A stretch of 64,000 nucleotides of DNA, taken from assembly GCA_013202495.1 (NCBI GenBank), contig JABMQQ010000151.1, positions 23,678-87,677 on the forward strand. The letters run 5' to 3'. Source of the DNA: Fidelibacterota bacterium (GTDB taxonomy: Bacteria; Fidelibacterota; UBA8477; JABMPR01). Every line of letters starts with the position of its first letter. The first letter of the stretch is position 1. The position numbers were made by a program, and so were the translations under genes. Below, in pieces: positions 1-64,000 of the stretch. The notes under the pieces are model-generated. The model searched no databases. It had not been told where the DNA came from and saw nothing but the letters and a program-made list of their open reading frames with translations.

Positions 1-323
1 TTCATGCAATAACGGCAGCCAATACAACGATTATAAATTTGACCAACCAGACCATCTTCATTTATAAATGTTGCATGAACCGGACAAACAACGACACAGG
101 GAGCATCATCACATTGAAAACAAGGACGTGGTATATGAGTTATCCGAATATTCGGGAATTCTCCCTCGTATTCAGTTATTATTTCCATCCAGTTCATTGC
201 GCGACCATTTTGAGCTTCTTCAACTCCTACATTGGGGATATTGTTTTCCATTCTGCAGGCCGTCACACAACTACTGCAACCAGTACATTTATTTAAATCA
301 ATTACCATTCCCCATCTGGGCAT
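1..323 (-). CDS. 4Fe-4S ferredoxin-type subunit (Qrc/ACIII/NrfC-like), truncated by left window edge
   Basis: Hand translation of the minus strand from ATG at 323: MPRWGMVIDLNKCTGCSSCVTACRMENNIPNVG...HIPRPCFQCDDAPCVVVCPVHATFINEDGLVGQIYNRCIGCRYCM; repeated CxxCxxC..C 4Fe-4S motifs; open at position 1. Confidence 0.85.
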   Translation of the reverse strand, partial: MPRWGMVIDLNKCTGCSSCVTACRMENNIPNVGVEEAQNGRAMNWMEIITEYEGEFPNIRITHIPRPCFQCDDAPCVVVCPVHATFINEDGLVGQIYNRCIGCRYCM

Positions 324-331
324 AGTATATC

Positions 332-2755
332 CTATCCGTTTGAAATTCTAATTGGAGTGCCAGAAATTATCATATTACCCGTACTGATTTCTGGTTGTGG
401 TGCCATTAATTTTCGTGGGTCTTCACCTATCCCAGACCCAAATCTTCCTACATTTTCACGCCCTAATCCCATGGGTACAAACACAACATCGGGAAGAATA
501 ATAGGTCTTACTCTTGCTCGAGCTTTTATCTGTCCGACCTGAGAATCTATTTGGATTATTTCTCCATCGGCTATTCCATATTTATGTGCCGTTTCAGGGT
601 GTATCTCAGCCCATGCCTCCCAGTATATTTCGCGAAGAACACCAAATGATTCCAATAATGAGGGTGAATAGATAGTTTTCCCATGTGGATTCGTATTTGG
701 AAAACCAGATATTAGAGTCAGGGGGAATCCATCTCCATCTGAATTATTATATTGCATTAAATTCGAGGGATACACCGCCGTACCCAGCAAGTTTTTCAAT
801 AACTGGGATGGTGATCCATTGGAATGTCCTAAGCCCAATAAGGCTGTACTCAACAATTCAAGTTTTTTTGAGTTCGTTTGAACAGTATTTGAAAATTTTA
901 CACTGGCAGAGCCTTCTGGATTCCACCAACCTCCAGAAGTAAGCATCCCCTTCATGAAGTTTTTCTCTGACAAATCTATAGCCATCGATTGATGGCTTTT
1001 ATAAGTTTCAGTCCATTCATCCTCAGAATAATCAGTAAACAATGCGCCACGCTTTTCTGCGTAGATTTCTTTTAATCTATTTTGGACCAATTTTTTTGAG
1101 TCAACTGATGAGAATAAATTATCATCAATTTCATCAATCCTGTCTACAAGCCCTTTTAAAATCTCGTAACTGCTTTTAGTATTGTACATGGGATTAATAA
1201 CGGGTCGCTGAAGCGATGCAGAATCAAAGGGGATGGTGGGTATTGATTCTACTAAATTCCAGGATTCAAGTTCAGAGTGGGTCGGTAGAATGACATCTGA
1301 ATGGGCACTGGTTTCATTGGGGAGATCTCCAATGAAAACGACTCTAGGAATGTGTTTCAGAGTGGCCTTCCACTTTGTTTTATCTTCACCTTCATAACCC
1401 GGATTGGCTTTATTAATAATAAGCACCTCGATTTTGTATGGTGCATAGCCTTCAACTCGCTTTGCAAATAAATCTAAAGACGGTTTTTCACTCGGATTAA
1501 TTTCATCTGCGTAGAAAAGATTTTGAATTTCACCTTTTTCCAGATGATTTGGAGAGTAATTGGTTCGTGAATTAGCTTCCGGATAGAAAAATCCACCCCT
1601 AGTCTGAATATTTCCAACAAGATAATTTAAGCAATGCACCGCCCACTGGTGGAGGCTACCTCGTGGAGATCTCAAAGCTTCACTACCACAAACAATAGCA
1701 CAATTGGGACGCGTCTGGATGAGTCCTGCCAAATAGTGGATGTCAGATTCAGACACACCTGTGATCGCTTCGACGTTTTTAGGATGAAAATCTGATCGGA
1801 TCTGGTTTTCTATTCCAAGCAGCTCTTCACCATCGCTATCCTGATAGTTAAAAAATCCATTGGAGGTGCTTCTGATATGCTCAAGATCAAGACTGGATTC
1901 AGAAATTAATACATGTAAGATACCCAGCGCCAGGGTCCCCCATGTATCAGGGTTAGATGGTATCCAGCGGTTAGCACTTGAGGCTGTAATATTCGCTCTG
2001 GGTCCAACGTAAATTAATTTTTTCCGAGTGATATTCTTTACATCTTTAAACTGTCCATAAACCTGATTAAAGTGGACTGGGGCACCATCTTCTTCTAAGA
2101 AATTTGCTCCTAAGCTGATGATACATTCTGAGTTAATAAGATCATAAGATGGTATTGCAGGGTATCCATGGATCATTCCTGTTGAATTATCATTCAAACC
2201 AGAGTAATCGGTATGATATATGTTTGGAGTCCCAATTGCATCTGCGAATTTTTGCCAGACATCCCGCATGATGTGCGTGTCCTCACCATTAATGATGGCC
2301 ACTTTATAGCCTTGTTTCCGCTTGATCAGTTCGCTGATCAAATTAGCAGTGGAGTCTTGAATTGACTCCCATGGCACCGAATCCAGTGATTTCCTGATTA
2401 ATCCTTCGGGTCTGGCTTTTGGCTCAATAAAGCGATCTGGGTGATAAAGAATTTCCATGTTTGCATGAGCTGCCGGACAAAGACCACCACGATTTATTGG
2501 GGATAAGGGATTCCCTTTAAGTGAAATGGGGATACCATCAACTCGCAGAACGGAAAGACTACAACCGCCTGGACATAAACGACAAACAGATGTTCGCCTT
2601 GTTTTATTCCCCGGACCGAGTGCTAATTTTTTGATCGCTGCATCTGAGAGAGCGATGAACTGCTCAGCACCATTCAGCGAGAGGGCCAAACCACCCGTAG
2701 CTAAACCAGTTAGTTTGATGAATTCTCGACGGGATAATATTTTCATTTTAGACAT
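332..2755 (-). CDS. Molybdopterin oxidoreductase family large subunit (TAT-exported, ActB/QrcB/PsrA-like)
   Basis: TAT-like N-terminus SRREFIKLTGLATGG; CRLCPGGC-x27-C cluster ligands; molybdopterin dinucleotide-binding-like C-terminus (WAEIHPETAHKYGIADGEIIQIDSQVGQIKARARV). Confidence 0.85.
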   Translation of the reverse strand: MSKMKILSRREFIKLTGLATGGLALSLNGAEQFIALSDAAIKKLALGPGNKTRRTSVCRLCPGGCSLSVLRVDGIPISLKGNPLSPINRGGLCPAAHANMEILYHPDRFIEPKARPEGLIRKSLDSVPWESIQDSTANLISELIKRKQGYKVAIINGEDTHIMRDVWQKFADAIGTPNIYHTDYSGLNDNSTGMIHGYPAIPSYDLINSECIISLGANFLEEDGAPVHFNQVYGQFKDVKNITRKKLIYVGPRANITASSANRWIPSNPDTWGTLALGILHVLISESSLDLEHIRSTSNGFFNYQDSDGEELLGIENQIRSDFHPKNVEAITGVSESDIHYLAGLIQTRPNCAIVCGSEALRSPRGSLHQWAVHCLNYLVGNIQTRGGFFYPEANSRTNYSPNHLEKGEIQNLFYADEINPSEKPSLDLFAKRVEGYAPYKIEVLIINKANPGYEGEDKTKWKATLKHIPRVVFIGDLPNETSAHSDVILPTHSELESWNLVESIPTIPFDSASLQRPVINPMYNTKSSYEILKGLVDRIDEIDDNLFSSVDSKKLVQNRLKEIYAEKRGALFTDYSEDEWTETYKSHQSMAIDLSEKNFMKGMLTSGGWWNPEGSASVKFSNTVQTNSKKLELLSTALLGLGHSNGSPSQLLKNLLGTAVYPSNLMQYNNSDGDGFPLTLISGFPNTNPHGKTIYSPSLLESFGVLREIYWEAWAEIHPETAHKYGIADGEIIQIDSQVGQIKARARVRPIILPDVVFVPMGLGRENVGRFGSGIGEDPRKLMAPQPEISTGNMIISGTPIRISNG

Positions 2756-3269
2756 GGCAAGTTAAACAATCGTTTGAGATAGATTTATGATCATGACATT
2801 CCATACAGGTTGACATTAAAATAGGGACGATAGGTCGTACAGGCGGTTCAGTCAATTTTTCGACTTCTCCATGGCAGGTGGTACAGCTGACTTTCCCAGA
2901 TTTAACATGTCTTCTGTGAGAGAAAAACACATGATCAGGTACTTGATAGATTCGTTTCCATGGAATTTCGGTATTACTTAAGACTGCTTCAACGACCACT
3001 GCTTCTTCTGCGCTTCCAGTCTTACTCTTTGAATGACAGGCTTTACATCTTTTAATTGAAGGTAAGGTCGCCTTAAGTTGAGTCTCAATACCTATATGGC
3101 ATTCAACACAATCCATTCCAGCTTCGGTTAAATGAAGTGCGTGACTATAGGATATGGGTTGCTCGATTTCGGGATCCAGACCACACCCACAAATTAAAAA
3201 ACTCCAAAATGCAGCGACAAACCATGCTTGTCTGCACAAATATGTTGGATTCAAATTAGATCTTACCAC
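2748..3269 (-). CDS. Pentaheme c-type cytochrome, probable lipoprotein
   Basis: Five CxxCH motifs (CVECH, CKACH, CTTCH, CMECH, CLTCH); hydrophobic N-terminus with FLICGCG lipobox; overlaps the downstream molybdopterin gene. Confidence 0.85.
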   Translation of the reverse strand: MVRSNLNPTYLCRQAWFVAAFWSFLICGCGLDPEIEQPISYSHALHLTEAGMDCVECHIGIETQLKATLPSIKRCKACHSKSKTGSAEEAVVVEAVLSNTEIPWKRIYQVPDHVFFSHRRHVKSGKVSCTTCHGEVEKLTEPPVRPIVPILMSTCMECHDHKSISNDCLTCHV

Positions 3270-3826
3270 TCTTCATCTTCATCTTCATCTGTTTCACACT
3301 TGAAATCCGGGTTTTTAGTATGTGCGATTTTTTTGTAGAATGAATCGTAGTCAAAGGGTTTATACCGTGGACTTTTCTCATTATGACAGACTAGACAATC
3401 CTCAGGTTTTGGAATAATGAGACCATTGGCAATAGCCTGGTCTTTGTCACACATAACAATTTCTTTGCGATATAATTCTCCAGCACCATGGCAACTTTCA
3501 CATTGGATACCACTCTCTTTTTCAAATTTTTCGCCAAACTCTGCATTGGGATCATTATATCCTGTTACGTGACAGCTTAGACAGTCAGGTGATTCACTTG
3601 GTAGGACTGTCATACCCTGTTCCTTGGCGATGGCTAAAGCATCCTCGCCTAACAATGTCTCATAGGCCTTAGCATGTTTTGAGTCTACCCAATTGGCATG
3701 TTGATTACCCATCTCGGGGGTTTCATGACAGACCTGACATCTTTGAGCACCTGCATATATGTTTGGGGAATCTTGCCCGTTAGCGATACTTAAAATTAAA
3801 AAGATTGCAGAAATTAGCTTTACCAC
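3263..3826 (-). CDS. Tetraheme cytochrome c554-like protein
   Basis: Signal peptide; four CxxCH (CQVCH, CLSCHVTGY, CESCHGAG, CLVCHNEKSP); same layout as the protein at 7807-8376. Confidence 0.8.
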   Translation of the reverse strand: MVKLISAIFLILSIANGQDSPNIYAGAQRCQVCHETPEMGNQHANWVDSKHAKAYETLLGEDALAIAKEQGMTVLPSESPDCLSCHVTGYNDPNAEFGEKFEKESGIQCESCHGAGELYRKEIVMCDKDQAIANGLIIPKPEDCLVCHNEKSPRYKPFDYDSFYKKIAHTKNPDFKCETDEDEDEEW

Positions 3827-3866
3827 GATTACCTCAATTTAGGATTGAAAACCGAAAAGAATAAAA

Positions 3867-3893
3867 GTGGACGGGTAATAAATACCCGTCCAC
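3867..3893 (-). terminator. Probable intrinsic terminator, minus strand
   Basis: Perfect 11-bp stem GTGGACGGGTA/TACCCGTCCAC, followed on the minus strand by TTTTATTCTTTT; lies just after the stop of the 3910-4887 gene. Confidence 0.75.
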
Positions 3894-3909
3894 AGATATG
3901 ATAAACTAA

Positions 3910-4887
3910 TTAAAACTTCATGTCAAATGGAGGTGCACCACTATGATTTCCACCCGAGTTGTCAGTAATGGCTACTGTTATTTCAACATCACCTGATCCA
4001 AACACAACATCGTCATCATTGCCTGTGTCAAGAGCACGCATAAATTCGACTGTCCAGGTGCCACCACTGAAGCTTGAATAGGCAGTGACATCAGCACGAC
4101 TTCCATCAGCATTGGCATTGAGCCAGTAACCACGATAGGTCGCAGATTCATCTGCTGTCGCGGCATCAAATGCTGTAAAATAAACATCGGCATCAGTCTC
4201 GCCGGCGGGCAGGATTAAAAAACCATCGGTGAGTGGTGCAGTATACTTGGGCATATCATTGGCTTTATTATCATTATATAAGCCAATCGTTTTTGCATCA
4301 CCGTGTTGTCCACCATCTTCTTTGATGGAACCATCATTATTTTGATATACATTATCAATATACTTATCATCAGCATGATGAGTGGGAGCGCTGCGGGCAG
4401 CTTTCCAGTGCCATTGATCAACTTTACCATTTGTTGTCCACATACCTTCATCATCACCACCAGCATGACACATTCCAGCACAATCGGCACCTTGAGAACC
4501 ATTCAAACCCATATCAAAGAAAAAGAAAAGACGGTCTTCGTTTCCGCTTTTTCCCCAGGCTCCGTCTGCAAAACCCCATTCATTTTTGGCAACACTTTCA
4601 GTACCACTGGGATCATCCCATACAGCTTTTATGTACAAATCGGATGCAGTTTGAACTGCTGTCAGCGTTACATCAAGTACGCCAAAAGCGTTGGCATGAT
4701 CTTCACCCTCGCCCACGGTCACAACATAGTCCGTGGCCTCAGCCCAGGCTGCGTCTCCACCGGATCCATCAAGGGTGGGAGCGGTTGTAACGCTGGTAAC
4801 CATGAATTCGGCTTCAGTTGGAGTATCCTCCTCGCATCCTATAAATAGGAACATTAAAAACATTAGTGCAATAGTAACAATTTTCAT
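3910..4887 (-). CDS. Ethylbenzene-dehydrogenase-like heme-binding-domain lipoprotein with a CxxxCH motif
   Basis: Lipobox FLFIGCEED; beta-rich sequence resembling EB_dh-type heme-binding proteins; GADCAGMCHAGG motif. Confidence 0.65.
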   Translation of the reverse strand: MKIVTIALMFLMFLFIGCEEDTPTEAEFMVTSVTTAPTLDGSGGDAAWAEATDYVVTVGEGEDHANAFGVLDVTLTAVQTASDLYIKAVWDDPSGTESVAKNEWGFADGAWGKSGNEDRLFFFFDMGLNGSQGADCAGMCHAGGDDEGMWTTNGKVDQWHWKAARSAPTHHADDKYIDNVYQNNDGSIKEDGGQHGDAKTIGLYNDNKANDMPKYTAPLTDGFLILPAGETDADVYFTAFDAATADESATYRGYWLNANADGSRADVTAYSSFSGGTWTVEFMRALDTGNDDDVVFGSGDVEITVAITDNSGGNHSGAPPFDMKF

Positions 4888-4946
4888 CTGATTTCTCCTT
4901 TTCCCCCGGTTTTGATTTACAATTGGTGTAGAGTCAGTTTTCTTTT

Positions 4947-4969
4947 AATGCATCATATCATGATGCATT
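4947..4969. promoter_or_regulatory. Perfect 10-bp inverted repeat upstream of the EB_dh-like gene; candidate regulator operator
   Basis: AATGCATCAT-ATC-ATGATGCATT; no T-run on either side; overlaps the MerR stop codon, 60-82 nt upstream of the 4887 start. Confidence 0.4.
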
Positions 4970-5416
4970 TGTTCTGGATAAAGGACCATAATCCTTGAAT
5001 AATTCTTTGATATCATCGCAGCGTTCCACAATTTCGTAAACACTACAAGTCCGACATTCTGTTTGAGAACAGCTTGGACCTTTTTCAGATGATAGCCAAC
5101 ATGGTTGATCTGATGATAAATACGATCCACACTGCAAGTATTCTTCTTTCGTACATGGCTTGATTAACCAGCAGGGAGTTTGTGCCATTATTCGTTTAAT
5201 ACCTGCTATGTTCAGTCCATTTGTCGTCAAATCGATCCGAATATTTTTTAATCTTTTGATATCCACTTGTGAGAATAGATGTCTCTCAGTTTCCGTCTTA
5301 AAGGGTATGATTAAGCCTCTGTCAATGTATTGACGGATCGAATGCTTTGAGACTCCAGATAGTTCGGCTGCTATGCGCAAAGTGTATAAAGGTCTTGTTG
5401 TTTCAACATCATTCAT
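4958..5416 (-). CDS. MerR-family transcriptional regulator with Cys-rich C-terminus
   Basis: LYTLRIAAELSGVSKHSIRQYIDRGLIIP winged HTH; C-terminal eight-cysteine module TPCWLIKPCTKEEYLQCGSY...PCW...CSQTECRTCSVYE. Confidence 0.8.
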   Translation of the reverse strand: MNDVETTRPLYTLRIAAELSGVSKHSIRQYIDRGLIIPFKTETERHLFSQVDIKRLKNIRIDLTTNGLNIAGIKRIMAQTPCWLIKPCTKEEYLQCGSYLSSDQPCWLSSEKGPSCSQTECRTCSVYEIVERCDDIKELFKDYGPLSRTNAS

Positions 5417-5931
5417 CGAATATCAACTCACGTAGTTTTTAATGTAATTGTATATTTACAAATTCTGTTATTCTGTATCAGCCAGTGCACTATATTAGAT
5501 TTAAAATGTGCTCTTGACAAGGGTTAATAAGGTAACGCATGGTAATCTATTTCTCTGTTTTTTATCTACTTATGGCACTTATGTTGAGTAAATATCTGAA
5601 AAACAAGATGGAAATAAATGTGACCTTTTTTACCATTATTTATTTAAAATATTTATTCTGCAGCTAGGCCATGTTATTCCAGTGATCCAGCGATAAAATG
5701 GTCCTAATGATTCATTAGGACCTTTGATTTTGAATCTTTGACCACAAAATATTGGATGATGACTATAGAAAATCATCAGCGGTTTGTTGATTTTATCTTT
5801 TTGAAGATATTCGGTGGTAACAAACCAAGTTGTAATCCGTTGGAGTGGATGTATATTTCTTCCGTCCGATCCTTCAAGACAGAAATAATATTTGTAACAA
5901 TCCAGATAGGAGATTGACTTTGCGTGTACAT

Positions 5932-6717
5932 ATGCTATTCCATTTAATGTTAATTTTTCTAATGAGTTTATCATCCACCATTGCACAATTGAAAACCACC
6001 TATCCAGATAAATCCAATCCCCATACTGCTGGACTCAATCAAGAATGGGACTGTAGTGAATGTCATTCTACGGATGCCATAGATGCATTAATTCATCCCA
6101 TGTTTAACTTGAACCCTGAGAGTCCTCAAATGTCAATCCCAGAGGATTTCCCGATTTCAAATAATTCTGAGCTAACCTGTTTTACCTGCCACGAAAGCAG
6201 TAAGAAACAAAACAGATCAAATCGCACCTTCCTGAGAGGAGGGCCATACCGTAGAGAATTGGACTTTTGCTATAATTGTCACTCAAAAGAAAATTATGTC
6301 AAAATCAATCCTCACCAGCAACTTAGAGAAGACGGTAGCGTAAATAGTACAGTTTGTCTCCATTGTCATGCTCGCCAACCTACAGCGACAGATCACCCCT
6401 TTATTGCATCAGAAATGCATGCTGACATGAAAGCAACCTGCAATAAATGTCATGCCCTTCACACCCATGAGCAAAACCATTATGGAAAAAACATTACGAC
6501 ATCAAAAAAGGCGACCTTAAAGCAATATGAGATGACTCAGAAGCGCTACGATATAAAGCTACCTTTATCGCAAGCCAATGAAATCCAGTGTCACACCTGT
6601 CATTATATCCATGGCTCGTTAGGGATTGATGCTGTTGTATATGAGGGAAGCGAGGAGAATCAATATTTCTTGAGACTTCCCAAAGAGAATCTGTGCTATG
6701 CCTGCCATAATTTATAG
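5932..6717 (+). CDS. Heptaheme c-type cytochrome (doubled CxxCH type)
   Basis: Seven CxxCH (CSECH, CFTCH, CYNCH, CLHCH, CNKCH, CHTCH, CYACH); signal peptide MLFHLMLIFLMSLSSTIAQ supports start at 5932 rather than 5845. Confidence 0.85.
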   Translation: MLFHLMLIFLMSLSSTIAQLKTTYPDKSNPHTAGLNQEWDCSECHSTDAIDALIHPMFNLNPESPQMSIPEDFPISNNSELTCFTCHESSKKQNRSNRTFLRGGPYRRELDFCYNCHSKENYVKINPHQQLREDGSVNSTVCLHCHARQPTATDHPFIASEMHADMKATCNKCHALHTHEQNHYGKNITTSKKATLKQYEMTQKRYDIKLPLSQANEIQCHTCHYIHGSLGIDAVVYEGSEENQYFLRLPKENLCYACHNL

Positions 6718-6782
6718 TAAAGAAGGTCTGATTATTTCCGGCCTTCTTGATTAGTGACTGGATAGAATTTGAATATTTTTAG

Positions 6783-7805
6783 CTAGTCCAATCGAGTTCC
6801 AGGTAAATCCGTAGGGAATTTCATCTCATCTTCATGGCATTCAACGCAATCCGGCGGTTTGCTAAAATCATCATCAAGGTGACAATCAAAACAATCAAGC
6901 TCCTCATGACCAAGTTCCAAAACTAGTCCTGTGGCAGCATGGTCAAATGACCCCAATTCAAAATTATGATGACAACCTGTACAGGTTTTATCTAATTTTT
7001 TTACAGGTGTGTTGGGATCGTGACAGTTCGTACAATCCCTAGATGAATGAAATGATTTCAATGGGAAGGTAGTCATTTCATGGGTGAAACCTGGAGTCGT
7101 TTTGTTCTGATGACACTTTTCACAACCTGGCTCCTTGAGGGTGTCATGGCATTGACTGCAAGGGAAGTGATGGGTCGATAATTCGCTTGAAATAGTAGTC
7201 TCAATTTGTTGGGATCCATGACAGGTTTTGCAATCCTCATCCCGATGACAAGATTCGCATTTGAATCGAAACATCTCGACATGTTGTTTATGGCGGAAGG
7301 TAACTCGAGTCCTTTCTTGCTCAGGGGTTTGAAAATTTACTACTTCAGGATAACTGTATGTTTTCTGAGGACTATTCGATGGTTCGGCCACTCCTTCTGA
7401 GGACTGAGATTGTTGTAAGTGGCAAGTTCCACATACATTGGAAGCATTCCATCCTCTATGGCAGCTAAGGCATTTCCGGTGAAATGCTGCATTCAGGGAT
7501 GGCAGTCCGCTTGCAAGATCTTTTGGATCATTGGTATGACAATCTGCACAGGGGTCATAGATTTCATCATCTGCATAATGATGACAGGTGTTGCAACCAT
7601 CTCCCATGCGAGACATATGAGCATGTTTACGATGGGGAAAAGTGACAGGTTCAAATATTTTATTATCATTCCTGATCGAAATTGATTCAGGAAGTTCCAG
7701 GAATTTCTCTTGTGATATACCCTGCGAAACGGGACAAAGAATAAACATGCCAAGACTTATTAGACATGCTGATACGGATTTCCTGATCAACTGAAATATT
7801 TCCAT
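6783..7805 (-). CDS. Dodecaheme c-type cytochrome
   Basis: Twelve CxxCH counted; start at 7805 (MEIFQLIRKSVSACLISLGMFILC signal peptide) avoids the long overlap with the upstream gene that the full ORF implies. Confidence 0.85.
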   Translation of the reverse strand: MEIFQLIRKSVSACLISLGMFILCPVSQGISQEKFLELPESISIRNDNKIFEPVTFPHRKHAHMSRMGDGCNTCHHYADDEIYDPCADCHTNDPKDLASGLPSLNAAFHRKCLSCHRGWNASNVCGTCHLQQSQSSEGVAEPSNSPQKTYSYPEVVNFQTPEQERTRVTFRHKQHVEMFRFKCESCHRDEDCKTCHGSQQIETTISSELSTHHFPCSQCHDTLKEPGCEKCHQNKTTPGFTHEMTTFPLKSFHSSRDCTNCHDPNTPVKKLDKTCTGCHHNFELGSFDHAATGLVLELGHEELDCFDCHLDDDFSKPPDCVECHEDEMKFPTDLPGTRLD

Positions 7806-7806
7806 T

Positions 7807-8376
7807 TTATTGCTGCGGATAGGGATGGGCAATCTTCTTTGCGCGCTCTTCAAAATTAAATGACTTGAACGTGGGTGACTTTTCGTTGTGGCAGCCGCGG
7901 CATGTTTTTTCATCCGGGTAGGTCAGCCCAAGGCTTGCTCCATCAGTAGTTCCATCAGTGATGGCCTGCATAACTTTTTTTCCTTTGTATAGACTACCTG
8001 GACCATGGCAGGCTTCACAGCTCACAGATTTCAAGGCGTCGTTCTTGCTGACCAGTTTTTTATTCGTTTCATCTATAGTAAGTTGATATCCCGAAGCAGA
8101 TCCCCAGCCAGTAACATGACATTGCAAACACTCCCCGGCCTGATCAGGCGTAGTTGAGAGACCAAGTTTCTCACCAATTTTTTTAGCCGCGTCTGTTAAC
8201 AGAATATCAAATGTATTGGCATGAGCAGTGGCTTCCCAGTTGGAGTACTGAGCGCCTTTCACTTCCTTATTGTGACACATTTTACATTTTTTACTGCCTA
8301 TGTATTCTGGCTTGGCGTCCTGGGCAAAGATCAAGCCTCCAGATAGGAGGAGTATTACAGTCGTTAATAGTTTCAT
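7807..8376 (-). CDS. Tetraheme cytochrome c554-like protein (paralog of 3263-3826)
   Basis: CKMCHN, CLQCHVTGW, CEACHGPG, CRGCHNEKSP; signal peptide MKLLTTVILLLSGGLIFAQ from 8376. Confidence 0.85.
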   Translation of the reverse strand: MKLLTTVILLLSGGLIFAQDAKPEYIGSKKCKMCHNKEVKGAQYSNWEATAHANTFDILLTDAAKKIGEKLGLSTTPDQAGECLQCHVTGWGSASGYQLTIDETNKKLVSKNDALKSVSCEACHGPGSLYKGKKVMQAITDGTTDGASLGLTYPDEKTCRGCHNEKSPTFKSFNFEERAKKIAHPYPQQ

Positions 8377-8406
8377 TTGATGTCCTTTCACGGCGGTCCT
8401 ATACAT

Positions 8407-9672
8407 TTAATTAGTGATATTCTTATTATTATCGATTTGTTTAATCTTCAAATACAGAGCAAAGGCGAGCAGAACAAAAACCAGAGTAGAAATACCAAAC
8501 CCCAATCTTCGTTGATTGAATTCACTAATTTCAAGCCCTGCCAGTGTAATAGCTGTCTGGGAAAGTTGTTTTCCTTCACCAGCCTTTTCAGTTATTTGAA
8601 TTGGATCGAAGGTATGCACCATCGTTCGCAGTTGAATTAAATTCTGTTTGGCATCTTTCAACTTGTATTGGATGTCTACATCATTCATGCCTTTGATCTG
8701 AATATCATGTAGATGGAGCTGAGCCTCCTGATAAAGACTATCCGCTTGAGTGATTTGCATATACATGGTTTCAGCGGCCACATATCCCTCATCATCCTCT
8801 GAGTGGCACTCCAGGCACAGAGATGATTCATGGACATTCAAAAACTCATCGCCAGGTTTATATATGGCATGATTCCCATGGCATTGCTCGCAAGTATGGT
8901 ATTCGGCTGATTCAGAGGATTTACCCATAATGGATGTCTTGAAATATTCCATGTTGTTTAAGTGGCAGGATCCACAAATGTGGTTTACCGACTCTACACC
9001 TGGAGGGGCTGCGCCATGGTTTCCATGGCAATCGTTACACGCTGGTGATCCTGTATCACCTTTTTCGATGAGCGCTTTACCATGTACACTGCCGGCATAG
9101 TCATCCAGCTGGCTGGTCCCATGCCCGGTTGAGGCCATCAACTCTGCATCACCGTGACATTGATTGCATGTTTGGGGGATATTGAAAGCATGAACGCTAG
9201 AGCGTGTGTCTTTCGCTGGCAGTATTCCGTGAGAGGTGTGACAACTGCTGCACTGGGCTACTTTTTTGTCACCCCCCTTTAATTTCATGCCATGGGTGCT
9301 GGTGTAATATTGATCGACCTGATCAGTTTGTATGCGCGGCTGGAAGACACGCATATATTCGATTTTGCTATGACACTTGCCACAAAAAGCAGGGATATCC
9401 GCTAATTCTGGTATCCCGATATAGCCATTTTCGACAGACATGGACTCATCCATATCTTCCTCAAGCGGATCACCTCCATGGCAACCAGCACAAGAAATCT
9501 CGGCATGTTGATGTACATCATCCTCATGGAAATCCATGGGCATGATATCATTCTCGATATGACATTCCAGACAGGTATTAACTTCTGACTCAGCTTTTAT
9601 TTCAGCTGTGCTAAATAGTACAAAGCCAGCGAGAAGTGTTAAACTTAGATAATATGTTATTGATCGCTTCAT
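8407..9672 (-). CDS. Nonaheme c-type cytochrome with C-terminal transmembrane anchor
   Basis: Nine CxxCH; signal peptide MKRSITYYLSLTLLAGFVLF; C-terminal hydrophobic helix LGFGISTLVFVLLAFALYLKIKQ. Confidence 0.85.
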   Translation of the reverse strand: MKRSITYYLSLTLLAGFVLFSTAEIKAESEVNTCLECHIENDIMPMDFHEDDVHQHAEISCAGCHGGDPLEEDMDESMSVENGYIGIPELADIPAFCGKCHSKIEYMRVFQPRIQTDQVDQYYTSTHGMKLKGGDKKVAQCSSCHTSHGILPAKDTRSSVHAFNIPQTCNQCHGDAELMASTGHGTSQLDDYAGSVHGKALIEKGDTGSPACNDCHGNHGAAPPGVESVNHICGSCHLNNMEYFKTSIMGKSSESAEYHTCEQCHGNHAIYKPGDEFLNVHESSLCLECHSEDDEGYVAAETMYMQITQADSLYQEAQLHLHDIQIKGMNDVDIQYKLKDAKQNLIQLRTMVHTFDPIQITEKAGEGKQLSQTAITLAGLEISEFNQRRLGFGISTLVFVLLAFALYLKIKQIDNNKNITN

Positions 9673-9683
9673 ATCAGACTCGC

Positions 9684-10763
9684 TTATATATATCCGATGA
9701 TCGTTAGGACCACCATGTAGGTAATAGTAAATACTCCCAGAATTGTAATCCATTTCGAGTCCACAATCTGTTTCCCTCGAAACCGGGCAAATGGAACGGC
9801 CATCCAGAGCACTGCTGCAACACCGAATAACAGAATTCCAAAAGTTTCACCTTCAATAAACCAGACATGCGGGGGAATAATTTTTAAGGTCTCAAACATA
9901 AACATAAAGTACCATTCCGGTTTAATTCCCATGGGTGCTGACGCCAGAGCATCTGCTTTCAAACCCAAGTCCCATGGATAAAACACGGCCAGATACAGAA
10001 CAATGATATTTATAATTAACCACAGTAGAGCATCACGGAGGACGAAATCTGGAAAGAAAGACATATAGCGTTTTTTCTCAGCAGGCTGCTCATGGAAATG
10101 TCGAGGTTCGCTGATCCCCTGCCTCTGTACCAACAGCAAATGAAAGCTCAATATTAAAAAGGTGATGGCTGGTAAGATCGCAACATGAAGTCCAAAAAAT
10201 CTCGATAATGTGGCTCCGGTGACATCTTCCCCACCCCGGATAATGATTTTAAGTTGCTCACCAATAAATGGGACTGCACCCACAATATCGGTCCCCACTT
10301 TTGTTGCAAAAAAGGCTAATTCATTCCATGGGAGTAGATATCCACTAAAACCAAAGAACATTGATAGAAGTAATAAAAGAAATCCAGAGACCCAGGTTAG
10401 TTCACGCGGTTTTGAAAAGGCTCGGGTGAAAACCACACTAAACATATGAATAAAAGCGAACAAAACCATCAGATTGGCTGACCAGGCATGGACGTTTCGA
10501 AATAACCATCCGAATTGGACTTCGGTCAAAATGAATTGTATGCTCTCGTAGGCACTGTCTTCACCAGGACGATAATACATCAGTAGCAATATTCCAGTAA
10601 AGAGCTGCACCAAGAATAGAAAAAGAGTCACCCCGCCCATGTAGTACCACATGGTGTGTGAGTGGATCGGCACTTTTTTATGATCCATCATCTCCACCAG
10701 GGGTTTCAAGTCAAGACGATCATCCAGCCAGCTGAACGTTTTTTGTTTTGAACTCTGCTTCAT
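9684..10763 (-). CDS. Cytochrome b (b6-like, full length) of a quinol:cytochrome c oxidoreductase
   Basis: Heme-ligand pairs HAWSANLMVLFAFIH (Hx13H) and HVAILPAITFLILSFH (Hx14H); Qo-site KPEWYF motif; polytopic. Confidence 0.92.
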   Translation of the reverse strand: MKQSSKQKTFSWLDDRLDLKPLVEMMDHKKVPIHSHTMWYYMGGVTLFLFLVQLFTGILLLMYYRPGEDSAYESIQFILTEVQFGWLFRNVHAWSANLMVLFAFIHMFSVVFTRAFSKPRELTWVSGFLLLLLSMFFGFSGYLLPWNELAFFATKVGTDIVGAVPFIGEQLKIIIRGGEDVTGATLSRFFGLHVAILPAITFLILSFHLLLVQRQGISEPRHFHEQPAEKKRYMSFFPDFVLRDALLWLIINIIVLYLAVFYPWDLGLKADALASAPMGIKPEWYFMFMFETLKIIPPHVWFIEGETFGILLFGVAAVLWMAVPFARFRGKQIVDSKWITILGVFTITYMVVLTIIGYI

Positions 10764-11200
10764 GCCAGGTCCTTTTCCTCAGTAATTATCACCTGATCAT
10801 CCACAATGGATACCGAGTAGACGGTGAGTGGTTTGGGAGGTGGCCCAGAAACGTTTTTACCGTTTAGATCAAATACACCATTGTGGCATGCACAAACTAT
10901 TTGTTTTCTTGCTTGATTGTACTGGACTATACAGTCCAAGTGAGTACAAGTGGCTGCCAGAGCGCTGAAGGTATCCTGATCATTCCGAATCAGGATCACC
11001 GGGACGCGTCCGAATCGCACTATCTTGGAACTATTTATGGGGAATTCATCAACAGTTCCAACTTTTAGTGAGCTTACATGTGGTTCAGAAATTTTTGGGG
11101 GAATCATAAACTGAAATACTGGATAAAAAATGGAAGCCAATCCGCCAATTCCGCCAGCACCTAACATCGTGTTAATGAACTCTCTACGACCGTACTTCAT
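10760..11200 (-). CDS. Rieske 2Fe-2S protein
   Basis: TAT-like GRREFINTMLGAGGIGG; CTHLDC...CACHNGVFD cluster-binding motifs; 4-nt overlap with cytochrome b start. Confidence 0.93.
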   Translation of the reverse strand: MKYGRREFINTMLGAGGIGGLASIFYPVFQFMIPPKISEPHVSSLKVGTVDEFPINSSKIVRFGRVPVILIRNDQDTFSALAATCTHLDCIVQYNQARKQIVCACHNGVFDLNGKNVSGPPPKPLTVYSVSIVDDQVIITEEKDLA

Positions 11201-11228
11201 AAAGTATTTCCTGTCCTTAATATAAAAT

Positions 11229-12452
11229 TCATTGACTTGCACTATGGGCGGCAACTGCAGCATCTTCCGCTCGCCATGGCTTTAGGATTTTTATTAGCAT
11301 CCAGAGAATGATAAATGGCATGATCAGAAGCGCGATGGAAACCAATAATCCTTCCAGACCGAAGAAAGTCATCTTGTAGGTTGTCAGACCCATGAAACTT
11401 TTTGAGAAGAGCTGACCGCCAATCACAACATTCCATCGAGTTGAGAATATTCCTACTTGAACCAAAATGGCCGAAATGAAGTAGAGTAGTTTACGCAGAT
11501 CAGCCGGGACTTTAAACGTTTTGACACCGGCAATGGTGAAAAGTGGTATAATCATCCCAATTAGCACCTGCATAATTACCAGGCTCGAAAAAAGTCTGTT
11601 TTGCACCAGGGACGCCAGGATCTTGATGGATTCTTCTGATTCATAAACACGATGTATAAAATCCAGAATCTCCAGAGAGAAATCGACGATCATGATATAG
11701 AATAAATAGCTTGCCAGCTTATCCAGACATATCATATCTACGATTTTGTTTCGAAGGGGAGTAATAATCATATAGAGCAATATGACAAGGGCCACCCCTG
11801 ACACGATGGCAGAGAATAAAAATACGATTGGAATCAATACACTGGACCACCAGGGATTGGCTTTGATTGACCCAAATAAAAATCCAACATAACCATGCAG
11901 TAAAAAAGCAGATGGAATACCTATGATGGTTATGACGCGTACCGCTTTATGATCAAAAGCCACTGCTTTATCGGAAATATCTTTGGAGAACAGTGACAGC
12001 GTCTTATAGAACCATTTTTTTATTCCTCTGCTCTCATTGGCCATCAGGATCAGGTCTTTACGAAAGTCAAACCAGAGCTCAAGCAGGAGCACAGCCATGA
12101 GGTACCAGGCATAGACGAAACCAAACATGGCCATGGCAGAATTCACATTGGGAGTAAGAAAAATCTCGAATGATTTTTCCGGGTGTCCCAAATGGGCAAG
12201 TAAGGGTAAAGGTGCGATGATTATAAATGCCAATGCAGTAAGTAGAGATAAGCGGTAGGTTGGCTGGAGTTCTTTTACGTTAAATACCTTGACCAGTGAA
12301 GCCAGGATGAAGGCACCTGCGACAAGACCCGTCAGATATGGATAAATGACGACTAAAAGACCCCAATGTAGCTCTATTTCATTCGGAAAAATGTAGCCAG
12401 TAACTTCATCGAGGAGTGGTGTTAAATGTTGGACTATTTCTTCCATGATCAT
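11229..12452 (-). CDS. NrfD/PsrC-like integral membrane quinone-interacting subunit
   Basis: Polytopic 407-aa protein with NrfD-type helices (GLLVVIYPYLTGLVAGAFILASL, LAHLGHPEKSFEIF); 4-nt overlap with upstream FeS gene. Confidence 0.88.
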   Translation of the reverse strand: MIMEEIVQHLTPLLDEVTGYIFPNEIELHWGLLVVIYPYLTGLVAGAFILASLVKVFNVKELQPTYRLSLLTALAFIIIAPLPLLAHLGHPEKSFEIFLTPNVNSAMAMFGFVYAWYLMAVLLLELWFDFRKDLILMANESRGIKKWFYKTLSLFSKDISDKAVAFDHKAVRVITIIGIPSAFLLHGYVGFLFGSIKANPWWSSVLIPIVFLFSAIVSGVALVILLYMIITPLRNKIVDMICLDKLASYLFYIMIVDFSLEILDFIHRVYESEESIKILASLVQNRLFSSLVIMQVLIGMIIPLFTIAGVKTFKVPADLRKLLYFISAILVQVGIFSTRWNVVIGGQLFSKSFMGLTTYKMTFFGLEGLLVSIALLIMPFIILWMLIKILKPWRAEDAAVAAHSASQ

Positions 12453-13231
12453 TTAACCTCCATATCTAGATGTGCATAAAATACCTTGGGCTCGGTATTA
12501 AGCGCTGGTTTAAGAACGCCAATATGGTTCATTCGTTTAAATCGATGCAAAGGACTAGCTTTCTGATCCAACTCCCCAAATATTCTAGCTTCAGTAGGAC
12601 ATGCTTCTACACAGGCAGGTTCTTCCCCTCTAACAATTCTGTGATAACAAAACGTACATTTCTCGGCAGTTTTTGTCACGGGGTGTAGGAATCTTGCACC
12701 GTAAGGGCAGGCCTGGATGCAATATCTGCAACCAAGACAATATTCCGCATCAACCAATACCACACCATCGGCGGACTGAAAGGTCGCTCCCACTGGGCAG
12801 ACTTGAACGCAGGGTGGTTTTTCACAGTGATTGCATAATTTTGGCACAAAGAAGCTACGTAGGACATCCTCACTTTCAGGATGCTTTTCAAAACCATCGA
12901 TGGCACCGTTAGGACAATCAATGATAGTTTCTCCATTCTCTTTCACTTGATAGCGTTCCACCCAGGTACGAAAGAAGAATGGTTCTTTGGGAACATCATT
13001 TTCAATTTTACAGGCATTAGAACATCTTCCGCAGCCGATACATTTGTCAATATCCACTCCCATGCCCCATGTATGCTCGTGTGGGTTATAGTTGATTGAT
13101 TCATCTGCCCAGTCCATAGGTTTTACAGATTCCTGCTCTGCTGTGAGAAACTTGGGAAATAATACACCGGCAGCCAAGCCCGCCATCGTTTTTAAAACGT
13201 CGCGTCTTTTTGAAGTGATAAGATTCTTCAT
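12449..13231 (-). CDS. 4Fe-4S ferredoxin-type subunit (DmsB/NrfC/PsrB-like), TAT-exported
   Basis: KRRDVLKTMAGLAAGVLFP TAT-like leader; four Cys clusters including CIGCGRCSNACKIEN, CNHCEKPPCVQVCPVGA and CLGCRYCIQACPYGARF. Confidence 0.9.
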   Translation of the reverse strand: MKNLITSKRRDVLKTMAGLAAGVLFPKFLTAEQESVKPMDWADESINYNPHEHTWGMGVDIDKCIGCGRCSNACKIENDVPKEPFFFRTWVERYQVKENGETIIDCPNGAIDGFEKHPESEDVLRSFFVPKLCNHCEKPPCVQVCPVGATFQSADGVVLVDAEYCLGCRYCIQACPYGARFLHPVTKTAEKCTFCYHRIVRGEEPACVEACPTEARIFGELDQKASPLHRFKRMNHIGVLKPALNTEPKVFYAHLDMEVK

Positions 13232-13980
13232 CTCGCCTCCGGTAGGTGTGGGTAATGACATTGCCAGCAATCATAACGTGTCTCGTGGGTTGCAAGATTT
13301 ATCAGGGGAGCATCAGTGTCGTTACTTGCATTCTTTGTGTGACATTGCCCACAGAATTCGCGATTTTGAGGTTTATCTGGTCGGTACTGACGAGGTGAAA
13401 TTTTGTGTAGTTCCGGTGTGGTATGACAAAATTCGCATTCAACATCCATATGATGCGATACTGCTTTGCTGCGCGATATTTCGCCGTGGCATGCTGAACA
13501 TTCACTGGGAACTTCAGGAGGTGCTGGATCATGTGGTTCGTGGCAGGTCACACAGGATTTCAATGAGTTATGAGATTGACTGACTATTTGAGGAAATCCA
13601 GTGGGTCGTGATGAGAGGTATTCGTGACATACCGGGCATAATGTTCGTTCTCTGGGAAAACTGGGTTCGTTTTCATCTGAGTCTTCAATGTGTCCGGCCA
13701 GCGGTCCGTGGCAAACCTCACAACTCAGTTTTTTATGATATCCTGCAGCAAGCATTTCCGTCATATCATCGTGGCATTCAACACAGCTTGCTCTACCAGC
13801 GTATTTGAATTCAATTGCTACCGCATCATTTAATGCACCTGTTCTAAAATGACCAAGTTCACCAAAATCATCTGGTATTAGTAATGGTCTAATGATGAGA
13901 AATGCAGATATGACGAGAATCACCACTACAACTAGCAATTTGATCTGCTCCGGTGCTTTACTTAGCCAACTATTCATCAT
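13228..13980 (-). CDS. Octaheme c-type cytochrome with N-terminal membrane anchor
   Basis: Eight CxxCH (CVECH, CEVCH, CPVCH, CVTCH, CSACH, CEFCH, CGQCH, CWQCH); N-terminal helix KLLVVVVILVISAFLII; 4-nt overlap with the FeS gene. Confidence 0.85.
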   Translation of the reverse strand: MMNSWLSKAPEQIKLLVVVVILVISAFLIIRPLLIPDDFGELGHFRTGALNDAVAIEFKYAGRASCVECHDDMTEMLAAGYHKKLSCEVCHGPLAGHIEDSDENEPSFPRERTLCPVCHEYLSSRPTGFPQIVSQSHNSLKSCVTCHEPHDPAPPEVPSECSACHGEISRSKAVSHHMDVECEFCHTTPELHKISPRQYRPDKPQNREFCGQCHTKNASNDTDAPLINLATHETRYDCWQCHYPHLPEAR

Positions 13981-14028
13981 AAATCCCCTAATATTTCTGA
14001 AGATTGATAGCATTTTAAGCCTTCTCTG

Positions 14029-15669
14029 CTACTGCTCACCCTTGCGGGGACTTCCCTTTCGGATTCGAGTGTAAACAGCAGAAACTGTGATGAGAACCAC
14101 TCCAAGCGTAAAAAATGTGAGGATTCGTTGTCCAGGCTCCATACCCATGGTTGCGAGCAAAATGACATATGCCATGGTCGCGATGAGGGTCAGGTGCCCC
14201 ATCCAACGATATCGTTTACTATTTAAAGCCACACTGAGTGCATAGTATAGAACGGAGACACCAAGCAAAGGAAAAGCCACCCACTCGTTTGGGATTGCCT
14301 TCCACAGTGCATACGGTAGAGTGACAAAGGTGATTGCCAGATAAAAGTTTATCAAAACATTGAATGAGGATCCCAGTCGAATCTCAAACGCTCTGAGTAA
14401 TCTGGCACTAAAAAGTGCAACAAAACCAAAGCTTACACTAATGATACCCGCAAACCCGCTAGCTGCAGAATAGGCCAGGAACAAGACGATATATAGCAGG
14501 AAGTTAGATATGGTAATGAATTGTGATTTAAACCACAGAGCATTGGCCAAAACTAGTAAGCTCTGCCAAATCAGAATAACATATATATCTGGGGAGGGCA
14601 CAGTTTGTAGAAGTCCAATGCTGATGGTACCATGTGCTAGTAGTGTAAAGAGTACCATTGAGAAGTTGATTTTTAGACGTTTCCAAAAGACCAGTGCAAG
14701 CCCAAAGAAAACAATGAAGAAGAGAATTTTAGGCATAAGTGTGGGCGGAACGTCATGCAAAACAAAGGATAAATTGAAGAGTATGAACGCCAAGACTCCA
14801 TTTCCCATGGCATTTGCAACCACATACTCTTTTGCGATGGTTTTGGTATCAGAAACAATGAGAATAAGGGAAAAGATAAGTGCATAAATCACTAGATAAA
14901 CTTGATCCCAGGCAGGATGAGCCAGAGCACCATACTCACCAGTCATAATTGGGTTTCCCAACATCCAAATGAGATGGGCGGTATACACAGCAATGGTGCC
15001 ATAGATGAAAGTAATTGGATCCTTTAATTCACGGGAATAATAAACTACCCCCAGGGCGACAAGAGCATTTAAGCTCAGGGTCCAGGCAGGTAAATTGATG
15101 ACAATACCAGCCAGCAGCATGAGTGTTAGTCCAATTGAATACAGATAGGGAGATCTCTTGTTGTATCCAAAGGCTACGAGACCAAAACAAAGAAGTGTTA
15201 GGAAAGTATTTTCCAGATACCCTGATTCCAACAAGCTCGGCTCGCCAAAATGGAATAAACGGAGAACTGAGATAAAGCTGACGACAAAGGCGGCGCCCCA
15301 TAGATTCAATGAGATAAATTTGAAGGTGGCTTTGGTGTAGACCGCAGCACCAACCATCAGCGCACATATTCCTGCACCCATTAGGCTAGGCACAACAGGA
15401 TGCAAATTATTCCATTGCAAGCTTAGCATGAAAACAAAAGCCATGACTAAGATGGCAATACCTACATAGGCGAACCAATATTCTCCAATGTGGATTTCAA
15501 ACGCATTGGGTTTTCCATCGCCGCGTTCTTGAATACCACCAACGCTTCGGTCTTCCGTAGTTTTAATATACGGTTTCATAGCTGCTTCCAGGGTGGATAC
15601 TCTTTGATCCAGGTCTTTTAAATAGTCAATGACCTGAGAGGATGAAGAATCGGTGGAATTTTTTGCCAT
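14029..15669 (-). CDS. Polytopic membrane protein, DUF2339-like
   Basis: About 12 or more hydrophobic helices after a short coiled-coil-like N-terminus (VIDYLKDLDQRVSTLEAAM). Confidence 0.6.
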   Translation of the reverse strand: MAKNSTDSSSSQVIDYLKDLDQRVSTLEAAMKPYIKTTEDRSVGGIQERGDGKPNAFEIHIGEYWFAYVGIAILVMAFVFMLSLQWNNLHPVVPSLMGAGICALMVGAAVYTKATFKFISLNLWGAAFVVSFISVLRLFHFGEPSLLESGYLENTFLTLLCFGLVAFGYNKRSPYLYSIGLTLMLLAGIVINLPAWTLSLNALVALGVVYYSRELKDPITFIYGTIAVYTAHLIWMLGNPIMTGEYGALAHPAWDQVYLVIYALIFSLILIVSDTKTIAKEYVVANAMGNGVLAFILFNLSFVLHDVPPTLMPKILFFIVFFGLALVFWKRLKINFSMVLFTLLAHGTISIGLLQTVPSPDIYVILIWQSLLVLANALWFKSQFITISNFLLYIVLFLAYSAASGFAGIISVSFGFVALFSARLLRAFEIRLGSSFNVLINFYLAITFVTLPYALWKAIPNEWVAFPLLGVSVLYYALSVALNSKRYRWMGHLTLIATMAYVILLATMGMEPGQRILTFFTLGVVLITVSAVYTRIRKGSPRKGEQ

Positions 15670-15804
15670 GATGTACCTCAGTTTAATTGAAATAAAATTG
15701 TGGAGTTTCCCCTTATATCTCAATTTGCATGCCAGTCATGGACCTGGGTATCTCATAGTACTGTATATATTGTGTTTATATCACTTTTAAGGATCACAGA
15801 TATT

Positions 15805-15818
15805 TCCCACTAGTGGGA
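15805..15818. promoter_or_regulatory. Perfect 14-bp palindrome, candidate enhancer site upstream of the cytochrome operon
   Basis: TCCCACTAGTGGGA in the intergenic region between the sigma54 response regulator and the 15669 start. Confidence 0.4.
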
Positions 15819-15929
15819 CATCATTGAGACCAAAAACGCCATTAATAATGCTGTAATACTATATTTTTTATTGATTTATATCAACCTGTGAAATTTAAAT
15901 TCACAGTGACAAAAAGGTTACAGGATGAA

Positions 15930-17324
15930 TCAGAGTAGTCGCCACGCCTCAGGATCGATCCCATGTTTTTGTAGCAAACGATAGGTGTTTCGCCGAGTCA
16001 TATCTGCTTCTTCAGCAATACGAGTCACATTTCCTTTATGTTTGCGAAGCAGAAATTTCAGATACCTTTGCTCTACCTTATCGATTTCACGAGTACGGGC
16101 TTGCTTAAATGACAGAGAGTCAAAATTTTCCTGGATGGGTTCCAGGGAGTGGAATTGTTCTGGGAGATGGGCACTCTGAATGACAGTATCATCGCTCAAG
16201 GCAACCAATCGCTCAATCACATTTTCTAATTCGCGGACATTTCCCGGCCAATTATAGGTTTCCAGAAGAGTGAGTGTCTCGGCTGAAAATTTGAGTTTCT
16301 TTTTGCCTGTTGTCACCATGGACTTTTTGGCGAAGTGATTTACCAAGAGTCGGATGTCACCCTTCCGTTCACGCAATGGGGGTATATGAATATGAATCAC
16401 ATTGAGTCGGTAGTACAAATCTGCACGTAATCGATCTTCACCAAGGATATTCTCAGGAGAACAATTGGTAGCTGAGATAATACGTACATTTATTGGGATC
16501 TGGAGATGCCCTCCCAATCTTCTCAATTCGCGTTCTTGAAGCACACGTAAAAATTTTGTTTGCAGGGAATGAGCCATCTCACACACTTCATCAAGAAAGA
16601 AGGTTCCAGTATTGGCATACTCGAATAAGCCAATTTTTGTTTGGTCGGCACCTGTGAAAGCACCTTTTTCATATCCAAAAAGCTCAGATTCAAAAAGATT
16701 TTCGGGAAGTGCTCCGCAATTCATTGGCACAAAGGGTTTTGCCTGCCGTTTGCTTCGCGTATGTATACTTCTTGCAATCAGTTCTTTCCCTGTCCCACTT
16801 TCACCAGTAATAAGGATATTGACATCCGTTGGAGCAACGGTTTCGATCAATTTGAATATTTTTAGCATCACATCACTTTTACTGATGATGTTTTCAAATT
16901 TGTATTTGTCTTTCAGTTGCTGTAAAAGGGATTGTCGTTCTTCTACCAGGTTTGAAAATTGCAATGCCCTGTCAATCACCACTTTGAGATGATCCGCCTC
17001 GAAGGGTTTTTCAATAAATTCATAGGCTCCAGCCTTTATACAAGCTACGGCCCGGTCGATAGTCCCATATGCTGAGATGATGATCACAGGCAGATCCTTT
17101 GCATACATGCGGATTCTTTGTAACATCTCGAGACCATCAAGGTCTGGCATTTGCAAATCACACAGCACGAGTTCAAAATTTTGGCTTTCGATGAGTTCCA
17201 ATGCATAGTGTACATCTTTTGTTGTCATGGGCTCGAAATCCAGACGGCGCAGTAGATTAGCCGTTGCTTCTAAGAAATCTTGTTCATCATCAATAATGAG
17301 TATGCGTGGACCTATTGGTTTCAT
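15930..17324 (-). CDS. Sigma54-dependent NtrC-family response regulator
   Basis: REC domain (LVLCDLQMPDLDG), AAA+ GESGTGKELIARSIH and GAFTGA loop motif, Fis-type HTH (GNVTRIAEEADMTRRNTYRLLQKHGI). Confidence 0.95.
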   Translation of the reverse strand: MKPIGPRILIIDDEQDFLEATANLLRRLDFEPMTTKDVHYALELIESQNFELVLCDLQMPDLDGLEMLQRIRMYAKDLPVIIISAYGTIDRAVACIKAGAYEFIEKPFEADHLKVVIDRALQFSNLVEERQSLLQQLKDKYKFENIISKSDVMLKIFKLIETVAPTDVNILITGESGTGKELIARSIHTRSKRQAKPFVPMNCGALPENLFESELFGYEKGAFTGADQTKIGLFEYANTGTFFLDEVCEMAHSLQTKFLRVLQERELRRLGGHLQIPINVRIISATNCSPENILGEDRLRADLYYRLNVIHIHIPPLRERKGDIRLLVNHFAKKSMVTTGKKKLKFSAETLTLLETYNWPGNVRELENVIERLVALSDDTVIQSAHLPEQFHSLEPIQENFDSLSFKQARTREIDKVEQRYLKFLLRKHKGNVTRIAEEADMTRRNTYRLLQKHGIDPEAWRLL

Positions 17325-19069
17325 GATTTATCCGTTGGTAGATAGATTAAAAAGGTTGCTCCCTCTCCAGGTGTACTCTGTACATCGAGACGACCACTGT
17401 GTCTTTCTACAATAGATTTGGAAATTGATAATCCCAAACCAGTACCTTGTGTCCCAGGTTTATTACTCACAAAGGGTTTAAATATATTCGAAATGTCTGA
17501 TTGTTTGATGCCACTACCATTATCACTAATGGAAAGTACATTTAAGTTTTGTTGACCCAGGGATGTTTCCTCCGTGGTGCTTTTGAGATGCAAAGTGATT
17601 GTGCCTTTTGGTTCTACAAAATCAATGGCGTTATTAAGTAAATTTATAATGACCTGCTCTAGCCTCGGGCGATCAAAAATGAAAGGAGGCCAGTAATCTG
17701 GTAATTTTTTCTTCACCACAACTTGTTTTGCATTTAGACGCGGACCAACCAGGAATAAACATTCTGATATGAGGTCCAAGATGTCATTTTCCTCTGGCCT
17801 AAAAGGCATGACTCTGGAATATCCCAGTAATCTTTTGGTGTAATCTTTTATTCGATGGACCTGTTTCTTAATGATACGCATTTCACCTCGGGAATCTTCT
17901 CCAAGATTTTCATTTAGAATCATCCCATCGGCTACGGCTGAAATTATCCCCGTCGGCGTGTTTATTTCATGTGCAACTGAATCTATCAACTCTCCCAATG
18001 AGGCCAGTTTGGTTGCCTGGTCAAGTTTTTCCTGGATACGCTGCACTTCGCTAATTCGCTTTTTCGCCTGATCTGCCAGCACTCTCTTTATATTCAAATA
18101 GTAGAGAGAACCACCTGTCATGATCAAAAGGAGCAGAAATACTCCTGAAAGGATAAATATGGCAACGGAGTTTCTCAACACATCACGTACGACTGAGGGA
18201 GAGTAAGTTGAAATGGCCAGAACCCATTTTAAACCCTCATATTGAATAGGCTCATACGCCATAATTTTTTCAGGTTCACCTTCAATAAAATAATTTGCTC
18301 TTCCTGAGCCTCCTGCAATCATTTGTTCCTGTATTTTGAAGGAACTATGGCATTCGACACAATCTTCCTGAATGTCCCTGATATTGTGCAGAAGCATTTC
18401 TTCATGGCTTGGGTGATATATGAGTCGGCCCCCATCATCCATCACCCAGGCAAAATCATCTTTACCCAGTTTAAGGGGTTTGACAAATTTTTCCATTAAC
18501 CAATCAAAACTAATTAGTAACCCTATACTCCTGACCCTGGACCTCAATGTGTAATCTTTATCTATAGTCTTAGCTGGTGTGAAAATGACAAGAAAATGGT
18601 AGGGGGATTCATCAGAACCCATATTCTGTGGATATACGGGAGAGAAAATAATTTGGGATTCAATAGCCCTAATCCGACTCGGACTGATCACGTCGACAGA
18701 CAAGAGACGAAGTTCTTCTGCTACCCGATCAGAGAGTGAGTTACCCCAGGTTTTGTCGATTTTAAAACTATCATCCAGGGTGAACCAGGAGCTTATACCT
18801 TCAGTACTTAGCTGATTAGAGTGTTGTAAAACATTCACATTTTCCAGGCCAAGCTGTGAAAGCAGCTGAAGGTCATCTTCCAGATGTTCGAAATAGTTGG
18901 TCATGCTGGCCGTGGCCGTTTTGGCCATTTCTGACTGAAGCTGCTGATGATAAGAAGTAGCCTCCGACAAGGCAGTCTGGTAGAATTTTATAACCAGAAA
19001 AATAAAACTGGAAACCAACAGAATTGAAAATACGATGATAGAACTTGAGTTCAGTTTAAGCAGCCGCAT
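17321..19069 (-). CDS. Sensor histidine kinase with periplasmic Cache-like domain containing a c-type heme motif
   Basis: Two TM helices flanking the sensor; DCVECHSSF in the extracytoplasmic region; H-box SVAHEINTPTGI; ATPase boxes NLLNNAIDF, DNGSGI, GTGLGLSIS; overlaps the response regulator start. Confidence 0.92.
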   Translation of the reverse strand: MRLLKLNSSSIIVFSILLVSSFIFLVIKFYQTALSEATSYHQQLQSEMAKTATASMTNYFEHLEDDLQLLSQLGLENVNVLQHSNQLSTEGISSWFTLDDSFKIDKTWGNSLSDRVAEELRLLSVDVISPSRIRAIESQIIFSPVYPQNMGSDESPYHFLVIFTPAKTIDKDYTLRSRVRSIGLLISFDWLMEKFVKPLKLGKDDFAWVMDDGGRLIYHPSHEEMLLHNIRDIQEDCVECHSSFKIQEQMIAGGSGRANYFIEGEPEKIMAYEPIQYEGLKWVLAISTYSPSVVRDVLRNSVAIFILSGVFLLLLIMTGGSLYYLNIKRVLADQAKKRISEVQRIQEKLDQATKLASLGELIDSVAHEINTPTGIISAVADGMILNENLGEDSRGEMRIIKKQVHRIKDYTKRLLGYSRVMPFRPEENDILDLISECLFLVGPRLNAKQVVVKKKLPDYWPPFIFDRPRLEQVIINLLNNAIDFVEPKGTITLHLKSTTEETSLGQQNLNVLSISDNGSGIKQSDISNIFKPFVSNKPGTQGTGLGLSISKSIVERHSGRLDVQSTPGEGATFLIYLPTDKS

Positions 19070-19320
19070 AACCTCTCGATGCAATTAATGTGCTATTCTC
19101 CTGCTGGATACAGGATCTTGAGTCTGGATGATCATTTTGTCTATTTCATCGAAAGTGTGATCGATGAATTTGCCTGTACCCTGTTGAAGTCTTATTGGTA
19201 TGAAACTAAGATAGGTCTGTGACACTTGCTATGGAGAAGTGCTCTCTATTCTTAAGTCTGATCTGAGTGAGGACACCTTTTGGATATTCCTGTCCAGGCG
19301 GCTAAGGCTCCCTGCCATAC

Positions 19321-19485
19321 CGAACCTTGAGCCTGTCGAAAGGGTAGGCTGGTCGAAGCCAGGGGTGTTGTGGTAGCTCAGGACATTTCGAGGACCTCAA
19401 TGTCCGGCTACTACACCGGCGGCTGAGGTTCTCGAAGCCAGAGGTGTTGTGATGAGAAAGGACACTTCGACGAGCTCAGTGTCCG
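19321..19485. repeat. Intergenic short repeat cluster (two related units of about 60 bp with internal hairpins)
   Basis: gtcgaagccaggggtgttgtggtagctcaggacatttcgaggacctcaatgtccg versus ctcgaagccagaggtgttgtgatgagaaaggacacttcgacgagctcagtgtccg; also gagcctgtcgaaagg. Confidence 0.7.
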
Positions 19486-19505
19486 TGAATCGATAAATCT
19501 AGACA

Positions 19506-19540
19506 AAAAAAGAGGCCACCCAATTGGGTGGCCTCTTTTC
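19506..19540 (-). terminator. Intrinsic terminator downstream of the collagen-like multiheme cytochrome
   Basis: AAAAGAGGCCACCCAATTGGGTGGCCTCTTTT near-perfect hairpin with A/T tails. Confidence 0.85.
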
Positions 19541-19560
19541 TAAAAGCAACAATCTATTAT

Positions 19561-20628
19561 TTAATCAAGGCCAAGATTGAATTCAGCACCAGTCAACAGA
19601 GTGTTGAAGTAACCAGGATTGTGTACACCATGGCTATGATCTTCATAAACCACCATATAGTTCCAGAATGCTTTAAACTCATCTTCTGTTACAACACCGA
19701 CATGTGGATGATATTCTCCATCTTCCTCAGCAAGTGCACCAGCTGTGACCAATGCATCGGCAATAGCGGTCAGACGTACGCTAACAGCATCCTGTTTTTC
19801 TGTCAGGTATGCAGCGATGTCTGTTACTGTTGAGTGACAGGCGACAGTACAGTTTTCCAGATTGGGAACAAAGGAGTGTCCACCCTCAGTTGCTGTTGCG
19901 TCACCCATATGACAGCTAACACAACCAACAGATGTGTGTGTACCCTCTGAACTAGCTCCATATCCACTCATACCTTTGAGTGTATTGGTCTGTGGTCCAT
20001 GGTGTGGTCCAGCATGGCTGCTATTGATATAAACAGATCCGTCTGGAACAACAAAATCAAGAGAATCATTGCCATTTACATCATCAGTCCATACAGAGTC
20101 AATTGCTTCATAATATGCATAGCCTCTTCTGGATTGGTGACAATTGGCGCATAAGTTGGAAGCACTGCCAAAATCTACAACTGTACCATCTTCAATCATG
20201 GTAACTGCAGCACTTGTTTGCAGTGGTGCACTAATACCTTCTTCAAGGGATCCGTGATTTCCATGACAGGTTCCACATGACCAAGCGGATGGGTAAGCAA
20301 TATTTTCGCCACCATATCCAGCGAGATAATCCATGAATCCTTCACTTGAATGACAACGGGCACAACTTCCACGACCACCAGCATAACCGACATAGTTACC
20401 AGCTGAATGACCAGATAAGGCAAATAGTCCATTTACAGAATCCATGTTGTCCTGTGTGTGACAGGTTAGGCAAGAGACATTACCATCGACTCCATCAACA
20501 CCATCGGTTCCATTAGCACCAGCGGCACCAGCGGCACCATCTTCGCCAGCAGGACCTTCACAACTAACTGTAAACATCACCATCAGGGCTAAAACCAGGA
20601 TAGCGAACAGGTTGATTTTTTTACTCAT
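19561..20628 (-). CDS. Multiheme c-type cytochrome lipoprotein with N-terminal collagen-like repeats
   Basis: Lipobox VSCEG; GPAGEDGAAGAAGANGTDGVDGVDG; five CxxCH plus NCTVACH (CxxxCH); C-terminal HGVHNPGYFNTLL. Confidence 0.85.
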   Translation of the reverse strand: MSKKINLFAILVLALMVMFTVSCEGPAGEDGAAGAAGANGTDGVDGVDGNVSCLTCHTQDNMDSVNGLFALSGHSAGNYVGYAGGRGSCARCHSSEGFMDYLAGYGGENIAYPSAWSCGTCHGNHGSLEEGISAPLQTSAAVTMIEDGTVVDFGSASNLCANCHQSRRGYAYYEAIDSVWTDDVNGNDSLDFVVPDGSVYINSSHAGPHHGPQTNTLKGMSGYGASSEGTHTSVGCVSCHMGDATATEGGHSFVPNLENCTVACHSTVTDIAAYLTEKQDAVSVRLTAIADALVTAGALAEEDGEYHPHVGVVTEDEFKAFWNYMVVYEDHSHGVHNPGYFNTLLTGAEFNLGLD

Positions 20629-21187
20629 TTCTTTCCTCCATGTTAACTTCTATTGTTAATTTCATTCATTCTTACGTTTGAGAAACAACTTCTAAGCATT
20701 CCTATATATTGGAATATCTTGATGATAATAATAGTCATTATCGGCAAGTAATTATTCTAAAAAAAACCCACCAAAGGATTAACTGTCAAAGGATAGACTG
20801 TTTTCAGTTGCGGGTTGCATGCTCTAGCTTGAGAAAAATCTATCAAAATCAATTTCAGGGCGGTAAGACGTGCAGTAGATTCTCGCAAAAAGAATGCCAC
20901 CACAACGGTTAAAACACAATATGTGCCTTTGTAAAACACTCCCTAATTTAGAAAAATCCTTTTGAACATTGAAATATATGGAGAGTGTTTCTAATTGCAA
21001 CATGGTAGTAATTGTAAACAATTCTCATCCACTGATGCGCGCTGATTGGCATCCCTTCATTACTACTCAATAATCAACACTTTAGCAAATCATGATCTTA
21101 TTTGTATCATACTTCCTCAACATTAAAAAACTTTCATATAAGGATTTTGATCACTTTCTTTGGATCAGAATGAATCGTGCTTAAAGC

Positions 21188-22168
21188 TTATTCTCCAGGA
21201 TAGGTAAGCTTGATATTCCGACGAATCTGATCCATGGTTTCCATTATTTCAATGGTTTCTTCCAGGGGCATGAGAGGATGTTCAATCCTTTCCAGGTCCA
21301 GCATTTCCATGACCGCCTCTGCTTCATATTGGTAAGCATTTGAAGTGTAGGGTGTATCAATCTCAATCATTTCCTGTCCCTGCTCATGGATGGTAATTTT
21401 TTCGGGTCGAATGATCATTCCATGTATTTCCAAAAACCCCCTGGAGCCGTGCAGAGTCGCATTGTTCTTGGTTAAATACCGGGCTGAACAACCTAATTCA
21501 GCAATAGCTCCAGATGTGTAGCCAAATAACATGGAGACCTGATCGTCTACTCCAGTATCATATAGGTGAGACATGCTTTTTATCTCAGAAGGCTTACCCA
21601 GGAAAGCAGAAGCGAGAGCAATGGGATATACTCCAAGATCCAATAGGGCTCCCCCTCCCAGATCTCGATTATAGATGCGGTGTTCTGACCCAACATCGAA
21701 ACGAAATGACAAATCTGCTTTAAAATGTAGTAATTCTCCTAAGCGTTCTTCCTTTAGCAGATCATTCACAACCTGAAACCAGGGCTGGAAACGATTCCAC
21801 ATCGCGTCCATGAGAAACAAATTTTTACGACGTGCCAATGCAACTAGTTCACGAGCTTCGGCCGCATTAATGGTGAAGGGTTTTTCGCAGAGGACGTGTT
21901 TGCCCCCAGTCAAGGCATCCCGAACATTTTGAAAATGGAAATTATGGGGTGTACCGATATAGACAACATCCACCTCAGGATCAGCATATACGGCTTCATA
22001 TGAATCATAAGCGTGGGAAATCTGCCATTTCTCAGCGAAGCGATCTGCAGTGGCTTGATTTCGTGAACCAACAGCATAAATTATGGCCTGGTCAAGAGTG
22101 GTCAGGCCCTCAGCGAATAAATTGGAAATGGTACCGGTTCCAATAATACCCCAATTGTACTTTTTCAA
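21188..22168 (-). CDS. Gfo/Idh/MocA-family oxidoreductase
   Basis: N-terminal Rossmann GIIGTGTISNLFAEGL; YIGTPHNFHFQNVRDALTGGKHVLCEKPFTIN motif. Confidence 0.93.
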   Translation of the reverse strand: MKKYNWGIIGTGTISNLFAEGLTTLDQAIIYAVGSRNQATADRFAEKWQISHAYDSYEAVYADPEVDVVYIGTPHNFHFQNVRDALTGGKHVLCEKPFTINAAEARELVALARRKNLFLMDAMWNRFQPWFQVVNDLLKEERLGELLHFKADLSFRFDVGSEHRIYNRDLGGGALLDLGVYPIALASAFLGKPSEIKSMSHLYDTGVDDQVSMLFGYTSGAIAELGCSARYLTKNNATLHGSRGFLEIHGMIIRPEKITIHEQGQEMIEIDTPYTSNAYQYEAEAVMEMLDLERIEHPLMPLEETIEIMETMDQIRRNIKLTYPGE

Positions 22169-22230
22169 TTCTTACCCCTATTGTTTATATAGGATAAAAC
22201 TAAACCATCATATCCACAGGGGAAGATAAA

Positions 22231-22258
22231 AAATGAGAGGCCAGCAAAGCTGGCCCCC
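22231..22258 (-). terminator. Probable intrinsic terminator, minus strand
   Basis: GGCCAGC-TTT-GCTGGCC hairpin followed on minus strand by TCTCATTTTTTATC; however it lies upstream of 21188-22168 and downstream of the 22292 gene stop. Confidence 0.6.
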
Positions 22259-22291
22259 CTATCGTATTCCTAAAGGTCTGTTAGAGCAGGG

Positions 22292-24967
22292 TTATTGCCC
22301 AAACCAATAAGACAGTTTTAAAGCAAAAATATCATCTGCTTCAGATTTCAAAAGTCTATCGAAATCTTGTGCAAAATCAAAGACTCCTTGATTTTCATAG
22401 TTTGATCCGTTGTGCGTCCAAACAAAAAACATGGTAGAACCTGGTGAAAACTCCCAGCGAAGAACAAGGGTTCCAATCAATGCTTTGTAGTTAAAATCAG
22501 GATTATACAGCGTGAAGGCATCTTCATCACTGCCACCAGTTGGGTCAATGACAAAGTTTTCATCAATGGTTGATCCTTCTTCACCATAGACCAGGAACTC
22601 ATTGGATTCAGGACGCTTGTACTCCTTGAATCCTGAGTAGTCACCCACGGCAAAAAATGGCTGAAAATAACCTTCCAGCGTAAATTGTGGGGTAATTGGA
22701 AAATCAATACGGATATCTGCTGAGGTGATCGTCTGGTCCAGCTGTGAGACGACATAACGTTTGCCGAACATTTGCGTATTTGCTGGATCATCAATGGTTT
22801 CTATGTACTGAGCCATTTCTGTATCCCAAAAAATGGCAGGACCAAATGATAGGTTAAGCCTGTCTCCTATCTTCATATTAACATGCATAGATAAACCTGT
22901 TTCTTGACCACCATCATCTTCAGATCCATAGTTATAAGACCAATTAAATGATAAATTTTTTCGGTAATCAGAACTAAGATTTCCGCTGAAAAAGGCTTCA
23001 CCGGGCTCAAGAACTCTAGGTCCACCCCTCAAGTTGTTATTGCTCATATTCTCAAGGGCATATCCCCCATCTGCATGGATATTCCAAAAATTAACAAACC
23101 GAACTTGTCCCATCCCAAAAAACACATCAGAGATTTTAACCCAGTCAAAATCATGATTATTAGCATAAATGACACTTGCATTGGCTGACCGGATATACTG
23201 TCCTCGATCTAACCAGCGGTAACCTAACATAATGTGTTTGTTAATCACATCTGTTGAGCCTGTCAGACCAAGATCATTGGATTCAAAACCGGGTGATATC
23301 CACCCGAGAGCCGCATTAAAAGTGACGGTCCCAGCCTCTTTGTTAAGTTTAATTCTTCCAGCATGACCGGATAGTGATGTCGCGTTTGTGTCAAGCTTCA
23401 CATGGACAGCATCTGGACGTTGAAAATAATGACTGGAATTATTTTGAAGATCAAATATTCTTGATTCTGTGCCATTGACCTGTGAAAATCCTCCCCAACC
23501 ACCAAGCGCCCAATCTCGATTCTCACCGAGAAAAGCCCAACCATCTATACCAAGTCCAAGTCCTTTTTCAGACAGAAGATCAGCTGATTCGTGCTGATCA
23601 TCAAAATCACCAAGAAGCTCAACACCATCCATAATGCGATGGGTGTAGGTACCCATAAATCCCAAACCATATCGCCCATCATCAAACTCTTTTAAGGAGC
23701 GTAACACGTTGTAGGAAGTGTATGGTTCAACCTGCTCATCTATGATTTTGCTATTCTCATAATAATGGGCATACTCTCGATTTGTCAACGCAGTTAATCC
23801 ACCCACTGACCAATTATCACCAACCTTACCACTAATCTTCGCTGCTCCGAGAATCCGTGTATTGGACGGTTGATCCAATGAATCAGCGTCAATTGAATAC
23901 TTGTAACCCTGAGGTGGTCGTCCGATTCGACGACTATAAAAAAACCTGGGTTCACCAAAATTAATCCCAATGTTGTTGGTGGGACCGCCATTGCCAAAAT
24001 TGAATATGCTACGCCCCTCTAGAAAAAAAGGTCGCTTTTCAGAATAGTATGTTTCATGATCACTAAGATTGATTGAAGATGGATCAGCTTCGACTTGACC
24101 AAAATCCGGATTGATAGTAGCGTCTACAGTCAAATTAGCACCAATCCCCAATTTGATATCCGCTCCGACTCCAAAATCACTGTCCTTGCCCTCTATGAAT
24201 GTATTGTCCTTACTGTTGGGCAGATTGCTTGCACTAGCAGTTACATAAGGCATATATTCTCTGCGTTTTGGAGGGTGGATATTTCGAATTTCAGTGAGAT
24301 CAGCAGTCCGACTCATAGCACCACTCTCGTTAAGGGGGAAATAAACAAAGTAATCCCACTCACCCGCGCGTTGGATATAACGTGTAGGAAGGATTCCCCA
24401 TACATACTCTTCTTTTTCACTAAATCTCAATTGAGAGAGAGGGATACGCATTTCAGCAGTCCAACCTTTATCATCTATTGTGGTCTTTCCTTCCCAGATG
24501 CCGTCCCAGGAATCATCGGTCCAACTATCGTTGAAATACACTTCATCCCTCATGGATCCAGCAGGATTAATCTGAAATGAAAAGCCTGATCGCTTATCAT
24601 GATATGAATCTATTATGACTTCAAAAATGTCTGAATTGAGATAGGCATCCCGGCGCCCAATTCTTCCAACAACAGAGTCAGGGCTCGTATCCCACATGCG
24701 TGCTCCCACGTAGATGGCTGCATCGTCATAAGCAATCCACATATCTGTTTTCTGTGAAGCTTTGGCACCATTAAAGGGTTCGTACTGAATAAAGTCTGAA
24801 TAGCTGGTACCGAGATACAGAGTCTCGTCCAGACGACCATCAATTTTGAGTGGTTCTGAAATTCTGGCAGCTTTGACTTCACGCTCTCTATAATTGTTTG
24901 GATCGTAAGGTTCTTCATAGGCCAACAAGCCTGCAATAATGCTAAAAAAGATGATAGTATATTTCAT
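22292..24967 (-). CDS. DUF5916-type outer-membrane protein (CBM9-like N-terminus plus beta-barrel)
   Basis: SEPLKIDGRLDETLYLGTSYSDFIQYEPFNGAKASQKTDMWIAYDDAAIYVGARMWD; SLSDHETYYSEKRPFFLEG-like segment; alternating beta strands ending in LSYWFGQ. Confidence 0.82.
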   Translation of the reverse strand: MKYTIIFFSIIAGLLAYEEPYDPNNYREREVKAARISEPLKIDGRLDETLYLGTSYSDFIQYEPFNGAKASQKTDMWIAYDDAAIYVGARMWDTSPDSVVGRIGRRDAYLNSDIFEVIIDSYHDKRSGFSFQINPAGSMRDEVYFNDSWTDDSWDGIWEGKTTIDDKGWTAEMRIPLSQLRFSEKEEYVWGILPTRYIQRAGEWDYFVYFPLNESGAMSRTADLTEIRNIHPPKRREYMPYVTASASNLPNSKDNTFIEGKDSDFGVGADIKLGIGANLTVDATINPDFGQVEADPSSINLSDHETYYSEKRPFFLEGRSIFNFGNGGPTNNIGINFGEPRFFYSRRIGRPPQGYKYSIDADSLDQPSNTRILGAAKISGKVGDNWSVGGLTALTNREYAHYYENSKIIDEQVEPYTSYNVLRSLKEFDDGRYGLGFMGTYTHRIMDGVELLGDFDDQHESADLLSEKGLGLGIDGWAFLGENRDWALGGWGGFSQVNGTESRIFDLQNNSSHYFQRPDAVHVKLDTNATSLSGHAGRIKLNKEAGTVTFNAALGWISPGFESNDLGLTGSTDVINKHIMLGYRWLDRGQYIRSANASVIYANNHDFDWVKISDVFFGMGQVRFVNFWNIHADGGYALENMSNNNLRGGPRVLEPGEAFFSGNLSSDYRKNLSFNWSYNYGSEDDGGQETGLSMHVNMKIGDRLNLSFGPAIFWDTEMAQYIETIDDPANTQMFGKRYVVSQLDQTITSADIRIDFPITPQFTLEGYFQPFFAVGDYSGFKEYKRPESNEFLVYGEEGSTIDENFVIDPTGGSDEDAFTLYNPDFNYKALIGTLVLRWEFSPGSTMFFVWTHNGSNYENQGVFDFAQDFDRLLKSEADDIFALKLSYWFGQ

Positions 24968-25312
24968 GATAGCCCCAATGTGTGTGTTCGGTGTCAATAG
25001 CTTTTCAGGATCAATAATGCCGCGACCGCACAGGTGTCATGTATGTGAGATCATCATGATCCAAACCAGTATTAATGACTGCATAGTCAGTTCTGTCTAT
25101 GAGAATCATGAGTCATATAAAGTCAATCCATATGCCAGCTACACCCAGGAATGCTTATATACAATATATACAGGTAGATACATTCACTATACCGACTCTC
25201 TCCTAACACAAAAAGGCATCAATTTGATTCATATCTATATGGAATTGATATATTCCCCAACTGGACCATAATTGCGAGTTGAGGGTATTAAGTGATTTTT
25301 GGAATGATTAAG

Positions 25313-26536
25313 CTAGAATCTTGGGTTCACAATATTGTTGTAAATGGATCCAAATGTATAGCTGATGCCCATGGAGCCCCAATAGCTATACTGAGTTTCA
25401 AGCTCCTGGGTTTGAAGAAGAATATCTTCCTGGCTGGCCTCGCCCTTTGGCAATGAGAGTTGATCATGGATGAGAGAATATCCGCCATAAATGCTATATG
25501 AAAAGCCCTTTAAGATTTTCAGTGAGATTTCTCCCCTAAAATCCAATCGATTCTTTTTCAAGTCATGGAAATAATGTGAACCCTCAATATTCAATTCAGC
25601 CGAGCCCCAGGCTTCATGCAATTCGAAATCAATTTCAAGGGCTTCCTTCAGAAGTTGTTCTTCGTTTTGATCATAGATGGTTGTCTCATGGTAATCATTC
25701 ATATTCCAACCCAGGACATATTGAAACCTGAACTCCCTCCTGGTGGATTCCTGGTAGGGAAAGATATTGTATTCCAGGGTTGGATTCACCCATATGGCTT
25801 GATCAAGGTTTGAATAGGTAGAGATGAAGGCTCCAGCTCTTAATCCCAGCGAGAAGTGATCTGATATACTCTTTACAACCATAGAATTGAAACCAGGATT
25901 TCTCCTGATGCTGACATACTCATCCTCACCGATGGTAAAACGTTCTTCGTTGTAGGACCCCCGGAGCTGAAATCTCAGTTTCCATGCTTCCGTAGTGCGC
26001 CGGGCAAGAAAGCTCCAATGTGAATTTAAATTGTTGTAGGTGGATTGGCCATCAAACCAACCATTTAGACTGGATTGAAAAACCCAATAATCCCATTTAT
26101 CCTCGGGTTGTTCCATGACCGTGTTTTTGTTGAAGCTTATGTTGATATCATCAGCCAGGGGGGTATAGTTTAAAAATCTCACCGTTCCCAGTTGAAGCCA
26201 TTTCAGGGTTTTCTCGCGAATCTCATCATCAGACATCTCTTGATCTGTCACATAGGTTAAGGAATCGCGTAGGCCTGCAAAACCGTGGCGTCCATCCAGA
26301 GTCATGGTGTATTTACGACCATCTCCACCTGTGCTTTGCCAGGTAATCATGACAAAAAGATCAGCATCATTGCGGTCAATAACGTAATTGACATAGTCTA
26401 ACTCCGTGCGGATATAATTCATATCACATGAGCGACAATCTATGTACAGATTGGGGGCGTCATTTTTTGTGATTTCCTGTGAAATCAGAGTCGAAGCAAA
26501 TATGAGGAGGATGAAGAGTGGAAAGATTCTGGACAT
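25313..26536 (-). CDS. Exported hypothetical protein, probable beta-rich outer-membrane protein
   Basis: Signal peptide MSRIFPLFILLIFASTLISQ; beta-strand-rich C-terminal half. Confidence 0.6.
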   Translation of the reverse strand: MSRIFPLFILLIFASTLISQEITKNDAPNLYIDCRSCDMNYIRTELDYVNYVIDRNDADLFVMITWQSTGGDGRKYTMTLDGRHGFAGLRDSLTYVTDQEMSDDEIREKTLKWLQLGTVRFLNYTPLADDINISFNKNTVMEQPEDKWDYWVFQSSLNGWFDGQSTYNNLNSHWSFLARRTTEAWKLRFQLRGSYNEERFTIGEDEYVSIRRNPGFNSMVVKSISDHFSLGLRAGAFISTYSNLDQAIWVNPTLEYNIFPYQESTRREFRFQYVLGWNMNDYHETTIYDQNEEQLLKEALEIDFELHEAWGSAELNIEGSHYFHDLKKNRLDFRGEISLKILKGFSYSIYGGYSLIHDQLSLPKGEASQEDILLQTQELETQYSYWGSMGISYTFGSIYNNIVNPRF

Positions 26537-26698
26537 TTTTTTAAAGCCCCCTGTGAACGAAAACACTAAAATATCCCTGATCCTGCGATAAGCACTTTGT
26601 GAATATCATGATCAAGATTAAGCGTAGAATATGGCACAATACAGAAGCTGATTCCATATTCATCTCATCTTTTGACGAGATTGATTAGAATTGTTTAT

Positions 26699-28036
26699 TC
26701 AGGGATTTTTCGAAAGAATGCTCTGTGCATAGCTGCGGCCATAGATGGAAAACTCTATCAAGATATCATTGAGTTCCAGCTCGAGATTCTGGAGTGCTTC
26801 TGAATTATCAGAATTTTTAAGTACATCCAATAATTCATTTTTCTGTGCAAAATCCCCCAATTGGTAATTGGGATCAGATACCAACTGTTCTGGGAAATTT
26901 TTAGCTATAATATTGTCCAGTTTCTTGGCCCTGGAATATGATTTTTTGGTAATAATTTCACGAGGTATCATATCCACATAATGAGGGATTGTGCCTTTTG
27001 AGGACAAGGTTTGGAAATGCATATATTTCATGTCATTCTCCACATAAGCCCGTTCCAGGAGCTGCCTTTCTAAAAGCTCGATAGCCATGTGTCTGTTTGA
27101 GACCACTTGAATTGCCTCATCTTTCATTCGGCTACGGCCCATCATGTCCATGACATTCATAAGAATCATTTTAAAGGTCCCGACACCGGGGAGTGCCTGG
27201 GCATGGTAGGGTTGCGTCAGATCAGCAAGATAGTGCAATCCCCAACCCATAAATCGCCAACCCCAGTAATCATGACCTAGACTGAAGGCTAGCTCAGAGA
27301 GTGTCTTGTATAAGTGAATTCTATATTCTGGATAACATTTTTTTATAAAAGGTGCAATCATATTGATCAAAGCAGCTTCATGATAAAGCCCCATGTGAAT
27401 TGGAGCCTGGGAACCGTATTCAAGTTTTGCATCTCCAAAAGGCTGCGTTCCGATTCCGTAACTCTTGCCCCATTCCGTATCATTGTTTTCATAGAGACCA
27501 ATGTCCAAGCCCAGGTCAGGTTCATGGTTGGCAGAAACCAGTACGCTGAGGGGATCAATTTTTTCACCAGGTGTTAATTCAACAAATACGACATTATAAA
27601 ACCCACTATTCTCCTTGAGCGGAGTTACATCCTCAGGAACCAGAGTGGGATGAGAACCAGCTTCTCTGCCAGGCAGCAACTGAAGGTAAGGGATTAATTT
27701 TGACTCAGGATTGATTCGAATGGCTCTAGCAAATCTTTGGCGTACTGTGTTCTCGTTATTGTTTGCCTGAAAAGTAAGGGAGTCTGGTAGAGGTGCGTAA
27801 AATTCTAAATTTTCTATGGCCCACGCCTCCTCTTCCAACAGTGTCTCTTCAAGATACAGCTCAGCTAATATGAGAAATTCCTCCAAACTCGTCACCACGA
27901 CATCCTCAGCTGACACAATTTCCTCCATGGAAGAAAATACAGGCTGAGCGATGAGTGTGTGTATTTCCCAGGCATGGGCAGGTAAAGAGAGCAGATAAAG
28001 AAGAATGATTGTATGCGTACGGTACAAGAAGGTCAT
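26699..28036 (-). CDS. Exported zinc-dependent phospholipase C / S1-P1 nuclease-like protein
   Basis: Signal peptide ending AHA|WEIH (N-terminal Trp typical of the fold); GHDYWGWRFMGWGLHYLADLTQPYHA zinc-ligand-like motif. Confidence 0.6.
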   Translation of the reverse strand: MTFLYRTHTIILLYLLSLPAHAWEIHTLIAQPVFSSMEEIVSAEDVVVTSLEEFLILAELYLEETLLEEEAWAIENLEFYAPLPDSLTFQANNNENTVRQRFARAIRINPESKLIPYLQLLPGREAGSHPTLVPEDVTPLKENSGFYNVVFVELTPGEKIDPLSVLVSANHEPDLGLDIGLYENNDTEWGKSYGIGTQPFGDAKLEYGSQAPIHMGLYHEAALINMIAPFIKKCYPEYRIHLYKTLSELAFSLGHDYWGWRFMGWGLHYLADLTQPYHAQALPGVGTFKMILMNVMDMMGRSRMKDEAIQVVSNRHMAIELLERQLLERAYVENDMKYMHFQTLSSKGTIPHYVDMIPREIITKKSYSRAKKLDNIIAKNFPEQLVSDPNYQLGDFAQKNELLDVLKNSDNSEALQNLELELNDILIEFSIYGRSYAQSILSKNP

Positions 28037-28195
28037 TGATTGAGTTTCCCTGAGTTGTATGAATCGTGATTAATTTTGTCATCCCAAAGTAGTGTGAATT
28101 ATTAAGAGTGGAAATTAATTCTACTGTACTAGTAAAGGTTTGAATTTCTTCAAAGACAAGCAATCACACCAATTTATAAACCATAAATATATGAG

Positions 28196-29392
28196 TCAGC
28201 TGTCCAAACGACTTGCTTCATTTTTGAGGATGGTTGAAATCAGAGGACGGTAATATCTCCAGAAAAATTGCCGACGATCCTCTACAATATTTTTGTTATA
28301 GAAAAATTTATGGAATCGCTCAATCCCCTTAAAATAGGCAGTCCAAGGGATGATCGGATTATCGGTAAAATCACCTGCAAAATAGTAAAAAGGATACTGC
28401 CCACTGATCTCCTTTAAAACAGCCGGAAATCTTTGAGGAATATTGTGAGAGCTCAGCAAGGAATCTCCATGATCGTTCACGTATAAATGAAACAGGGAGA
28501 CAATTTGATTATCCCTTTCGGGAGAGGAAACAATATCAAACCAAAACGGGTATTGCACAGATGCCGGAAGCCCATATTCATCCATGAGGGCTGGCTGGGT
28601 TTCTATTACCGGTGATTCCTGCAGCAAATGAGTGCCATATTCGAGAATGACAATATCATTCCCTTTGACCAATACGATACCCGAATCAAAAAATGGCCAC
28701 TCCGGTCCATACTTCTCATGATAAAGGCTGATCACCCAATCTGGCAAATCGAGATGCGCGGTTGAATCGAGTGAAACGAAGTAACGTCCTGCCCAACCAG
28801 ACCACTCAACCCCAAGAATGCTCTGGAGCGAGTCCCGCACGGTTCGCTGAGTCGGTGGAACAAACAGGGAAAATTCACTCAGGATTAACTTATTCTGTGC
28901 ACGAAATTCTTGAAGGACTTTTAGGTCACTACCGTTCAATCCACCATATAACAAATGATTGGGTTTATCCAGATCCCCGTGGTAGTCATGCGAGTACACG
29001 CCATATGCATCAACCAGATAAAGGATATCTGCACGATTTACCAAATTTTCGATTTGTGTTTCATCATAGTCACTAAAATCGCGAATTACAAAGTCCCCTC
29101 CGAGACGCGGGAAAAATCCATAATAATTTGAGTCTAAATCATAGAATTGTTGTGTTTGATTCATAATTCGTTCATGAGTCAGAACCCAATCAAGTGAACT
29201 CAACTCCATATTAGCATGATCGGTCCGAGTTTTATTTACAATGATTATTTCCAGGGCTGGTCTGGCCGAAAACAACCAGCATAAATACATAACTACTGGT
29301 ACGCCAATCGCGATAAAAAAGATATATCTTAATACCACTACTTCAAGTGGACGACTGATAAAGCGAAGGATCTTTTCAGTGCTTAATGCCAT
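28196..29392 (-). CDS. Membrane-anchored hypothetical protein in glycosyltransferase operon
   Basis: Single N-terminal TM helix (YIFFIAIGVPVVMYLCWLFS) then a large soluble domain; adjacent to the GT2 gene. Confidence 0.55.
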   Translation of the reverse strand: MALSTEKILRFISRPLEVVVLRYIFFIAIGVPVVMYLCWLFSARPALEIIIVNKTRTDHANMELSSLDWVLTHERIMNQTQQFYDLDSNYYGFFPRLGGDFVIRDFSDYDETQIENLVNRADILYLVDAYGVYSHDYHGDLDKPNHLLYGGLNGSDLKVLQEFRAQNKLILSEFSLFVPPTQRTVRDSLQSILGVEWSGWAGRYFVSLDSTAHLDLPDWVISLYHEKYGPEWPFFDSGIVLVKGNDIVILEYGTHLLQESPVIETQPALMDEYGLPASVQYPFWFDIVSSPERDNQIVSLFHLYVNDHGDSLLSSHNIPQRFPAVLKEISGQYPFYYFAGDFTDNPIIPWTAYFKGIERFHKFFYNKNIVEDRRQFFWRYYRPLISTILKNEASRLDS

Positions 29393-29394
29393 AA

Positions 29395-30828
29395 TTAAGA
29401 ACTCTCCTCTGAGGAAGTGGCAAAGCCCTTGCGCTCCATTTTTCCCCAGCCCTGTACCTTCCGAAGTGCGGATATAAAACCATGGATACGCCAGTAGATG
29501 GTGAGTTGGCGATACCCAAAATTTTCAATAATGGCCAGGAAAAATAACTGAAACAGATCTCGGGTACGTGGATATCTGCGGAAAGTGAGTTCCTCCAGTG
29601 CAACTGAGAATAGGGATAAAGCCACACCAAATATGAAGGCTACCACAAAAAATGCCGCGATGTAGGAGTAGGAAATAGATCCCCAGATGATGGCAATCAG
29701 GAAGGTAAAATACCCTGGCAATTCTATGGCAGGTCCCAACATCTCCAGAAAATAAAAATAAGGGAAAGCGAACATCCCGATACGTCCGTACTTTGGGTTA
29801 AACAACATGACCCTGTGACGAGAGAGAACCTCGAATAAACCTCGCTGCCAACGATCTCGTTGACCTCCCAAGACTTTAGTAGACTCCGGACATTCAGTCC
29901 AGGCAACAGGATCGGGTACAAATGAAATGGTATAGGGTAGCTTCCGTTCAAGATGATAGCGGTGAAGTTTGACCACCAATTCCATGTCCTCACCTACTGT
30001 ATCATGAGCATATCCACCCACAGCAACCACTGCAGATCGCTTAAACATACCAAATGCTCCTGAGATAATCAAAGTAGCCTGCAAAGCACTCCAACCCATA
30101 CGGCCCGAGAGAAATGCCCTGAGATATTCTAATACCTGAAATTTTGCCAAGATATTTTTGGGCAATCTAATTTCTGTGAGGGTACCGCCCTCGAGGGTAC
30201 AGTCGTTGACGATTCTTATAATCCCACCGGCAGCAACAGTATGAGCATCCTCCAGAAAGGGCCTCACAATACGGATAAGAGCATCCCTTTCCAGAATACT
30301 GTCAGCGTCCATGGCGCAAAAGAGCGGAGTGCGACAATAATTCAAACCCACATTCAGGGCGTCGGCCTTGCCACCATTTTCTTTATCTATGACCCATAGA
30401 TTGGGTTGGTATTCACTACGATAAATGCCTCGGACCGCAGCAGCGGGGATTTCTGCGACCTTATAGCGAGCAGTTGGTTTCAAATCGAAGGCTTTGGTAA
30501 GCCGCTCCATGGTGGAATCCTTTGAGCCATCATTAATGACCAACACTTCATACTCTGGGTAATTCAGAGCAAGCAGGGCACGAATGGACTCAACACAGGT
30601 AGCCTCTTCATTATAGGCGGGGGCAAAGAGGGTGACGGGTGGCACTCCAGCTTTGGCGATGAGGGATTGGAGGTCGACAGCTTCCATGCGTCGGGCGTAT
30701 TTTCTTAGCGCAAAGAAGGCAAAAATGGTAGTAAGTAAATAAAAGAAGTTCAGCGATAGGAAATAGCCCAGGACAATATAGTTAAAGCCCTCTAGCAGCA
30801 TCTCCAACAGACGTACAAAAATGGTCAT
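29395..30828 (-). CDS. Family 2 membrane glycosyltransferase (processive exopolysaccharide synthase-like)
   Basis: TLFAPAYNEEATCVESIRALL, VINDGSKDST, CAMDADSILE, GEDMELVVKLHR and QRDRWQRGLFE motifs; C-terminal TM helices. Confidence 0.9.
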   Translation of the reverse strand: MTIFVRLLEMLLEGFNYIVLGYFLSLNFFYLLTTIFAFFALRKYARRMEAVDLQSLIAKAGVPPVTLFAPAYNEEATCVESIRALLALNYPEYEVLVINDGSKDSTMERLTKAFDLKPTARYKVAEIPAAAVRGIYRSEYQPNLWVIDKENGGKADALNVGLNYCRTPLFCAMDADSILERDALIRIVRPFLEDAHTVAAGGIIRIVNDCTLEGGTLTEIRLPKNILAKFQVLEYLRAFLSGRMGWSALQATLIISGAFGMFKRSAVVAVGGYAHDTVGEDMELVVKLHRYHLERKLPYTISFVPDPVAWTECPESTKVLGGQRDRWQRGLFEVLSRHRVMLFNPKYGRIGMFAFPYFYFLEMLGPAIELPGYFTFLIAIIWGSISYSYIAAFFVVAFIFGVALSLFSVALEELTFRRYPRTRDLFQLFFLAIIENFGYRQLTIYWRIHGFISALRKVQGWGKMERKGFATSSEESS

Positions 30829-31991
30829 AAGCCATGTACCTCGGTGAGAATTTGCTGAGCAATGGATGCCCTTACATGATCCGATCGTGCAATTTTTTCC
30901 AGCACTTCAGTACTATTGGACTGATATAGAGCTCTGGCAGCTTGCAAAGCAACCCAGCTTGAGGGGTCATCCAGGCCGGCCAGCAGCACAGAAGCATCTT
31001 CCTTTGACCCAACTGATCCAAGTGCAGAAAAGGCATGAATCCGTATGATCTCTATAGGAGAGTTAACCAGACTTAACAAGAGTGGACGAAACCGTGGTGT
31101 ACCCATATCTCGCAATAATTTTAAACAGGTCGCGCTAAGTTCAGGGTCATCTCCAGCCTCAAGAACCTGTGCTGCTGTATCGGGTGCTGCAAGATCGCCT
31201 ATCTTCCGTAAGGATTCTGCTGCTGCGATACGTACCCGTACTGAAGCCTCGCGATTGAGGAGTTCCTCCCGGAGGCGGGGGGCAATAGCTGGCCCCATTT
31301 CTGACAACATTGAGGCCAGGAAATTCATACTCCATTCATCAAAGTGGGACAATTCCGGAAGTATCAGGTTGATGTGTTCTGGATAATCCACGTGAGCTAA
31401 AATTCGCGCGGCAGCCATTTTTACTATGGGAGCGTCTTCCTTTAGAGAATGTATAATGGGATCTATAAATTCCGGAAACCCCAGGGTTGCCAGAATATTG
31501 ATATTTCGGGCGCGTAGTTCAGGATATCCCCGTTTTAAATTTTTTGCGATAATTGCTAAGTAGGGTTGGGCCAGGTCCTTGATAATCTGAAGCTCCTGCC
31601 CCCTCAATCTTGATGCAAATCGATAAAGATATTGGACAAAAAATAGTCTGTCTCTCCCCTTTATAATCATGCTGGGGGTTTCATCTTCATCAATGGAAAG
31701 AATTTCCATGATTTGACCTTCCCAGCTCCGTTCAAGTCGAGAGTACCTCTTGGAAGCCAGATTGTTCTTCGCTCTTAATAAAACCACACCTATAGCAATT
31801 ATGATTGTGAGCACAAACAGGAACACGACCGTAAGGATGAGTAATTGTAGGGCTAAATCAAGCCGGGGTAAGGTCTCGAAATATGAAAAGAATCTCTCAC
31901 CCTGTGACTTCAGGAAGGACAGAGCCCCTCTCAAATAATCGAGTATACGATCAAAATTCAAAGTGGACCCTGAGCTGAGCAAGGAGTTCAA
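30825..31991 (-). CDS. Membrane-anchored HEAT-repeat protein
   Basis: N-terminal TM helix; repeated helices such as DAPIVKMAAARILAHVDYPEH and ASVRVRIAAAESLRKIGD. Confidence 0.8.
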   Translation of the reverse strand: MNSLLSSGSTLNFDRILDYLRGALSFLKSQGERFFSYFETLPRLDLALQLLILTVVFLFVLTIIIAIGVVLLRAKNNLASKRYSRLERSWEGQIMEILSIDEDETPSMIIKGRDRLFFVQYLYRFASRLRGQELQIIKDLAQPYLAIIAKNLKRGYPELRARNINILATLGFPEFIDPIIHSLKEDAPIVKMAAARILAHVDYPEHINLILPELSHFDEWSMNFLASMLSEMGPAIAPRLREELLNREASVRVRIAAAESLRKIGDLAAPDTAAQVLEAGDDPELSATCLKLLRDMGTPRFRPLLLSLVNSPIEIIRIHAFSALGSVGSKEDASVLLAGLDDPSSWVALQAARALYQSNSTEVLEKIARSDHVRASIAQQILTEVHGL

Positions 31992-32322
31992 ACGGGTTAA
32001 ATGGCTTTCTCAATACAGCTTTTGCACCCAGATCTAGCCATTTATCGATGAGTTCCTTATCATCCCTGGCGCTGAGCATTACAATTTCAGCCTGTTGTGG
32101 AGAGGTCGAGTGCTTGAACTCCTGTAATAATTCCTCACCGTTGCTATCTGGCAATCGATAATCCAGGATGATGCCATCAAATTGTTGATTTCTGAGGATT
32201 TCACGTGCGGAGGCGCCATCTGCAGCTTCTTCGAGACTCAAACCTTCCACAGTGGAAAGGATTGAATGAAGGATGAATCGGATATCATCATCATCGTCTA
32301 TAATGAGCAGGTTAAAACTCAT
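31951..32322 (-). CDS. Single-domain response regulator (REC)
   Basis: LLIIDDDDDIRFIL...GIILDYRLPDSNG...VLRKPFNPFEL. Confidence 0.9.
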   Translation of the reverse strand: MSFNLLIIDDDDDIRFILHSILSTVEGLSLEEAADGASAREILRNQQFDGIILDYRLPDSNGEELLQEFKHSTSPQQAEIVMLSARDDKELIDKWLDLGAKAVLRKPFNPFELLAQLRVHFEF

Positions 32323-33851
32323 TTTAAAAGTCGTCGGATCCTGGCTAACAATTCCATAGGGCTAAATGGTTTCAGGACATAGTCATTTGCACCAAGTTGA
32401 AGTCCTCGTGAGATGTCCTGTTCACTTCCCATGGATGTCAACATAATAACGGGAGTCTTTTGATTCATTGAATCAGCCCGAGTTCTCTGGAGCAATTCAA
32501 ATCCTTCCATCCCTGGCATCTTCACATCAAATATGGCCAGATCATACTTTGATTTCCTGGCAGCTTCAAGCGCGGCATCGCCACGATCAAAGTGATCAAT
32601 TTCAAAACCATCCTTGCGTAACCGATGAAGCACAAACTCCGCTGTCAATTCATCATCCTCTGCCAAAAGTATTTTTAATGATCTTGTTCCAACATCATCA
32701 TTTGATGCCACGATACAATTTCTTCCAGCAGCTTTCGCATTAAAAAGCAATGCATCTGCCTGGGACAATGCCTGGTTCAGATCTTCACCTTCCTTAATCT
32801 GATAAACACCCCCGGAATATGTGAGTTTGATGGTTTTACCACTATTTGTGCTCATGGGATGTTGATTCAGATGTATCAACGCCTTGCTTAATGCTGTTTT
32901 TCCTTCCAGTTCTGTGGTTGAAGGAAGTAATAATGCGAATTCCTCTCCTCCCCAACGAGCCACAAAATCAGATTTCCTCAATTGTTCTCGAAGCTGATTG
33001 GCAACATAGCGCAATGCTTCATCACCAACCAGATGACCATATCCGTCATTTATACTTTTAAAATCGTCTATATCCAGCATGGCTAGACACAAATGCGTTT
33101 TCTCACGGAGAGATAACTTGCTTAGCGCCTCAAAATTTTCGGTAAAAGCAGCTCGGTTTGGAAGATTGGTGAGATGATCATAACGCGTTTCTTTTTCAAG
33201 ATTTCTGCTGCGCTGGAGTGTCACTGCCACCCGGGTTGTCAGGAGGGCTGGATCCAGTGGTTTTTCAAAATAATCATCTGCTCCCAGAGCAAAACATTCT
33301 GCCTTAATCTGGGGGCTATCTTTGGCTGATAGCACCAGAACAGGCAAACTTGCCGTCCGATGATCTCCACGGAGTTTGATAAGGAAGTTGCGACCATCGA
33401 TATCGGGTAACACCAGATCAAGGATCATCAATTGGAAGTCTTCCTCAGCTAAAACGTCAATACCTTTTTGGGCTGTTTCCACTGTGGTTACTGCGTAGCC
33501 CTGCTTCTCAAGAATGACCTTCAACATCAATCGGATCTCATCGGAATCATCTACAACCAGGATGTGTTCACGTTCTGGACGGTTTTCTCCGTATAGGCCC
33601 TGGAGATGTTCTATGAGCCGATCCAATGTTTCAGCCAACTCATCATCAGGCGCATCCTCTGTTGCAGCGGATAGCTCACTTATTTCAGGGAAGCCATAGG
33701 TTCCTCCTGAACCGCGAAGGGAATGAACAAGGCGACGAATGGAGATGGCAGACTCTTCAAAATTCCTTGAGAGCCCTTTTCCAGCCGCCAGCAGCGCCTC
33801 AATACTGGGACCTAATTTCTGAAGATAGATTTTTTGAAATTCTTGTTTCAA
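32319..33851 (-). CDS. Hpt-REC-GGDEF-REC diguanylate cyclase
   Basis: Hpt-like SIRRLVHSLRGSGGTYGF; REC LMILDLVLPDIDG; RKSDFVARWGGEEFALLLPS (GGEEF with RxxD I-site); C-terminal REC LAIFDVKMPGMEG. Confidence 0.9.
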   Translation of the reverse strand: MKQEFQKIYLQKLGPSIEALLAAGKGLSRNFEESAISIRRLVHSLRGSGGTYGFPEISELSAATEDAPDDELAETLDRLIEHLQGLYGENRPEREHILVVDDSDEIRLMLKVILEKQGYAVTTVETAQKGIDVLAEEDFQLMILDLVLPDIDGRNFLIKLRGDHRTASLPVLVLSAKDSPQIKAECFALGADDYFEKPLDPALLTTRVAVTLQRSRNLEKETRYDHLTNLPNRAAFTENFEALSKLSLREKTHLCLAMLDIDDFKSINDGYGHLVGDEALRYVANQLREQLRKSDFVARWGGEEFALLLPSTTELEGKTALSKALIHLNQHPMSTNSGKTIKLTYSGGVYQIKEGEDLNQALSQADALLFNAKAAGRNCIVASNDDVGTRSLKILLAEDDELTAEFVLHRLRKDGFEIDHFDRGDAALEAARKSKYDLAIFDVKMPGMEGFELLQRTRADSMNQKTPVIMLTSMGSEQDISRGLQLGANDYVLKPFSPMELLARIRRLLK

Positions 33852-36800
33852 TTCATTTTTTCCGAAAACAAAGTGAGCATCTGATGTCGCAGCTCATTTT
33901 CAAAGTCCTGATCTTTTTTAATGATGATAATCCCATCATTCTTTATAGATAGTTCTTCTTGAGGCAGCATGGATTTACCCGTAATGATAATAATTTGAGG
34001 CTTTTCGGGGATCGTGTTCTCTTTCAGATTCTCAAGAAATTTCATGCCATCCATTACCGGCATTTTCAGATCCAGAAGAATCAAATCCGGGGTATAGTCC
34101 TCCATGAGATGAAGTGCCTCTTTGCCATCCCCTGCTGTTCTTAGCTCAAGGTGGAGATCTGACAAATATTCAGAGATAACATGGCGCATATCTGGATCAT
34201 CTTCAACCAATAAAACACAACAGGGGGCTTTTTGAATATTCCTTCTAATGGCCCAGACAAAGTCATGCTGGTTTACTGGTTTTTGGACAAAATCTGTGGC
34301 TCCTGGTAATTTCCCTCGATTTTCACGGGCAACAATACTCACTACGACCACGGGTATGTCAGTATATTCCTCTTCAGCCCGCAATGCTGCCAGAAAAATA
34401 TCCCCTGTCTCATCGGGCATTCTAAGATCTAGCGTAATGATATCTGGTTTTTTGCGTTTCACGCAGGCCATGGCTTCGGCTGTCGAATTTGCCAATTCCA
34501 ATTCACATCCTGTATCTTTGAGATAGTGAGACAACAGTGTCAATGAATCAGGATCATCATCAACCAATAAAATATGTTTCCCCTCAAAACTTTTATCACT
34601 AACACTCCCTGCAGGGCGCATCGTTGCTCGCGTAGTCTGACGAACCGTCTCTTCTTCCCTTACAACAGGATCGCTAACAGGAATTGATATGATAAATGTG
34701 GATCCTTGCCCTAATTCACTGGTTACAGCTATGGTGTAGCCCATCAATTCGCAAAAGGAGCGACTGATGGATAGTCCCAGACCTGTCCCACCGAATTTAC
34801 GCTGTGTGCTGGAGTCGACCTGTTCGAACTCATCAAAAATATGTTTGATGCGATCCTCAGGTATCCCAATTCCAGAATCGGATACATGAATAGCTGTAGG
34901 CCGATGTGTTTCTGGATGGGTAACCACTTTGACAGTTACAGCCCCCTCTTCAGTAAATTTTATGGCATTGGAGAGTAAATTTAAAAGGACCTGTTTCAGC
35001 TTCCCTGGATCGGTCTGAATCTCAATTATTTTCTCCGGTAGTTCAGTCTCAAGATTCACAGTCTTATGCGCGACCTGACTTTCAACCTGATCTATGAGCT
35101 CCTGGATTAGCTCACCTACATTTAGAGTGACAATTTCTAGATCCATACTGCCTGCCTCAACTTTGGACAGATCCAGAATATCATTGATCAATCCCAGCAG
35201 GTGCTTGCCATTGGCCTGAATACGCTCGAGGTAAATAATTTCCTTCTCCTCCAGCTTAGAGTCATTATTTCGAAGGATAATATTTGAGAAACCAATTACA
35301 GAATTGAGGGGCGTTCTTAACTCATGGCTCATATTCGTTAAAAATTCGCTCTTAGTCTGGTTGGCAGCTTCAGCCACAGATTTCGCGAGTCGCAGAGCTT
35401 CTTCTCCGCGCTTGCGTTGGGTAATATCCAGGGCGATTCCCAGAAACCCTGTAATTTCTCCTGAGGTATCGTAGGTCGCTGTTACTGCCGAATCAACTGT
35501 GAGCTGGCTACCATCCTTACGAATATAGGTCCATTCTTTTTCTGCATATCCGCCCAGCCGAGCTAAAGCTACATAGGTGTCAAAACCTTCTACAGGTCTC
35601 CCAAGTTCCTCACTCAATTCTTTTGATCGCTGTTGGACCTCAGAATCCAGATGAAACACATCTGATTCCTGTCCGATGATCTCTTCGCTGCTATATCCCA
35701 GCATACGCTCTGCACCGGGATTAAAAATGGTGATTTTTCCATCAAGGTTGGTAGCAATTATACTTACCTGGGTGGCTGAATTGAAAACGCTTTTCAGCTG
35801 AAGATGGGTATTGGCCAATTCCTCAGTGGCCTTCTTCATCTTGGTAATATCCCTGAAAGTCCCGGTAAAAAAGTGAGTCCCCTCCATGTTGATCTCATTG
35901 ACACCAAGATCCAGATACACCTTTTTTCCATCTTTCCTTCGACCCATGACTTCTCGAGATTCACCAATTTGTTTACGGGGACGACCTTCGCGATAATCTT
36001 TTAAATAACCATCATGTTCAACAGATTCAGGCGGTCCCATGAGCATTTTTATGTTTTTACCCAGAACTTCTTTGCTGGTAAATCCAAATATCTGTTGGGC
36101 AGCATCGTTGTAGCTTTCTATGGTACCCAGAGCATCCATGGTGATCACACCCACCACAGCAGACTGAACCACTGCCCGAAATTTTTCCTCACTTCTTTGC
36201 AGTTCTCTTGTAGCTTTTTCCTGCTCCAGAACCCGACTTACCCATTGTCCCATGAGGCGCACAAAATCATGATCTGCATCAGTAAATGGAATCTGACGAG
36301 CCTCAGAACGTGAGAAATTCAATGTTCCAAAAGGTTCTCCATTCACTTTTATGGGTACCCCGATATAGGATTCAAGATTGAAAGCAGCGTAACAAGGGTG
36401 TGATGAATATTCAGAGGCTTTCATCTCATCGATGGCGATAATATCCTTGGCAACCAGGGCGATGCTACAATAGGTATCTCCCAGATCAAAGATCTTCCCT
36501 TGTCTCAGACCTGAAGATTCAGGAAAAAAGTGCAGCACCTTGTATTCCTCTTCCCGAATCTGACTGATAATACCAAGATCCATACCCAGATTATCTATCC
36601 CTGCTTTCAAGGTTGCTTCGAGCTGTTCATCAGTTGAAAGATTAGAGCTGGCCGACAATTCATATAGTAGTCGCACCCGTCTTTGTTGTTCATCCAGCGA
36701 AGTATTTAGTTTTTGAAGGTTTTCCTCAAATTCAATCCGCTCAGAGATATCTCTACTAATTGACAATATGCGTGGTTCTTCATCCTCAGTAGGGGTGTAA

Positions 36801-37423
36801 ATGCGTGTTGATGATTCCAGCCAGATGTAATAGCCATCCTTATGTTTAAACTGATAAGTAACTGGTATGGGATCATCAGAGTCAAGAATTCGGCTATGTT
36901 CTTGTTGAATGAATTCTAATTGCTCGGGATCTACAAAATCATAGATGGAATGTCCAATGAGTTCATCAGGCTCGTACCCAACAATTGAAACGGATGCCGG
37001 GGTAACGAAGCTGAAGCTGCCATCTAACTCGTGTTCAGCGAGCATATCACTGGCATTCTCGGTGAGGTGACGATAGCGGCGTTCACTGGTTTTAATCCTT
37101 ACCAGATACTTTTCCCTAGAAGCAACAACGGTGGGCGCCCATAGCAAGAGACCGACTAAAAGAAGAACCAATCCCATGGCATATGCTGCAAAATACTTTA
37201 CCCCGATTTGAATCAGGGGTGAATTGAGTGAATCGGCTAAAGGACTGTGGGCAAAACTATCGAAATATTCAATACTTGCTCCGATAAACAGCAGGGAAAA
37301 AGCGCTGATGATGACATACCAGCCTCTTTGGACGTGGAGACGAAAACGTTCACCCAGTATGACTAGAAAAACCAGAAGTGCAAGCGCCGCGAATAGAAAT
37401 AGCAGCTCGGCCAGCATCAACAT
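33848..37423 (-). CDS. Hybrid sensor histidine kinase (TM, PAS, GAF, PAS, PAS, HisKA, HATPase, REC, REC)
   Basis: H-box SEFLTNMSHELRTPLNSVIGF; NLLSNAIKF, GTGLGLSIS; two REC domains with phospho-Asp motifs TLDLRMP and LLDLKMP. Confidence 0.93.
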   Translation of the reverse strand: MLMLAELLFLFAALALLVFLVILGERFRLHVQRGWYVIISAFSLLFIGASIEYFDSFAHSPLADSLNSPLIQIGVKYFAAYAMGLVLLLVGLLLWAPTVVASREKYLVRIKTSERRYRHLTENASDMLAEHELDGSFSFVTPASVSIVGYEPDELIGHSIYDFVDPEQLEFIQQEHSRILDSDDPIPVTYQFKHKDGYYIWLESSTRIYTPTEDEEPRILSISRDISERIEFEENLQKLNTSLDEQQRRVRLLYELSASSNLSTDEQLEATLKAGIDNLGMDLGIISQIREEEYKVLHFFPESSGLRQGKIFDLGDTYCSIALVAKDIIAIDEMKASEYSSHPCYAAFNLESYIGVPIKVNGEPFGTLNFSRSEARQIPFTDADHDFVRLMGQWVSRVLEQEKATRELQRSEEKFRAVVQSAVVGVITMDALGTIESYNDAAQQIFGFTSKEVLGKNIKMLMGPPESVEHDGYLKDYREGRPRKQIGESREVMGRRKDGKKVYLDLGVNEINMEGTHFFTGTFRDITKMKKATEELANTHLQLKSVFNSATQVSIIATNLDGKITIFNPGAERMLGYSSEEIIGQESDVFHLDSEVQQRSKELSEELGRPVEGFDTYVALARLGGYAEKEWTYIRKDGSQLTVDSAVTATYDTSGEITGFLGIALDITQRKRGEEALRLAKSVAEAANQTKSEFLTNMSHELRTPLNSVIGFSNIILRNNDSKLEEKEIIYLERIQANGKHLLGLINDILDLSKVEAGSMDLEIVTLNVGELIQELIDQVESQVAHKTVNLETELPEKIIEIQTDPGKLKQVLLNLLSNAIKFTEEGAVTVKVVTHPETHRPTAIHVSDSGIGIPEDRIKHIFDEFEQVDSSTQRKFGGTGLGLSISRSFCELMGYTIAVTSELGQGSTFIISIPVSDPVVREEETVRQTTRATMRPAGSVSDKSFEGKHILLVDDDPDSLTLLSHYLKDTGCELELANSTAEAMACVKRKKPDIITLDLRMPDETGDIFLAALRAEEEYTDIPVVVVSIVARENRGKLPGATDFVQKPVNQHDFVWAIRRNIQKAPCCVLLVEDDPDMRHVISEYLSDLHLELRTAGDGKEALHLMEDYTPDLILLDLKMPVMDGMKFLENLKENTIPEKPQIIIITGKSMLPQEELSIKNDGIIIIKKDQDFENELRHQMLTLFSEKMN

Positions 37424-37439
37424 AGAGAAGGGGTCTCCC

Positions 37440-37811
37440 TTAATGGACCTGGTCGATCATGCGTTCAACCATTTCAATAAGTGCGTTGAAGTCTACAATG
37501 GGTTTTGTAAAATATTCATCAAAACCCTTTTCCATGTATTTTTCTCTATCACCCACCATAGCGTGAGCAGTCAGGGCAATAACAGGCAGATGTTTTAAAT
37601 TATCATCTATGCGCATAGATTCCAGTACGGCGACACCATCCATACGCGGGAGAGAAATATCCAGTAAAACCAGCTCAACCTTCGCATCGGGCAATCCCGC
37701 CAGGGCATCTATCCCATTTTCATAACTAACAATCTCATATAGTGAACCAAGGATGGCTTCTGCCAGCATGAGATTATCAGGATTGTCCTCTACGATAGCT
37801 ATGCGTCTCAT
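37440..37811 (-). CDS. Single-domain response regulator (REC)
   Basis: IAIVEDNPDNLMLAEAIL...VLLDISLPRMDG...YFTKPI. Confidence 0.9.
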   Translation of the reverse strand: MRRIAIVEDNPDNLMLAEAILGSLYEIVSYENGIDALAGLPDAKVELVLLDISLPRMDGVAVLESMRIDDNLKHLPVIALTAHAMVGDREKYMEKGFDEYFTKPIVDFNALIEMVERMIDQVH

Positions 37812-38182
37812 AAACCTTCTAAAGCTCCTTTTAAATATTTCTGAAAGACCTCTTGGGCTGATGACAGATCTGAGAGGAGGTCTGGCATGCTGTCTATTTG
37901 CTCTTCAATCGCAGCAGTTTCCATTAACTTTGAGATATTAGAAACTTTCTTTCCGCCAAGATTTCCGGCACTTGAGATGAGTGAATGCGCCGCATTTTTA
38001 ATCTCTGAGAATGCTTTTGAATCTATGCCTGCTGAAATGTTCTCCAGAAGTTGAGCTCCTCTGATTAAATACATACCTACAAGCTCATTGGCCAACTTTG
38101 ATCCTCCCAGCTCCTGTAAGCGGCGCAGAAACAAGGGGTCAATATCACCAGATTCCGTTGAGTAATTCACTTGATCGTTCAT
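37808..38182 (-). CDS. Histidine phosphotransfer (Hpt) domain protein
   Basis: SEIKNAAHSLISSAGNLGGKKVSNISKLME Hpt motif; 4-nt overlap with REC gene. Confidence 0.8.
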   Translation of the reverse strand: MNDQVNYSTESGDIDPLFLRRLQELGGSKLANELVGMYLIRGAQLLENISAGIDSKAFSEIKNAAHSLISSAGNLGGKKVSNISKLMETAAIEEQIDSMPDLLSDLSSAQEVFQKYLKGALEGL

Positions 38183-38316
38183 AGTTGCACTTTAAAAATC
38201 ATTTCTAGTATTAATGAAAGTAATATACTGTAAAAAATGCTCATACATAATAATAGCATTGATTTAGAGCGAGTTCCAATGGGGGTGATGATTTATATCA
38301 ATCCAACGCAATGATG

Positions 38317-38841
38317 TTAGGGACTATCCATATACTCTGCTAAAATGCTCTGTTTCTCAGCGTTAGACAATTTTTTAAGGGCAATGAGCTCGCGATTCCC
38401 ACCGAGCAGATAGTGTCCGGTCAAATATCCGACAGCCCCTCCAACACTTATTGTTGTAATAAAATTCAAGGGAGTGTCCAGAAATATGGCAAATCTCTCG
38501 CTCAATGTCATCTCTTCAATGGAACCACGTTCCTCGAAAAAAAACCTGACTCCAAGGAAACTTCCAAGCACGACGAGGCAGGGCGTATATCTGTTCTCCC
38601 TACTGAATTCGCGAATCCCAGTGATCTCTACCAGGCTCAAATTTGTCCTAGTATGGACTCCTGGCAGAAAGGGTGCATATTCCACAGAAACATTAAATTC
38701 TGAGACATTCAATACTCTGCAATCTTGAAGGGTTTTGTTATCACCTTAATAAATGGTAAGTGATTGAGCTGAAAGTCTGGCTGGACCAGTGAGACCCAAG
38801 ACAAATGTCAGCATAATAGCAATGGATGATGTTCTATTCAC
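38317..38841 (-). pseudogene. Secreted/membrane hypothetical gene interrupted by a single in-frame TAA
   Basis: GTG at 38841 opens signal peptide (M)NRTSSIAIMLTFVLGLTGPARLSAQSLTIY, TAA at 38746-38748, then the same frame continues GDNKTLQDCRVLNVSEFNVSVEYAPFLPG... to the stop at 38317. Confidence 0.65.
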
Positions 38842-38893
38842 GATAGATCCCCTATTAGCCTGAGCATAATTTGCTCAGCGCTTATAAAAATAT

Positions 38894-40837
38894 CTATTCC
38901 TTTATCACAGGATCCTCAAAACCCAGCCAAATATTAAAGTACTTGGACTGCTCTGGAGTCATCTCCTTCATGATCCTCAACTGATGGGTTACCTCGTCCT
39001 CTTTGTAACTAATTATATCAGAAAGGGTAATATTCATGGTATCCCTTTCGACTTCGAAGGTGATCCGCATTCCTTCAGGCAAGGGATTACCAAAATCGTC
39101 AAAGTAAGTATCTAAGTAAATACTTCGATCTACCTTATCGCCAGCTTTGAAGCCAATCTCATCTTTCTTGCTGATCTTTTTAATAGTACGTTTTCCACCT
39201 ACAGCAATATTGGTGTATTTACCCCCATTATCTTTTATGGGATGACGGGGCAAAGATACTGTTGTATCTGTTTCATATATGACTCCAACATGCTGGAGAA
39301 TCTCAGCATAGGGTAAAGCTTCACGACCCTCAATGTATTTTGTGAAAAAGTCTCTGAGATCAGGATGCACTTTGTCTGTAAATAGGTCGAAAACCATATC
39401 TTCATCCATTGGGTTGGTTGGTCCATAATCGTTGATAAGTTCATACATTACATCAATGAGACGTTTCTGCCCTTCTGTGAGGCGGATAATTTCTATATCC
39501 AGCAGCGCGCCAAGTACAGCGCCACGTTGATAAACCTGATTATAGTTTTTCTTGTAAGGTTTTTCCAGTACACCCGAGGACATCTCGGTAAAGCTCATTT
39601 TTTCATATGGGAATTTCTCTCCGCTTCGAATTTTTCGCTGCAGACGATTTACAACGAAATCCTTGGGAGTAAGCATGCCACCATTGGCCTGAATGATCAG
39701 TGACATATACTCTGTAACGCCTTCATACAACCATAAATGTTTAGATAGAACAGGATCAGTGTAGTCCCAATTGTGGATGTGCTGGGTTCTGAGATTAAGG
39801 GGGGTTAAAATGTGCATAAACTCGTGGATGGCGATATCTTCAATAATCTCAGATATGTTTTCAGTATAGCCTGATCCTGGATCAGGGAGGTAGTAAAATG
39901 ATGATTTGTTGTGCTCCAGTGCACCACCTACGGGCAGGCCATTGCGAATCAGATATATGAGACCTTTTAGTATGAGAAATCTCTGATTATCCAGGATTTT
40001 ACCCAATCCATATTCATCTGCGTAATAAATAAGATAGGCGTATTCCTCAGCTGGGAGGGTGTCAATATATGATCCAATGGCTGCCATGGATGCATCAAGA
40101 GATTTTGTAATGTCTGCTGCCCGTTCTGTATCGTCAGTTTCATGGGCAAAACCAACCATTACCTCAGTGCTATGGATATTAAAGCTTGAAGTATCAGGTT
40201 TCCCAAAGAGAATGGGGCTATCAATGAGTTCATGATAGTCCAGGGCTGATATCGACACTTCTCCAGCTGATTTAGAATCCTGTTCCAGGACGGTCATGGC
40301 ATAGAGCTGTTCTGGATAAAGGTATAGCATATCTACAGCTTGTTCCTCCTGACCAGCAAAATATCCAAATACACCACCGGCGTTGATGGCAAATACCCGG
40401 TCTTCAATAATACCGGTACCGGCCATGGGCCAGATAGTCCAGGGATTCTTGCTATCCCAGGTGGCACTAACCCAATATTTGATGGATTTGATGTTATTAG
40501 CCGGAGTGATGATGAAGGTGTTTTTACCCTTTTTTTTCACCCGGAGTGCTTGCCCATCTTGACCATATGCAGCCAGTTTATGAATGAATTTGCCATAATT
40601 GGCTTCAGAATAGGTTCCGGGAATGATCCAGGGAAAGTGATATACCAGGGTATCCTGACCAAAATCCTCACAAAACAGTTCGACCTGATATCGATGCTTC
40701 TCAATTGTGTTTAAATCAATGCGATAGTCATACCTTGGACCACCTTCAGAGGCTGATGTAACTGAGAATATCAGAGTGAAGAGAATCACTGATAAAAGAC
40801 CTGCTCTGAGTGTTGTTGTTTTCGCTATCACATTCAT
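38894..40837 (-). CDS. M61-family (glycyl aminopeptidase-like) metallopeptidase
   Basis: IAIHEFMHILTPLNLR (HExxH) with WLYEGVTEYMS Glu motif downstream; signal peptide. Confidence 0.88.
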   Translation of the reverse strand: MNVIAKTTTLRAGLLSVILFTLIFSVTSASEGGPRYDYRIDLNTIEKHRYQVELFCEDFGQDTLVYHFPWIIPGTYSEANYGKFIHKLAAYGQDGQALRVKKKGKNTFIITPANNIKSIKYWVSATWDSKNPWTIWPMAGTGIIEDRVFAINAGGVFGYFAGQEEQAVDMLYLYPEQLYAMTVLEQDSKSAGEVSISALDYHELIDSPILFGKPDTSSFNIHSTEVMVGFAHETDDTERAADITKSLDASMAAIGSYIDTLPAEEYAYLIYYADEYGLGKILDNQRFLILKGLIYLIRNGLPVGGALEHNKSSFYYLPDPGSGYTENISEIIEDIAIHEFMHILTPLNLRTQHIHNWDYTDPVLSKHLWLYEGVTEYMSLIIQANGGMLTPKDFVVNRLQRKIRSGEKFPYEKMSFTEMSSGVLEKPYKKNYNQVYQRGAVLGALLDIEIIRLTEGQKRLIDVMYELINDYGPTNPMDEDMVFDLFTDKVHPDLRDFFTKYIEGREALPYAEILQHVGVIYETDTTVSLPRHPIKDNGGKYTNIAVGGKRTIKKISKKDEIGFKAGDKVDRSIYLDTYFDDFGNPLPEGMRITFEVERDTMNITLSDIISYKEDEVTHQLRIMKEMTPEQSKYFNIWLGFEDPVIKE

Positions 40838-41104
40838 GATTTATTACCTTTCTTAGAAAACCGAAGCACATCGTATAATCAAAGATATTATTTAGGAATT
40901 TTGATTTACAATGCAAAGCATCTTTTATAATGCATTGGCCTAAAATAAACAGCAAACCAAGTAATAGAGCGAAGTTTTTTACCTCCAATGATCAGTATAT
41001 TGCCTCTTCAATCAATTACAGTTCAGCACGATTACCTATTTTTATCATGTATTGTATAGTTTATTATGGAAGTGTAAGATGAGAATAAACAGGAGTAATA
41101 TAGA

Positions 41105-41668
41105 TTGACTGATATAACAGATACCGAGAGTCCTGCCAAAATAGATCCAGGTAACCAGCAGGACATCATCCACACCCTGCGAACCGCACAGCAGCACCAG
41201 GTTACATTGAGTATGATCGCCGATCAGAAGGCCAATATCATCATCGGATTTGCCTTGATTTTCTTTTCCGTTATTCAGTCACAGATATTTTCCGCGGAAT
41301 TCATAAATGCTATCTACTTTTTCCCGATAAGCGCCCTCGCCCTGACGGTATTTATATCTTTTTTTCTGGCAATCATGGTAGTTTTGCCACGTTTTAAGCG
41401 TGGTCATGTCTATACCCAACCCTCCCAAATGCCCAATCCTTTGTTTTTTGGATTTTTTGCCTCCTTTACTCAGGCCGAGTATACAGACTATATGATTGAA
41501 ACTGTTAACAGTAATGAGGCAGCCCGTCGTTTGATGGTGCAGGATCTTTATCAAATTGGAGTGGTTCTACAAAAGAAGTATGAACTTCTCAGATTCAGCT
41601 ACTTGTCACTGGCTATTGGAGCACTTCTTTCAACTGTTGTTTTGGCCATCAAACTGTATCTTATTTGA
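41105..41668 (+). CDS. DUF5706 / Pycsar-effector-like (PycTM) membrane protein
   Basis: TAQQHQVTLSMIADQKANIIIGFALIFFSVI ... NPLFFGFFASFTQAEYTDYM ... DLYQIGVVLQKKYELLRFSYLSL; TM helices before and after; TTG start. Confidence 0.7.
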   Translation: MTDITDTESPAKIDPGNQQDIIHTLRTAQQHQVTLSMIADQKANIIIGFALIFFSVIQSQIFSAEFINAIYFFPISALALTVFISFFLAIMVVLPRFKRGHVYTQPSQMPNPLFFGFFASFTQAEYTDYMIETVNSNEAARRLMVQDLYQIGVVLQKKYELLRFSYLSLAIGALLSTVVLAIKLYLI

Positions 41669-41850
41669 TCATATCAGATTGTTCCTGATCGTTCTCTAAT
41701 CTTCCCGATCCAACGTCATCTCTGAAGGATTTTTTCTACAGATTCACGTCTCGAACCAGTTCCCTATAACCATTTGGCTGCTGTAATCATCCGACACAGC
41801 AACACCTAAGCTTCCATAATTTGTTCATCATCGTAGGGGATTTTCTGATT

Positions 41851-41932
41851 CAATATCAGGTATCCCCTTATGTCCATAATCATCTCTAGGGGTAATATGG
41901 TTCAAGCAAAAATTACAGAAGGAGATATGGAT
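41851..41932 (+). promoter_or_regulatory. Conserved pilin-locus upstream element, copy A
   Basis: TTATGTC-N18-TAATATGG-TTCAAG-N12-AAGGAG-N8-ATG; same spacing as copies B-D. Confidence 0.7.
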
Positions 41933-42385
41933 ATGAGTACCAGGACAAAACAATATTTTAGTGGGTTTTCAAACGTGGGAGCAGGATTTTCAAGAATGGT
42001 GGATGGTTTTTCTCTGGTTGAATTAGTGATAGTCATGGTCATTGTCGGTCTTTCATCTGCAATAGCAGTTCCCATTGTCTCCATAAACGATACGAAAGCG
42101 AAATTGAGTGAGGCTGATGCAGCTATGACCAGTCTTCGCACTCAATTACGGATTTATGAGGAAAAAAATGGTGAATATCCCATAGAAGCTTCTGCAGTAA
42201 ATGTTATTGGGGCTACCTGGAATAGTTTTTCCACCAGCGCACTGAATGGAAAATATTTTACTGATCGTTCCTACAAATATGAAAGTCTGGATGGTTTAAA
42301 CTTTACGTTGAGCTGTGATGGTGGTTCAGTTCTAGATTCAGATCGTGCGCTAAACCAATCCGGAGTCTTCAGCGGTGGCAACTAG
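41933..42385 (+). CDS. Type IV pilin-like / pseudopilin (prepilin N-terminal methylation motif)
   Basis: GFSLVELVIVMVIVGLSSAIAVP; start at 41933 preferred by RBS and the conserved 40-nt leader spacing. Confidence 0.88.
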   Translation: MSTRTKQYFSGFSNVGAGFSRMVDGFSLVELVIVMVIVGLSSAIAVPIVSINDTKAKLSEADAAMTSLRTQLRIYEEKNGEYPIEASAVNVIGATWNSFSTSALNGKYFTDRSYKYESLDGLNFTLSCDGGSVLDSDRALNQSGVFSGGN

Positions 42386-42399
42386 TCAGACCAATACAC

Positions 42400-42831
42400 A
42401 TGCAGCGGAGCATAAATAATCACGGGTATACCCTAGTTGAAGTCATGATCGCTGCCACGCTCCTCGCAATCATTGTTTTAGGAACTTCACAATATTTTGT
42501 CCTCAGTCGCTGGGAAATCGAAAAAGGTATCAGGTCTCAACTGGCCTGGGCCAATATGGCCTCCCGCATGGAAAAAGCGATTGACCTCGGTTTTACCTCT
42601 CTTCAAGATAGTCTTCCAGAATCATCGGTATCTCTGACCCTTAGTGGGATCGAGGGATACCGATCCACTATTATTACAGCCATTGATGATAGTTCAGATG
42701 CTTTGGCCCCAGCTGATACCGCCACTCCAGATATGATAAAAGTGGTTGTTAATTTTGCCTGGTTTTCTCCAGAAAACATCAGTGATAGTCTGGTCTGTGT
42801 TTTTTCAAATGAAAGAACCTGGAAATACTAA
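42400..42831 (+). CDS. Prepilin-like protein (minor pseudopilin)
   Basis: NNHGYTLVEVMIAATLLAIIVLGTSQYF. Confidence 0.85.
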   Translation: MQRSINNHGYTLVEVMIAATLLAIIVLGTSQYFVLSRWEIEKGIRSQLAWANMASRMEKAIDLGFTSLQDSLPESSVSLTLSGIEGYRSTIITAIDDSSDALAPADTATPDMIKVVVNFAWFSPENISDSLVCVFSNERTWKY

Positions 42832-43170
42832 TTGCCAAAGTAATCGAAACCTTCTTAATTCGGGCTTATGGTATTTTCCTCACAGGTAGATACCATATTA
42901 AAGATGGAAAACGATTTTCTCCTTTATAGATGCTCATTCAACCCAGCCCCCAACCCCTTTAATCCAAAACTAAACTCTAATCCTTTGTCAAGAATGATTT
43001 TTTGCCTCTTCAATACTTCCCTGTATGAATCGGTGGAAATCACCCAATCTACATCAGAGCCATTCAATAAATGGGGGATTTCCCCCTCATTCAACATCAA
43101 GAATATTCAAAATATGGGGGAAACCCACCGATATTTTAATAATTATCCATAAACGGGGGAAATCCCCCAT

Positions 43171-43252
43171 CAATATCAGGTCTCCCCTCATATCCAAAAA
43201 GCTCTCCGTACGTAACATAGTCCAAGACGCAACCGCATAAGGAGAGTGTATA
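43171..43252 (+). promoter_or_regulatory. Conserved pilin-locus upstream element, copy B
   Basis: TCATATC-N18-TAACATAG-TCCAAG-N12-AAGGAG-N8-ATG. Confidence 0.75.
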
Positions 43253-44242
43253 ATGTTAGTAGCAGTATTAATGGTTTTCGTAATTTTCTCATTCACAGGG
43301 GTGGCTGTATTGAATGTTTCATATCTTTCAAGCACTACTTCAGCCGAGACTGCAAACAATATCAAATTACAATATGCAATGGAATCTTCAATCAACGAAT
43401 CCCTGTGGCGTATTAACAATGGTCCTGATAGTCTCATTAACATAAATACTGATGGCATTACAACTGAATTTGATCCAGTACTGAACACCCTCTGTGTAAA
43501 AGTTGACAAATTTCAAATGGAATCTGAAATACTCCTGAATCTATCGGAAGATACCCATTTCGATCGAGCCCTTGCCTCTGATGAAACCATCGAAACAAAC
43601 GGAACAGCAGCGGATATGGATGAAGAAAATCGCAGCCGCAACTTCACCTTTATGCCCGAAGTTGATCTAGACTACTTTACCGATAATGCTGTCGCTGTCC
43701 ACAGCAATTGGTTTAAAAGGTGGGATGGAGATAGTGAACATGAAGATGATGAGGCTTTTGCAGAAGGAATCCATATTTTTACTGGTTCATTTATAGAGTT
43801 AAGAGATATGGAACTGAATAATTGCACACTGGTATTCACTGGACGATTCGTGATCTTCTCAAATAGTAATCACATCAATGCGCCTGTGCCAGCTGACAGT
43901 GCTGATGCACTACCGGCCCTCGTTTTTACCAATCCCAATAACTATTTTTTAGTGTCTGCTGAGGGTTCTCAATATGAGAAACAAGATGTTATTAATGGGG
44001 CTATCTATACCGCTGGGACTATTATTTTGAAAAAAGGTGAGCTAAGTGGACCCATTGTGGGAAAAACCATTTCTTTAGAAGATGGTGCAAGCTATTCAAA
44101 TGATATCAAGTTCAGAGATACAGAGCACCCCTGGTTTTATCGTTGGACTGCTGGTTTCAAACAGAAGAACCATTATGACTGGCCCAAGCAAATTGGTCGT
44201 TGGAGAACTACTAAATGGGGCAAAAAACATATCACAGCCTAA
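43253..44242 (+). CDS. PilX-like minor pilin/surface protein, tandem paralog 1
   Basis: N-terminal hydrophobic helix MLVAVLMVFVIFSFTGVAVLNVSYLSS then QYAMESSINESLWRINNGPDS; C-terminus DWPKQIGRWRTTKWGKK. Confidence 0.75.
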   Translation: MLVAVLMVFVIFSFTGVAVLNVSYLSSTTSAETANNIKLQYAMESSINESLWRINNGPDSLININTDGITTEFDPVLNTLCVKVDKFQMESEILLNLSEDTHFDRALASDETIETNGTAADMDEENRSRNFTFMPEVDLDYFTDNAVAVHSNWFKRWDGDSEHEDDEAFAEGIHIFTGSFIELRDMELNNCTLVFTGRFVIFSNSNHINAPVPADSADALPALVFTNPNNYFLVSAEGSQYEKQDVINGAIYTAGTIILKKGELSGPIVGKTISLEDGASYSNDIKFRDTEHPWFYRWTAGFKQKNHYDWPKQIGRWRTTKWGKKHITA

Positions 44243-44271
44243 GCCTCTTCACATATTTGCATAGGAAAAAG

Positions 44272-44297
44272 ATCCTCCTTCCAGGGGGATTTTTTTT
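44272..44297 (+). terminator. Intrinsic terminator after paralog 1
   Basis: ATCCTCC-loop-GGGGGAT followed by T run. Confidence 0.7.
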
Positions 44298-44394
44298 GTT
44301 CACAATCACTCAAATCAATTTCTTCTGATGATTATCCCCCTAAAAAAAGGATCTATAGGAAAAGTGAAAAAAGGTATTTCCTCTAATTGTTTTA

Positions 44395-44468
44395 GGAATC
44401 CCCTCATATCAAAAAAGTAGCTCCTGCGTAACATAGTCCAAGCAGCAACCGCAAAAGGAGTTTGCACC
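44395..44468 (+). promoter_or_regulatory. Conserved pilin-locus upstream element, copy C
   Basis: TCATATC-N18-TAACATAG-TCCAAG-N12-AAGGAG-N8-ATG. Confidence 0.75.
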
Positions 44469-45458
44469 ATGTTAGTAGCCGTCCTCATGATATTCGTAGT
44501 CTTTTCCTTTACCGGTGTTGCAGTGCTCAATGTAGCGTACGTTTCAACTGCCAGCTCAGCTGAGACTGTTAACAATATCAAATTACAGTACGCTATGGAA
44601 TCTTCAATCAACGAATCCTTATGGCGTATCAACAATGGTCCTGATAGTCTCGTCAATATTGAAGCGAATGGGATAGCCACTGATTTTAATCCTGTTTTGA
44701 ATGTGCTAAGCGTTAAAGTTGAAAAATTCAATATGGAGACAGAGATTTTACTAGATCTGTCTGAGGATACTCACTTTGATCGAGCACTTGCTTCTGATAA
44801 AACCATCAATACCAATGGATATGATTCAGAAATTGACGAAGAGAATCGCAGCCGTTTTTTCACCTTCATACCTGAAGTAGACCTCGATTATTTCATGGAC
44901 AGTGCTGTTGCTATCCATACCGAGAGTTTTCATAGATGGGATGGTGGCGGTAAACATAGAGATGACGACGACTTTGAAGATGGTATTCATATTTTCACCG
45001 GTTCATTTATTGAGTTCAAAAAAATGCATCTTTACAATCACACCCTGGTTTTTACCGGTCGATATATACTTTTTACTGAGGATAACCACATTACCGCACC
45101 CCTCCCTCAAGACACTTTATATGCATTACCTGCTCTAGTATTCAGCAATCCAGAAAATTATTTCGAAATTGAAGCCGAAGGTAAACATTATAGAAAAGAA
45201 GATATTATCCTTGGTGCTATCTACACTGCTGGTACCATTATTTTGAAAAAAGGTGAAATCAGCGGTCCCATCGTTGGAAACACCATTTCAATGGAACATG
45301 GTGAAGAATATGAAAACTTTATCGATTTCAAAGATACAGAGTTCCCACAGTACTATCGCTGGCATAAAGGTTTTAAAGGCAAGAAGCATTATGATTGGCC
45401 CAAGCAAATCGGTCGTTGGAAAACTGCTAAGTGGGGGAAAAAAAATATCGAAGCCTAA
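44469..45458 (+). CDS. PilX-like minor pilin/surface protein, tandem paralog 2
   Basis: Same length (329 aa) and near-collinear with paralog 1; shares KLQYAMESSINESLWRINNGPDSL and YDWPKQIGRWKTAKWGKK. Confidence 0.75.
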   Translation: MLVAVLMIFVVFSFTGVAVLNVAYVSTASSAETVNNIKLQYAMESSINESLWRINNGPDSLVNIEANGIATDFNPVLNVLSVKVEKFNMETEILLDLSEDTHFDRALASDKTINTNGYDSEIDEENRSRFFTFIPEVDLDYFMDSAVAIHTESFHRWDGGGKHRDDDDFEDGIHIFTGSFIEFKKMHLYNHTLVFTGRYILFTEDNHITAPLPQDTLYALPALVFSNPENYFEIEAEGKHYRKEDIILGAIYTAGTIILKKGEISGPIVGNTISMEHGEEYENFIDFKDTEFPQYYRWHKGFKGKKHYDWPKQIGRWKTAKWGKKNIEA

Positions 45459-45487
45459 ACTGCATTCCATATTTGCATAGGAAAAAG

Positions 45488-45513
45488 ATCCTCCTTATTG
45501 GGGGATTTTTTTT
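45488..45513 (+). terminator. Intrinsic terminator after paralog 2
   Basis: ATCCTCC-loop-GGGGGAT followed by T8; same as after paralog 1. Confidence 0.7.
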
Positions 45514-45569
45514 GGCTCAAAAAGAACTCTCTGCGAATCAGAATACTAAAGAAGGGCTATCTCCCCCCC

Positions 45570-45649
45570 ATATCAGGTATCTCCTCATATCAAAAAACTT
45601 CTCATTAGCTAAAATAGTCCAAGGCCAGAATGTATGAGGAGAATACAAC
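45570..45649 (+). promoter_or_regulatory. Conserved pilin-locus upstream element, copy D
   Basis: TCATATC-N18-TAAAATAG-TCCAAG-N12-GAGGAG-N8-ATG. Confidence 0.75.
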
Positions 45650-46576
45650 ATGCTCGTCGCCGTACTAATGCTTTTCTTAGTTTTTTCATTTACAAGTGTA
45701 GCTGACTTGAGTGTTTCCCTTGCATCAAATTCAGGGTCAATAGAATCCGTGCGAAACATAAAGCAACAGTATGCAATGGAATCCAGCATCAATGAAGCCT
45801 TGTGGCGTATCAATTCAGGCGCAGATGAGCTTGTCAATCTGAGTGCTGGTGGAGTGACTATAGCCTGGGATTCTGAAAATTATCATCTCTCAGTTGGTAC
45901 CGAGAATAGTCAGACCGAATCTGAAATTCTGCTGGATCTAACCGAGAGCACACCATTTTCAAGCGCCATCGCCTCAAGGACACCCATCCAGACAAATGGC
46001 TATTTTGCCGATGTTGAAGAGGATCATCCTGTTCAACAGGTTGACCTGATTCCCACGGTTGAACCGGCATACTTTATAATAAATCGAGCCGTTATACATC
46101 GGGGTGATCAAACAGCCTGGTCAAAAAAAGACCTTCAGATCGAAGGGATCCATATCTTTCTCGGTAACAACCTGGAAATCAGCGATCTAGACCTGGAAAA
46201 CAGCACCCTTCTCTTTCTGGGAGATGACATAACTTTTAGAGGGAGCAACACCATTAAGGCACCTGCACCTGTCGACTCTTTACCTGCAGCACCGGCAGTG
46301 GTGTTTATGAATCCGCATACAACATTTACCCTCAGGTATGGGACCCATATCGAGGGGGCTGTTTTCTGTGCTGGTCACCTGGATATTGAGAATGCTACGC
46401 TCACAGGTCCAGTCGTTGCCAACTCTGTCACCCTAACGGGTAATGTGGATTTCAAAGATGACCTTCATCCCAACTATTACCGATGGAACATGGGCTTTGC
46501 GAACCAGCATGACTATGATTGGCCAAAGCATGTGGGGCGCTGGAGATCAGTTAAATGGAATAAGGCTATATCCTAA
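45650..46576 (+). CDS. PilX-like minor pilin/surface protein, tandem paralog 3 (more divergent)
   Basis: MLVAVLMLFLVFSFTSVADLSVSLAS...QQYAMESSINEALWRINSGADELVN...YDWPKHVGRWRSVKWNK. Confidence 0.75.
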   Translation: MLVAVLMLFLVFSFTSVADLSVSLASNSGSIESVRNIKQQYAMESSINEALWRINSGADELVNLSAGGVTIAWDSENYHLSVGTENSQTESEILLDLTESTPFSSAIASRTPIQTNGYFADVEEDHPVQQVDLIPTVEPAYFIINRAVIHRGDQTAWSKKDLQIEGIHIFLGNNLEISDLDLENSTLLFLGDDITFRGSNTIKAPAPVDSLPAAPAVVFMNPHTTFTLRYGTHIEGAVFCAGHLDIENATLTGPVVANSVTLTGNVDFKDDLHPNYYRWNMGFANQHDYDWPKHVGRWRSVKWNKAIS

Positions 46577-46627
46577 GTAACTACTCCAATAGATCTCAAA
46601 GCTAACCTCAATTCTTCCTCATTAATA

Positions 46628-47857
46628 TTATTTGATTTGGTTCACCAGGTTGGAACTATTTACATGATAGGTTGAAAACCAATCCATCATCGCCAAAATG
46701 GCGGGCAAACCGGCTGTTGCATGATTCGCATCAGGGATACCCACCAACTCAACCACACCAGGTCCATTTTCGCTAAGGTTCGCAACGGTAGCTACGGCAA
46801 TAGTATAGGGTACGGTTGAATCTGCCATCCCATGGTAAAAACGGGTTGGCGTAACCGGTCCCCAATCCAGGAGGTTATTTTCCTCAAAAACAGAGGAGTA
46901 TTCAATCTCAGTTCCATTATTAAAGCTCTCAAGAAAACCAGAACTTATCAATTCTGAGATCGATTGGGGTAATTGGTTGTTGATCTCATAAAAATCATAT
47001 TCACCGTTATAAAAATCAGCTATCTGCAGATCATAGGGTGAATCAAACACCACCGATAGATTGTCCAACTCATATATTTCTTCATAGGCAACAAACATAA
47101 ACCCAATATATGCTGGCCAATGGTAACTATCACTTCTCATAATATGTCTGGCAGTACCAGACAAATCATATGGTCCCGCCATAGGAGCAATTGCTGTGAG
47201 AGAAAATTCATCACTCAATTCTGATTCAATTTTCTTCTGTACCGCTAACGTGGCATAGCCACCTTCAGAATATCCAGTTAAATAGAGTTGGTCCTGCAAC
47301 TCTATACCTTGATCAAGACAATAAGTCTTTACCGCCCTGATCAGATCAATGACAGAGTTAGCCAGAGATTCAGCATGCATGTAGGGGTGTATATCATGGG
47401 ACTCACCGAACCCTGCATAGTCGGGGACAAGGGTGACATATCCCTGTGAGGCTGTAAAAAGAGCAGTCATTCCTGCCGAGGAATTCAGTGGGTTCTCTGA
47501 TGCTACATCAGTTCGTTTGGTTACAGTGCCATGCTGGATACTCAGGAGCGGGTGGTTTTGATTGTCAACGGGATAGATGAGGGCCCCTGACAACTCTTTG
47601 AGCTTCTGGTTGTGATCTGGTGACAAGTAGGTAATTTTTTTAGCCTGGATCGAGTATGGAATTGATCCAATTTCAGCGAGACCCATATTTTGCAATACCT
47701 GAGAAGCTTCCTCCGGGCTGTACTGGTGAATCTGAGTAACACTGACAATATCTCCTGCGAATCTCTCAAGTGACTTTGAGTCAGGTTCATCGCAGGCAAT
47801 GAAAATGATGGTAAAAATGAATGCCGTAAAAATCTTGATTGGTTCAAGGTGTTTCAT
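46628..47857 (-). CDS. Alpha/beta-hydrolase lipoprotein (secretory lipase-like)
   Basis: Lipobox IIFIACDEP; LTGYSEGGYATLAV nucleophile elbow; FYHGMADSTVPY and PDANHATAGL motifs. Confidence 0.82.
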   Translation of the reverse strand: MKHLEPIKIFTAFIFTIIFIACDEPDSKSLERFAGDIVSVTQIHQYSPEEASQVLQNMGLAEIGSIPYSIQAKKITYLSPDHNQKLKELSGALIYPVDNQNHPLLSIQHGTVTKRTDVASENPLNSSAGMTALFTASQGYVTLVPDYAGFGESHDIHPYMHAESLANSVIDLIRAVKTYCLDQGIELQDQLYLTGYSEGGYATLAVQKKIESELSDEFSLTAIAPMAGPYDLSGTARHIMRSDSYHWPAYIGFMFVAYEEIYELDNLSVVFDSPYDLQIADFYNGEYDFYEINNQLPQSISELISSGFLESFNNGTEIEYSSVFEENNLLDWGPVTPTRFYHGMADSTVPYTIAVATVANLSENGPGVVELVGIPDANHATAGLPAILAMMDWFSTYHVNSSNLVNQIK

Positions 47858-48018
47858 AATACTCCCTCCTTCAGATTGATGCGGCGAAGCGAGGTAAATA
47901 TACAATTCTCCATGTCACGGAGATTCACGCTATTCTTTTAGTGGATGTTTATCAGGTTGAGTGGCACTTTTACTGTAAAAAGCATGAGAAGAAGGTATTT
48001 CTCAGGAAGGTTGATTTC

Positions 48019-51000
48019 CTATTTCAGGTAAAGCATCTTGATAGAACTTTGGTGCACTCCTGCTTCCAGTCTCAGGAAGTAAAGACCTGTTGATATCGTT
48101 TCTCCAGCATCATTCCTACCACTCCAGATCAGGGTGTGCCATCCGGCTGCCTTTAACCCCGAAAATAAGGTGGTTACTTCCCTACCCTGAAGATCATAAA
48201 CTATCAGCGAAACCTCAGTTTGGACAGCCAAGCCATAGCGAATACTTGTAATGGGGTTAAATGGATTCGGGTAGTTTTGGGATAAAGAAAAATGCTCAGG
48301 GAGAGAGGACTGTTCTGGATTGAGACCCACTGGATCAGAGGTTCCCGGTGAACCGTGAATCATGCTGGATGCCGCCCAGTTCGCCGGATCATTCACGTCT
48401 TCATTCTCAGCTGCCCCAGTCCACGTCAATGAGGGTCCATCGCCATCTGCTGTTTCAGGCCAGGGTGAAGTATCGTCATATCTCAAATTGATTAGCGTAT
48501 CAGCATTTGTGGTTTCAAGAACCACTCTTTCACCAGAGTTATCCAATTGCAGATTGAATTCGTCAAAGGCTGACATACTGTAACGTTCCTCAAATAAAGC
48601 CGCGTTGGAGGCCAGGACAAGATAGTCCTCACTCTCCAGGGTCGTCCCAACTGGAAAGGTATACTCGATTCCGTTGGTAAAAGTAAGTAGCGATAAATTG
48701 AGAGGATAAGGACCTGCGTTGTAGATTTCCAAAAATTCATAATACTTACCGCTGGTTGCTCCCTCATCCAGGGGATGGTAATGGATTTCAGAGATGCGCA
48801 GTGGACTTAAATCACCACCATTGTATATGGTAAGTTCATGCAGAGCGCTCCAGTCACCACCACTATATAGACGAGCCATTAATATTGCTGTGGCATCTAT
48901 ATTGATCAATTGATGGTTGACTGCAGCTTGGGCAGACGCTGAGAAGCCACCTCCGACATTCCGTGGGTCAGTACCATCCAGGGTATATATAATTGACCCA
49001 GAACTTCCTTCAGATAGCTCTAGCTCGATACTGATTTCACCTTGAATCTGTATTATACTTTCCGTGATTGCAGACCCATCAGTCTTAAAGAGCGGAGGGT
49101 CAAAACCAGGATATAGTTCTGCTGTCTCAAACTGATCCAGTACTATTCCACCACGGACAGGGAAAAAGTCATTGATGATTTGATTGATAGCAGGTTCCCA
49201 GGCATTGAATTTGGAACGCTGCAGGTCACCCCAACGCATGGATTCTCCTATGATGGCCAATTCAATATCCTCGGCACTGCTGCTGAATATCTCAGCGAGA
49301 GGTCCAGGTTGCAGAACACCTTCATTATTAAAATGCTTGTAAACCCGGTCTGCAAACCTGATACGATATTCGGGACTCTCGGAAAGTTTGAAATGAAGCC
49401 ATTGGGGGTGAAATGTTTCAAATCTATCAACAGACATATTGATATTAACTCTATCCTCATTTACACCAACTCCCGGTGAGTGAGGATTTACCAGTAGGGT
49501 ATGCTCAGAATCGTGGGCAAGAAAAATAAAGCCATCATTGGCTGTCCGGTTATAGATGGCATAGAAGTTATTGGGACTCATATTGCCCCTAAACTTGCTT
49601 ACAGGCCCGTCAAAATTTCCAGTATAAAAAATGATAATCATGTAATCGATGAGGTTGTCAATATCCACCAGTCTAGTCCCGGTTGCATCTGGCGAGCCAT
49701 CAGGTAAGCAACCTTCCAGGGCGAAATAATTTTCAACTGGTGCAAAGCCTGCTTCACTGGCACTCCAAACGGCTTCCCAGGCATCTAAATTGCCATCTGT
49801 TGCCTCAATCTCATACAGGTTCCAGTCTTCACCAACATCTACTTTGACCACATCATAGTCATCATCATCCCCACCTAAATAACTCTCGGCAAACCTGGCT
49901 TCAGGACGTTCCTGAGATTGAAAAAGGCCCCAATACATTCCATTCAAATAGAGGTGATAATAGCGACTTCGGGTATAGGGATTCTGCAATTCTGCCTGCA
50001 AATCTCTTGAGAACACATCACGATTCATGGTGTTTTCATAAATGAATCCATTGCTCCAGGCATAATTTTGACTGGTACGTAAATCAAGTTTCCTGAATTC
50101 ATCAACCCCTTCATCGCCAAATAGTGGGAAGGACAGTCTATCCTCGCCATAGTCCTCTCTAAAAAACAGTCGAAATGCATGTTTGGGAAAATTGTGATGT
50201 CGACTCCAGCCCCCTCGTATGCGCAGTCCAGCATTGATTTGAAATCCTGGGCTTCCATCTGGATTCAATAACTCTACCGAGACAGGTCGTTCCCAATCCC
50301 TCCCATGAAATTCCGCATTTACGTAAATTCCAAGCTCTTCATCAAAGAGATTTTCCAGGTCTGTTACCAGAGATATGCTGGGGATATCCACTAGGGCATC
50401 ATCAATCAAATCACCATAGATAGCATCATTGACCACTTCTTGATTAACACTGTAATCCAGGATCTGGTTGTTGGGGTGCCAGTTTGGCCAGGCACCACCA
50501 GGATATGATTGAGTTCGCACTTCCTCAAGAAAGAGATATGTTTTTGTGGCAACCCAGGATTGTTGCACATTGCCATTGAAAACAACTGCCCGTACAAGCA
50601 CGCCAGGTGTGCTCCCACGACCACTGCTGACATCCTGGGGATCGATATAGATCTGGACCGGTGCATTCTCAATTTGAGTTGTAGTGCTGCTTAGGGGATC
50701 AGATCCATCAAGGGTATACCAAATATCTGCGCCAGCCAATGCTGTGGTCAGATCGAGATTAAAACTACTGGTGTGAAATGACGTTCCTGATGAAAAGTTT
50801 ACGTTGTAATCATATTCCGGAAAATTGACTGAGACATCAATCTTCTCCGATGTACCTACCATATCCTCATTATCTGTGGCGGTGGCTATGAGGTCATATT
50901 TACCTATTTCAGGTTGGGACCATAAAAGCTCGAAGGGTTCAGTAGCATCTTCGCCAATTTTTTCATTATCAGCATAAAATTCAACTAATTCAACTGACCC

Positions 51001-51183
51001 ATCTGAATCAGATGCCAGTACGGTTATCTGGATATCATCACCCAGAACAAAGTCTGTATTGTCGGGGGGAGAAGTTATTTCTACCTGGGGTGATTGTTGG
51101 GCAACCAGTTGCGATGAGAGGAGCAACAAAATGAGTAGATAAGCTATCAGCAAATTGCCTCTTGTTGAAATCACTGAATTCAA
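48019..51183 (-). CDS. Secreted CotH-like protein with Ig-like, chitobiase C-terminal-like and lamin-tail domains and C-terminal sorting domain
   Basis: RIRGGWSRHHNFPKHAFRLFFREDYG and HLYLNGMYWGLFQSQERP CotH motifs; WYTLDGSDP; LRISEIHYHPLDEG; SQNYPNPFNPITSIRYGL...GLYFLRLEAGVHQSSIKMLYLK. Confidence 0.85.
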   Translation of the reverse strand: MNSVISTRGNLLIAYLLILLLLSSQLVAQQSPQVEITSPPDNTDFVLGDDIQITVLASDSDGSVELVEFYADNEKIGEDATEPFELLWSQPEIGKYDLIATATDNEDMVGTSEKIDVSVNFPEYDYNVNFSSGTSFHTSSFNLDLTTALAGADIWYTLDGSDPLSSTTTQIENAPVQIYIDPQDVSSGRGSTPGVLVRAVVFNGNVQQSWVATKTYLFLEEVRTQSYPGGAWPNWHPNNQILDYSVNQEVVNDAIYGDLIDDALVDIPSISLVTDLENLFDEELGIYVNAEFHGRDWERPVSVELLNPDGSPGFQINAGLRIRGGWSRHHNFPKHAFRLFFREDYGEDRLSFPLFGDEGVDEFRKLDLRTSQNYAWSNGFIYENTMNRDVFSRDLQAELQNPYTRSRYYHLYLNGMYWGLFQSQERPEARFAESYLGGDDDDYDVVKVDVGEDWNLYEIEATDGNLDAWEAVWSASEAGFAPVENYFALEGCLPDGSPDATGTRLVDIDNLIDYMIIIFYTGNFDGPVSKFRGNMSPNNFYAIYNRTANDGFIFLAHDSEHTLLVNPHSPGVGVNEDRVNINMSVDRFETFHPQWLHFKLSESPEYRIRFADRVYKHFNNEGVLQPGPLAEIFSSSAEDIELAIIGESMRWGDLQRSKFNAWEPAINQIINDFFPVRGGIVLDQFETAELYPGFDPPLFKTDGSAITESIIQIQGEISIELELSEGSSGSIIYTLDGTDPRNVGGGFSASAQAAVNHQLINIDATAILMARLYSGGDWSALHELTIYNGGDLSPLRISEIHYHPLDEGATSGKYYEFLEIYNAGPYPLNLSLLTFTNGIEYTFPVGTTLESEDYLVLASNAALFEERYSMSAFDEFNLQLDNSGERVVLETTNADTLINLRYDDTSPWPETADGDGPSLTWTGAAENEDVNDPANWAASSMIHGSPGTSDPVGLNPEQSSLPEHFSLSQNYPNPFNPITSIRYGLAVQTEVSLIVYDLQGREVTTLFSGLKAAGWHTLIWSGRNDAGETISTGLYFLRLEAGVHQSSIKMLYLK

Positions 51184-51364
51184 TTTTCCCTTCCTTCATA
51201 TTTGACAGCGAAAATTAAGATAGGACACCCCTTGTCCAACTGTATTTGGTTGTCATAGTTTGAAGCTGGGATGGTGTTGATCTAGGACAGGCTCAGAGGT
51301 CTCTAAATCTTGCTTTTGTGGGCATAATCCTGGGCTTGGAAAAAGGTGACAATCATCCTTTGGG

Positions 51365-51739
51365 CTAATCTTGAATGTATCTCCGGATCATCTCAAGTAG
51401 CATGGAACTTAATATTGGCTTGGTGAAATACTCCTGAGCCCCAGCCTGAAGTGCCGCTTCGCGGTGTTGTGGGAATGCATGAGCTGTGATTGCAACAAGA
51501 GGGAGATTATGAGAATGTTCTTTCTTGATCCACTTGATCAAGCTGGTACCATCCTCTCCACCCGGTAAGGAAATGTCAATGATGGCCAAGCTAAACACCT
51601 CTTGCTGAAGAGCCTCCCTGGCTTGGTCTGCTGTGGGAACAACTCTAAGATCATATAGGTCATTGAGGATTGTAGAATAATACAACTGTGAAGCTTTATC
51701 ATCTTCTACTATCAGAATCTTATCTTTTCTATTTGTCAT
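51365..51739 (-). CDS. Single-domain response regulator (REC)
   Basis: ILIVEDDKASQLYYSTIL...LAIIDISLPGGEDG...YFTKPILSS. Confidence 0.9.
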   Translation of the reverse strand: MTNRKDKILIVEDDKASQLYYSTILNDLYDLRVVPTADQAREALQQEVFSLAIIDISLPGGEDGTSLIKWIKKEHSHNLPLVAITAHAFPQHREAALQAGAQEYFTKPILSSMLLEMIRRYIQD

Positions 51740-51857
51740 ATTTACCCCTATAGTGGGATGGGAAAATCAATGTGAATGTGGAACCTTCATTCTTTTTACT
51801 CACCAACTTAAGAGATACCATGTTTGCATCCAAATCATCATACAAAAGCGGGAATTC
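51729..51857 (-). pseudogene. Remnant of a histidine kinase C-terminus
   Basis: Minus-strand frame reads IEFPLLYDDLDANMVSLKLVSKKNEGSTFTLIFPSHYRGKYDK*, matching the C-terminal G2-type end of HATPase domains; preceded in frame by TAG; overlaps the REC start. Confidence 0.5.
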
Positions 51858-52011
51858 TATAGGCTAGCAGATTTTATATCCATGTTCGTAAAGAGGAGCT
51901 CATTGATTTGTATGCTGTGAAGATTGTTTCACCTCGACATATGAATCATCTTTCACGAGCCAGCATGAAGCGTCATGCTCAAATACCATCATCGTGGATT
52001 CTTCTCAGTCC

Positions 52012-52410
52012 CTATTTTTTTTCCAATAATTCTCTAACGCTTGCCATAAACTCATGAATGTCAAATGGTTTCCTAAATGTCTGGTCTGCACCAAAGACAC
52101 TTGCATATTCTAAATAGTCGTTCTGTCCAATTCCGTCAAAGCCAGACATGGCGATAAGTTTTGTTTCAGGATGGAATTGCTTGATCTCCCGAACTATTTC
52201 AATACCCTCCCTCCCAGGCATGATAATATCGGTAACAACAAGATCGATTGACTGCTGTTTGAAAAGCGCCATTCCCTCAATACCATTTTTTGCACTAAAA
52301 ACTTCACAACCTTCATCTTCAAGTGTAAAGATGAGTAGGTCGAGGATTGATTCATCATCATCCATGACCAACACAGAATAGTGAGGGGTGGCTGTTTTTT
52401 TATCCATCAT
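52012..52410 (-). CDS. Single-domain response regulator (REC)
   Basis: VLVMDDDESILDLLIFTL...LVVTDIIMPGREG...TFRKPFDIHEF. Confidence 0.9.
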   Translation of the reverse strand: MMDKKTATPHYSVLVMDDDESILDLLIFTLEDEGCEVFSAKNGIEGMALFKQQSIDLVVTDIIMPGREGIEIVREIKQFHPETKLIAMSGFDGIGQNDYLEYASVFGADQTFRKPFDIHEFMASVRELLEKK

Positions 52411-52661
52411 AACCAGTATTTCCCCTGGTTAGATTCATCCATCTAAGAATGACCTGATCATCATTGAAAATGAGAAATCCTAATTGATCTATAGGAATCG
52501 TAGTGCGTTTCTCCTTCCTTGGTTGATCTTATTCCCTATACATATGGTATAAGGGTGTCATATCAAAAATGTCCAATTTACGTGCCAGATAAAATCGATA
52601 TAGCTAACAATTTATATTTATTGAAGATATGGTTGATTCATGCAATATCATAATCCTTAGA

Positions 52662-52701
52662 ATGTCATTTTATTCCTACATCATGTAGATAAAAATGACA
52701 T
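52662..52701. repeat. 40-bp imperfect inverted repeat
   Basis: ATGTCATTTTATTCCTACAT-C-ATGTAGATAAAAATGACAT. Confidence 0.55.
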
Positions 52702-52940
52702 CCCATGAATGGTCCGAGATCACGGGAGTACCCATGCACTGCGTCAAAGGAGAAGCCAATGGAAGATGGGTGGCATACAGACGGTGCATGATAAGTTAAA
52801 ATTGGAATAATGTTCGGGTTTGTGAGACTAACAGGAATGATCTCATATGTTTTGGATTTCTATGGCTGGAAATTGACTAAGCAATCAAAAGCCCACGATT
52901 TTGGTCAGGGGCTGTGGCTACTGATGTTAATATGAACCTG

Positions 52941-54095
52941 CTATTTCAGATATACCATGCGCTTCACTTCTCTAAATGATCCAGTATCAAGAACATAGAG
53001 ATAGGTTCCACTGCTCAGATTCTCAGCCGTGAAATAGGCTGTATAGTGGCCTGCTTCATGATAACCTGATGCAAGTCTTGTTATCTCAACGCCACGGATA
53101 TCATAGATAGTCAGGTTGATATCCGCTGCTTCAACCAGAGCATAATTAATCGTTGTACTTGGGTTAAAGGGGTTGGGATAATTACTTGATAAAGTTGAAA
53201 AATCGGGAATAACTGCAGGGAGAATGGGATCATCTATAGCTGTGGGATAAAAGGGTGTTCCATAGGTCCAGTCCACACCAGAGATTCTGATATCATGTCC
53301 ATTACCGCTCATGTCGTGGAGACTGTCACCCCCGCCCTCGTTCATGGGCCAATACAACTGTAAACCTGTTTCATCGCCATTAAGCATAGAGCTCATGTTA
53401 TGAAATATTTCACTATGGGAACGAACATCATTCCAAATTCGCACCTCATCAATCACACCCATAAAATTCATCATTCCCTGGGGTAGTGAACCTAGCTCGA
53501 ATCCCTCTGATGAATTATTACGAATTGGACCTGAAGGAGGCACGATATATGATACTTCCTGCTCGATACCATTTATATGTATCCTCACCTCGCTGGTAGC
53601 TGAACTGTAGGTAACAGCAAGGTGTGTCCACACATCCAACACGATTGACCCGACTGGCGAAAAACTATGACTCACCCCATCGTTATGTCGGAGTTGAAAA
53701 ATTAAACTTCTATCACTTGCTGTGGGATGATCCTGGATAATGAATATCCAGATGCTTGGTTTATAAAGAATGGTACCAATATAATTTGGCCCTCCACCCC
53801 ATCCATTGGGTTTGATCCAGGCCTCAAGAGTCAGGGATTCAGTAAAACTGAGTTGAGGTGAAGGTGGAAGGCTTGTCTCATTCAGCACCAGGCTAAATTC
53901 AAGCGCACTCTCCCCTTCACGAAAATGTTCCAGGACTTGATCCCATGTCGTGTTGAGCTTCGGTTCTTTATTGGGCAGGTTTGAACGACTGAATGCAAAA
54001 GAAACCATACAAATTAGAGCGATGATGGCCATTTTCCACCTGCCCGAAAATCTTGCCCCGCCATGCCTGGTCACTACATTCCTCTCACTATTCAT
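52941..54095 (-). CDS. Secreted LamG/concanavalin-like domain protein with C-terminal sorting domain
   Basis: LTLEAWIKPNGWGGG...GVIDEVRIWNDVRSHSEI...LQLYWPMNEGGG; SNYPNPFNPSTTINYAL...SSGTYLYVLDTGSFREVKRMVYLK. Confidence 0.85.
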   Translation of the reverse strand: MNSERNVVTRHGGARFSGRWKMAIIALICMVSFAFSRSNLPNKEPKLNTTWDQVLEHFREGESALEFSLVLNETSLPPSPQLSFTESLTLEAWIKPNGWGGGPNYIGTILYKPSIWIFIIQDHPTASDRSLIFQLRHNDGVSHSFSPVGSIVLDVWTHLAVTYSSATSEVRIHINGIEQEVSYIVPPSGPIRNNSSEGFELGSLPQGMMNFMGVIDEVRIWNDVRSHSEIFHNMSSMLNGDETGLQLYWPMNEGGGDSLHDMSGNGHDIRISGVDWTYGTPFYPTAIDDPILPAVIPDFSTLSSNYPNPFNPSTTINYALVEAADINLTIYDIRGVEITRLASGYHEAGHYTAYFTAENLSSGTYLYVLDTGSFREVKRMVYLK

Positions 54096-57000
54096 TTAAG
54101 ATCCACTTAGTATCGCTTCTATAAGGATGATGATATCCATGATATCCACTTGAGCATCCCCTGAAAGATCAAATCGTTGATATTGCTCCTCAGTCATCTC
54201 TTCAATCTGAATAGCATAATCCAGTAAGCTGATAGCATCGGTTATGTTGACCTGATAATCCTGATTTACATCGCCCCAGGGCAACTCACCCGGTGCAATA
54301 TCCAGGGATACCATGATATTTCCTCTGGGATAATTGGGTGCGCTGGTTTCGATATACATGGGAATCTCGTAATGACCATGAATCATACCAATGGAGGAAG
54401 CATTTAATAAAAATGCTGCACTTTCTCCGGGATCCACCCGTCCATGCCAATTTGAAGCAGAGAACCATTCAACCGGTCTTAGGATGGCTATTGCGGTCCC
54501 AGATTCCAGTGGCGTTGTTTCGTTATGGTGAATGGTTAATCCAATATTCCTATCAGCATTTTGCATCCCAATGGTTCCAGAGATGGTTGAGGCATCCATG
54601 GATTGATACTGAAAGATGATCATGCCAACTTTGTGTAGAACAACCTGAAAAGTATAGTACTGGGAGGTACCCCATTTAGGGAAATTCTTCCAGGTGATGA
54701 TGCACTCATCCTCTTCATTGGTCCATAAATAAATACTTCCATTGGGACCTTGATCGTTATTCAAGTCATCCCACCAGGGAGCAATCATTCCAGGGGGGCT
54801 CATTTGATTGGGAAGGGCTGCATTTAACCAGGGAGAAAATGAGCTCTCAAAGCTTATGGTTCCGTTGCTGCCAATAAACATCTCTTCATAAACATTCTCG
54901 TAAAATGGGAATTCAAACCCTAACGCTAGTGGACCGATACTACTATCATCGGGGTCACCAACCCATTCAACAAGGTTCCCTTGTGTTTCAATATCATACC
55001 ATGTATAGATGGGTCCATCCTGATCCACATCTCGTCTCCAGTGGTAGCCAAAGGCATCGTCTCCTTCACGTATTCCAGATGAAACTGGTGGAGTATCAGG
55101 GGTTTCCTTGGTTATGTTTGAATCGAAAACTGCTGGAGGAGCTTGAGGCATACGGTTGGATTCCACATCAAGACTGATGGCATAGGCGACTGGAGCTTCA
55201 CCTGTGTTGATAATCATGATAGAGTCACTTGATGTGCTCCAGGGATTCAGTTGAAAATGAATACTAGTTGTGTTCAAGGAGACACTTGCATCCTGAAAAA
55301 CCGTCCCTTTGTCTGTGGAAAAAAGGATAGCGGTATTATTTCTCAGGAAGGCAACGCTGGGATCATTTACATTGTTGTAGGAAGCCAGAAGCCCGCTTCT
55401 GCTATCGGGAGATTCGATGCCAATGGTGGCAAAATTTGCCAGAATATCGGTGTTTTGATAAAGATTATACTGAAACTTGATATCATTGTCACTTGATTCT
55501 GTGGGGTACATATCCGTATTGAAAATAATGATCTCAAAGCTGAGCCGATCATGCTGGTATAAATGGCTCACGTTGCTCCACTCAATAATAAATTGGCCCG
55601 CATCTCCTAAGGTATGCTGGTATATTTGTCCATACTCGGTGACTAGATCATCCCAAAATGGAGCTAACATTCCAGGTGGACCAATGGTGGAAGGAATGAT
55701 GCGATTATGAAAGTTGAAGACATCGTGTTCACCAAATGCTGCCCAGCCATTGCTACAAACCGTAATATTTGTGAAAATCTCTCCATAGTATGTGACAGGG
55801 AAGGGGAGATTGATAACTGCCGAAGCATCTCCTTCTTCATAGGTATCAGTGATTCCAATCAAAGCGCCTGATCCTCCCAATATGGGATCAATTTCAACCC
55901 ATTCATAGGACTGGGCTTGGGAGAAGCTCAGGTCAAATTCATCAAACATACGATAACCATGATCATCAGCCTGCGAAGGACCAAAGCGAGTGACATCTCC
56001 TATCTGAACATTCACTTCGATAGTGTCCGTCCCATTTGGAGTTGTGCATTCAAAGCCAACGCTAAGACGCTCTCCAGGAAAGATTTGATCACTAAAGACA
56101 ACCTGGATAGTATTTTCTGTTAGACCGGTAGCATCAATATCAATTTCCGGACATGTCAAGGGATCACCAGAAAAGGTTAACAGGTCGTGGGCGAGTGGTG
56201 AAAGGGTCATGGGACCCGAGATGGCTCCACCCTGGTTTATCATTTCAATTTGAAATTGAGCAGAATCGCCAGCGATCACATTTCCGCTGAGTAGCAGAAA
56301 ATCTTGAATGTCTAATTGTGGGGCTTGAACTGAAATATGCTTTTGCCAAGTCCATGTCTCGCTATTCTCTTCCACCTCAAGATCAATAATTGTCGTGGTA
56401 CCGTGGGGTACGCCCGCATCAGCGGTGAGGTAAGCTGTGAAGGGATCCAGAGCACTATTCGCTGCAACAGACTCAACAATAATTTGGGAAGTCACATCAA
56501 CACCTGAAACCTGGGAAGAAAATGAAAACTCCACATTGGTCATGGCTTCACCGTGGTTAAAGAACTGCAGGCTCATTGGTGCCGTATGTCCCGCCCCTGG
56601 GAGAGCATCAGGATCAAGGGTCCACCCCTGAAGTGTCAATCTCTGAGTACTTTCCACAATGGGAATGGAAGCTAAATAGGGATAGAGGTTCTTACCAGTA
56701 ACAGTTACCAGAATTCCATCTGTCTCTCCCAGGCTGATTGGCACGCTGATCATCCCGTTGGCATCGGAATATGCTCCAACGGCATTGTCATCATTAAGGA
56801 GGGATACGTAAGCACCGCTGATGGCAGAACCATCCTCACTGAGGACGGTAAGCTCTACTGAATTCTGCGCAGAGCTGAGTGTATCAGCATGAACCACATT
56901 CAACAATTGTGGGACTGCAGTCCACATTTGCATTCCTGGATCACCTAATAGATTGTAGACATGATGATAGAATTCGGCGGTTTGTTCGAAGGGAAAGTAG

Positions 57001-58592
57001 GTATTTTGATGATAGTTGCGCCAGAGTTCATATTTGCCAGCCCAGAGAGCTTCACCCAGGACCTGGACGCCCTGATCAAAAATGGCTGAATAGATACCGA
57101 TATCTATAACATTATTAAACTGGGTATGGGTATACAACTCACTGGGGCCAAAGAAGGCCACAGCTCCTCGGGGAACATTTGCGGTACCTATGCGAGTCCA
57201 AACTTCTCCAAAGCAGGGATCTTCACCAGCGGCAAAATTGCCACCCCCACAAACCAATGATGTTATGATAGGTGTTTTACCACCGTTATTGATTGATCCT
57301 AATATATCGCCAATTGTAAAATCTGGACCTGCCCAACCAGTATAGAAGCCATATCCCCGATAATTAACAAAGCCCACACCTTGGTTAATGGGGTTGGAAA
57401 TAGCACTCGGAGATGATACTTCGGGGTGATAGGCCGTATAGACCTGATCATAGCCATTATCTATGAGCTTATCTGCCACCCACTCTTTGGTTGCTTGTGT
57501 TGAGGCTGCTCCCAAGGTAGTTGAAATCATGAGGGCACTTTCAAACCAGGCTGTTTGATCCATGGGAGGTGTGGCCTCATATCGCACGATTTTGGAGGTA
57601 AAGGTAATCAATTCAGAAATGGTATCTACCGATAGCCTACCTACCATCAGTTCAGGAAACGTATCCTCTCCTTCAAGGAGGGTATAAGGGTGATCTCCAA
57701 TCAAATATTCGCCGTAGCTATTTTGAATATAGAAACCTGGCATACCCTGATCTGAATCACCAATCAACAGCAGGTAATCAGGTTGATACTCCCAGGTATC
57801 CCAGGCGGTCTGGATATAGTTCTTTATGGCGTTTCTGGAGGTACCTGTTACCGAGGTTGTTACTACTGTGACTTCATAGCCGGCCCTCTGCTTCCAGGCA
57901 GTCAAGATTTGGAGATAGGGTTCATAGAGAGGGGGAGTAATAATAAGGTAGTGACCTTTTCTGGGAAATTGACCAGTGGGCGGCACGATTGAACGCATGC
58001 CATTTTGAACAAAAATCTCCAGATCATCTCCCAGTTGAACACCTTGCAATTCAAACTCGATGGTCAGGGGCACTTGAATGGAATGGGTGCGTGGGTCAAG
58101 ATTGACTGGATGAAGCGTAATTGGTAGAAATTGTCGACCTCGCATGGATACTGGGTCGCTTAGTACCAATGTCTCATATGACGAAACTGATGATTGAGAA
58201 TCATCATACAGGGTTGAAGTAATTAGAGATGGCTCTGAATCCAAATGTCCTTCAGAGACAGTCTTTAGCCGAATATTTTGTAAAACTTGATCCTGGCGCT
58301 GAACAGCTTCGATACTGATATCTTGTGCTGAGTTGATAGGTATCATCTGGGTTGTCATGGGAGTAGCAGGATCACCAGGTGCACCGGCTATACCCCAGCC
58401 ATATTTTGTAAAGAGATCGGGATTTTCTAGCATGGTTTGCCACTGATCTGGAGTGACATGCTGAAAATCAAGTTGAACCCTGACTCCACCAGGAATTGAG
58501 TTTAATTCCATCTTTGGCAGGTATTGATCTGCAGCCCCAAGAAATTGGAGTGTGATTAAAAGGCTGATTATAATCTTTAAACTTTTCAGCAT
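54096..58592 (-). CDS. Gingipain-like peptidase C25-family protein with C-terminal dockerin-like repeat
   Basis: KGHYLIITPPLYEPYLQILTAWKQRAGYEVTVVTTS; PDYLLLIGDSDQ; VNYRGYGFYTGW; IITSLVCGGGNFAAGEDPCFGEVW; YNLLGDPGMQMW; GDVNQDYQVNITDAISLLDY...FDLSGDAQVDIMDII. Confidence 0.82.
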   Translation of the reverse strand: MLKSLKIIISLLITLQFLGAADQYLPKMELNSIPGGVRVQLDFQHVTPDQWQTMLENPDLFTKYGWGIAGAPGDPATPMTTQMIPINSAQDISIEAVQRQDQVLQNIRLKTVSEGHLDSEPSLITSTLYDDSQSSVSSYETLVLSDPVSMRGRQFLPITLHPVNLDPRTHSIQVPLTIEFELQGVQLGDDLEIFVQNGMRSIVPPTGQFPRKGHYLIITPPLYEPYLQILTAWKQRAGYEVTVVTTSVTGTSRNAIKNYIQTAWDTWEYQPDYLLLIGDSDQGMPGFYIQNSYGEYLIGDHPYTLLEGEDTFPELMVGRLSVDTISELITFTSKIVRYEATPPMDQTAWFESALMISTTLGAASTQATKEWVADKLIDNGYDQVYTAYHPEVSSPSAISNPINQGVGFVNYRGYGFYTGWAGPDFTIGDILGSINNGGKTPIITSLVCGGGNFAAGEDPCFGEVWTRIGTANVPRGAVAFFGPSELYTHTQFNNVIDIGIYSAIFDQGVQVLGEALWAGKYELWRNYHQNTYFPFEQTAEFYHHVYNLLGDPGMQMWTAVPQLLNVVHADTLSSAQNSVELTVLSEDGSAISGAYVSLLNDDNAVGAYSDANGMISVPISLGETDGILVTVTGKNLYPYLASIPIVESTQRLTLQGWTLDPDALPGAGHTAPMSLQFFNHGEAMTNVEFSFSSQVSGVDVTSQIIVESVAANSALDPFTAYLTADAGVPHGTTTIIDLEVEENSETWTWQKHISVQAPQLDIQDFLLLSGNVIAGDSAQFQIEMINQGGAISGPMTLSPLAHDLLTFSGDPLTCPEIDIDATGLTENTIQVVFSDQIFPGERLSVGFECTTPNGTDTIEVNVQIGDVTRFGPSQADDHGYRMFDEFDLSFSQAQSYEWVEIDPILGGSGALIGITDTYEEGDASAVINLPFPVTYYGEIFTNITVCSNGWAAFGEHDVFNFHNRIIPSTIGPPGMLAPFWDDLVTEYGQIYQHTLGDAGQFIIEWSNVSHLYQHDRLSFEIIIFNTDMYPTESSDNDIKFQYNLYQNTDILANFATIGIESPDSRSGLLASYNNVNDPSVAFLRNNTAILFSTDKGTVFQDASVSLNTTSIHFQLNPWSTSSDSIMIINTGEAPVAYAISLDVESNRMPQAPPAVFDSNITKETPDTPPVSSGIREGDDAFGYHWRRDVDQDGPIYTWYDIETQGNLVEWVGDPDDSSIGPLALGFEFPFYENVYEEMFIGSNGTISFESSFSPWLNAALPNQMSPPGMIAPWWDDLNNDQGPNGSIYLWTNEEDECIITWKNFPKWGTSQYYTFQVVLHKVGMIIFQYQSMDASTISGTIGMQNADRNIGLTIHHNETTPLESGTAIAILRPVEWFSASNWHGRVDPGESAAFLLNASSIGMIHGHYEIPMYIETSAPNYPRGNIMVSLDIAPGELPWGDVNQDYQVNITDAISLLDYAIQIEEMTEEQYQRFDLSGDAQVDIMDIIILIEAILSGS

Positions 58593-58722
58593 AGTGCCTT
58601 CCAAAAGGAAATATTAAGGTAGTCGTCTATGTGTTAGTGGCAAGGGTAAATAAATCACAACTTTGTCATTAGCTCCTTGGGTGGTATAAATAAATTCGGA
58701 ATAAAGTTTCCGGGCTAAGAAT

Positions 58723-58760
58723 AAAAAGCCCCTGATTTTTTAGGTCAAGGGCTTTTTTTC
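58723..58760 (-). terminator. Intrinsic terminator downstream of the giant adhesin
   Basis: AAAAAGCCCCTGA...TCAAGGGCTTTTTTT hairpin. Confidence 0.75.
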
Positions 58761-58778
58761 GTCTTTAGGATGAATGTA

Positions 58779-61700
58779 TTATTTCAGATACACCATGCGC
58801 TTCACTTCCCTAAATGAACCGGCATCGAGGACATATAGATAGGTTCCACTGCTGAGATTTTCAGGAGTGAAATGCACACTATAATGACCTGCCTCATGGT
58901 AACCATTTGCTACCACGGCGACTTCGGCTCCTCGAATATCATATATCTTCAAGGAAATATCCGCAGGGTTACTTAGAGCAAAGTCGATTGCTGTGCTGGG
59001 GTTGAAGGGGTTGGGATAGTTACTGGCCAATTCAGAGACTTCAGGAACTTCTGCAGGCATTTCTGGTTCTATCCAGGCTGTACGACCGCCCTTGGCTAAA
59101 CCACTTGCTCCCACAGAGAAATAGCTATCGACAACCAGTTCACACTCTTTGTCAATTTCGATTTTCTCGGCCAAGATTGATCCGGTAAAGGAAACTTCCT
59201 TTTTCAAATCAACTTCGCCTGTCTGAGCATAGATAGTTCCATAAAAAACCACCTCTTCTTCAAGCTTCGCTGAATGATGGTCATCACCAGCCACATAGAA
59301 AATGATATCTGAGGCATCTATGTAGGAGCCTCCAGCAGGACCAACATAGGATTTTTTGGAAATTTTCATTTCCTCTTCTACCCGGACCTCAGTGGCTTCT
59401 TCAAAGCGAATATGACTATATTTCTTTGCCTCAAGTTTCTCGATGTTATACACACCACCTGTTAAGGTAAGTGTTCCGCGATCCTTGACATAAATGCGAC
59501 CATAATCACCTGGTTCCAGGATCAATTCCTGGTTCTTGTTCACCGTGATGTTCTGGCTTCCAGCAGGTGCTGATTTAAAGGGTGGCAAATTGGTGAAGAG
59601 CGGTGTTTGGACATCATTATAGATATCACCATAAATATCACCGCGACTATCCAGTTCGTTTGCGTGTACATCACTTGAGATGTTTGCGTCTTTCTTGATC
59701 TGAATACCATTAGCCTTGAGCATGTAACCACCGGCTACTACAACATCCTTGTCTATCTTCAGTTCATAGTGATGGTCGTCGTCGTCATCACCATCATCAT
59801 CGCCTTGGTCATCATTGTCGTCATCATTGTCGTCATCATTGTCGTCGTCATCTTCGTCATCATCATCATCGTCATCACCGCGACCATGACCTCTTCGGCC
59901 CAGACCTTCACCATAGGCTTCATTCACAAGAATGTTCCCGCTGAAGACCTCAACCTCTTTTTTGATCTTGATCTCAGTTGTGGCAAATAGAAGTGCGCCA
60001 GCCAGGTCTGTCGTTACGTTAACCAGCACTGTAAAACTCTGATCTGCTGAAGCATCCCAGGGATCTGTCGCGGTTATACTTGCGGTAGATTCACCAAGAT
60101 CAACTGCATTAAAGGTTAACACTGAGCCAGACAAGCTGGCTGAAGCAACCCCATCATCTGAATTGCTAAATGAGTATACTAAAACATCAGCAGTATCTAC
60201 ATCAGCAAAAACATCTGCGAGATCAATGGATGCACTGAGTACATCATCTCCAAAAGAGAGCTCAACACCATTGACTGCATTGACAACTTCAGGAGCAGTA
60301 TTGACCACTTCAACCACACGTTCTTCCACACTGGAATTACTACTTGCATCTGTTGCCGTATAAGTAAGGGTATAGCTACCAGGCGTATCAAAGTCGATAG
60401 TGCCTGAAATCACAACTGTAACCGAGTCATCACAGACATCTTCAGCTTCAAAGCCACCTTCTGTGTAGCCAGTGTAAAGCTGAATACTGGCTGGATTATC
60501 ACCAAGCAGTGTTAAGCTGGGTGCTTCCGTATCACCAACAACAGTGACGAGAACTTCGTCAGTGGCTGTTTCGCCATTTCCATCATCTACTGTGAGCGTG
60601 TAGGTATAGCTTCCTACGGCAAGATTAGCTGTAAATGATGCGTCAGTACTGACTTCCGTACCACCAAGACTCCAACTGTAGGTCAGAACATCACCGTCAG
60701 GATCACTAGAAGCTGATCCATCTAATGAAACATCTGTACTCACAACCACACAAGCGATTGACTGGTCTTCACCTGCTGCTGCAACTGGAGGTGAATTGGG
60801 GTTCAGATCATCAAACATTTCTGTGATCTCAGTTTGTTCCAGAACGCAATTGTAGATTGCAATGTCATCAATAGCTCCTACAAAACCTGAATGGTAACTG
60901 CTAAACCAGTTTCCAAAAGTCAATGGATCTGCGGTTGCTGCTTGCGTGATGCTGGAGATTGATTCTGCTGTGAGAGCACCATTGATATAGAGTTTTGAGG
61001 TGGTTCCATCATAAGTACCAACCATATGATACCACCTGTTCTCATCAATAAAGCTTATTGCGTTGGGATCAAAAGACTGTGCGTATGGTGCCCCATTCTG
61101 ACTATAGGTCTGGTTTAAAGGACGACCCGCTTGATAAATCCACATTCCATAATTACGGCTTAGGTCTTCTCCCTTACCAACAAGTCGCATCCAGTCAGCG
61201 ATATGATTACTCTGTGAATTGAACCACAGACTAATTGTATAGTCCTGGAGGCGAAGTTCATCAGCATCTGGAACAGTCACAGCGTTACTTCCGTTGAATT
61301 GAAATGCTTCACCATCAACACCAGTAACATAAGCTGCTGTTTCGGAGCCATTGTGACCTTCACCTGAAGCATCAATAGCACTTCCATCGCCAGGCCAGTA
61401 TCCTACCAGACAATCGGTTGGAATGTTGTCTAAAGGCGTTACGGTTACAGTAACATCATCATTTGCTGTTAAACCGTTTCCATCATTAACTGTTAGGGTA
61501 AAGGTATATGATCCAGCACCTTGTGTAGAGGTAAAGGCTGCAGTTGTAGCAACTTCACCACCATTCAATGTCCAGCTATATGTCAAGCCATCTCCATCAG
61601 GATCTGAGGAAACTGATCCATCAAATGCCAAAGTGGCCATACCACCTGTGGCTATAATCTCGTTGAAGTCTGCTCCTGCATTAGCAATTGGGGCTTGGTT

Positions 61701-64000
61701 TGTTGTAACTTCCACAACAACATCATCTGTAGCGCTAAGTTCACCATCAGAAACTTCCAGAGTTATGGTGTGTGAACCATCCGCGAGACTAATTGATGGG
61801 TTAACTCCTGTTGCAATGACGCTTCCGCCTTCACTCCAGAGATAACTCAGTTGGTTCCCATCGGGATCACTGGAACCAGAACCATCTAAACTAACAAGGC
61901 TGGTGGTGCTGTTCTGATCTGGTCCTGCATTTGCGTCAGGAGCACTGTTAAGCTGGGCAAGTATTTCACAAGAGGTCATTGTCACCTCTATCTTGAAATT
62001 TATACCCAGTAAGCCATGATAATCTTCCAGATTAATTATAATTTCATTCAATCCAGTTGTTAAAGCTGCAGTAGTTGATAAGTCAATTGAGCTATTGCCA
62101 CCACTTACAAAATGTGCAAGCTGAACACCATTTAATGATACAGTAGCTTCATTATCTGCTTTTAGTTCAAATGCCATTGATGGATTTGTCATATCATCAG
62201 GTACCATGAATTGTACTCTAAAATCTGTAAAGCTCGAAGGTCCGTTTTCTATTCCTGCATTATACGTATTGGTGGGTCCGCTGTTCAGCCAGGAGTTGGT
62301 TCCAGGAACATAACCCCAGGGATGCCAGCCGATTAAATATGCAGGACCCCATGTGAGACCACCATCAATGGATGCTTCAGTGTAAGGATGGATTTGACCG
62401 GGAATAACGACATTACTATCGTCAACATTTCCATTGCCACCCAGAATGACTAATGTTTGTTCTGTTCCGTCACAGGTAATAGTGATCATAACTTCATCAC
62501 TGTCAATTCCACCATGTCCATCATCAACTGTCAATGTGAATACGTGAACTCCAGCACCTAGAGTCATTTGGAAGGATTCATCTTGAGAAACTTCTGTGCC
62601 ATTCAGCACCCAGCTATAGGTCAAAATATCTGACGGGTCGGCATCACTGGAGAGGGAGCCGTCCAGGTTTACGGTTTCGCTGGCACCAAGGCTTTCAATG
62701 AGTTGATCCTGCCCTGCATCGGCTACAGGGATCTCATTTGGAGGTGCGGGACACCAAGTAGCACTAGTTACTGTCTGTGAGCCACTGATGGTTACGTTTG
62801 TATTCGTTGGGTTGTAAGAAACATCTGTACTCACATTGTGAAAACTGTTATCTATCACGTCTACTGTCGTGTTTGGATAAACAGTTACACCTGCTCCAGC
62901 TTCAGAAAAACTGCTGTTTTGCACAGTGTGACCAGTTCCAGCTTGGAAATAAATACCTTCATTATATCCACAGGTTTCCAGACCATCCACAGTAACATTG
63001 TTGCTATAAGTAACTGCAACAGCACGACTTCCACCGCCGACAGCAGTCAATCCGTCAACTGTAAAACCGTTTGAGTAGTCAATTTGAAGGGCTGTACCAC
63101 CGCCTGCCAGATCCCAAATATTACTGGTTCCCTGCAGCGTAAAATTGTTAGTGCCACGGAAATAGATTCCATGGACAGAGCCTGTAAAATCATTGCCGGA
63201 AATCTCAGCTGGGACACCATAGTAGGTAATCGCCCAACCTGCGGAACCAGTAATAATATTATCTCTCACAACCCACTGGTTATTGTTCGGTCCACCATGA
63301 ACATAAGTATTCATACCTGTGCCACAATTGCTCATGTCATTGCCAATAATTTGGGTATTTGAGCTTGAGCCTCGCACTTCGATACCTACTGCCATGCCAC
63401 TCAGGGTGTTATTTGCAAAGGTAGAATTACTCACAGCTTGCAGATATAAACCTGTCCGCGTACTCAAATCCACACTGCTTGAGTATAAGGAGGGAATATC
63501 CCAGCCACTAATATCTATATAATGTGAATTATGTAGCTGAACAACACTACCAGTATGACCACCAAAGGTATTCTGGTTGGATCCTGATGCTGCTCCCTGC
63601 CAGGTTAATACCAATGGATTTGCAGCATGATTTCCACTGTCAATAATAAAACCATTTACCGAGTTCTGAAGATCATTACCATCTAAAGTGCCCATGCGAC
63701 CGCGATAAGAGATCGCTGTATTGCCAGACCCACTAACATTATTATTTGTAATCGTCCAATCAGTATTGTTGGAGTAATGATGGGATGAAAAGCCATCATG
63801 ACTGGATCCACTCATGTTATTGTTATGGAGGGTATTGTTTGCGTTACTACCAGACACATAAATTGCGTTGTACAGACCAGAGAGGTCATTCCCTGAAAAG
63901 GTTGAGTTACTTACAGTATTTAACACCAAACCACGTTTGCTGGCCCAGCTACCTGTATAGAGAGAAGAAAAATCCCAACCACATACATCGATAAACTGTG
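58779..64000 (-). CDS. Giant secreted protein: right-handed beta-helix, PKD repeats, LamG, HYR-like, poly-Asp linker, bactofilin-like module, C-terminal sorting domain; 5' end beyond right edge
   Basis: Frame remains open to position 64000 on the minus strand (upstream residues QFIDVCGWDFSSLYTGSWASKRGLVLNTVSNS); PKD motifs SSDPDGDxLTYSW; ends LSSGTYLYVLDAGSFREVKRMVYLK. Confidence 0.88.
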   Translation of the reverse strand, partial: QFIDVCGWDFSSLYTGSWASKRGLVLNTVSNSTFSGNDLSGLYNAIYVSGSNANNTLHNNNMSGSSHDGFSSHHYSNNTDWTITNNNVSGSGNTAISYRGRMGTLDGNDLQNSVNGFIIDSGNHAANPLVLTWQGAASGSNQNTFGGHTGSVVQLHNSHYIDISGWDIPSLYSSSVDLSTRTGLYLQAVSNSTFANNTLSGMAVGIEVRGSSSNTQIIGNDMSNCGTGMNTYVHGGPNNNQWVVRDNIITGSAGWAITYYGVPAEISGNDFTGSVHGIYFRGTNNFTLQGTSNIWDLAGGGTALQIDYSNGFTVDGLTAVGGGSRAVAVTYSNNVTVDGLETCGYNEGIYFQAGTGHTVQNSSFSEAGAGVTVYPNTTVDVIDNSFHNVSTDVSYNPTNTNVTISGSQTVTSATWCPAPPNEIPVADAGQDQLIESLGASETVNLDGSLSSDADPSDILTYSWVLNGTEVSQDESFQMTLGAGVHVFTLTVDDGHGGIDSDEVMITITCDGTEQTLVILGGNGNVDDSNVVIPGQIHPYTEASIDGGLTWGPAYLIGWHPWGYVPGTNSWLNSGPTNTYNAGIENGPSSFTDFRVQFMVPDDMTNPSMAFELKADNEATVSLNGVQLAHFVSGGNSSIDLSTTAALTTGLNEIIINLEDYHGLLGINFKIEVTMTSCEILAQLNSAPDANAGPDQNSTTSLVSLDGSGSSDPDGNQLSYLWSEGGSVIATGVNPSISLADGSHTITLEVSDGELSATDDVVVEVTTNQAPIANAGADFNEIIATGGMATLAFDGSVSSDPDGDGLTYSWTLNGGEVATTAAFTSTQGAGSYTFTLTVNDGNGLTANDDVTVTVTPLDNIPTDCLVGYWPGDGSAIDASGEGHNGSETAAYVTGVDGEAFQFNGSNAVTVPDADELRLQDYTISLWFNSQSNHIADWMRLVGKGEDLSRNYGMWIYQAGRPLNQTYSQNGAPYAQSFDPNAISFIDENRWYHMVGTYDGTTSKLYINGALTAESISSITQAATADPLTFGNWFSSYHSGFVGAIDDIAIYNCVLEQTEITEMFDDLNPNSPPVAAAGEDQSIACVVVSTDVSLDGSASSDPDGDVLTYSWSLGGTEVSTDASFTANLAVGSYTYTLTVDDGNGETATDEVLVTVVGDTEAPSLTLLGDNPASIQLYTGYTEGGFEAEDVCDDSVTVVISGTIDFDTPGSYTLTYTATDASSNSSVEERVVEVVNTAPEVVNAVNGVELSFGDDVLSASIDLADVFADVDTADVLVYSFSNSDDGVASASLSGSVLTFNAVDLGESTASITATDPWDASADQSFTVLVNVTTDLAGALLFATTEIKIKKEVEVFSGNILVNEAYGEGLGRRGHGRGDDDDDDDEDDDDNDDDNDDDNDDQGDDDGDDDDDHHYELKIDKDVVVAGGYMLKANGIQIKKDANISSDVHANELDSRGDIYGDIYNDVQTPLFTNLPPFKSAPAGSQNITVNKNQELILEPGDYGRIYVKDRGTLTLTGGVYNIEKLEAKKYSHIRFEEATEVRVEEEMKISKKSYVGPAGGSYIDASDIIFYVAGDDHHSAKLEEEVVFYGTIYAQTGEVDLKKEVSFTGSILAEKIEIDKECELVVDSYFSVGASGLAKGGRTAWIEPEMPAEVPEVSELASNYPNPFNPSTAIDFALSNPADISLKIYDIRGAEVAVVANGYHEAGHYSVHFTPENLSSGTYLYVLDAGSFREVKRMVYLK
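59775..59881 (-). repeat. In-frame Asp-codon microsatellite-like tract
   Basis: tcatcattgtcg unit repeated within long GAC/GAT run, encoding GDDDDDDDEDDDDNDDDNDDDNDDQGDDDGDDDDD. Confidence 0.85.

Follow-up and report, generated by a model that had tools for sequence, protein, structure and literature searches.

Several described systems resemble one part or another of the operon presented here. Gene sets for a Rieske protein, a b-type cytochrome and multiheme c-type cytochromes are found in Caldithrix (Cabys_2557-2558), anammox bacteria (Kuste4569-4574/Kustd1480-1485) and Geobacter (ExtNOPQ/GSU2930-2937 and CbcVWX), for which quinol oxidation to periplasmic multiheme cytochromes has been proposed. 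CbcSTU, NrfBCD and the FeS/NrfD/multiheme complexes of Melioribacter consist of a multiheme c, a periplasmic 4Fe-4S protein and an NrfD-type subunit, and are proposed to be quinol:cytochrome oxidoreductases. DsrMKJOP (and Hmc) combine, in one operon or complex, a quinone-site cytochrome b with a DsrJOP-type c-FeS-NrfD module. The cytochrome b of DsrMKJOP is DsrM, which is NarI-like and accompanied by the cytoplasmic DsrK rather than being Rieske/bc-type, and DsrJ is a small triheme. Geobacter keeps several menaquinol:cytochrome c oxidoreductases, used at different acceptor potentials, and why cells maintain two that differ in mechanism is a general question of anaerobic respiration.

The content of CbcSTU is taken here from PMC10989804, in which CbcU is called b-type, and the Melioribacter complexes were earlier proposed as quinol:acceptor reductases in work cited in PMC9386147. 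Closest in gene content may be PcmABCDEFG of Geobacter metallireducens (Gmet_2117-2123), with a membrane protein, a 4Fe-4S protein, two cytochrome b parts, a Rieske protein and two tetraheme c (PMC10989804). The operon described below ties two putative quinol oxidases together in one conserved, apparently co-regulated gene set over several phyla.

Operon content and putative upstream regulation

The window (the whole stretch of 64,000 nucleotides analysed) holds, at 6783-15669 on the minus strand, a nine-gene operon from an uncultured marine member of Ca. Neomarinimicrobiota, in which all nine ORFs are open (Table 1). The gene order is DUF2339, octaheme c8, 4x[4Fe-4S] protein (FeS), NrfD, Rieske, cytochrome b (cytb), nonaheme c9, tetraheme c4 and dodecaheme c12. 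Counted from the probable true starts, the successive spacings are 15, -4, -4, 28, -4, 11, 30 and 1 nt. The first-pass annotation had named nine tightly packed genes in this order and 33 hemes, and both claims hold, the CxxCH motifs numbering 8 + 9 + 4 + 12 = 33 in c8, c9, c4 and c12. Pfam matches comprise Fer4_11/Fer4_7, NrfD, Rieske, Cytochrome_B/_B_C and cytochrome c7/c3/C554. The DUF2339 label of the first-pass annotation suits the family: the homologues in L055 and L063 pass PF10101 (88.6 and 87.3 bits; cut-off 33.6), with the window copy below threshold. The gene adjoins Rieske or the c8-FeS-NrfD trio in many loci, and its product is a putative accessory subunit or assembly partner. Two loci (L031, L032) retain c12 and have the convergent heptaheme cytochrome in identical position and orientation.

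Table 1. Features of the operon and its surroundings in the window.
Feature	Position	Strand	Details
Histidine kinase, 587 aa	17321..19084	-	Pfam dCache/HisKA/HATPase; one CxxCH in sensor region
Sigma-54 activator response regulator, 464 aa	15930..17324	-	Pfam Response_reg + Sigma54_activat
Candidate -24/-12 (sigma-54-like) site TGGCATGCAAATTGAG	15719..15734	-	~50-65 nt before DUF2339 ATG
DUF2339-type polytopic membrane protein	14029..15669	-	likely ATG 15669; ~13 TM (TM scan); PF10101 in homologues
c8: octaheme c-type cytochrome, N-terminal membrane anchor	13228..14013	-	8 CxxCH; TM 28-46
FeS: periplasmic protein, 4 [4Fe-4S] sites, PsrB/DsrO/TtrB-like	12449..13231	-	Tat-type SKRRDVLK; best PDB chain 2vpw_B
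NrfD-type quinone-interacting membrane subunit, 407 aa	11229..12452	-	PF03916 141 bits (cut-off 26)
Rieske [2Fe-2S] protein	10760..11200	-	PF00355; signature CACHNGVF
Cytochrome b, 359 aa	9684..10763	-	b6-type N-terminal half + 3-TM C-terminal part, single chain
c9: nonaheme c-type cytochrome	8407..9672	-	9 CxxCH; C-terminal TM anchor, TM 390-408
c4: c554-type tetraheme periplasmic cytochrome	7807..8376	-	PF13435 61 bits; 4 CxxCH
c12: dodecaheme periplasmic cytochrome	6783..7805	-	12 CxxCH; PF02085/PF14522
Convergent heptaheme cytochrome	5845..6717	+	7 CxxCH; faces operon 3' end
Neighbouring downstream operon	332..4887	-	Qrc-like molybdoenzyme/NrfD cluster, extends beyond window
EB_dh lipoprotein	3910-4887	-	neighbouring operon
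c554-type tetraheme	3263-3826	-	neighbouring operon
Pentaheme cytochrome	2748-3269	-	neighbouring operon
Tat molybdoenzyme, Qrc/Arr/Psr group	332-2755	-	neighbouring operon

The functional neighbourhood exceeds the extent originally assigned, with regulators upstream and a second NrfD cluster downstream, reaching beyond the window. The single CxxCH of the upstream histidine kinase, a putative heme-redox sensor, is also present in the upstream kinases of seven loci (L032, L033, L034, L046, L055, L069, L080). In L032, L033, L034, L044, L046 and L069 the gene immediately upstream of DUF2339 is an orthologue of the activator (502-812 bits). The pattern TGGYAY-N5-TTG occurs 47-74 nt before the DUF2339 gene in 6/6 loci whose upstream activator is strongly similar (>=500 bits) and, among the remaining loci, in L036 only. 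By itself the window site is not significant (matched in 22% of shuffles), and scans of the whole window for the strict sigma-54 pattern and for sigma-70-like promoters gave chance levels; the comparative scan alone is informative. Taken together, the heme-motif kinase, the sigma-54 activator and the conserved -24/-12-like site suggest that both modules described below are apparently co-regulated.

Cofactor and quinone sites of the two modules

Rieske, cytb and c9 make up the first module. The Rieske protein matches PF00355 with 50 bits (cut-off 20), and its motifs CTHLDC and CACHNG correspond to the expected CTHxxC ... CxCH pair. The Ser of CPCHGS, whose influence on redox potential is treated in PMC12954380, is replaced by Gly throughout the family; this low-potential signature fits menaquinone as the substrate. 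In cytb, the heme ligands H92/H106 (Hx13H) and H193/H208 (Hx14H) and the PEWY motif (282-285) are invariant among 16 homologues. The best PDB match is cytochrome b6, and the window protein is without any Cys, including one for the covalent heme c_n, a b6f trait.

No mono- or diheme cytochrome c1/f subunit was found; in close relatives a 9- (or 11-) heme cytochrome stands there, so the Rieske-cytb complex is a multiheme variant rather than bc1/b6f proper. That c9 substitutes for c1/f is supported by natural cytb-c9 fusions in three loci (L010, L011, L110) and by its nine CxxCH motifs, all invariant across 31 sequences. A search of c9 against PDB sequences gave no match. The predicted structure of the L110 fusion has a mean pLDDT of 75 and a pTM of 0.54, with the c9 domain mostly at 85-98; the top 50 hits of a fold search with this model were cytochrome b matches only, which is uninformative on c9 fold or docking. 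Among close relatives Rieske-cytb-c9 is the constant core, whether the trio is present or not. This adds a well-defined Rieske/cytb complex family in which a nonaheme cytochrome, at times fused to cytb, takes the place of c1/f.

The second module is the c8-FeS-NrfD trio. The eight CxxCH motifs and further His residues of c8 are invariant across 16 homologues; its predicted structure reaches a pLDDT of only 45. FeS has a Tat-like RR motif, 17 Cys and a PsrB match across the cluster region, as expected for a four-cluster protein, and the Tyr of its CLGCRYC motif is equivalent to Y113 of QrcC. In NrfD, which has no match among PDB sequences, H87, S105 and R339 align with the positions at which the NrfD family has its quinone-site Asp/His, its Ser and its gate Arg (for the roles of these residues, see PMC13059093). 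Together with the FeS Tyr, these residues fit an active P-side quinone site.

The FeS Tyr and the NrfD Ser are also essential in the quinone site of Qrc, and the trio might run in reverse: a Qrc-like cytochrome c:menaquinone reductase would feed periplasmic electrons to the pool, using cytoplasmic protons, and Rieske-cytb-c9 would withdraw them at higher potential, giving an electrogenic redox loop (for the electrogenicity of Qrc, see PMC13059093). In keeping with this, a Qrc-like c-Mo-FeS-NrfD cluster adjoins the operon, and in five loci (L045, L049, L067, L088, L093) such a cluster lies within the Rieske-cytb operon or is joined to it; the neighbouring gene set itself directly adjoins Rieske-cytb-c9 in L088 and L093. 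Outside the window it continues with a QrcC-like FeS protein, an NrfD (443 aa), a possible beta-barrel and a 14-heme cytochrome; it is Qrc-like, yet under the Qrc profile cut-offs. However, the trio is not QrcCD by score (FeS has 103 bits against a QrcC cut-off of 400, and NrfD does not match QrcD), the alignment shows no obvious counterpart of the proton-path Asp of QrcD, and the minimal stand-alone form (L150, L151, L153) is without a dedicated periplasmic dehydrogenase. We consider such a reversal improbable.

Distribution and linkage of the modules

The order c8-FeS-NrfD-Rieske-cytb-c9, with short spacing and the trio just upstream of Rieske, recurs in some 25 loci, which span at least four lineages of phylum rank, so the adjacency is not chance; conservation across phyla also rules out an artefact. 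The order within the trio is kept in every trio locus not interrupted by a contig end. The distances of NrfD, FeS and c8 follow those of cytb (Mantel r 0.86-0.89), indicating co-inheritance, and at the genome level the second module depends on the first: 22/23 trio genomes also carry the Rieske-cytb-c9 complex, against a background of ~26%. In Marinimicrobia the bc complex is present in 9/10 trio genomes vs 27/235 others (p 1e-7), and in the class of Melioribacter in 13/13 vs 106/281 (p 5e-6), these being Fisher tests on MAGs with kinship ignored. In G223 the trio is present and the bc complex undetectable. A sister c13/15-FeS-NrfD trio, used as control, is accompanied by the bc complex in 3/10 genomes, with no excess. 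By its conserved order, co-inheritance and specificity, the combination pointed out in the first-pass annotation proves to be real.

The modules can also be taken apart. The trio is missing from 54/76 Rieske-cytb-c9 rows of the cytb tree, on which its presence beside cytb changes 11 (at least 9) times, so either module is retained where the other does not adjoin it. It is unlinked to Rieske-cytb, or on another contig, in seven genomes (G253, G266, G267, G270, G365, G384, G560), stands alone with its own order intact in L150, L151, L153, L154 and L159, and is accompanied by 17- and 11-heme cytochromes in Marinimicrobia L144-L149. The modules were likely linked ancestrally and separated several times, since linked copies form a paraphyletic group on the NrfD tree, unlinked ones being nested inside it, with the root position depending on long branches. 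Repeated gain or loss beside cytb is what would be seen if a generic quinol oxidase cassette had landed next to another and been inherited without functional coupling; such stacking is very improbable, as the insertion side is identical in every linked locus, the specific co-occurrence persists when the modules are unlinked, and the sister trio shows no association.

A closer union is suggested by the same six-gene order and short spacing in at least four lineages, by the co-inheritance and by the near confinement of the trio to genomes with a bc complex. NrfD/FeS/c8 would then be docked on Rieske-cytb-c9 in a stable hybrid or obligatory supercomplex; besides Qi, the particle would hold two quinone sites on the P-side, and c8 and c9 together would form an unbroken, membrane-anchored wire of 17 hemes. 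Cytochrome b complexes bearing additional modules have precedents in DsrMKJOP (PMC8076601) and in the Rieske/cytb complexes of anammox bacteria, which include hexa/octaheme c and an NAD(P) module (PMC12954380). Against it stand the many loci without the trio, the unlinked copies, the different cytochromes beside the Marinimicrobia trio and the lack, among the loci compared, of any fusion joining a trio protein to a Rieske/cytb protein; we regard it as doubtful. A specific form, in which the six gene products make up a single membrane supercomplex whose three quinone sites are the P-side site of NrfD, Qo and Qi, with local quinone exchange and a bc-type Q-cycle coupled to NrfD as ion-translocating subunit, seems slightly less likely still; if true, it would be a respiratory complex III variant undescribed before.

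The first-pass annotation had left the choice between one hybrid complex and two complexes sharing a heme pool, naming usual separation of the modules as grounds against the former. Since separation is largely what was found, two complexes are better supported and the hybrid goes unsupported. With moderate confidence, we therefore read the operon as encoding two separable menaquinol:multiheme-cytochrome oxidoreductases, made together and discharging into one periplasmic heme pool. In the first, a bc-type complex, menaquinol would be oxidised at the cytb P-side site, one electron passing via the low-potential Rieske cluster to membrane-anchored c9 in the c1/f position and the other returning to the quinone pool through both b hemes, in an energy-conserving Q-cycle. 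In the second, of Nrf/CbcSTU type, electrons would flow from menaquinol at the NrfD P-side site through four [4Fe-4S] clusters to c8. Both would hand on to c4 and c12, the heme-motif kinase and sigma-54 activator would turn the gene set on, and the DUF2339 protein would be an accessory membrane protein. A fixed order maintained directly upstream of Rieske across deep divergences, short or overlapping spacing and co-inheritance count against physically separate complexes, as they also typify the subunits of one complex.

Both modules are probably kept for use at different acceptor potentials, or as a proton-pumping and a fast route. Some Ignavibacteria-class operons (L156, L157, L158, L160) also hold a hexaheme cytochrome of NapC/NirT type. 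It represents a third family of quinol oxidisers, and its presence agrees with several quinol oxidases working in parallel. As natural variants with and without the linked operon exist, the reason for keeping both modules is amenable to genetic study in cultivated members of the Ignavibacteria or Calditrichota.

Comparison with known systems

As first proposed, none of the characterised enzymes in the literature compared matches the operon exactly; CbcSTU and CbcVWX each fit one half, by gene content only. The accompanying view of the two quinone modules as usual alternatives holds only in part, because DsrMKJOP has a cytochrome b as well as a subunit of NrfD type (PMC8076601). Neither DsrM nor DsrK is in the operon, where cytb is bc-type, and FeS scores 189 bits against the DsrO profile (cut-off 200).

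Like alternative complex III and Qrc, the operon has multiheme c, FeS and NrfD parts, and the neighbouring cluster (332-3826 and downstream) belongs to that group. Unlike them, the nine genes include a true Rieske-cytb pair and no molybdopterin-like subunit: from the alternative complex III set (ActA pentaheme, ActB, ActC/ActF NrfD pair, ActD, ActE), ActB, ActE and a second NrfD are absent from the operon, as is QrcB from QrcABCD. PcmABCDEFG may be the nearest analogue, judged from published annotation only; pcmA-E and NrfD go unmentioned in the Geobacter metallireducens genome paper, and, by annotation, its two 4-heme cytochromes contrast with 8, 9, 4 and 12 hemes here.

In contrast to CbcSTU and Nrf-type complexes, which are likened to the trio by gene content, the trio is specifically tied to a Rieske-cytb complex and contains a membrane-anchored octaheme, its 8 CxxCH invariant in 16 homologues, rather than a tetraheme (CbcS). 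The Rieske/cytb systems differ in their surroundings, with an NAD(P) oxidoreductase in anammox complexes, an adjoining Nap/multiheme cluster in Caldithrix, and rhodanese and porin in Geobacter Ext. As these systems are described, the present operon stands apart from all of them by its c8-FeS-NrfD trio and by a c-type partner that has nine hemes and is fusible to cytb.

The nine-gene operon and its core module

The operon lies on contig C140 of the source genome (G000), a Ca. Neomarinimicrobiota (Marinimicrobia) MAG, and contains nine minus-strand open reading frames. Overlaps of 4 nt join the octaheme cytochrome (c8) to the 4x[4Fe-4S] protein (FeS), FeS to NrfD, and Rieske to cytochrome b (cytb); the other gaps, measured from the likely starts, are 1 to 30 nt. 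The c8, nonaheme (c9), tetraheme (c4) and dodecaheme (c12) cytochromes carry 8, 9, 4 and 12 CxxCH motifs, respectively, 33 in total. Pfam matches comprise Fer4 domains, NrfD, Rieske, the N- and C-terminal parts of cytochrome b, and c3/c7/c554-type cytochromes. The first-pass annotation of a compact operon with these genes and hemes is thus borne out. Its DUF2339 label is correct at the family level, as homologues score 87-89 bits against a cut-off of 33.6; the window copy alone falls below this threshold.

Rieske, cytb and c9 are kept together in close relatives among the loci found with cytb. The counterpart of c9 usually has nine hemes, with 11 in one Bacteroidota/Ignavibacteria branch. Judged from its sequence, c9 most likely takes the position of cytochrome c1 or f in other bc complexes, because it is naturally fused to cytb in one polypeptide of ~850 residues in three loci (L010, L011 and L110), its nine CxxCH motifs are invariant in 31 sequences, and a C-terminal transmembrane segment is predicted. 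The closest PDB match of cytb is b6, and its histidine spacing is b6-type. The window cytb has no cysteine in its whole sequence and is therefore without covalent heme c_n. Nearly all members of the family share the Rieske motif CACHNGx[YF], in which glycine replaces the serine of CPCHGS, the residue that increases the potential of such Rieske proteins (PMC12954380); the replacement is consistent with menaquinol. Canonical high-potential CPCHGS Rieske proteins are present elsewhere in the same phylum (L020-L025).

The c8-FeS-NrfD trio and its linkage to the core module

Gene order within the second module, the trio c8-FeS-NrfD, is fixed. The c8 subunit features a membrane anchor, eight invariant CxxCH motifs and additional invariant histidines, sufficient by number for the distal ligands; in FeS, a Tat-like motif is found together with a four-cluster pattern resembling that of PsrB. 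The NrfD sequence is highly conserved, with 64-83% identity from one phylum to another. Its H87 and S105 match the Asp/His and Ser of the quinone site in the NrfD family, R339 matches the gate Arg, and the tyrosine of CLGCRYC in FeS corresponds in the alignment to Y113 of QrcC; the roles of these family residues and of the QrcC tyrosine have been described (PMC13059093, PMC8076601).

At first pass, the two modules were proposed to form a hybrid complex with two quinone sites, or two complexes sharing a 33-heme periplasmic wire. The cytb-based search returned 110 loci, and the ordered set does recur, with the NrfD of the trio adjoining Rieske in 23; however, the trio is absent from 54, a call that required at least 2.6 kb of upstream sequence, and it also occurs alone. 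The remaining 33 loci are not assignable to either class, as the contig or stretch ends there. Linked loci are found in Fidelibacterota, Ignavibacteriota/Bacteroidota, Calditrichota, Glassbacteria and one further lineage (L098). The trio directly precedes Rieske; in most loci that also have DUF2339, it lies between these two genes. Within linked loci, trio-protein and cytb distances are strongly correlated (Mantel r 0.86-0.89). Mapping the trio onto the cytb tree needs 11 changes, at least nine of them forced by well-supported branches, and in the NrfD tree unlinked copies are nested among linked ones. The NrfD-first search found lone trios in five loci (L150, L151, L153, L154, L159), and trios adjoining 17-heme and 11-heme cytochromes in Marinimicrobia (L144-L149).

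Since each module looks complete and persists without the other alongside, the simplest reading, which we consider somewhat probable, is that Rieske-cytb-c9 and c8-FeS-NrfD would be two menaquinol:cytochrome c oxidoreductases sharing periplasmic multihemes. A single complex built from both modules, which has precedents in DsrMKJOP and the anammox Rieske/cytb complexes, seems unlikely. A third option, in which the trio is reversed, Qrc-like, and forms a redox loop with the bc module, is quite improbable.

Also where cytb is not adjacent to the trio, the modules remain associated at the genome level. The bc family is present in 9 of 10 trio genomes of Marinimicrobia against 27 of 235 others (n=245; Fisher p 1e-7), and in 13 of 13 of the Melioribacter class against 106 of 281 (n=294; p 5e-6), p values that, here and below, ignore kinship and MAG gaps; direct linkage is seen in 10 of the latter 13. 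A sister trio whose cytochrome has 13-15 hemes (L161-L166) served as the control: of its 10 genomes, 3 have the bc family, which equals the background rate, versus 13 of 13 for the window-type trio (p 0.0005). This specificity says that both modules are used together. The sister trio comprises this cytochrome, FeS and NrfD (~350-376 bits against the window family); Rieske/cytb linkage is absent, and in L165 a DUF2339 gene comes after the sister trio.

Neighbouring quinone modules and regulation

Because a Qrc/Arr-like NrfD cluster lies downstream of the operon, the locus holds up to three quinone-interacting modules within ~25 kb. The gene set of the downstream operon is joined directly to Rieske-cytb-c9 in L088 and L093. 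Elsewhere (L045, L049, L067) a related pentaheme-Mo-FeS-NrfD-tetraheme block lies between cytb and c9, and in L045 and L049 the Rieske-cytb pair is flanked by two NrfD modules. G000 has seven NrfD-family genes, some beside molybdoenzyme-like partners.

In four loci (L156, L157, L158, L160) a NapC/NirT-type hexaheme of ~497 residues is directly upstream of c8-FeS-NrfD-Rieske-cytb, and further upstream are multiheme cytochromes, one type with 19 hemes and others smaller. The hexaheme represents a third quinol-oxidiser family in the same operon, which suggests a parallel quinol-oxidase battery like that of Geobacter, which uses separate inner-membrane cytochromes for different acceptor potentials (PMC5877670).

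A sigma-54 activator gene and a histidine kinase, possibly a c-heme redox sensor, precede the window operon. In six loci the gene immediately preceding DUF2339 encodes a strongly similar activator (at least 500 bits), and all six have a TGGYAY-N5-TTG site 47-74 nt before the DUF2339 gene; among the other scanned loci, the site is present in L036 only. The window candidate, TGGCATGCAAATTGAG, is alone not significant.

Coordinates of the operon, its neighbours and selected homologous arrangements (window positions unless a locus or contig is named)
Feature	Position	Strand	Description
Nine-gene operon	15669-6783	-	From likely ATG of DUF2339 gene
Candidate -24/-12 site	15734-15719		
Downstream operon	332-4887		EB_dh lipoprotein, c554-type tetraheme, pentaheme, Tat molybdoenzyme of Qrc/Arr/Psr group
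Heptaheme cytochrome	5845-6717	+	Convergent to operon; arrangement also in L031, L032
Histidine kinase	17321-19084		Single CxxCH next to dCache-type sensor; conserved with operon
Penta-CxxCH lipoprotein-like protein	19561-20628		Weak cytochrome c552 (NrfA-type) match
Two nearby ORFs	43253-44242, 44469-45458	+	329 aa each; possible tandem paralogues
Continuation of downstream operon outside window (L175)	G000:C140:14000-24100		QrcC-like FeS, NrfD 443 aa, possible beta-barrel 412 aa, 14-heme cytochrome
cytb-c9 fusion	L110:9992-12547		
Block between cytb and c9	L045:11095-17634, L049:6269-12797, L067:11177-17745		

Comparison with known complexes

Rieske/cytb complexes with multiheme cytochromes have been described in Caldithrix (PMC5317091), anammox bacteria (PMC12954380) and Geobacter (PMC2825233, PMC5877670, PMC10989804), and c-FeS-NrfD complexes as CbcSTU and in Melioribacter. 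No published description of both modules as one conserved operon was found among open-licence full texts. Geobacter PcmABCDEFG may hold a similar gene set.
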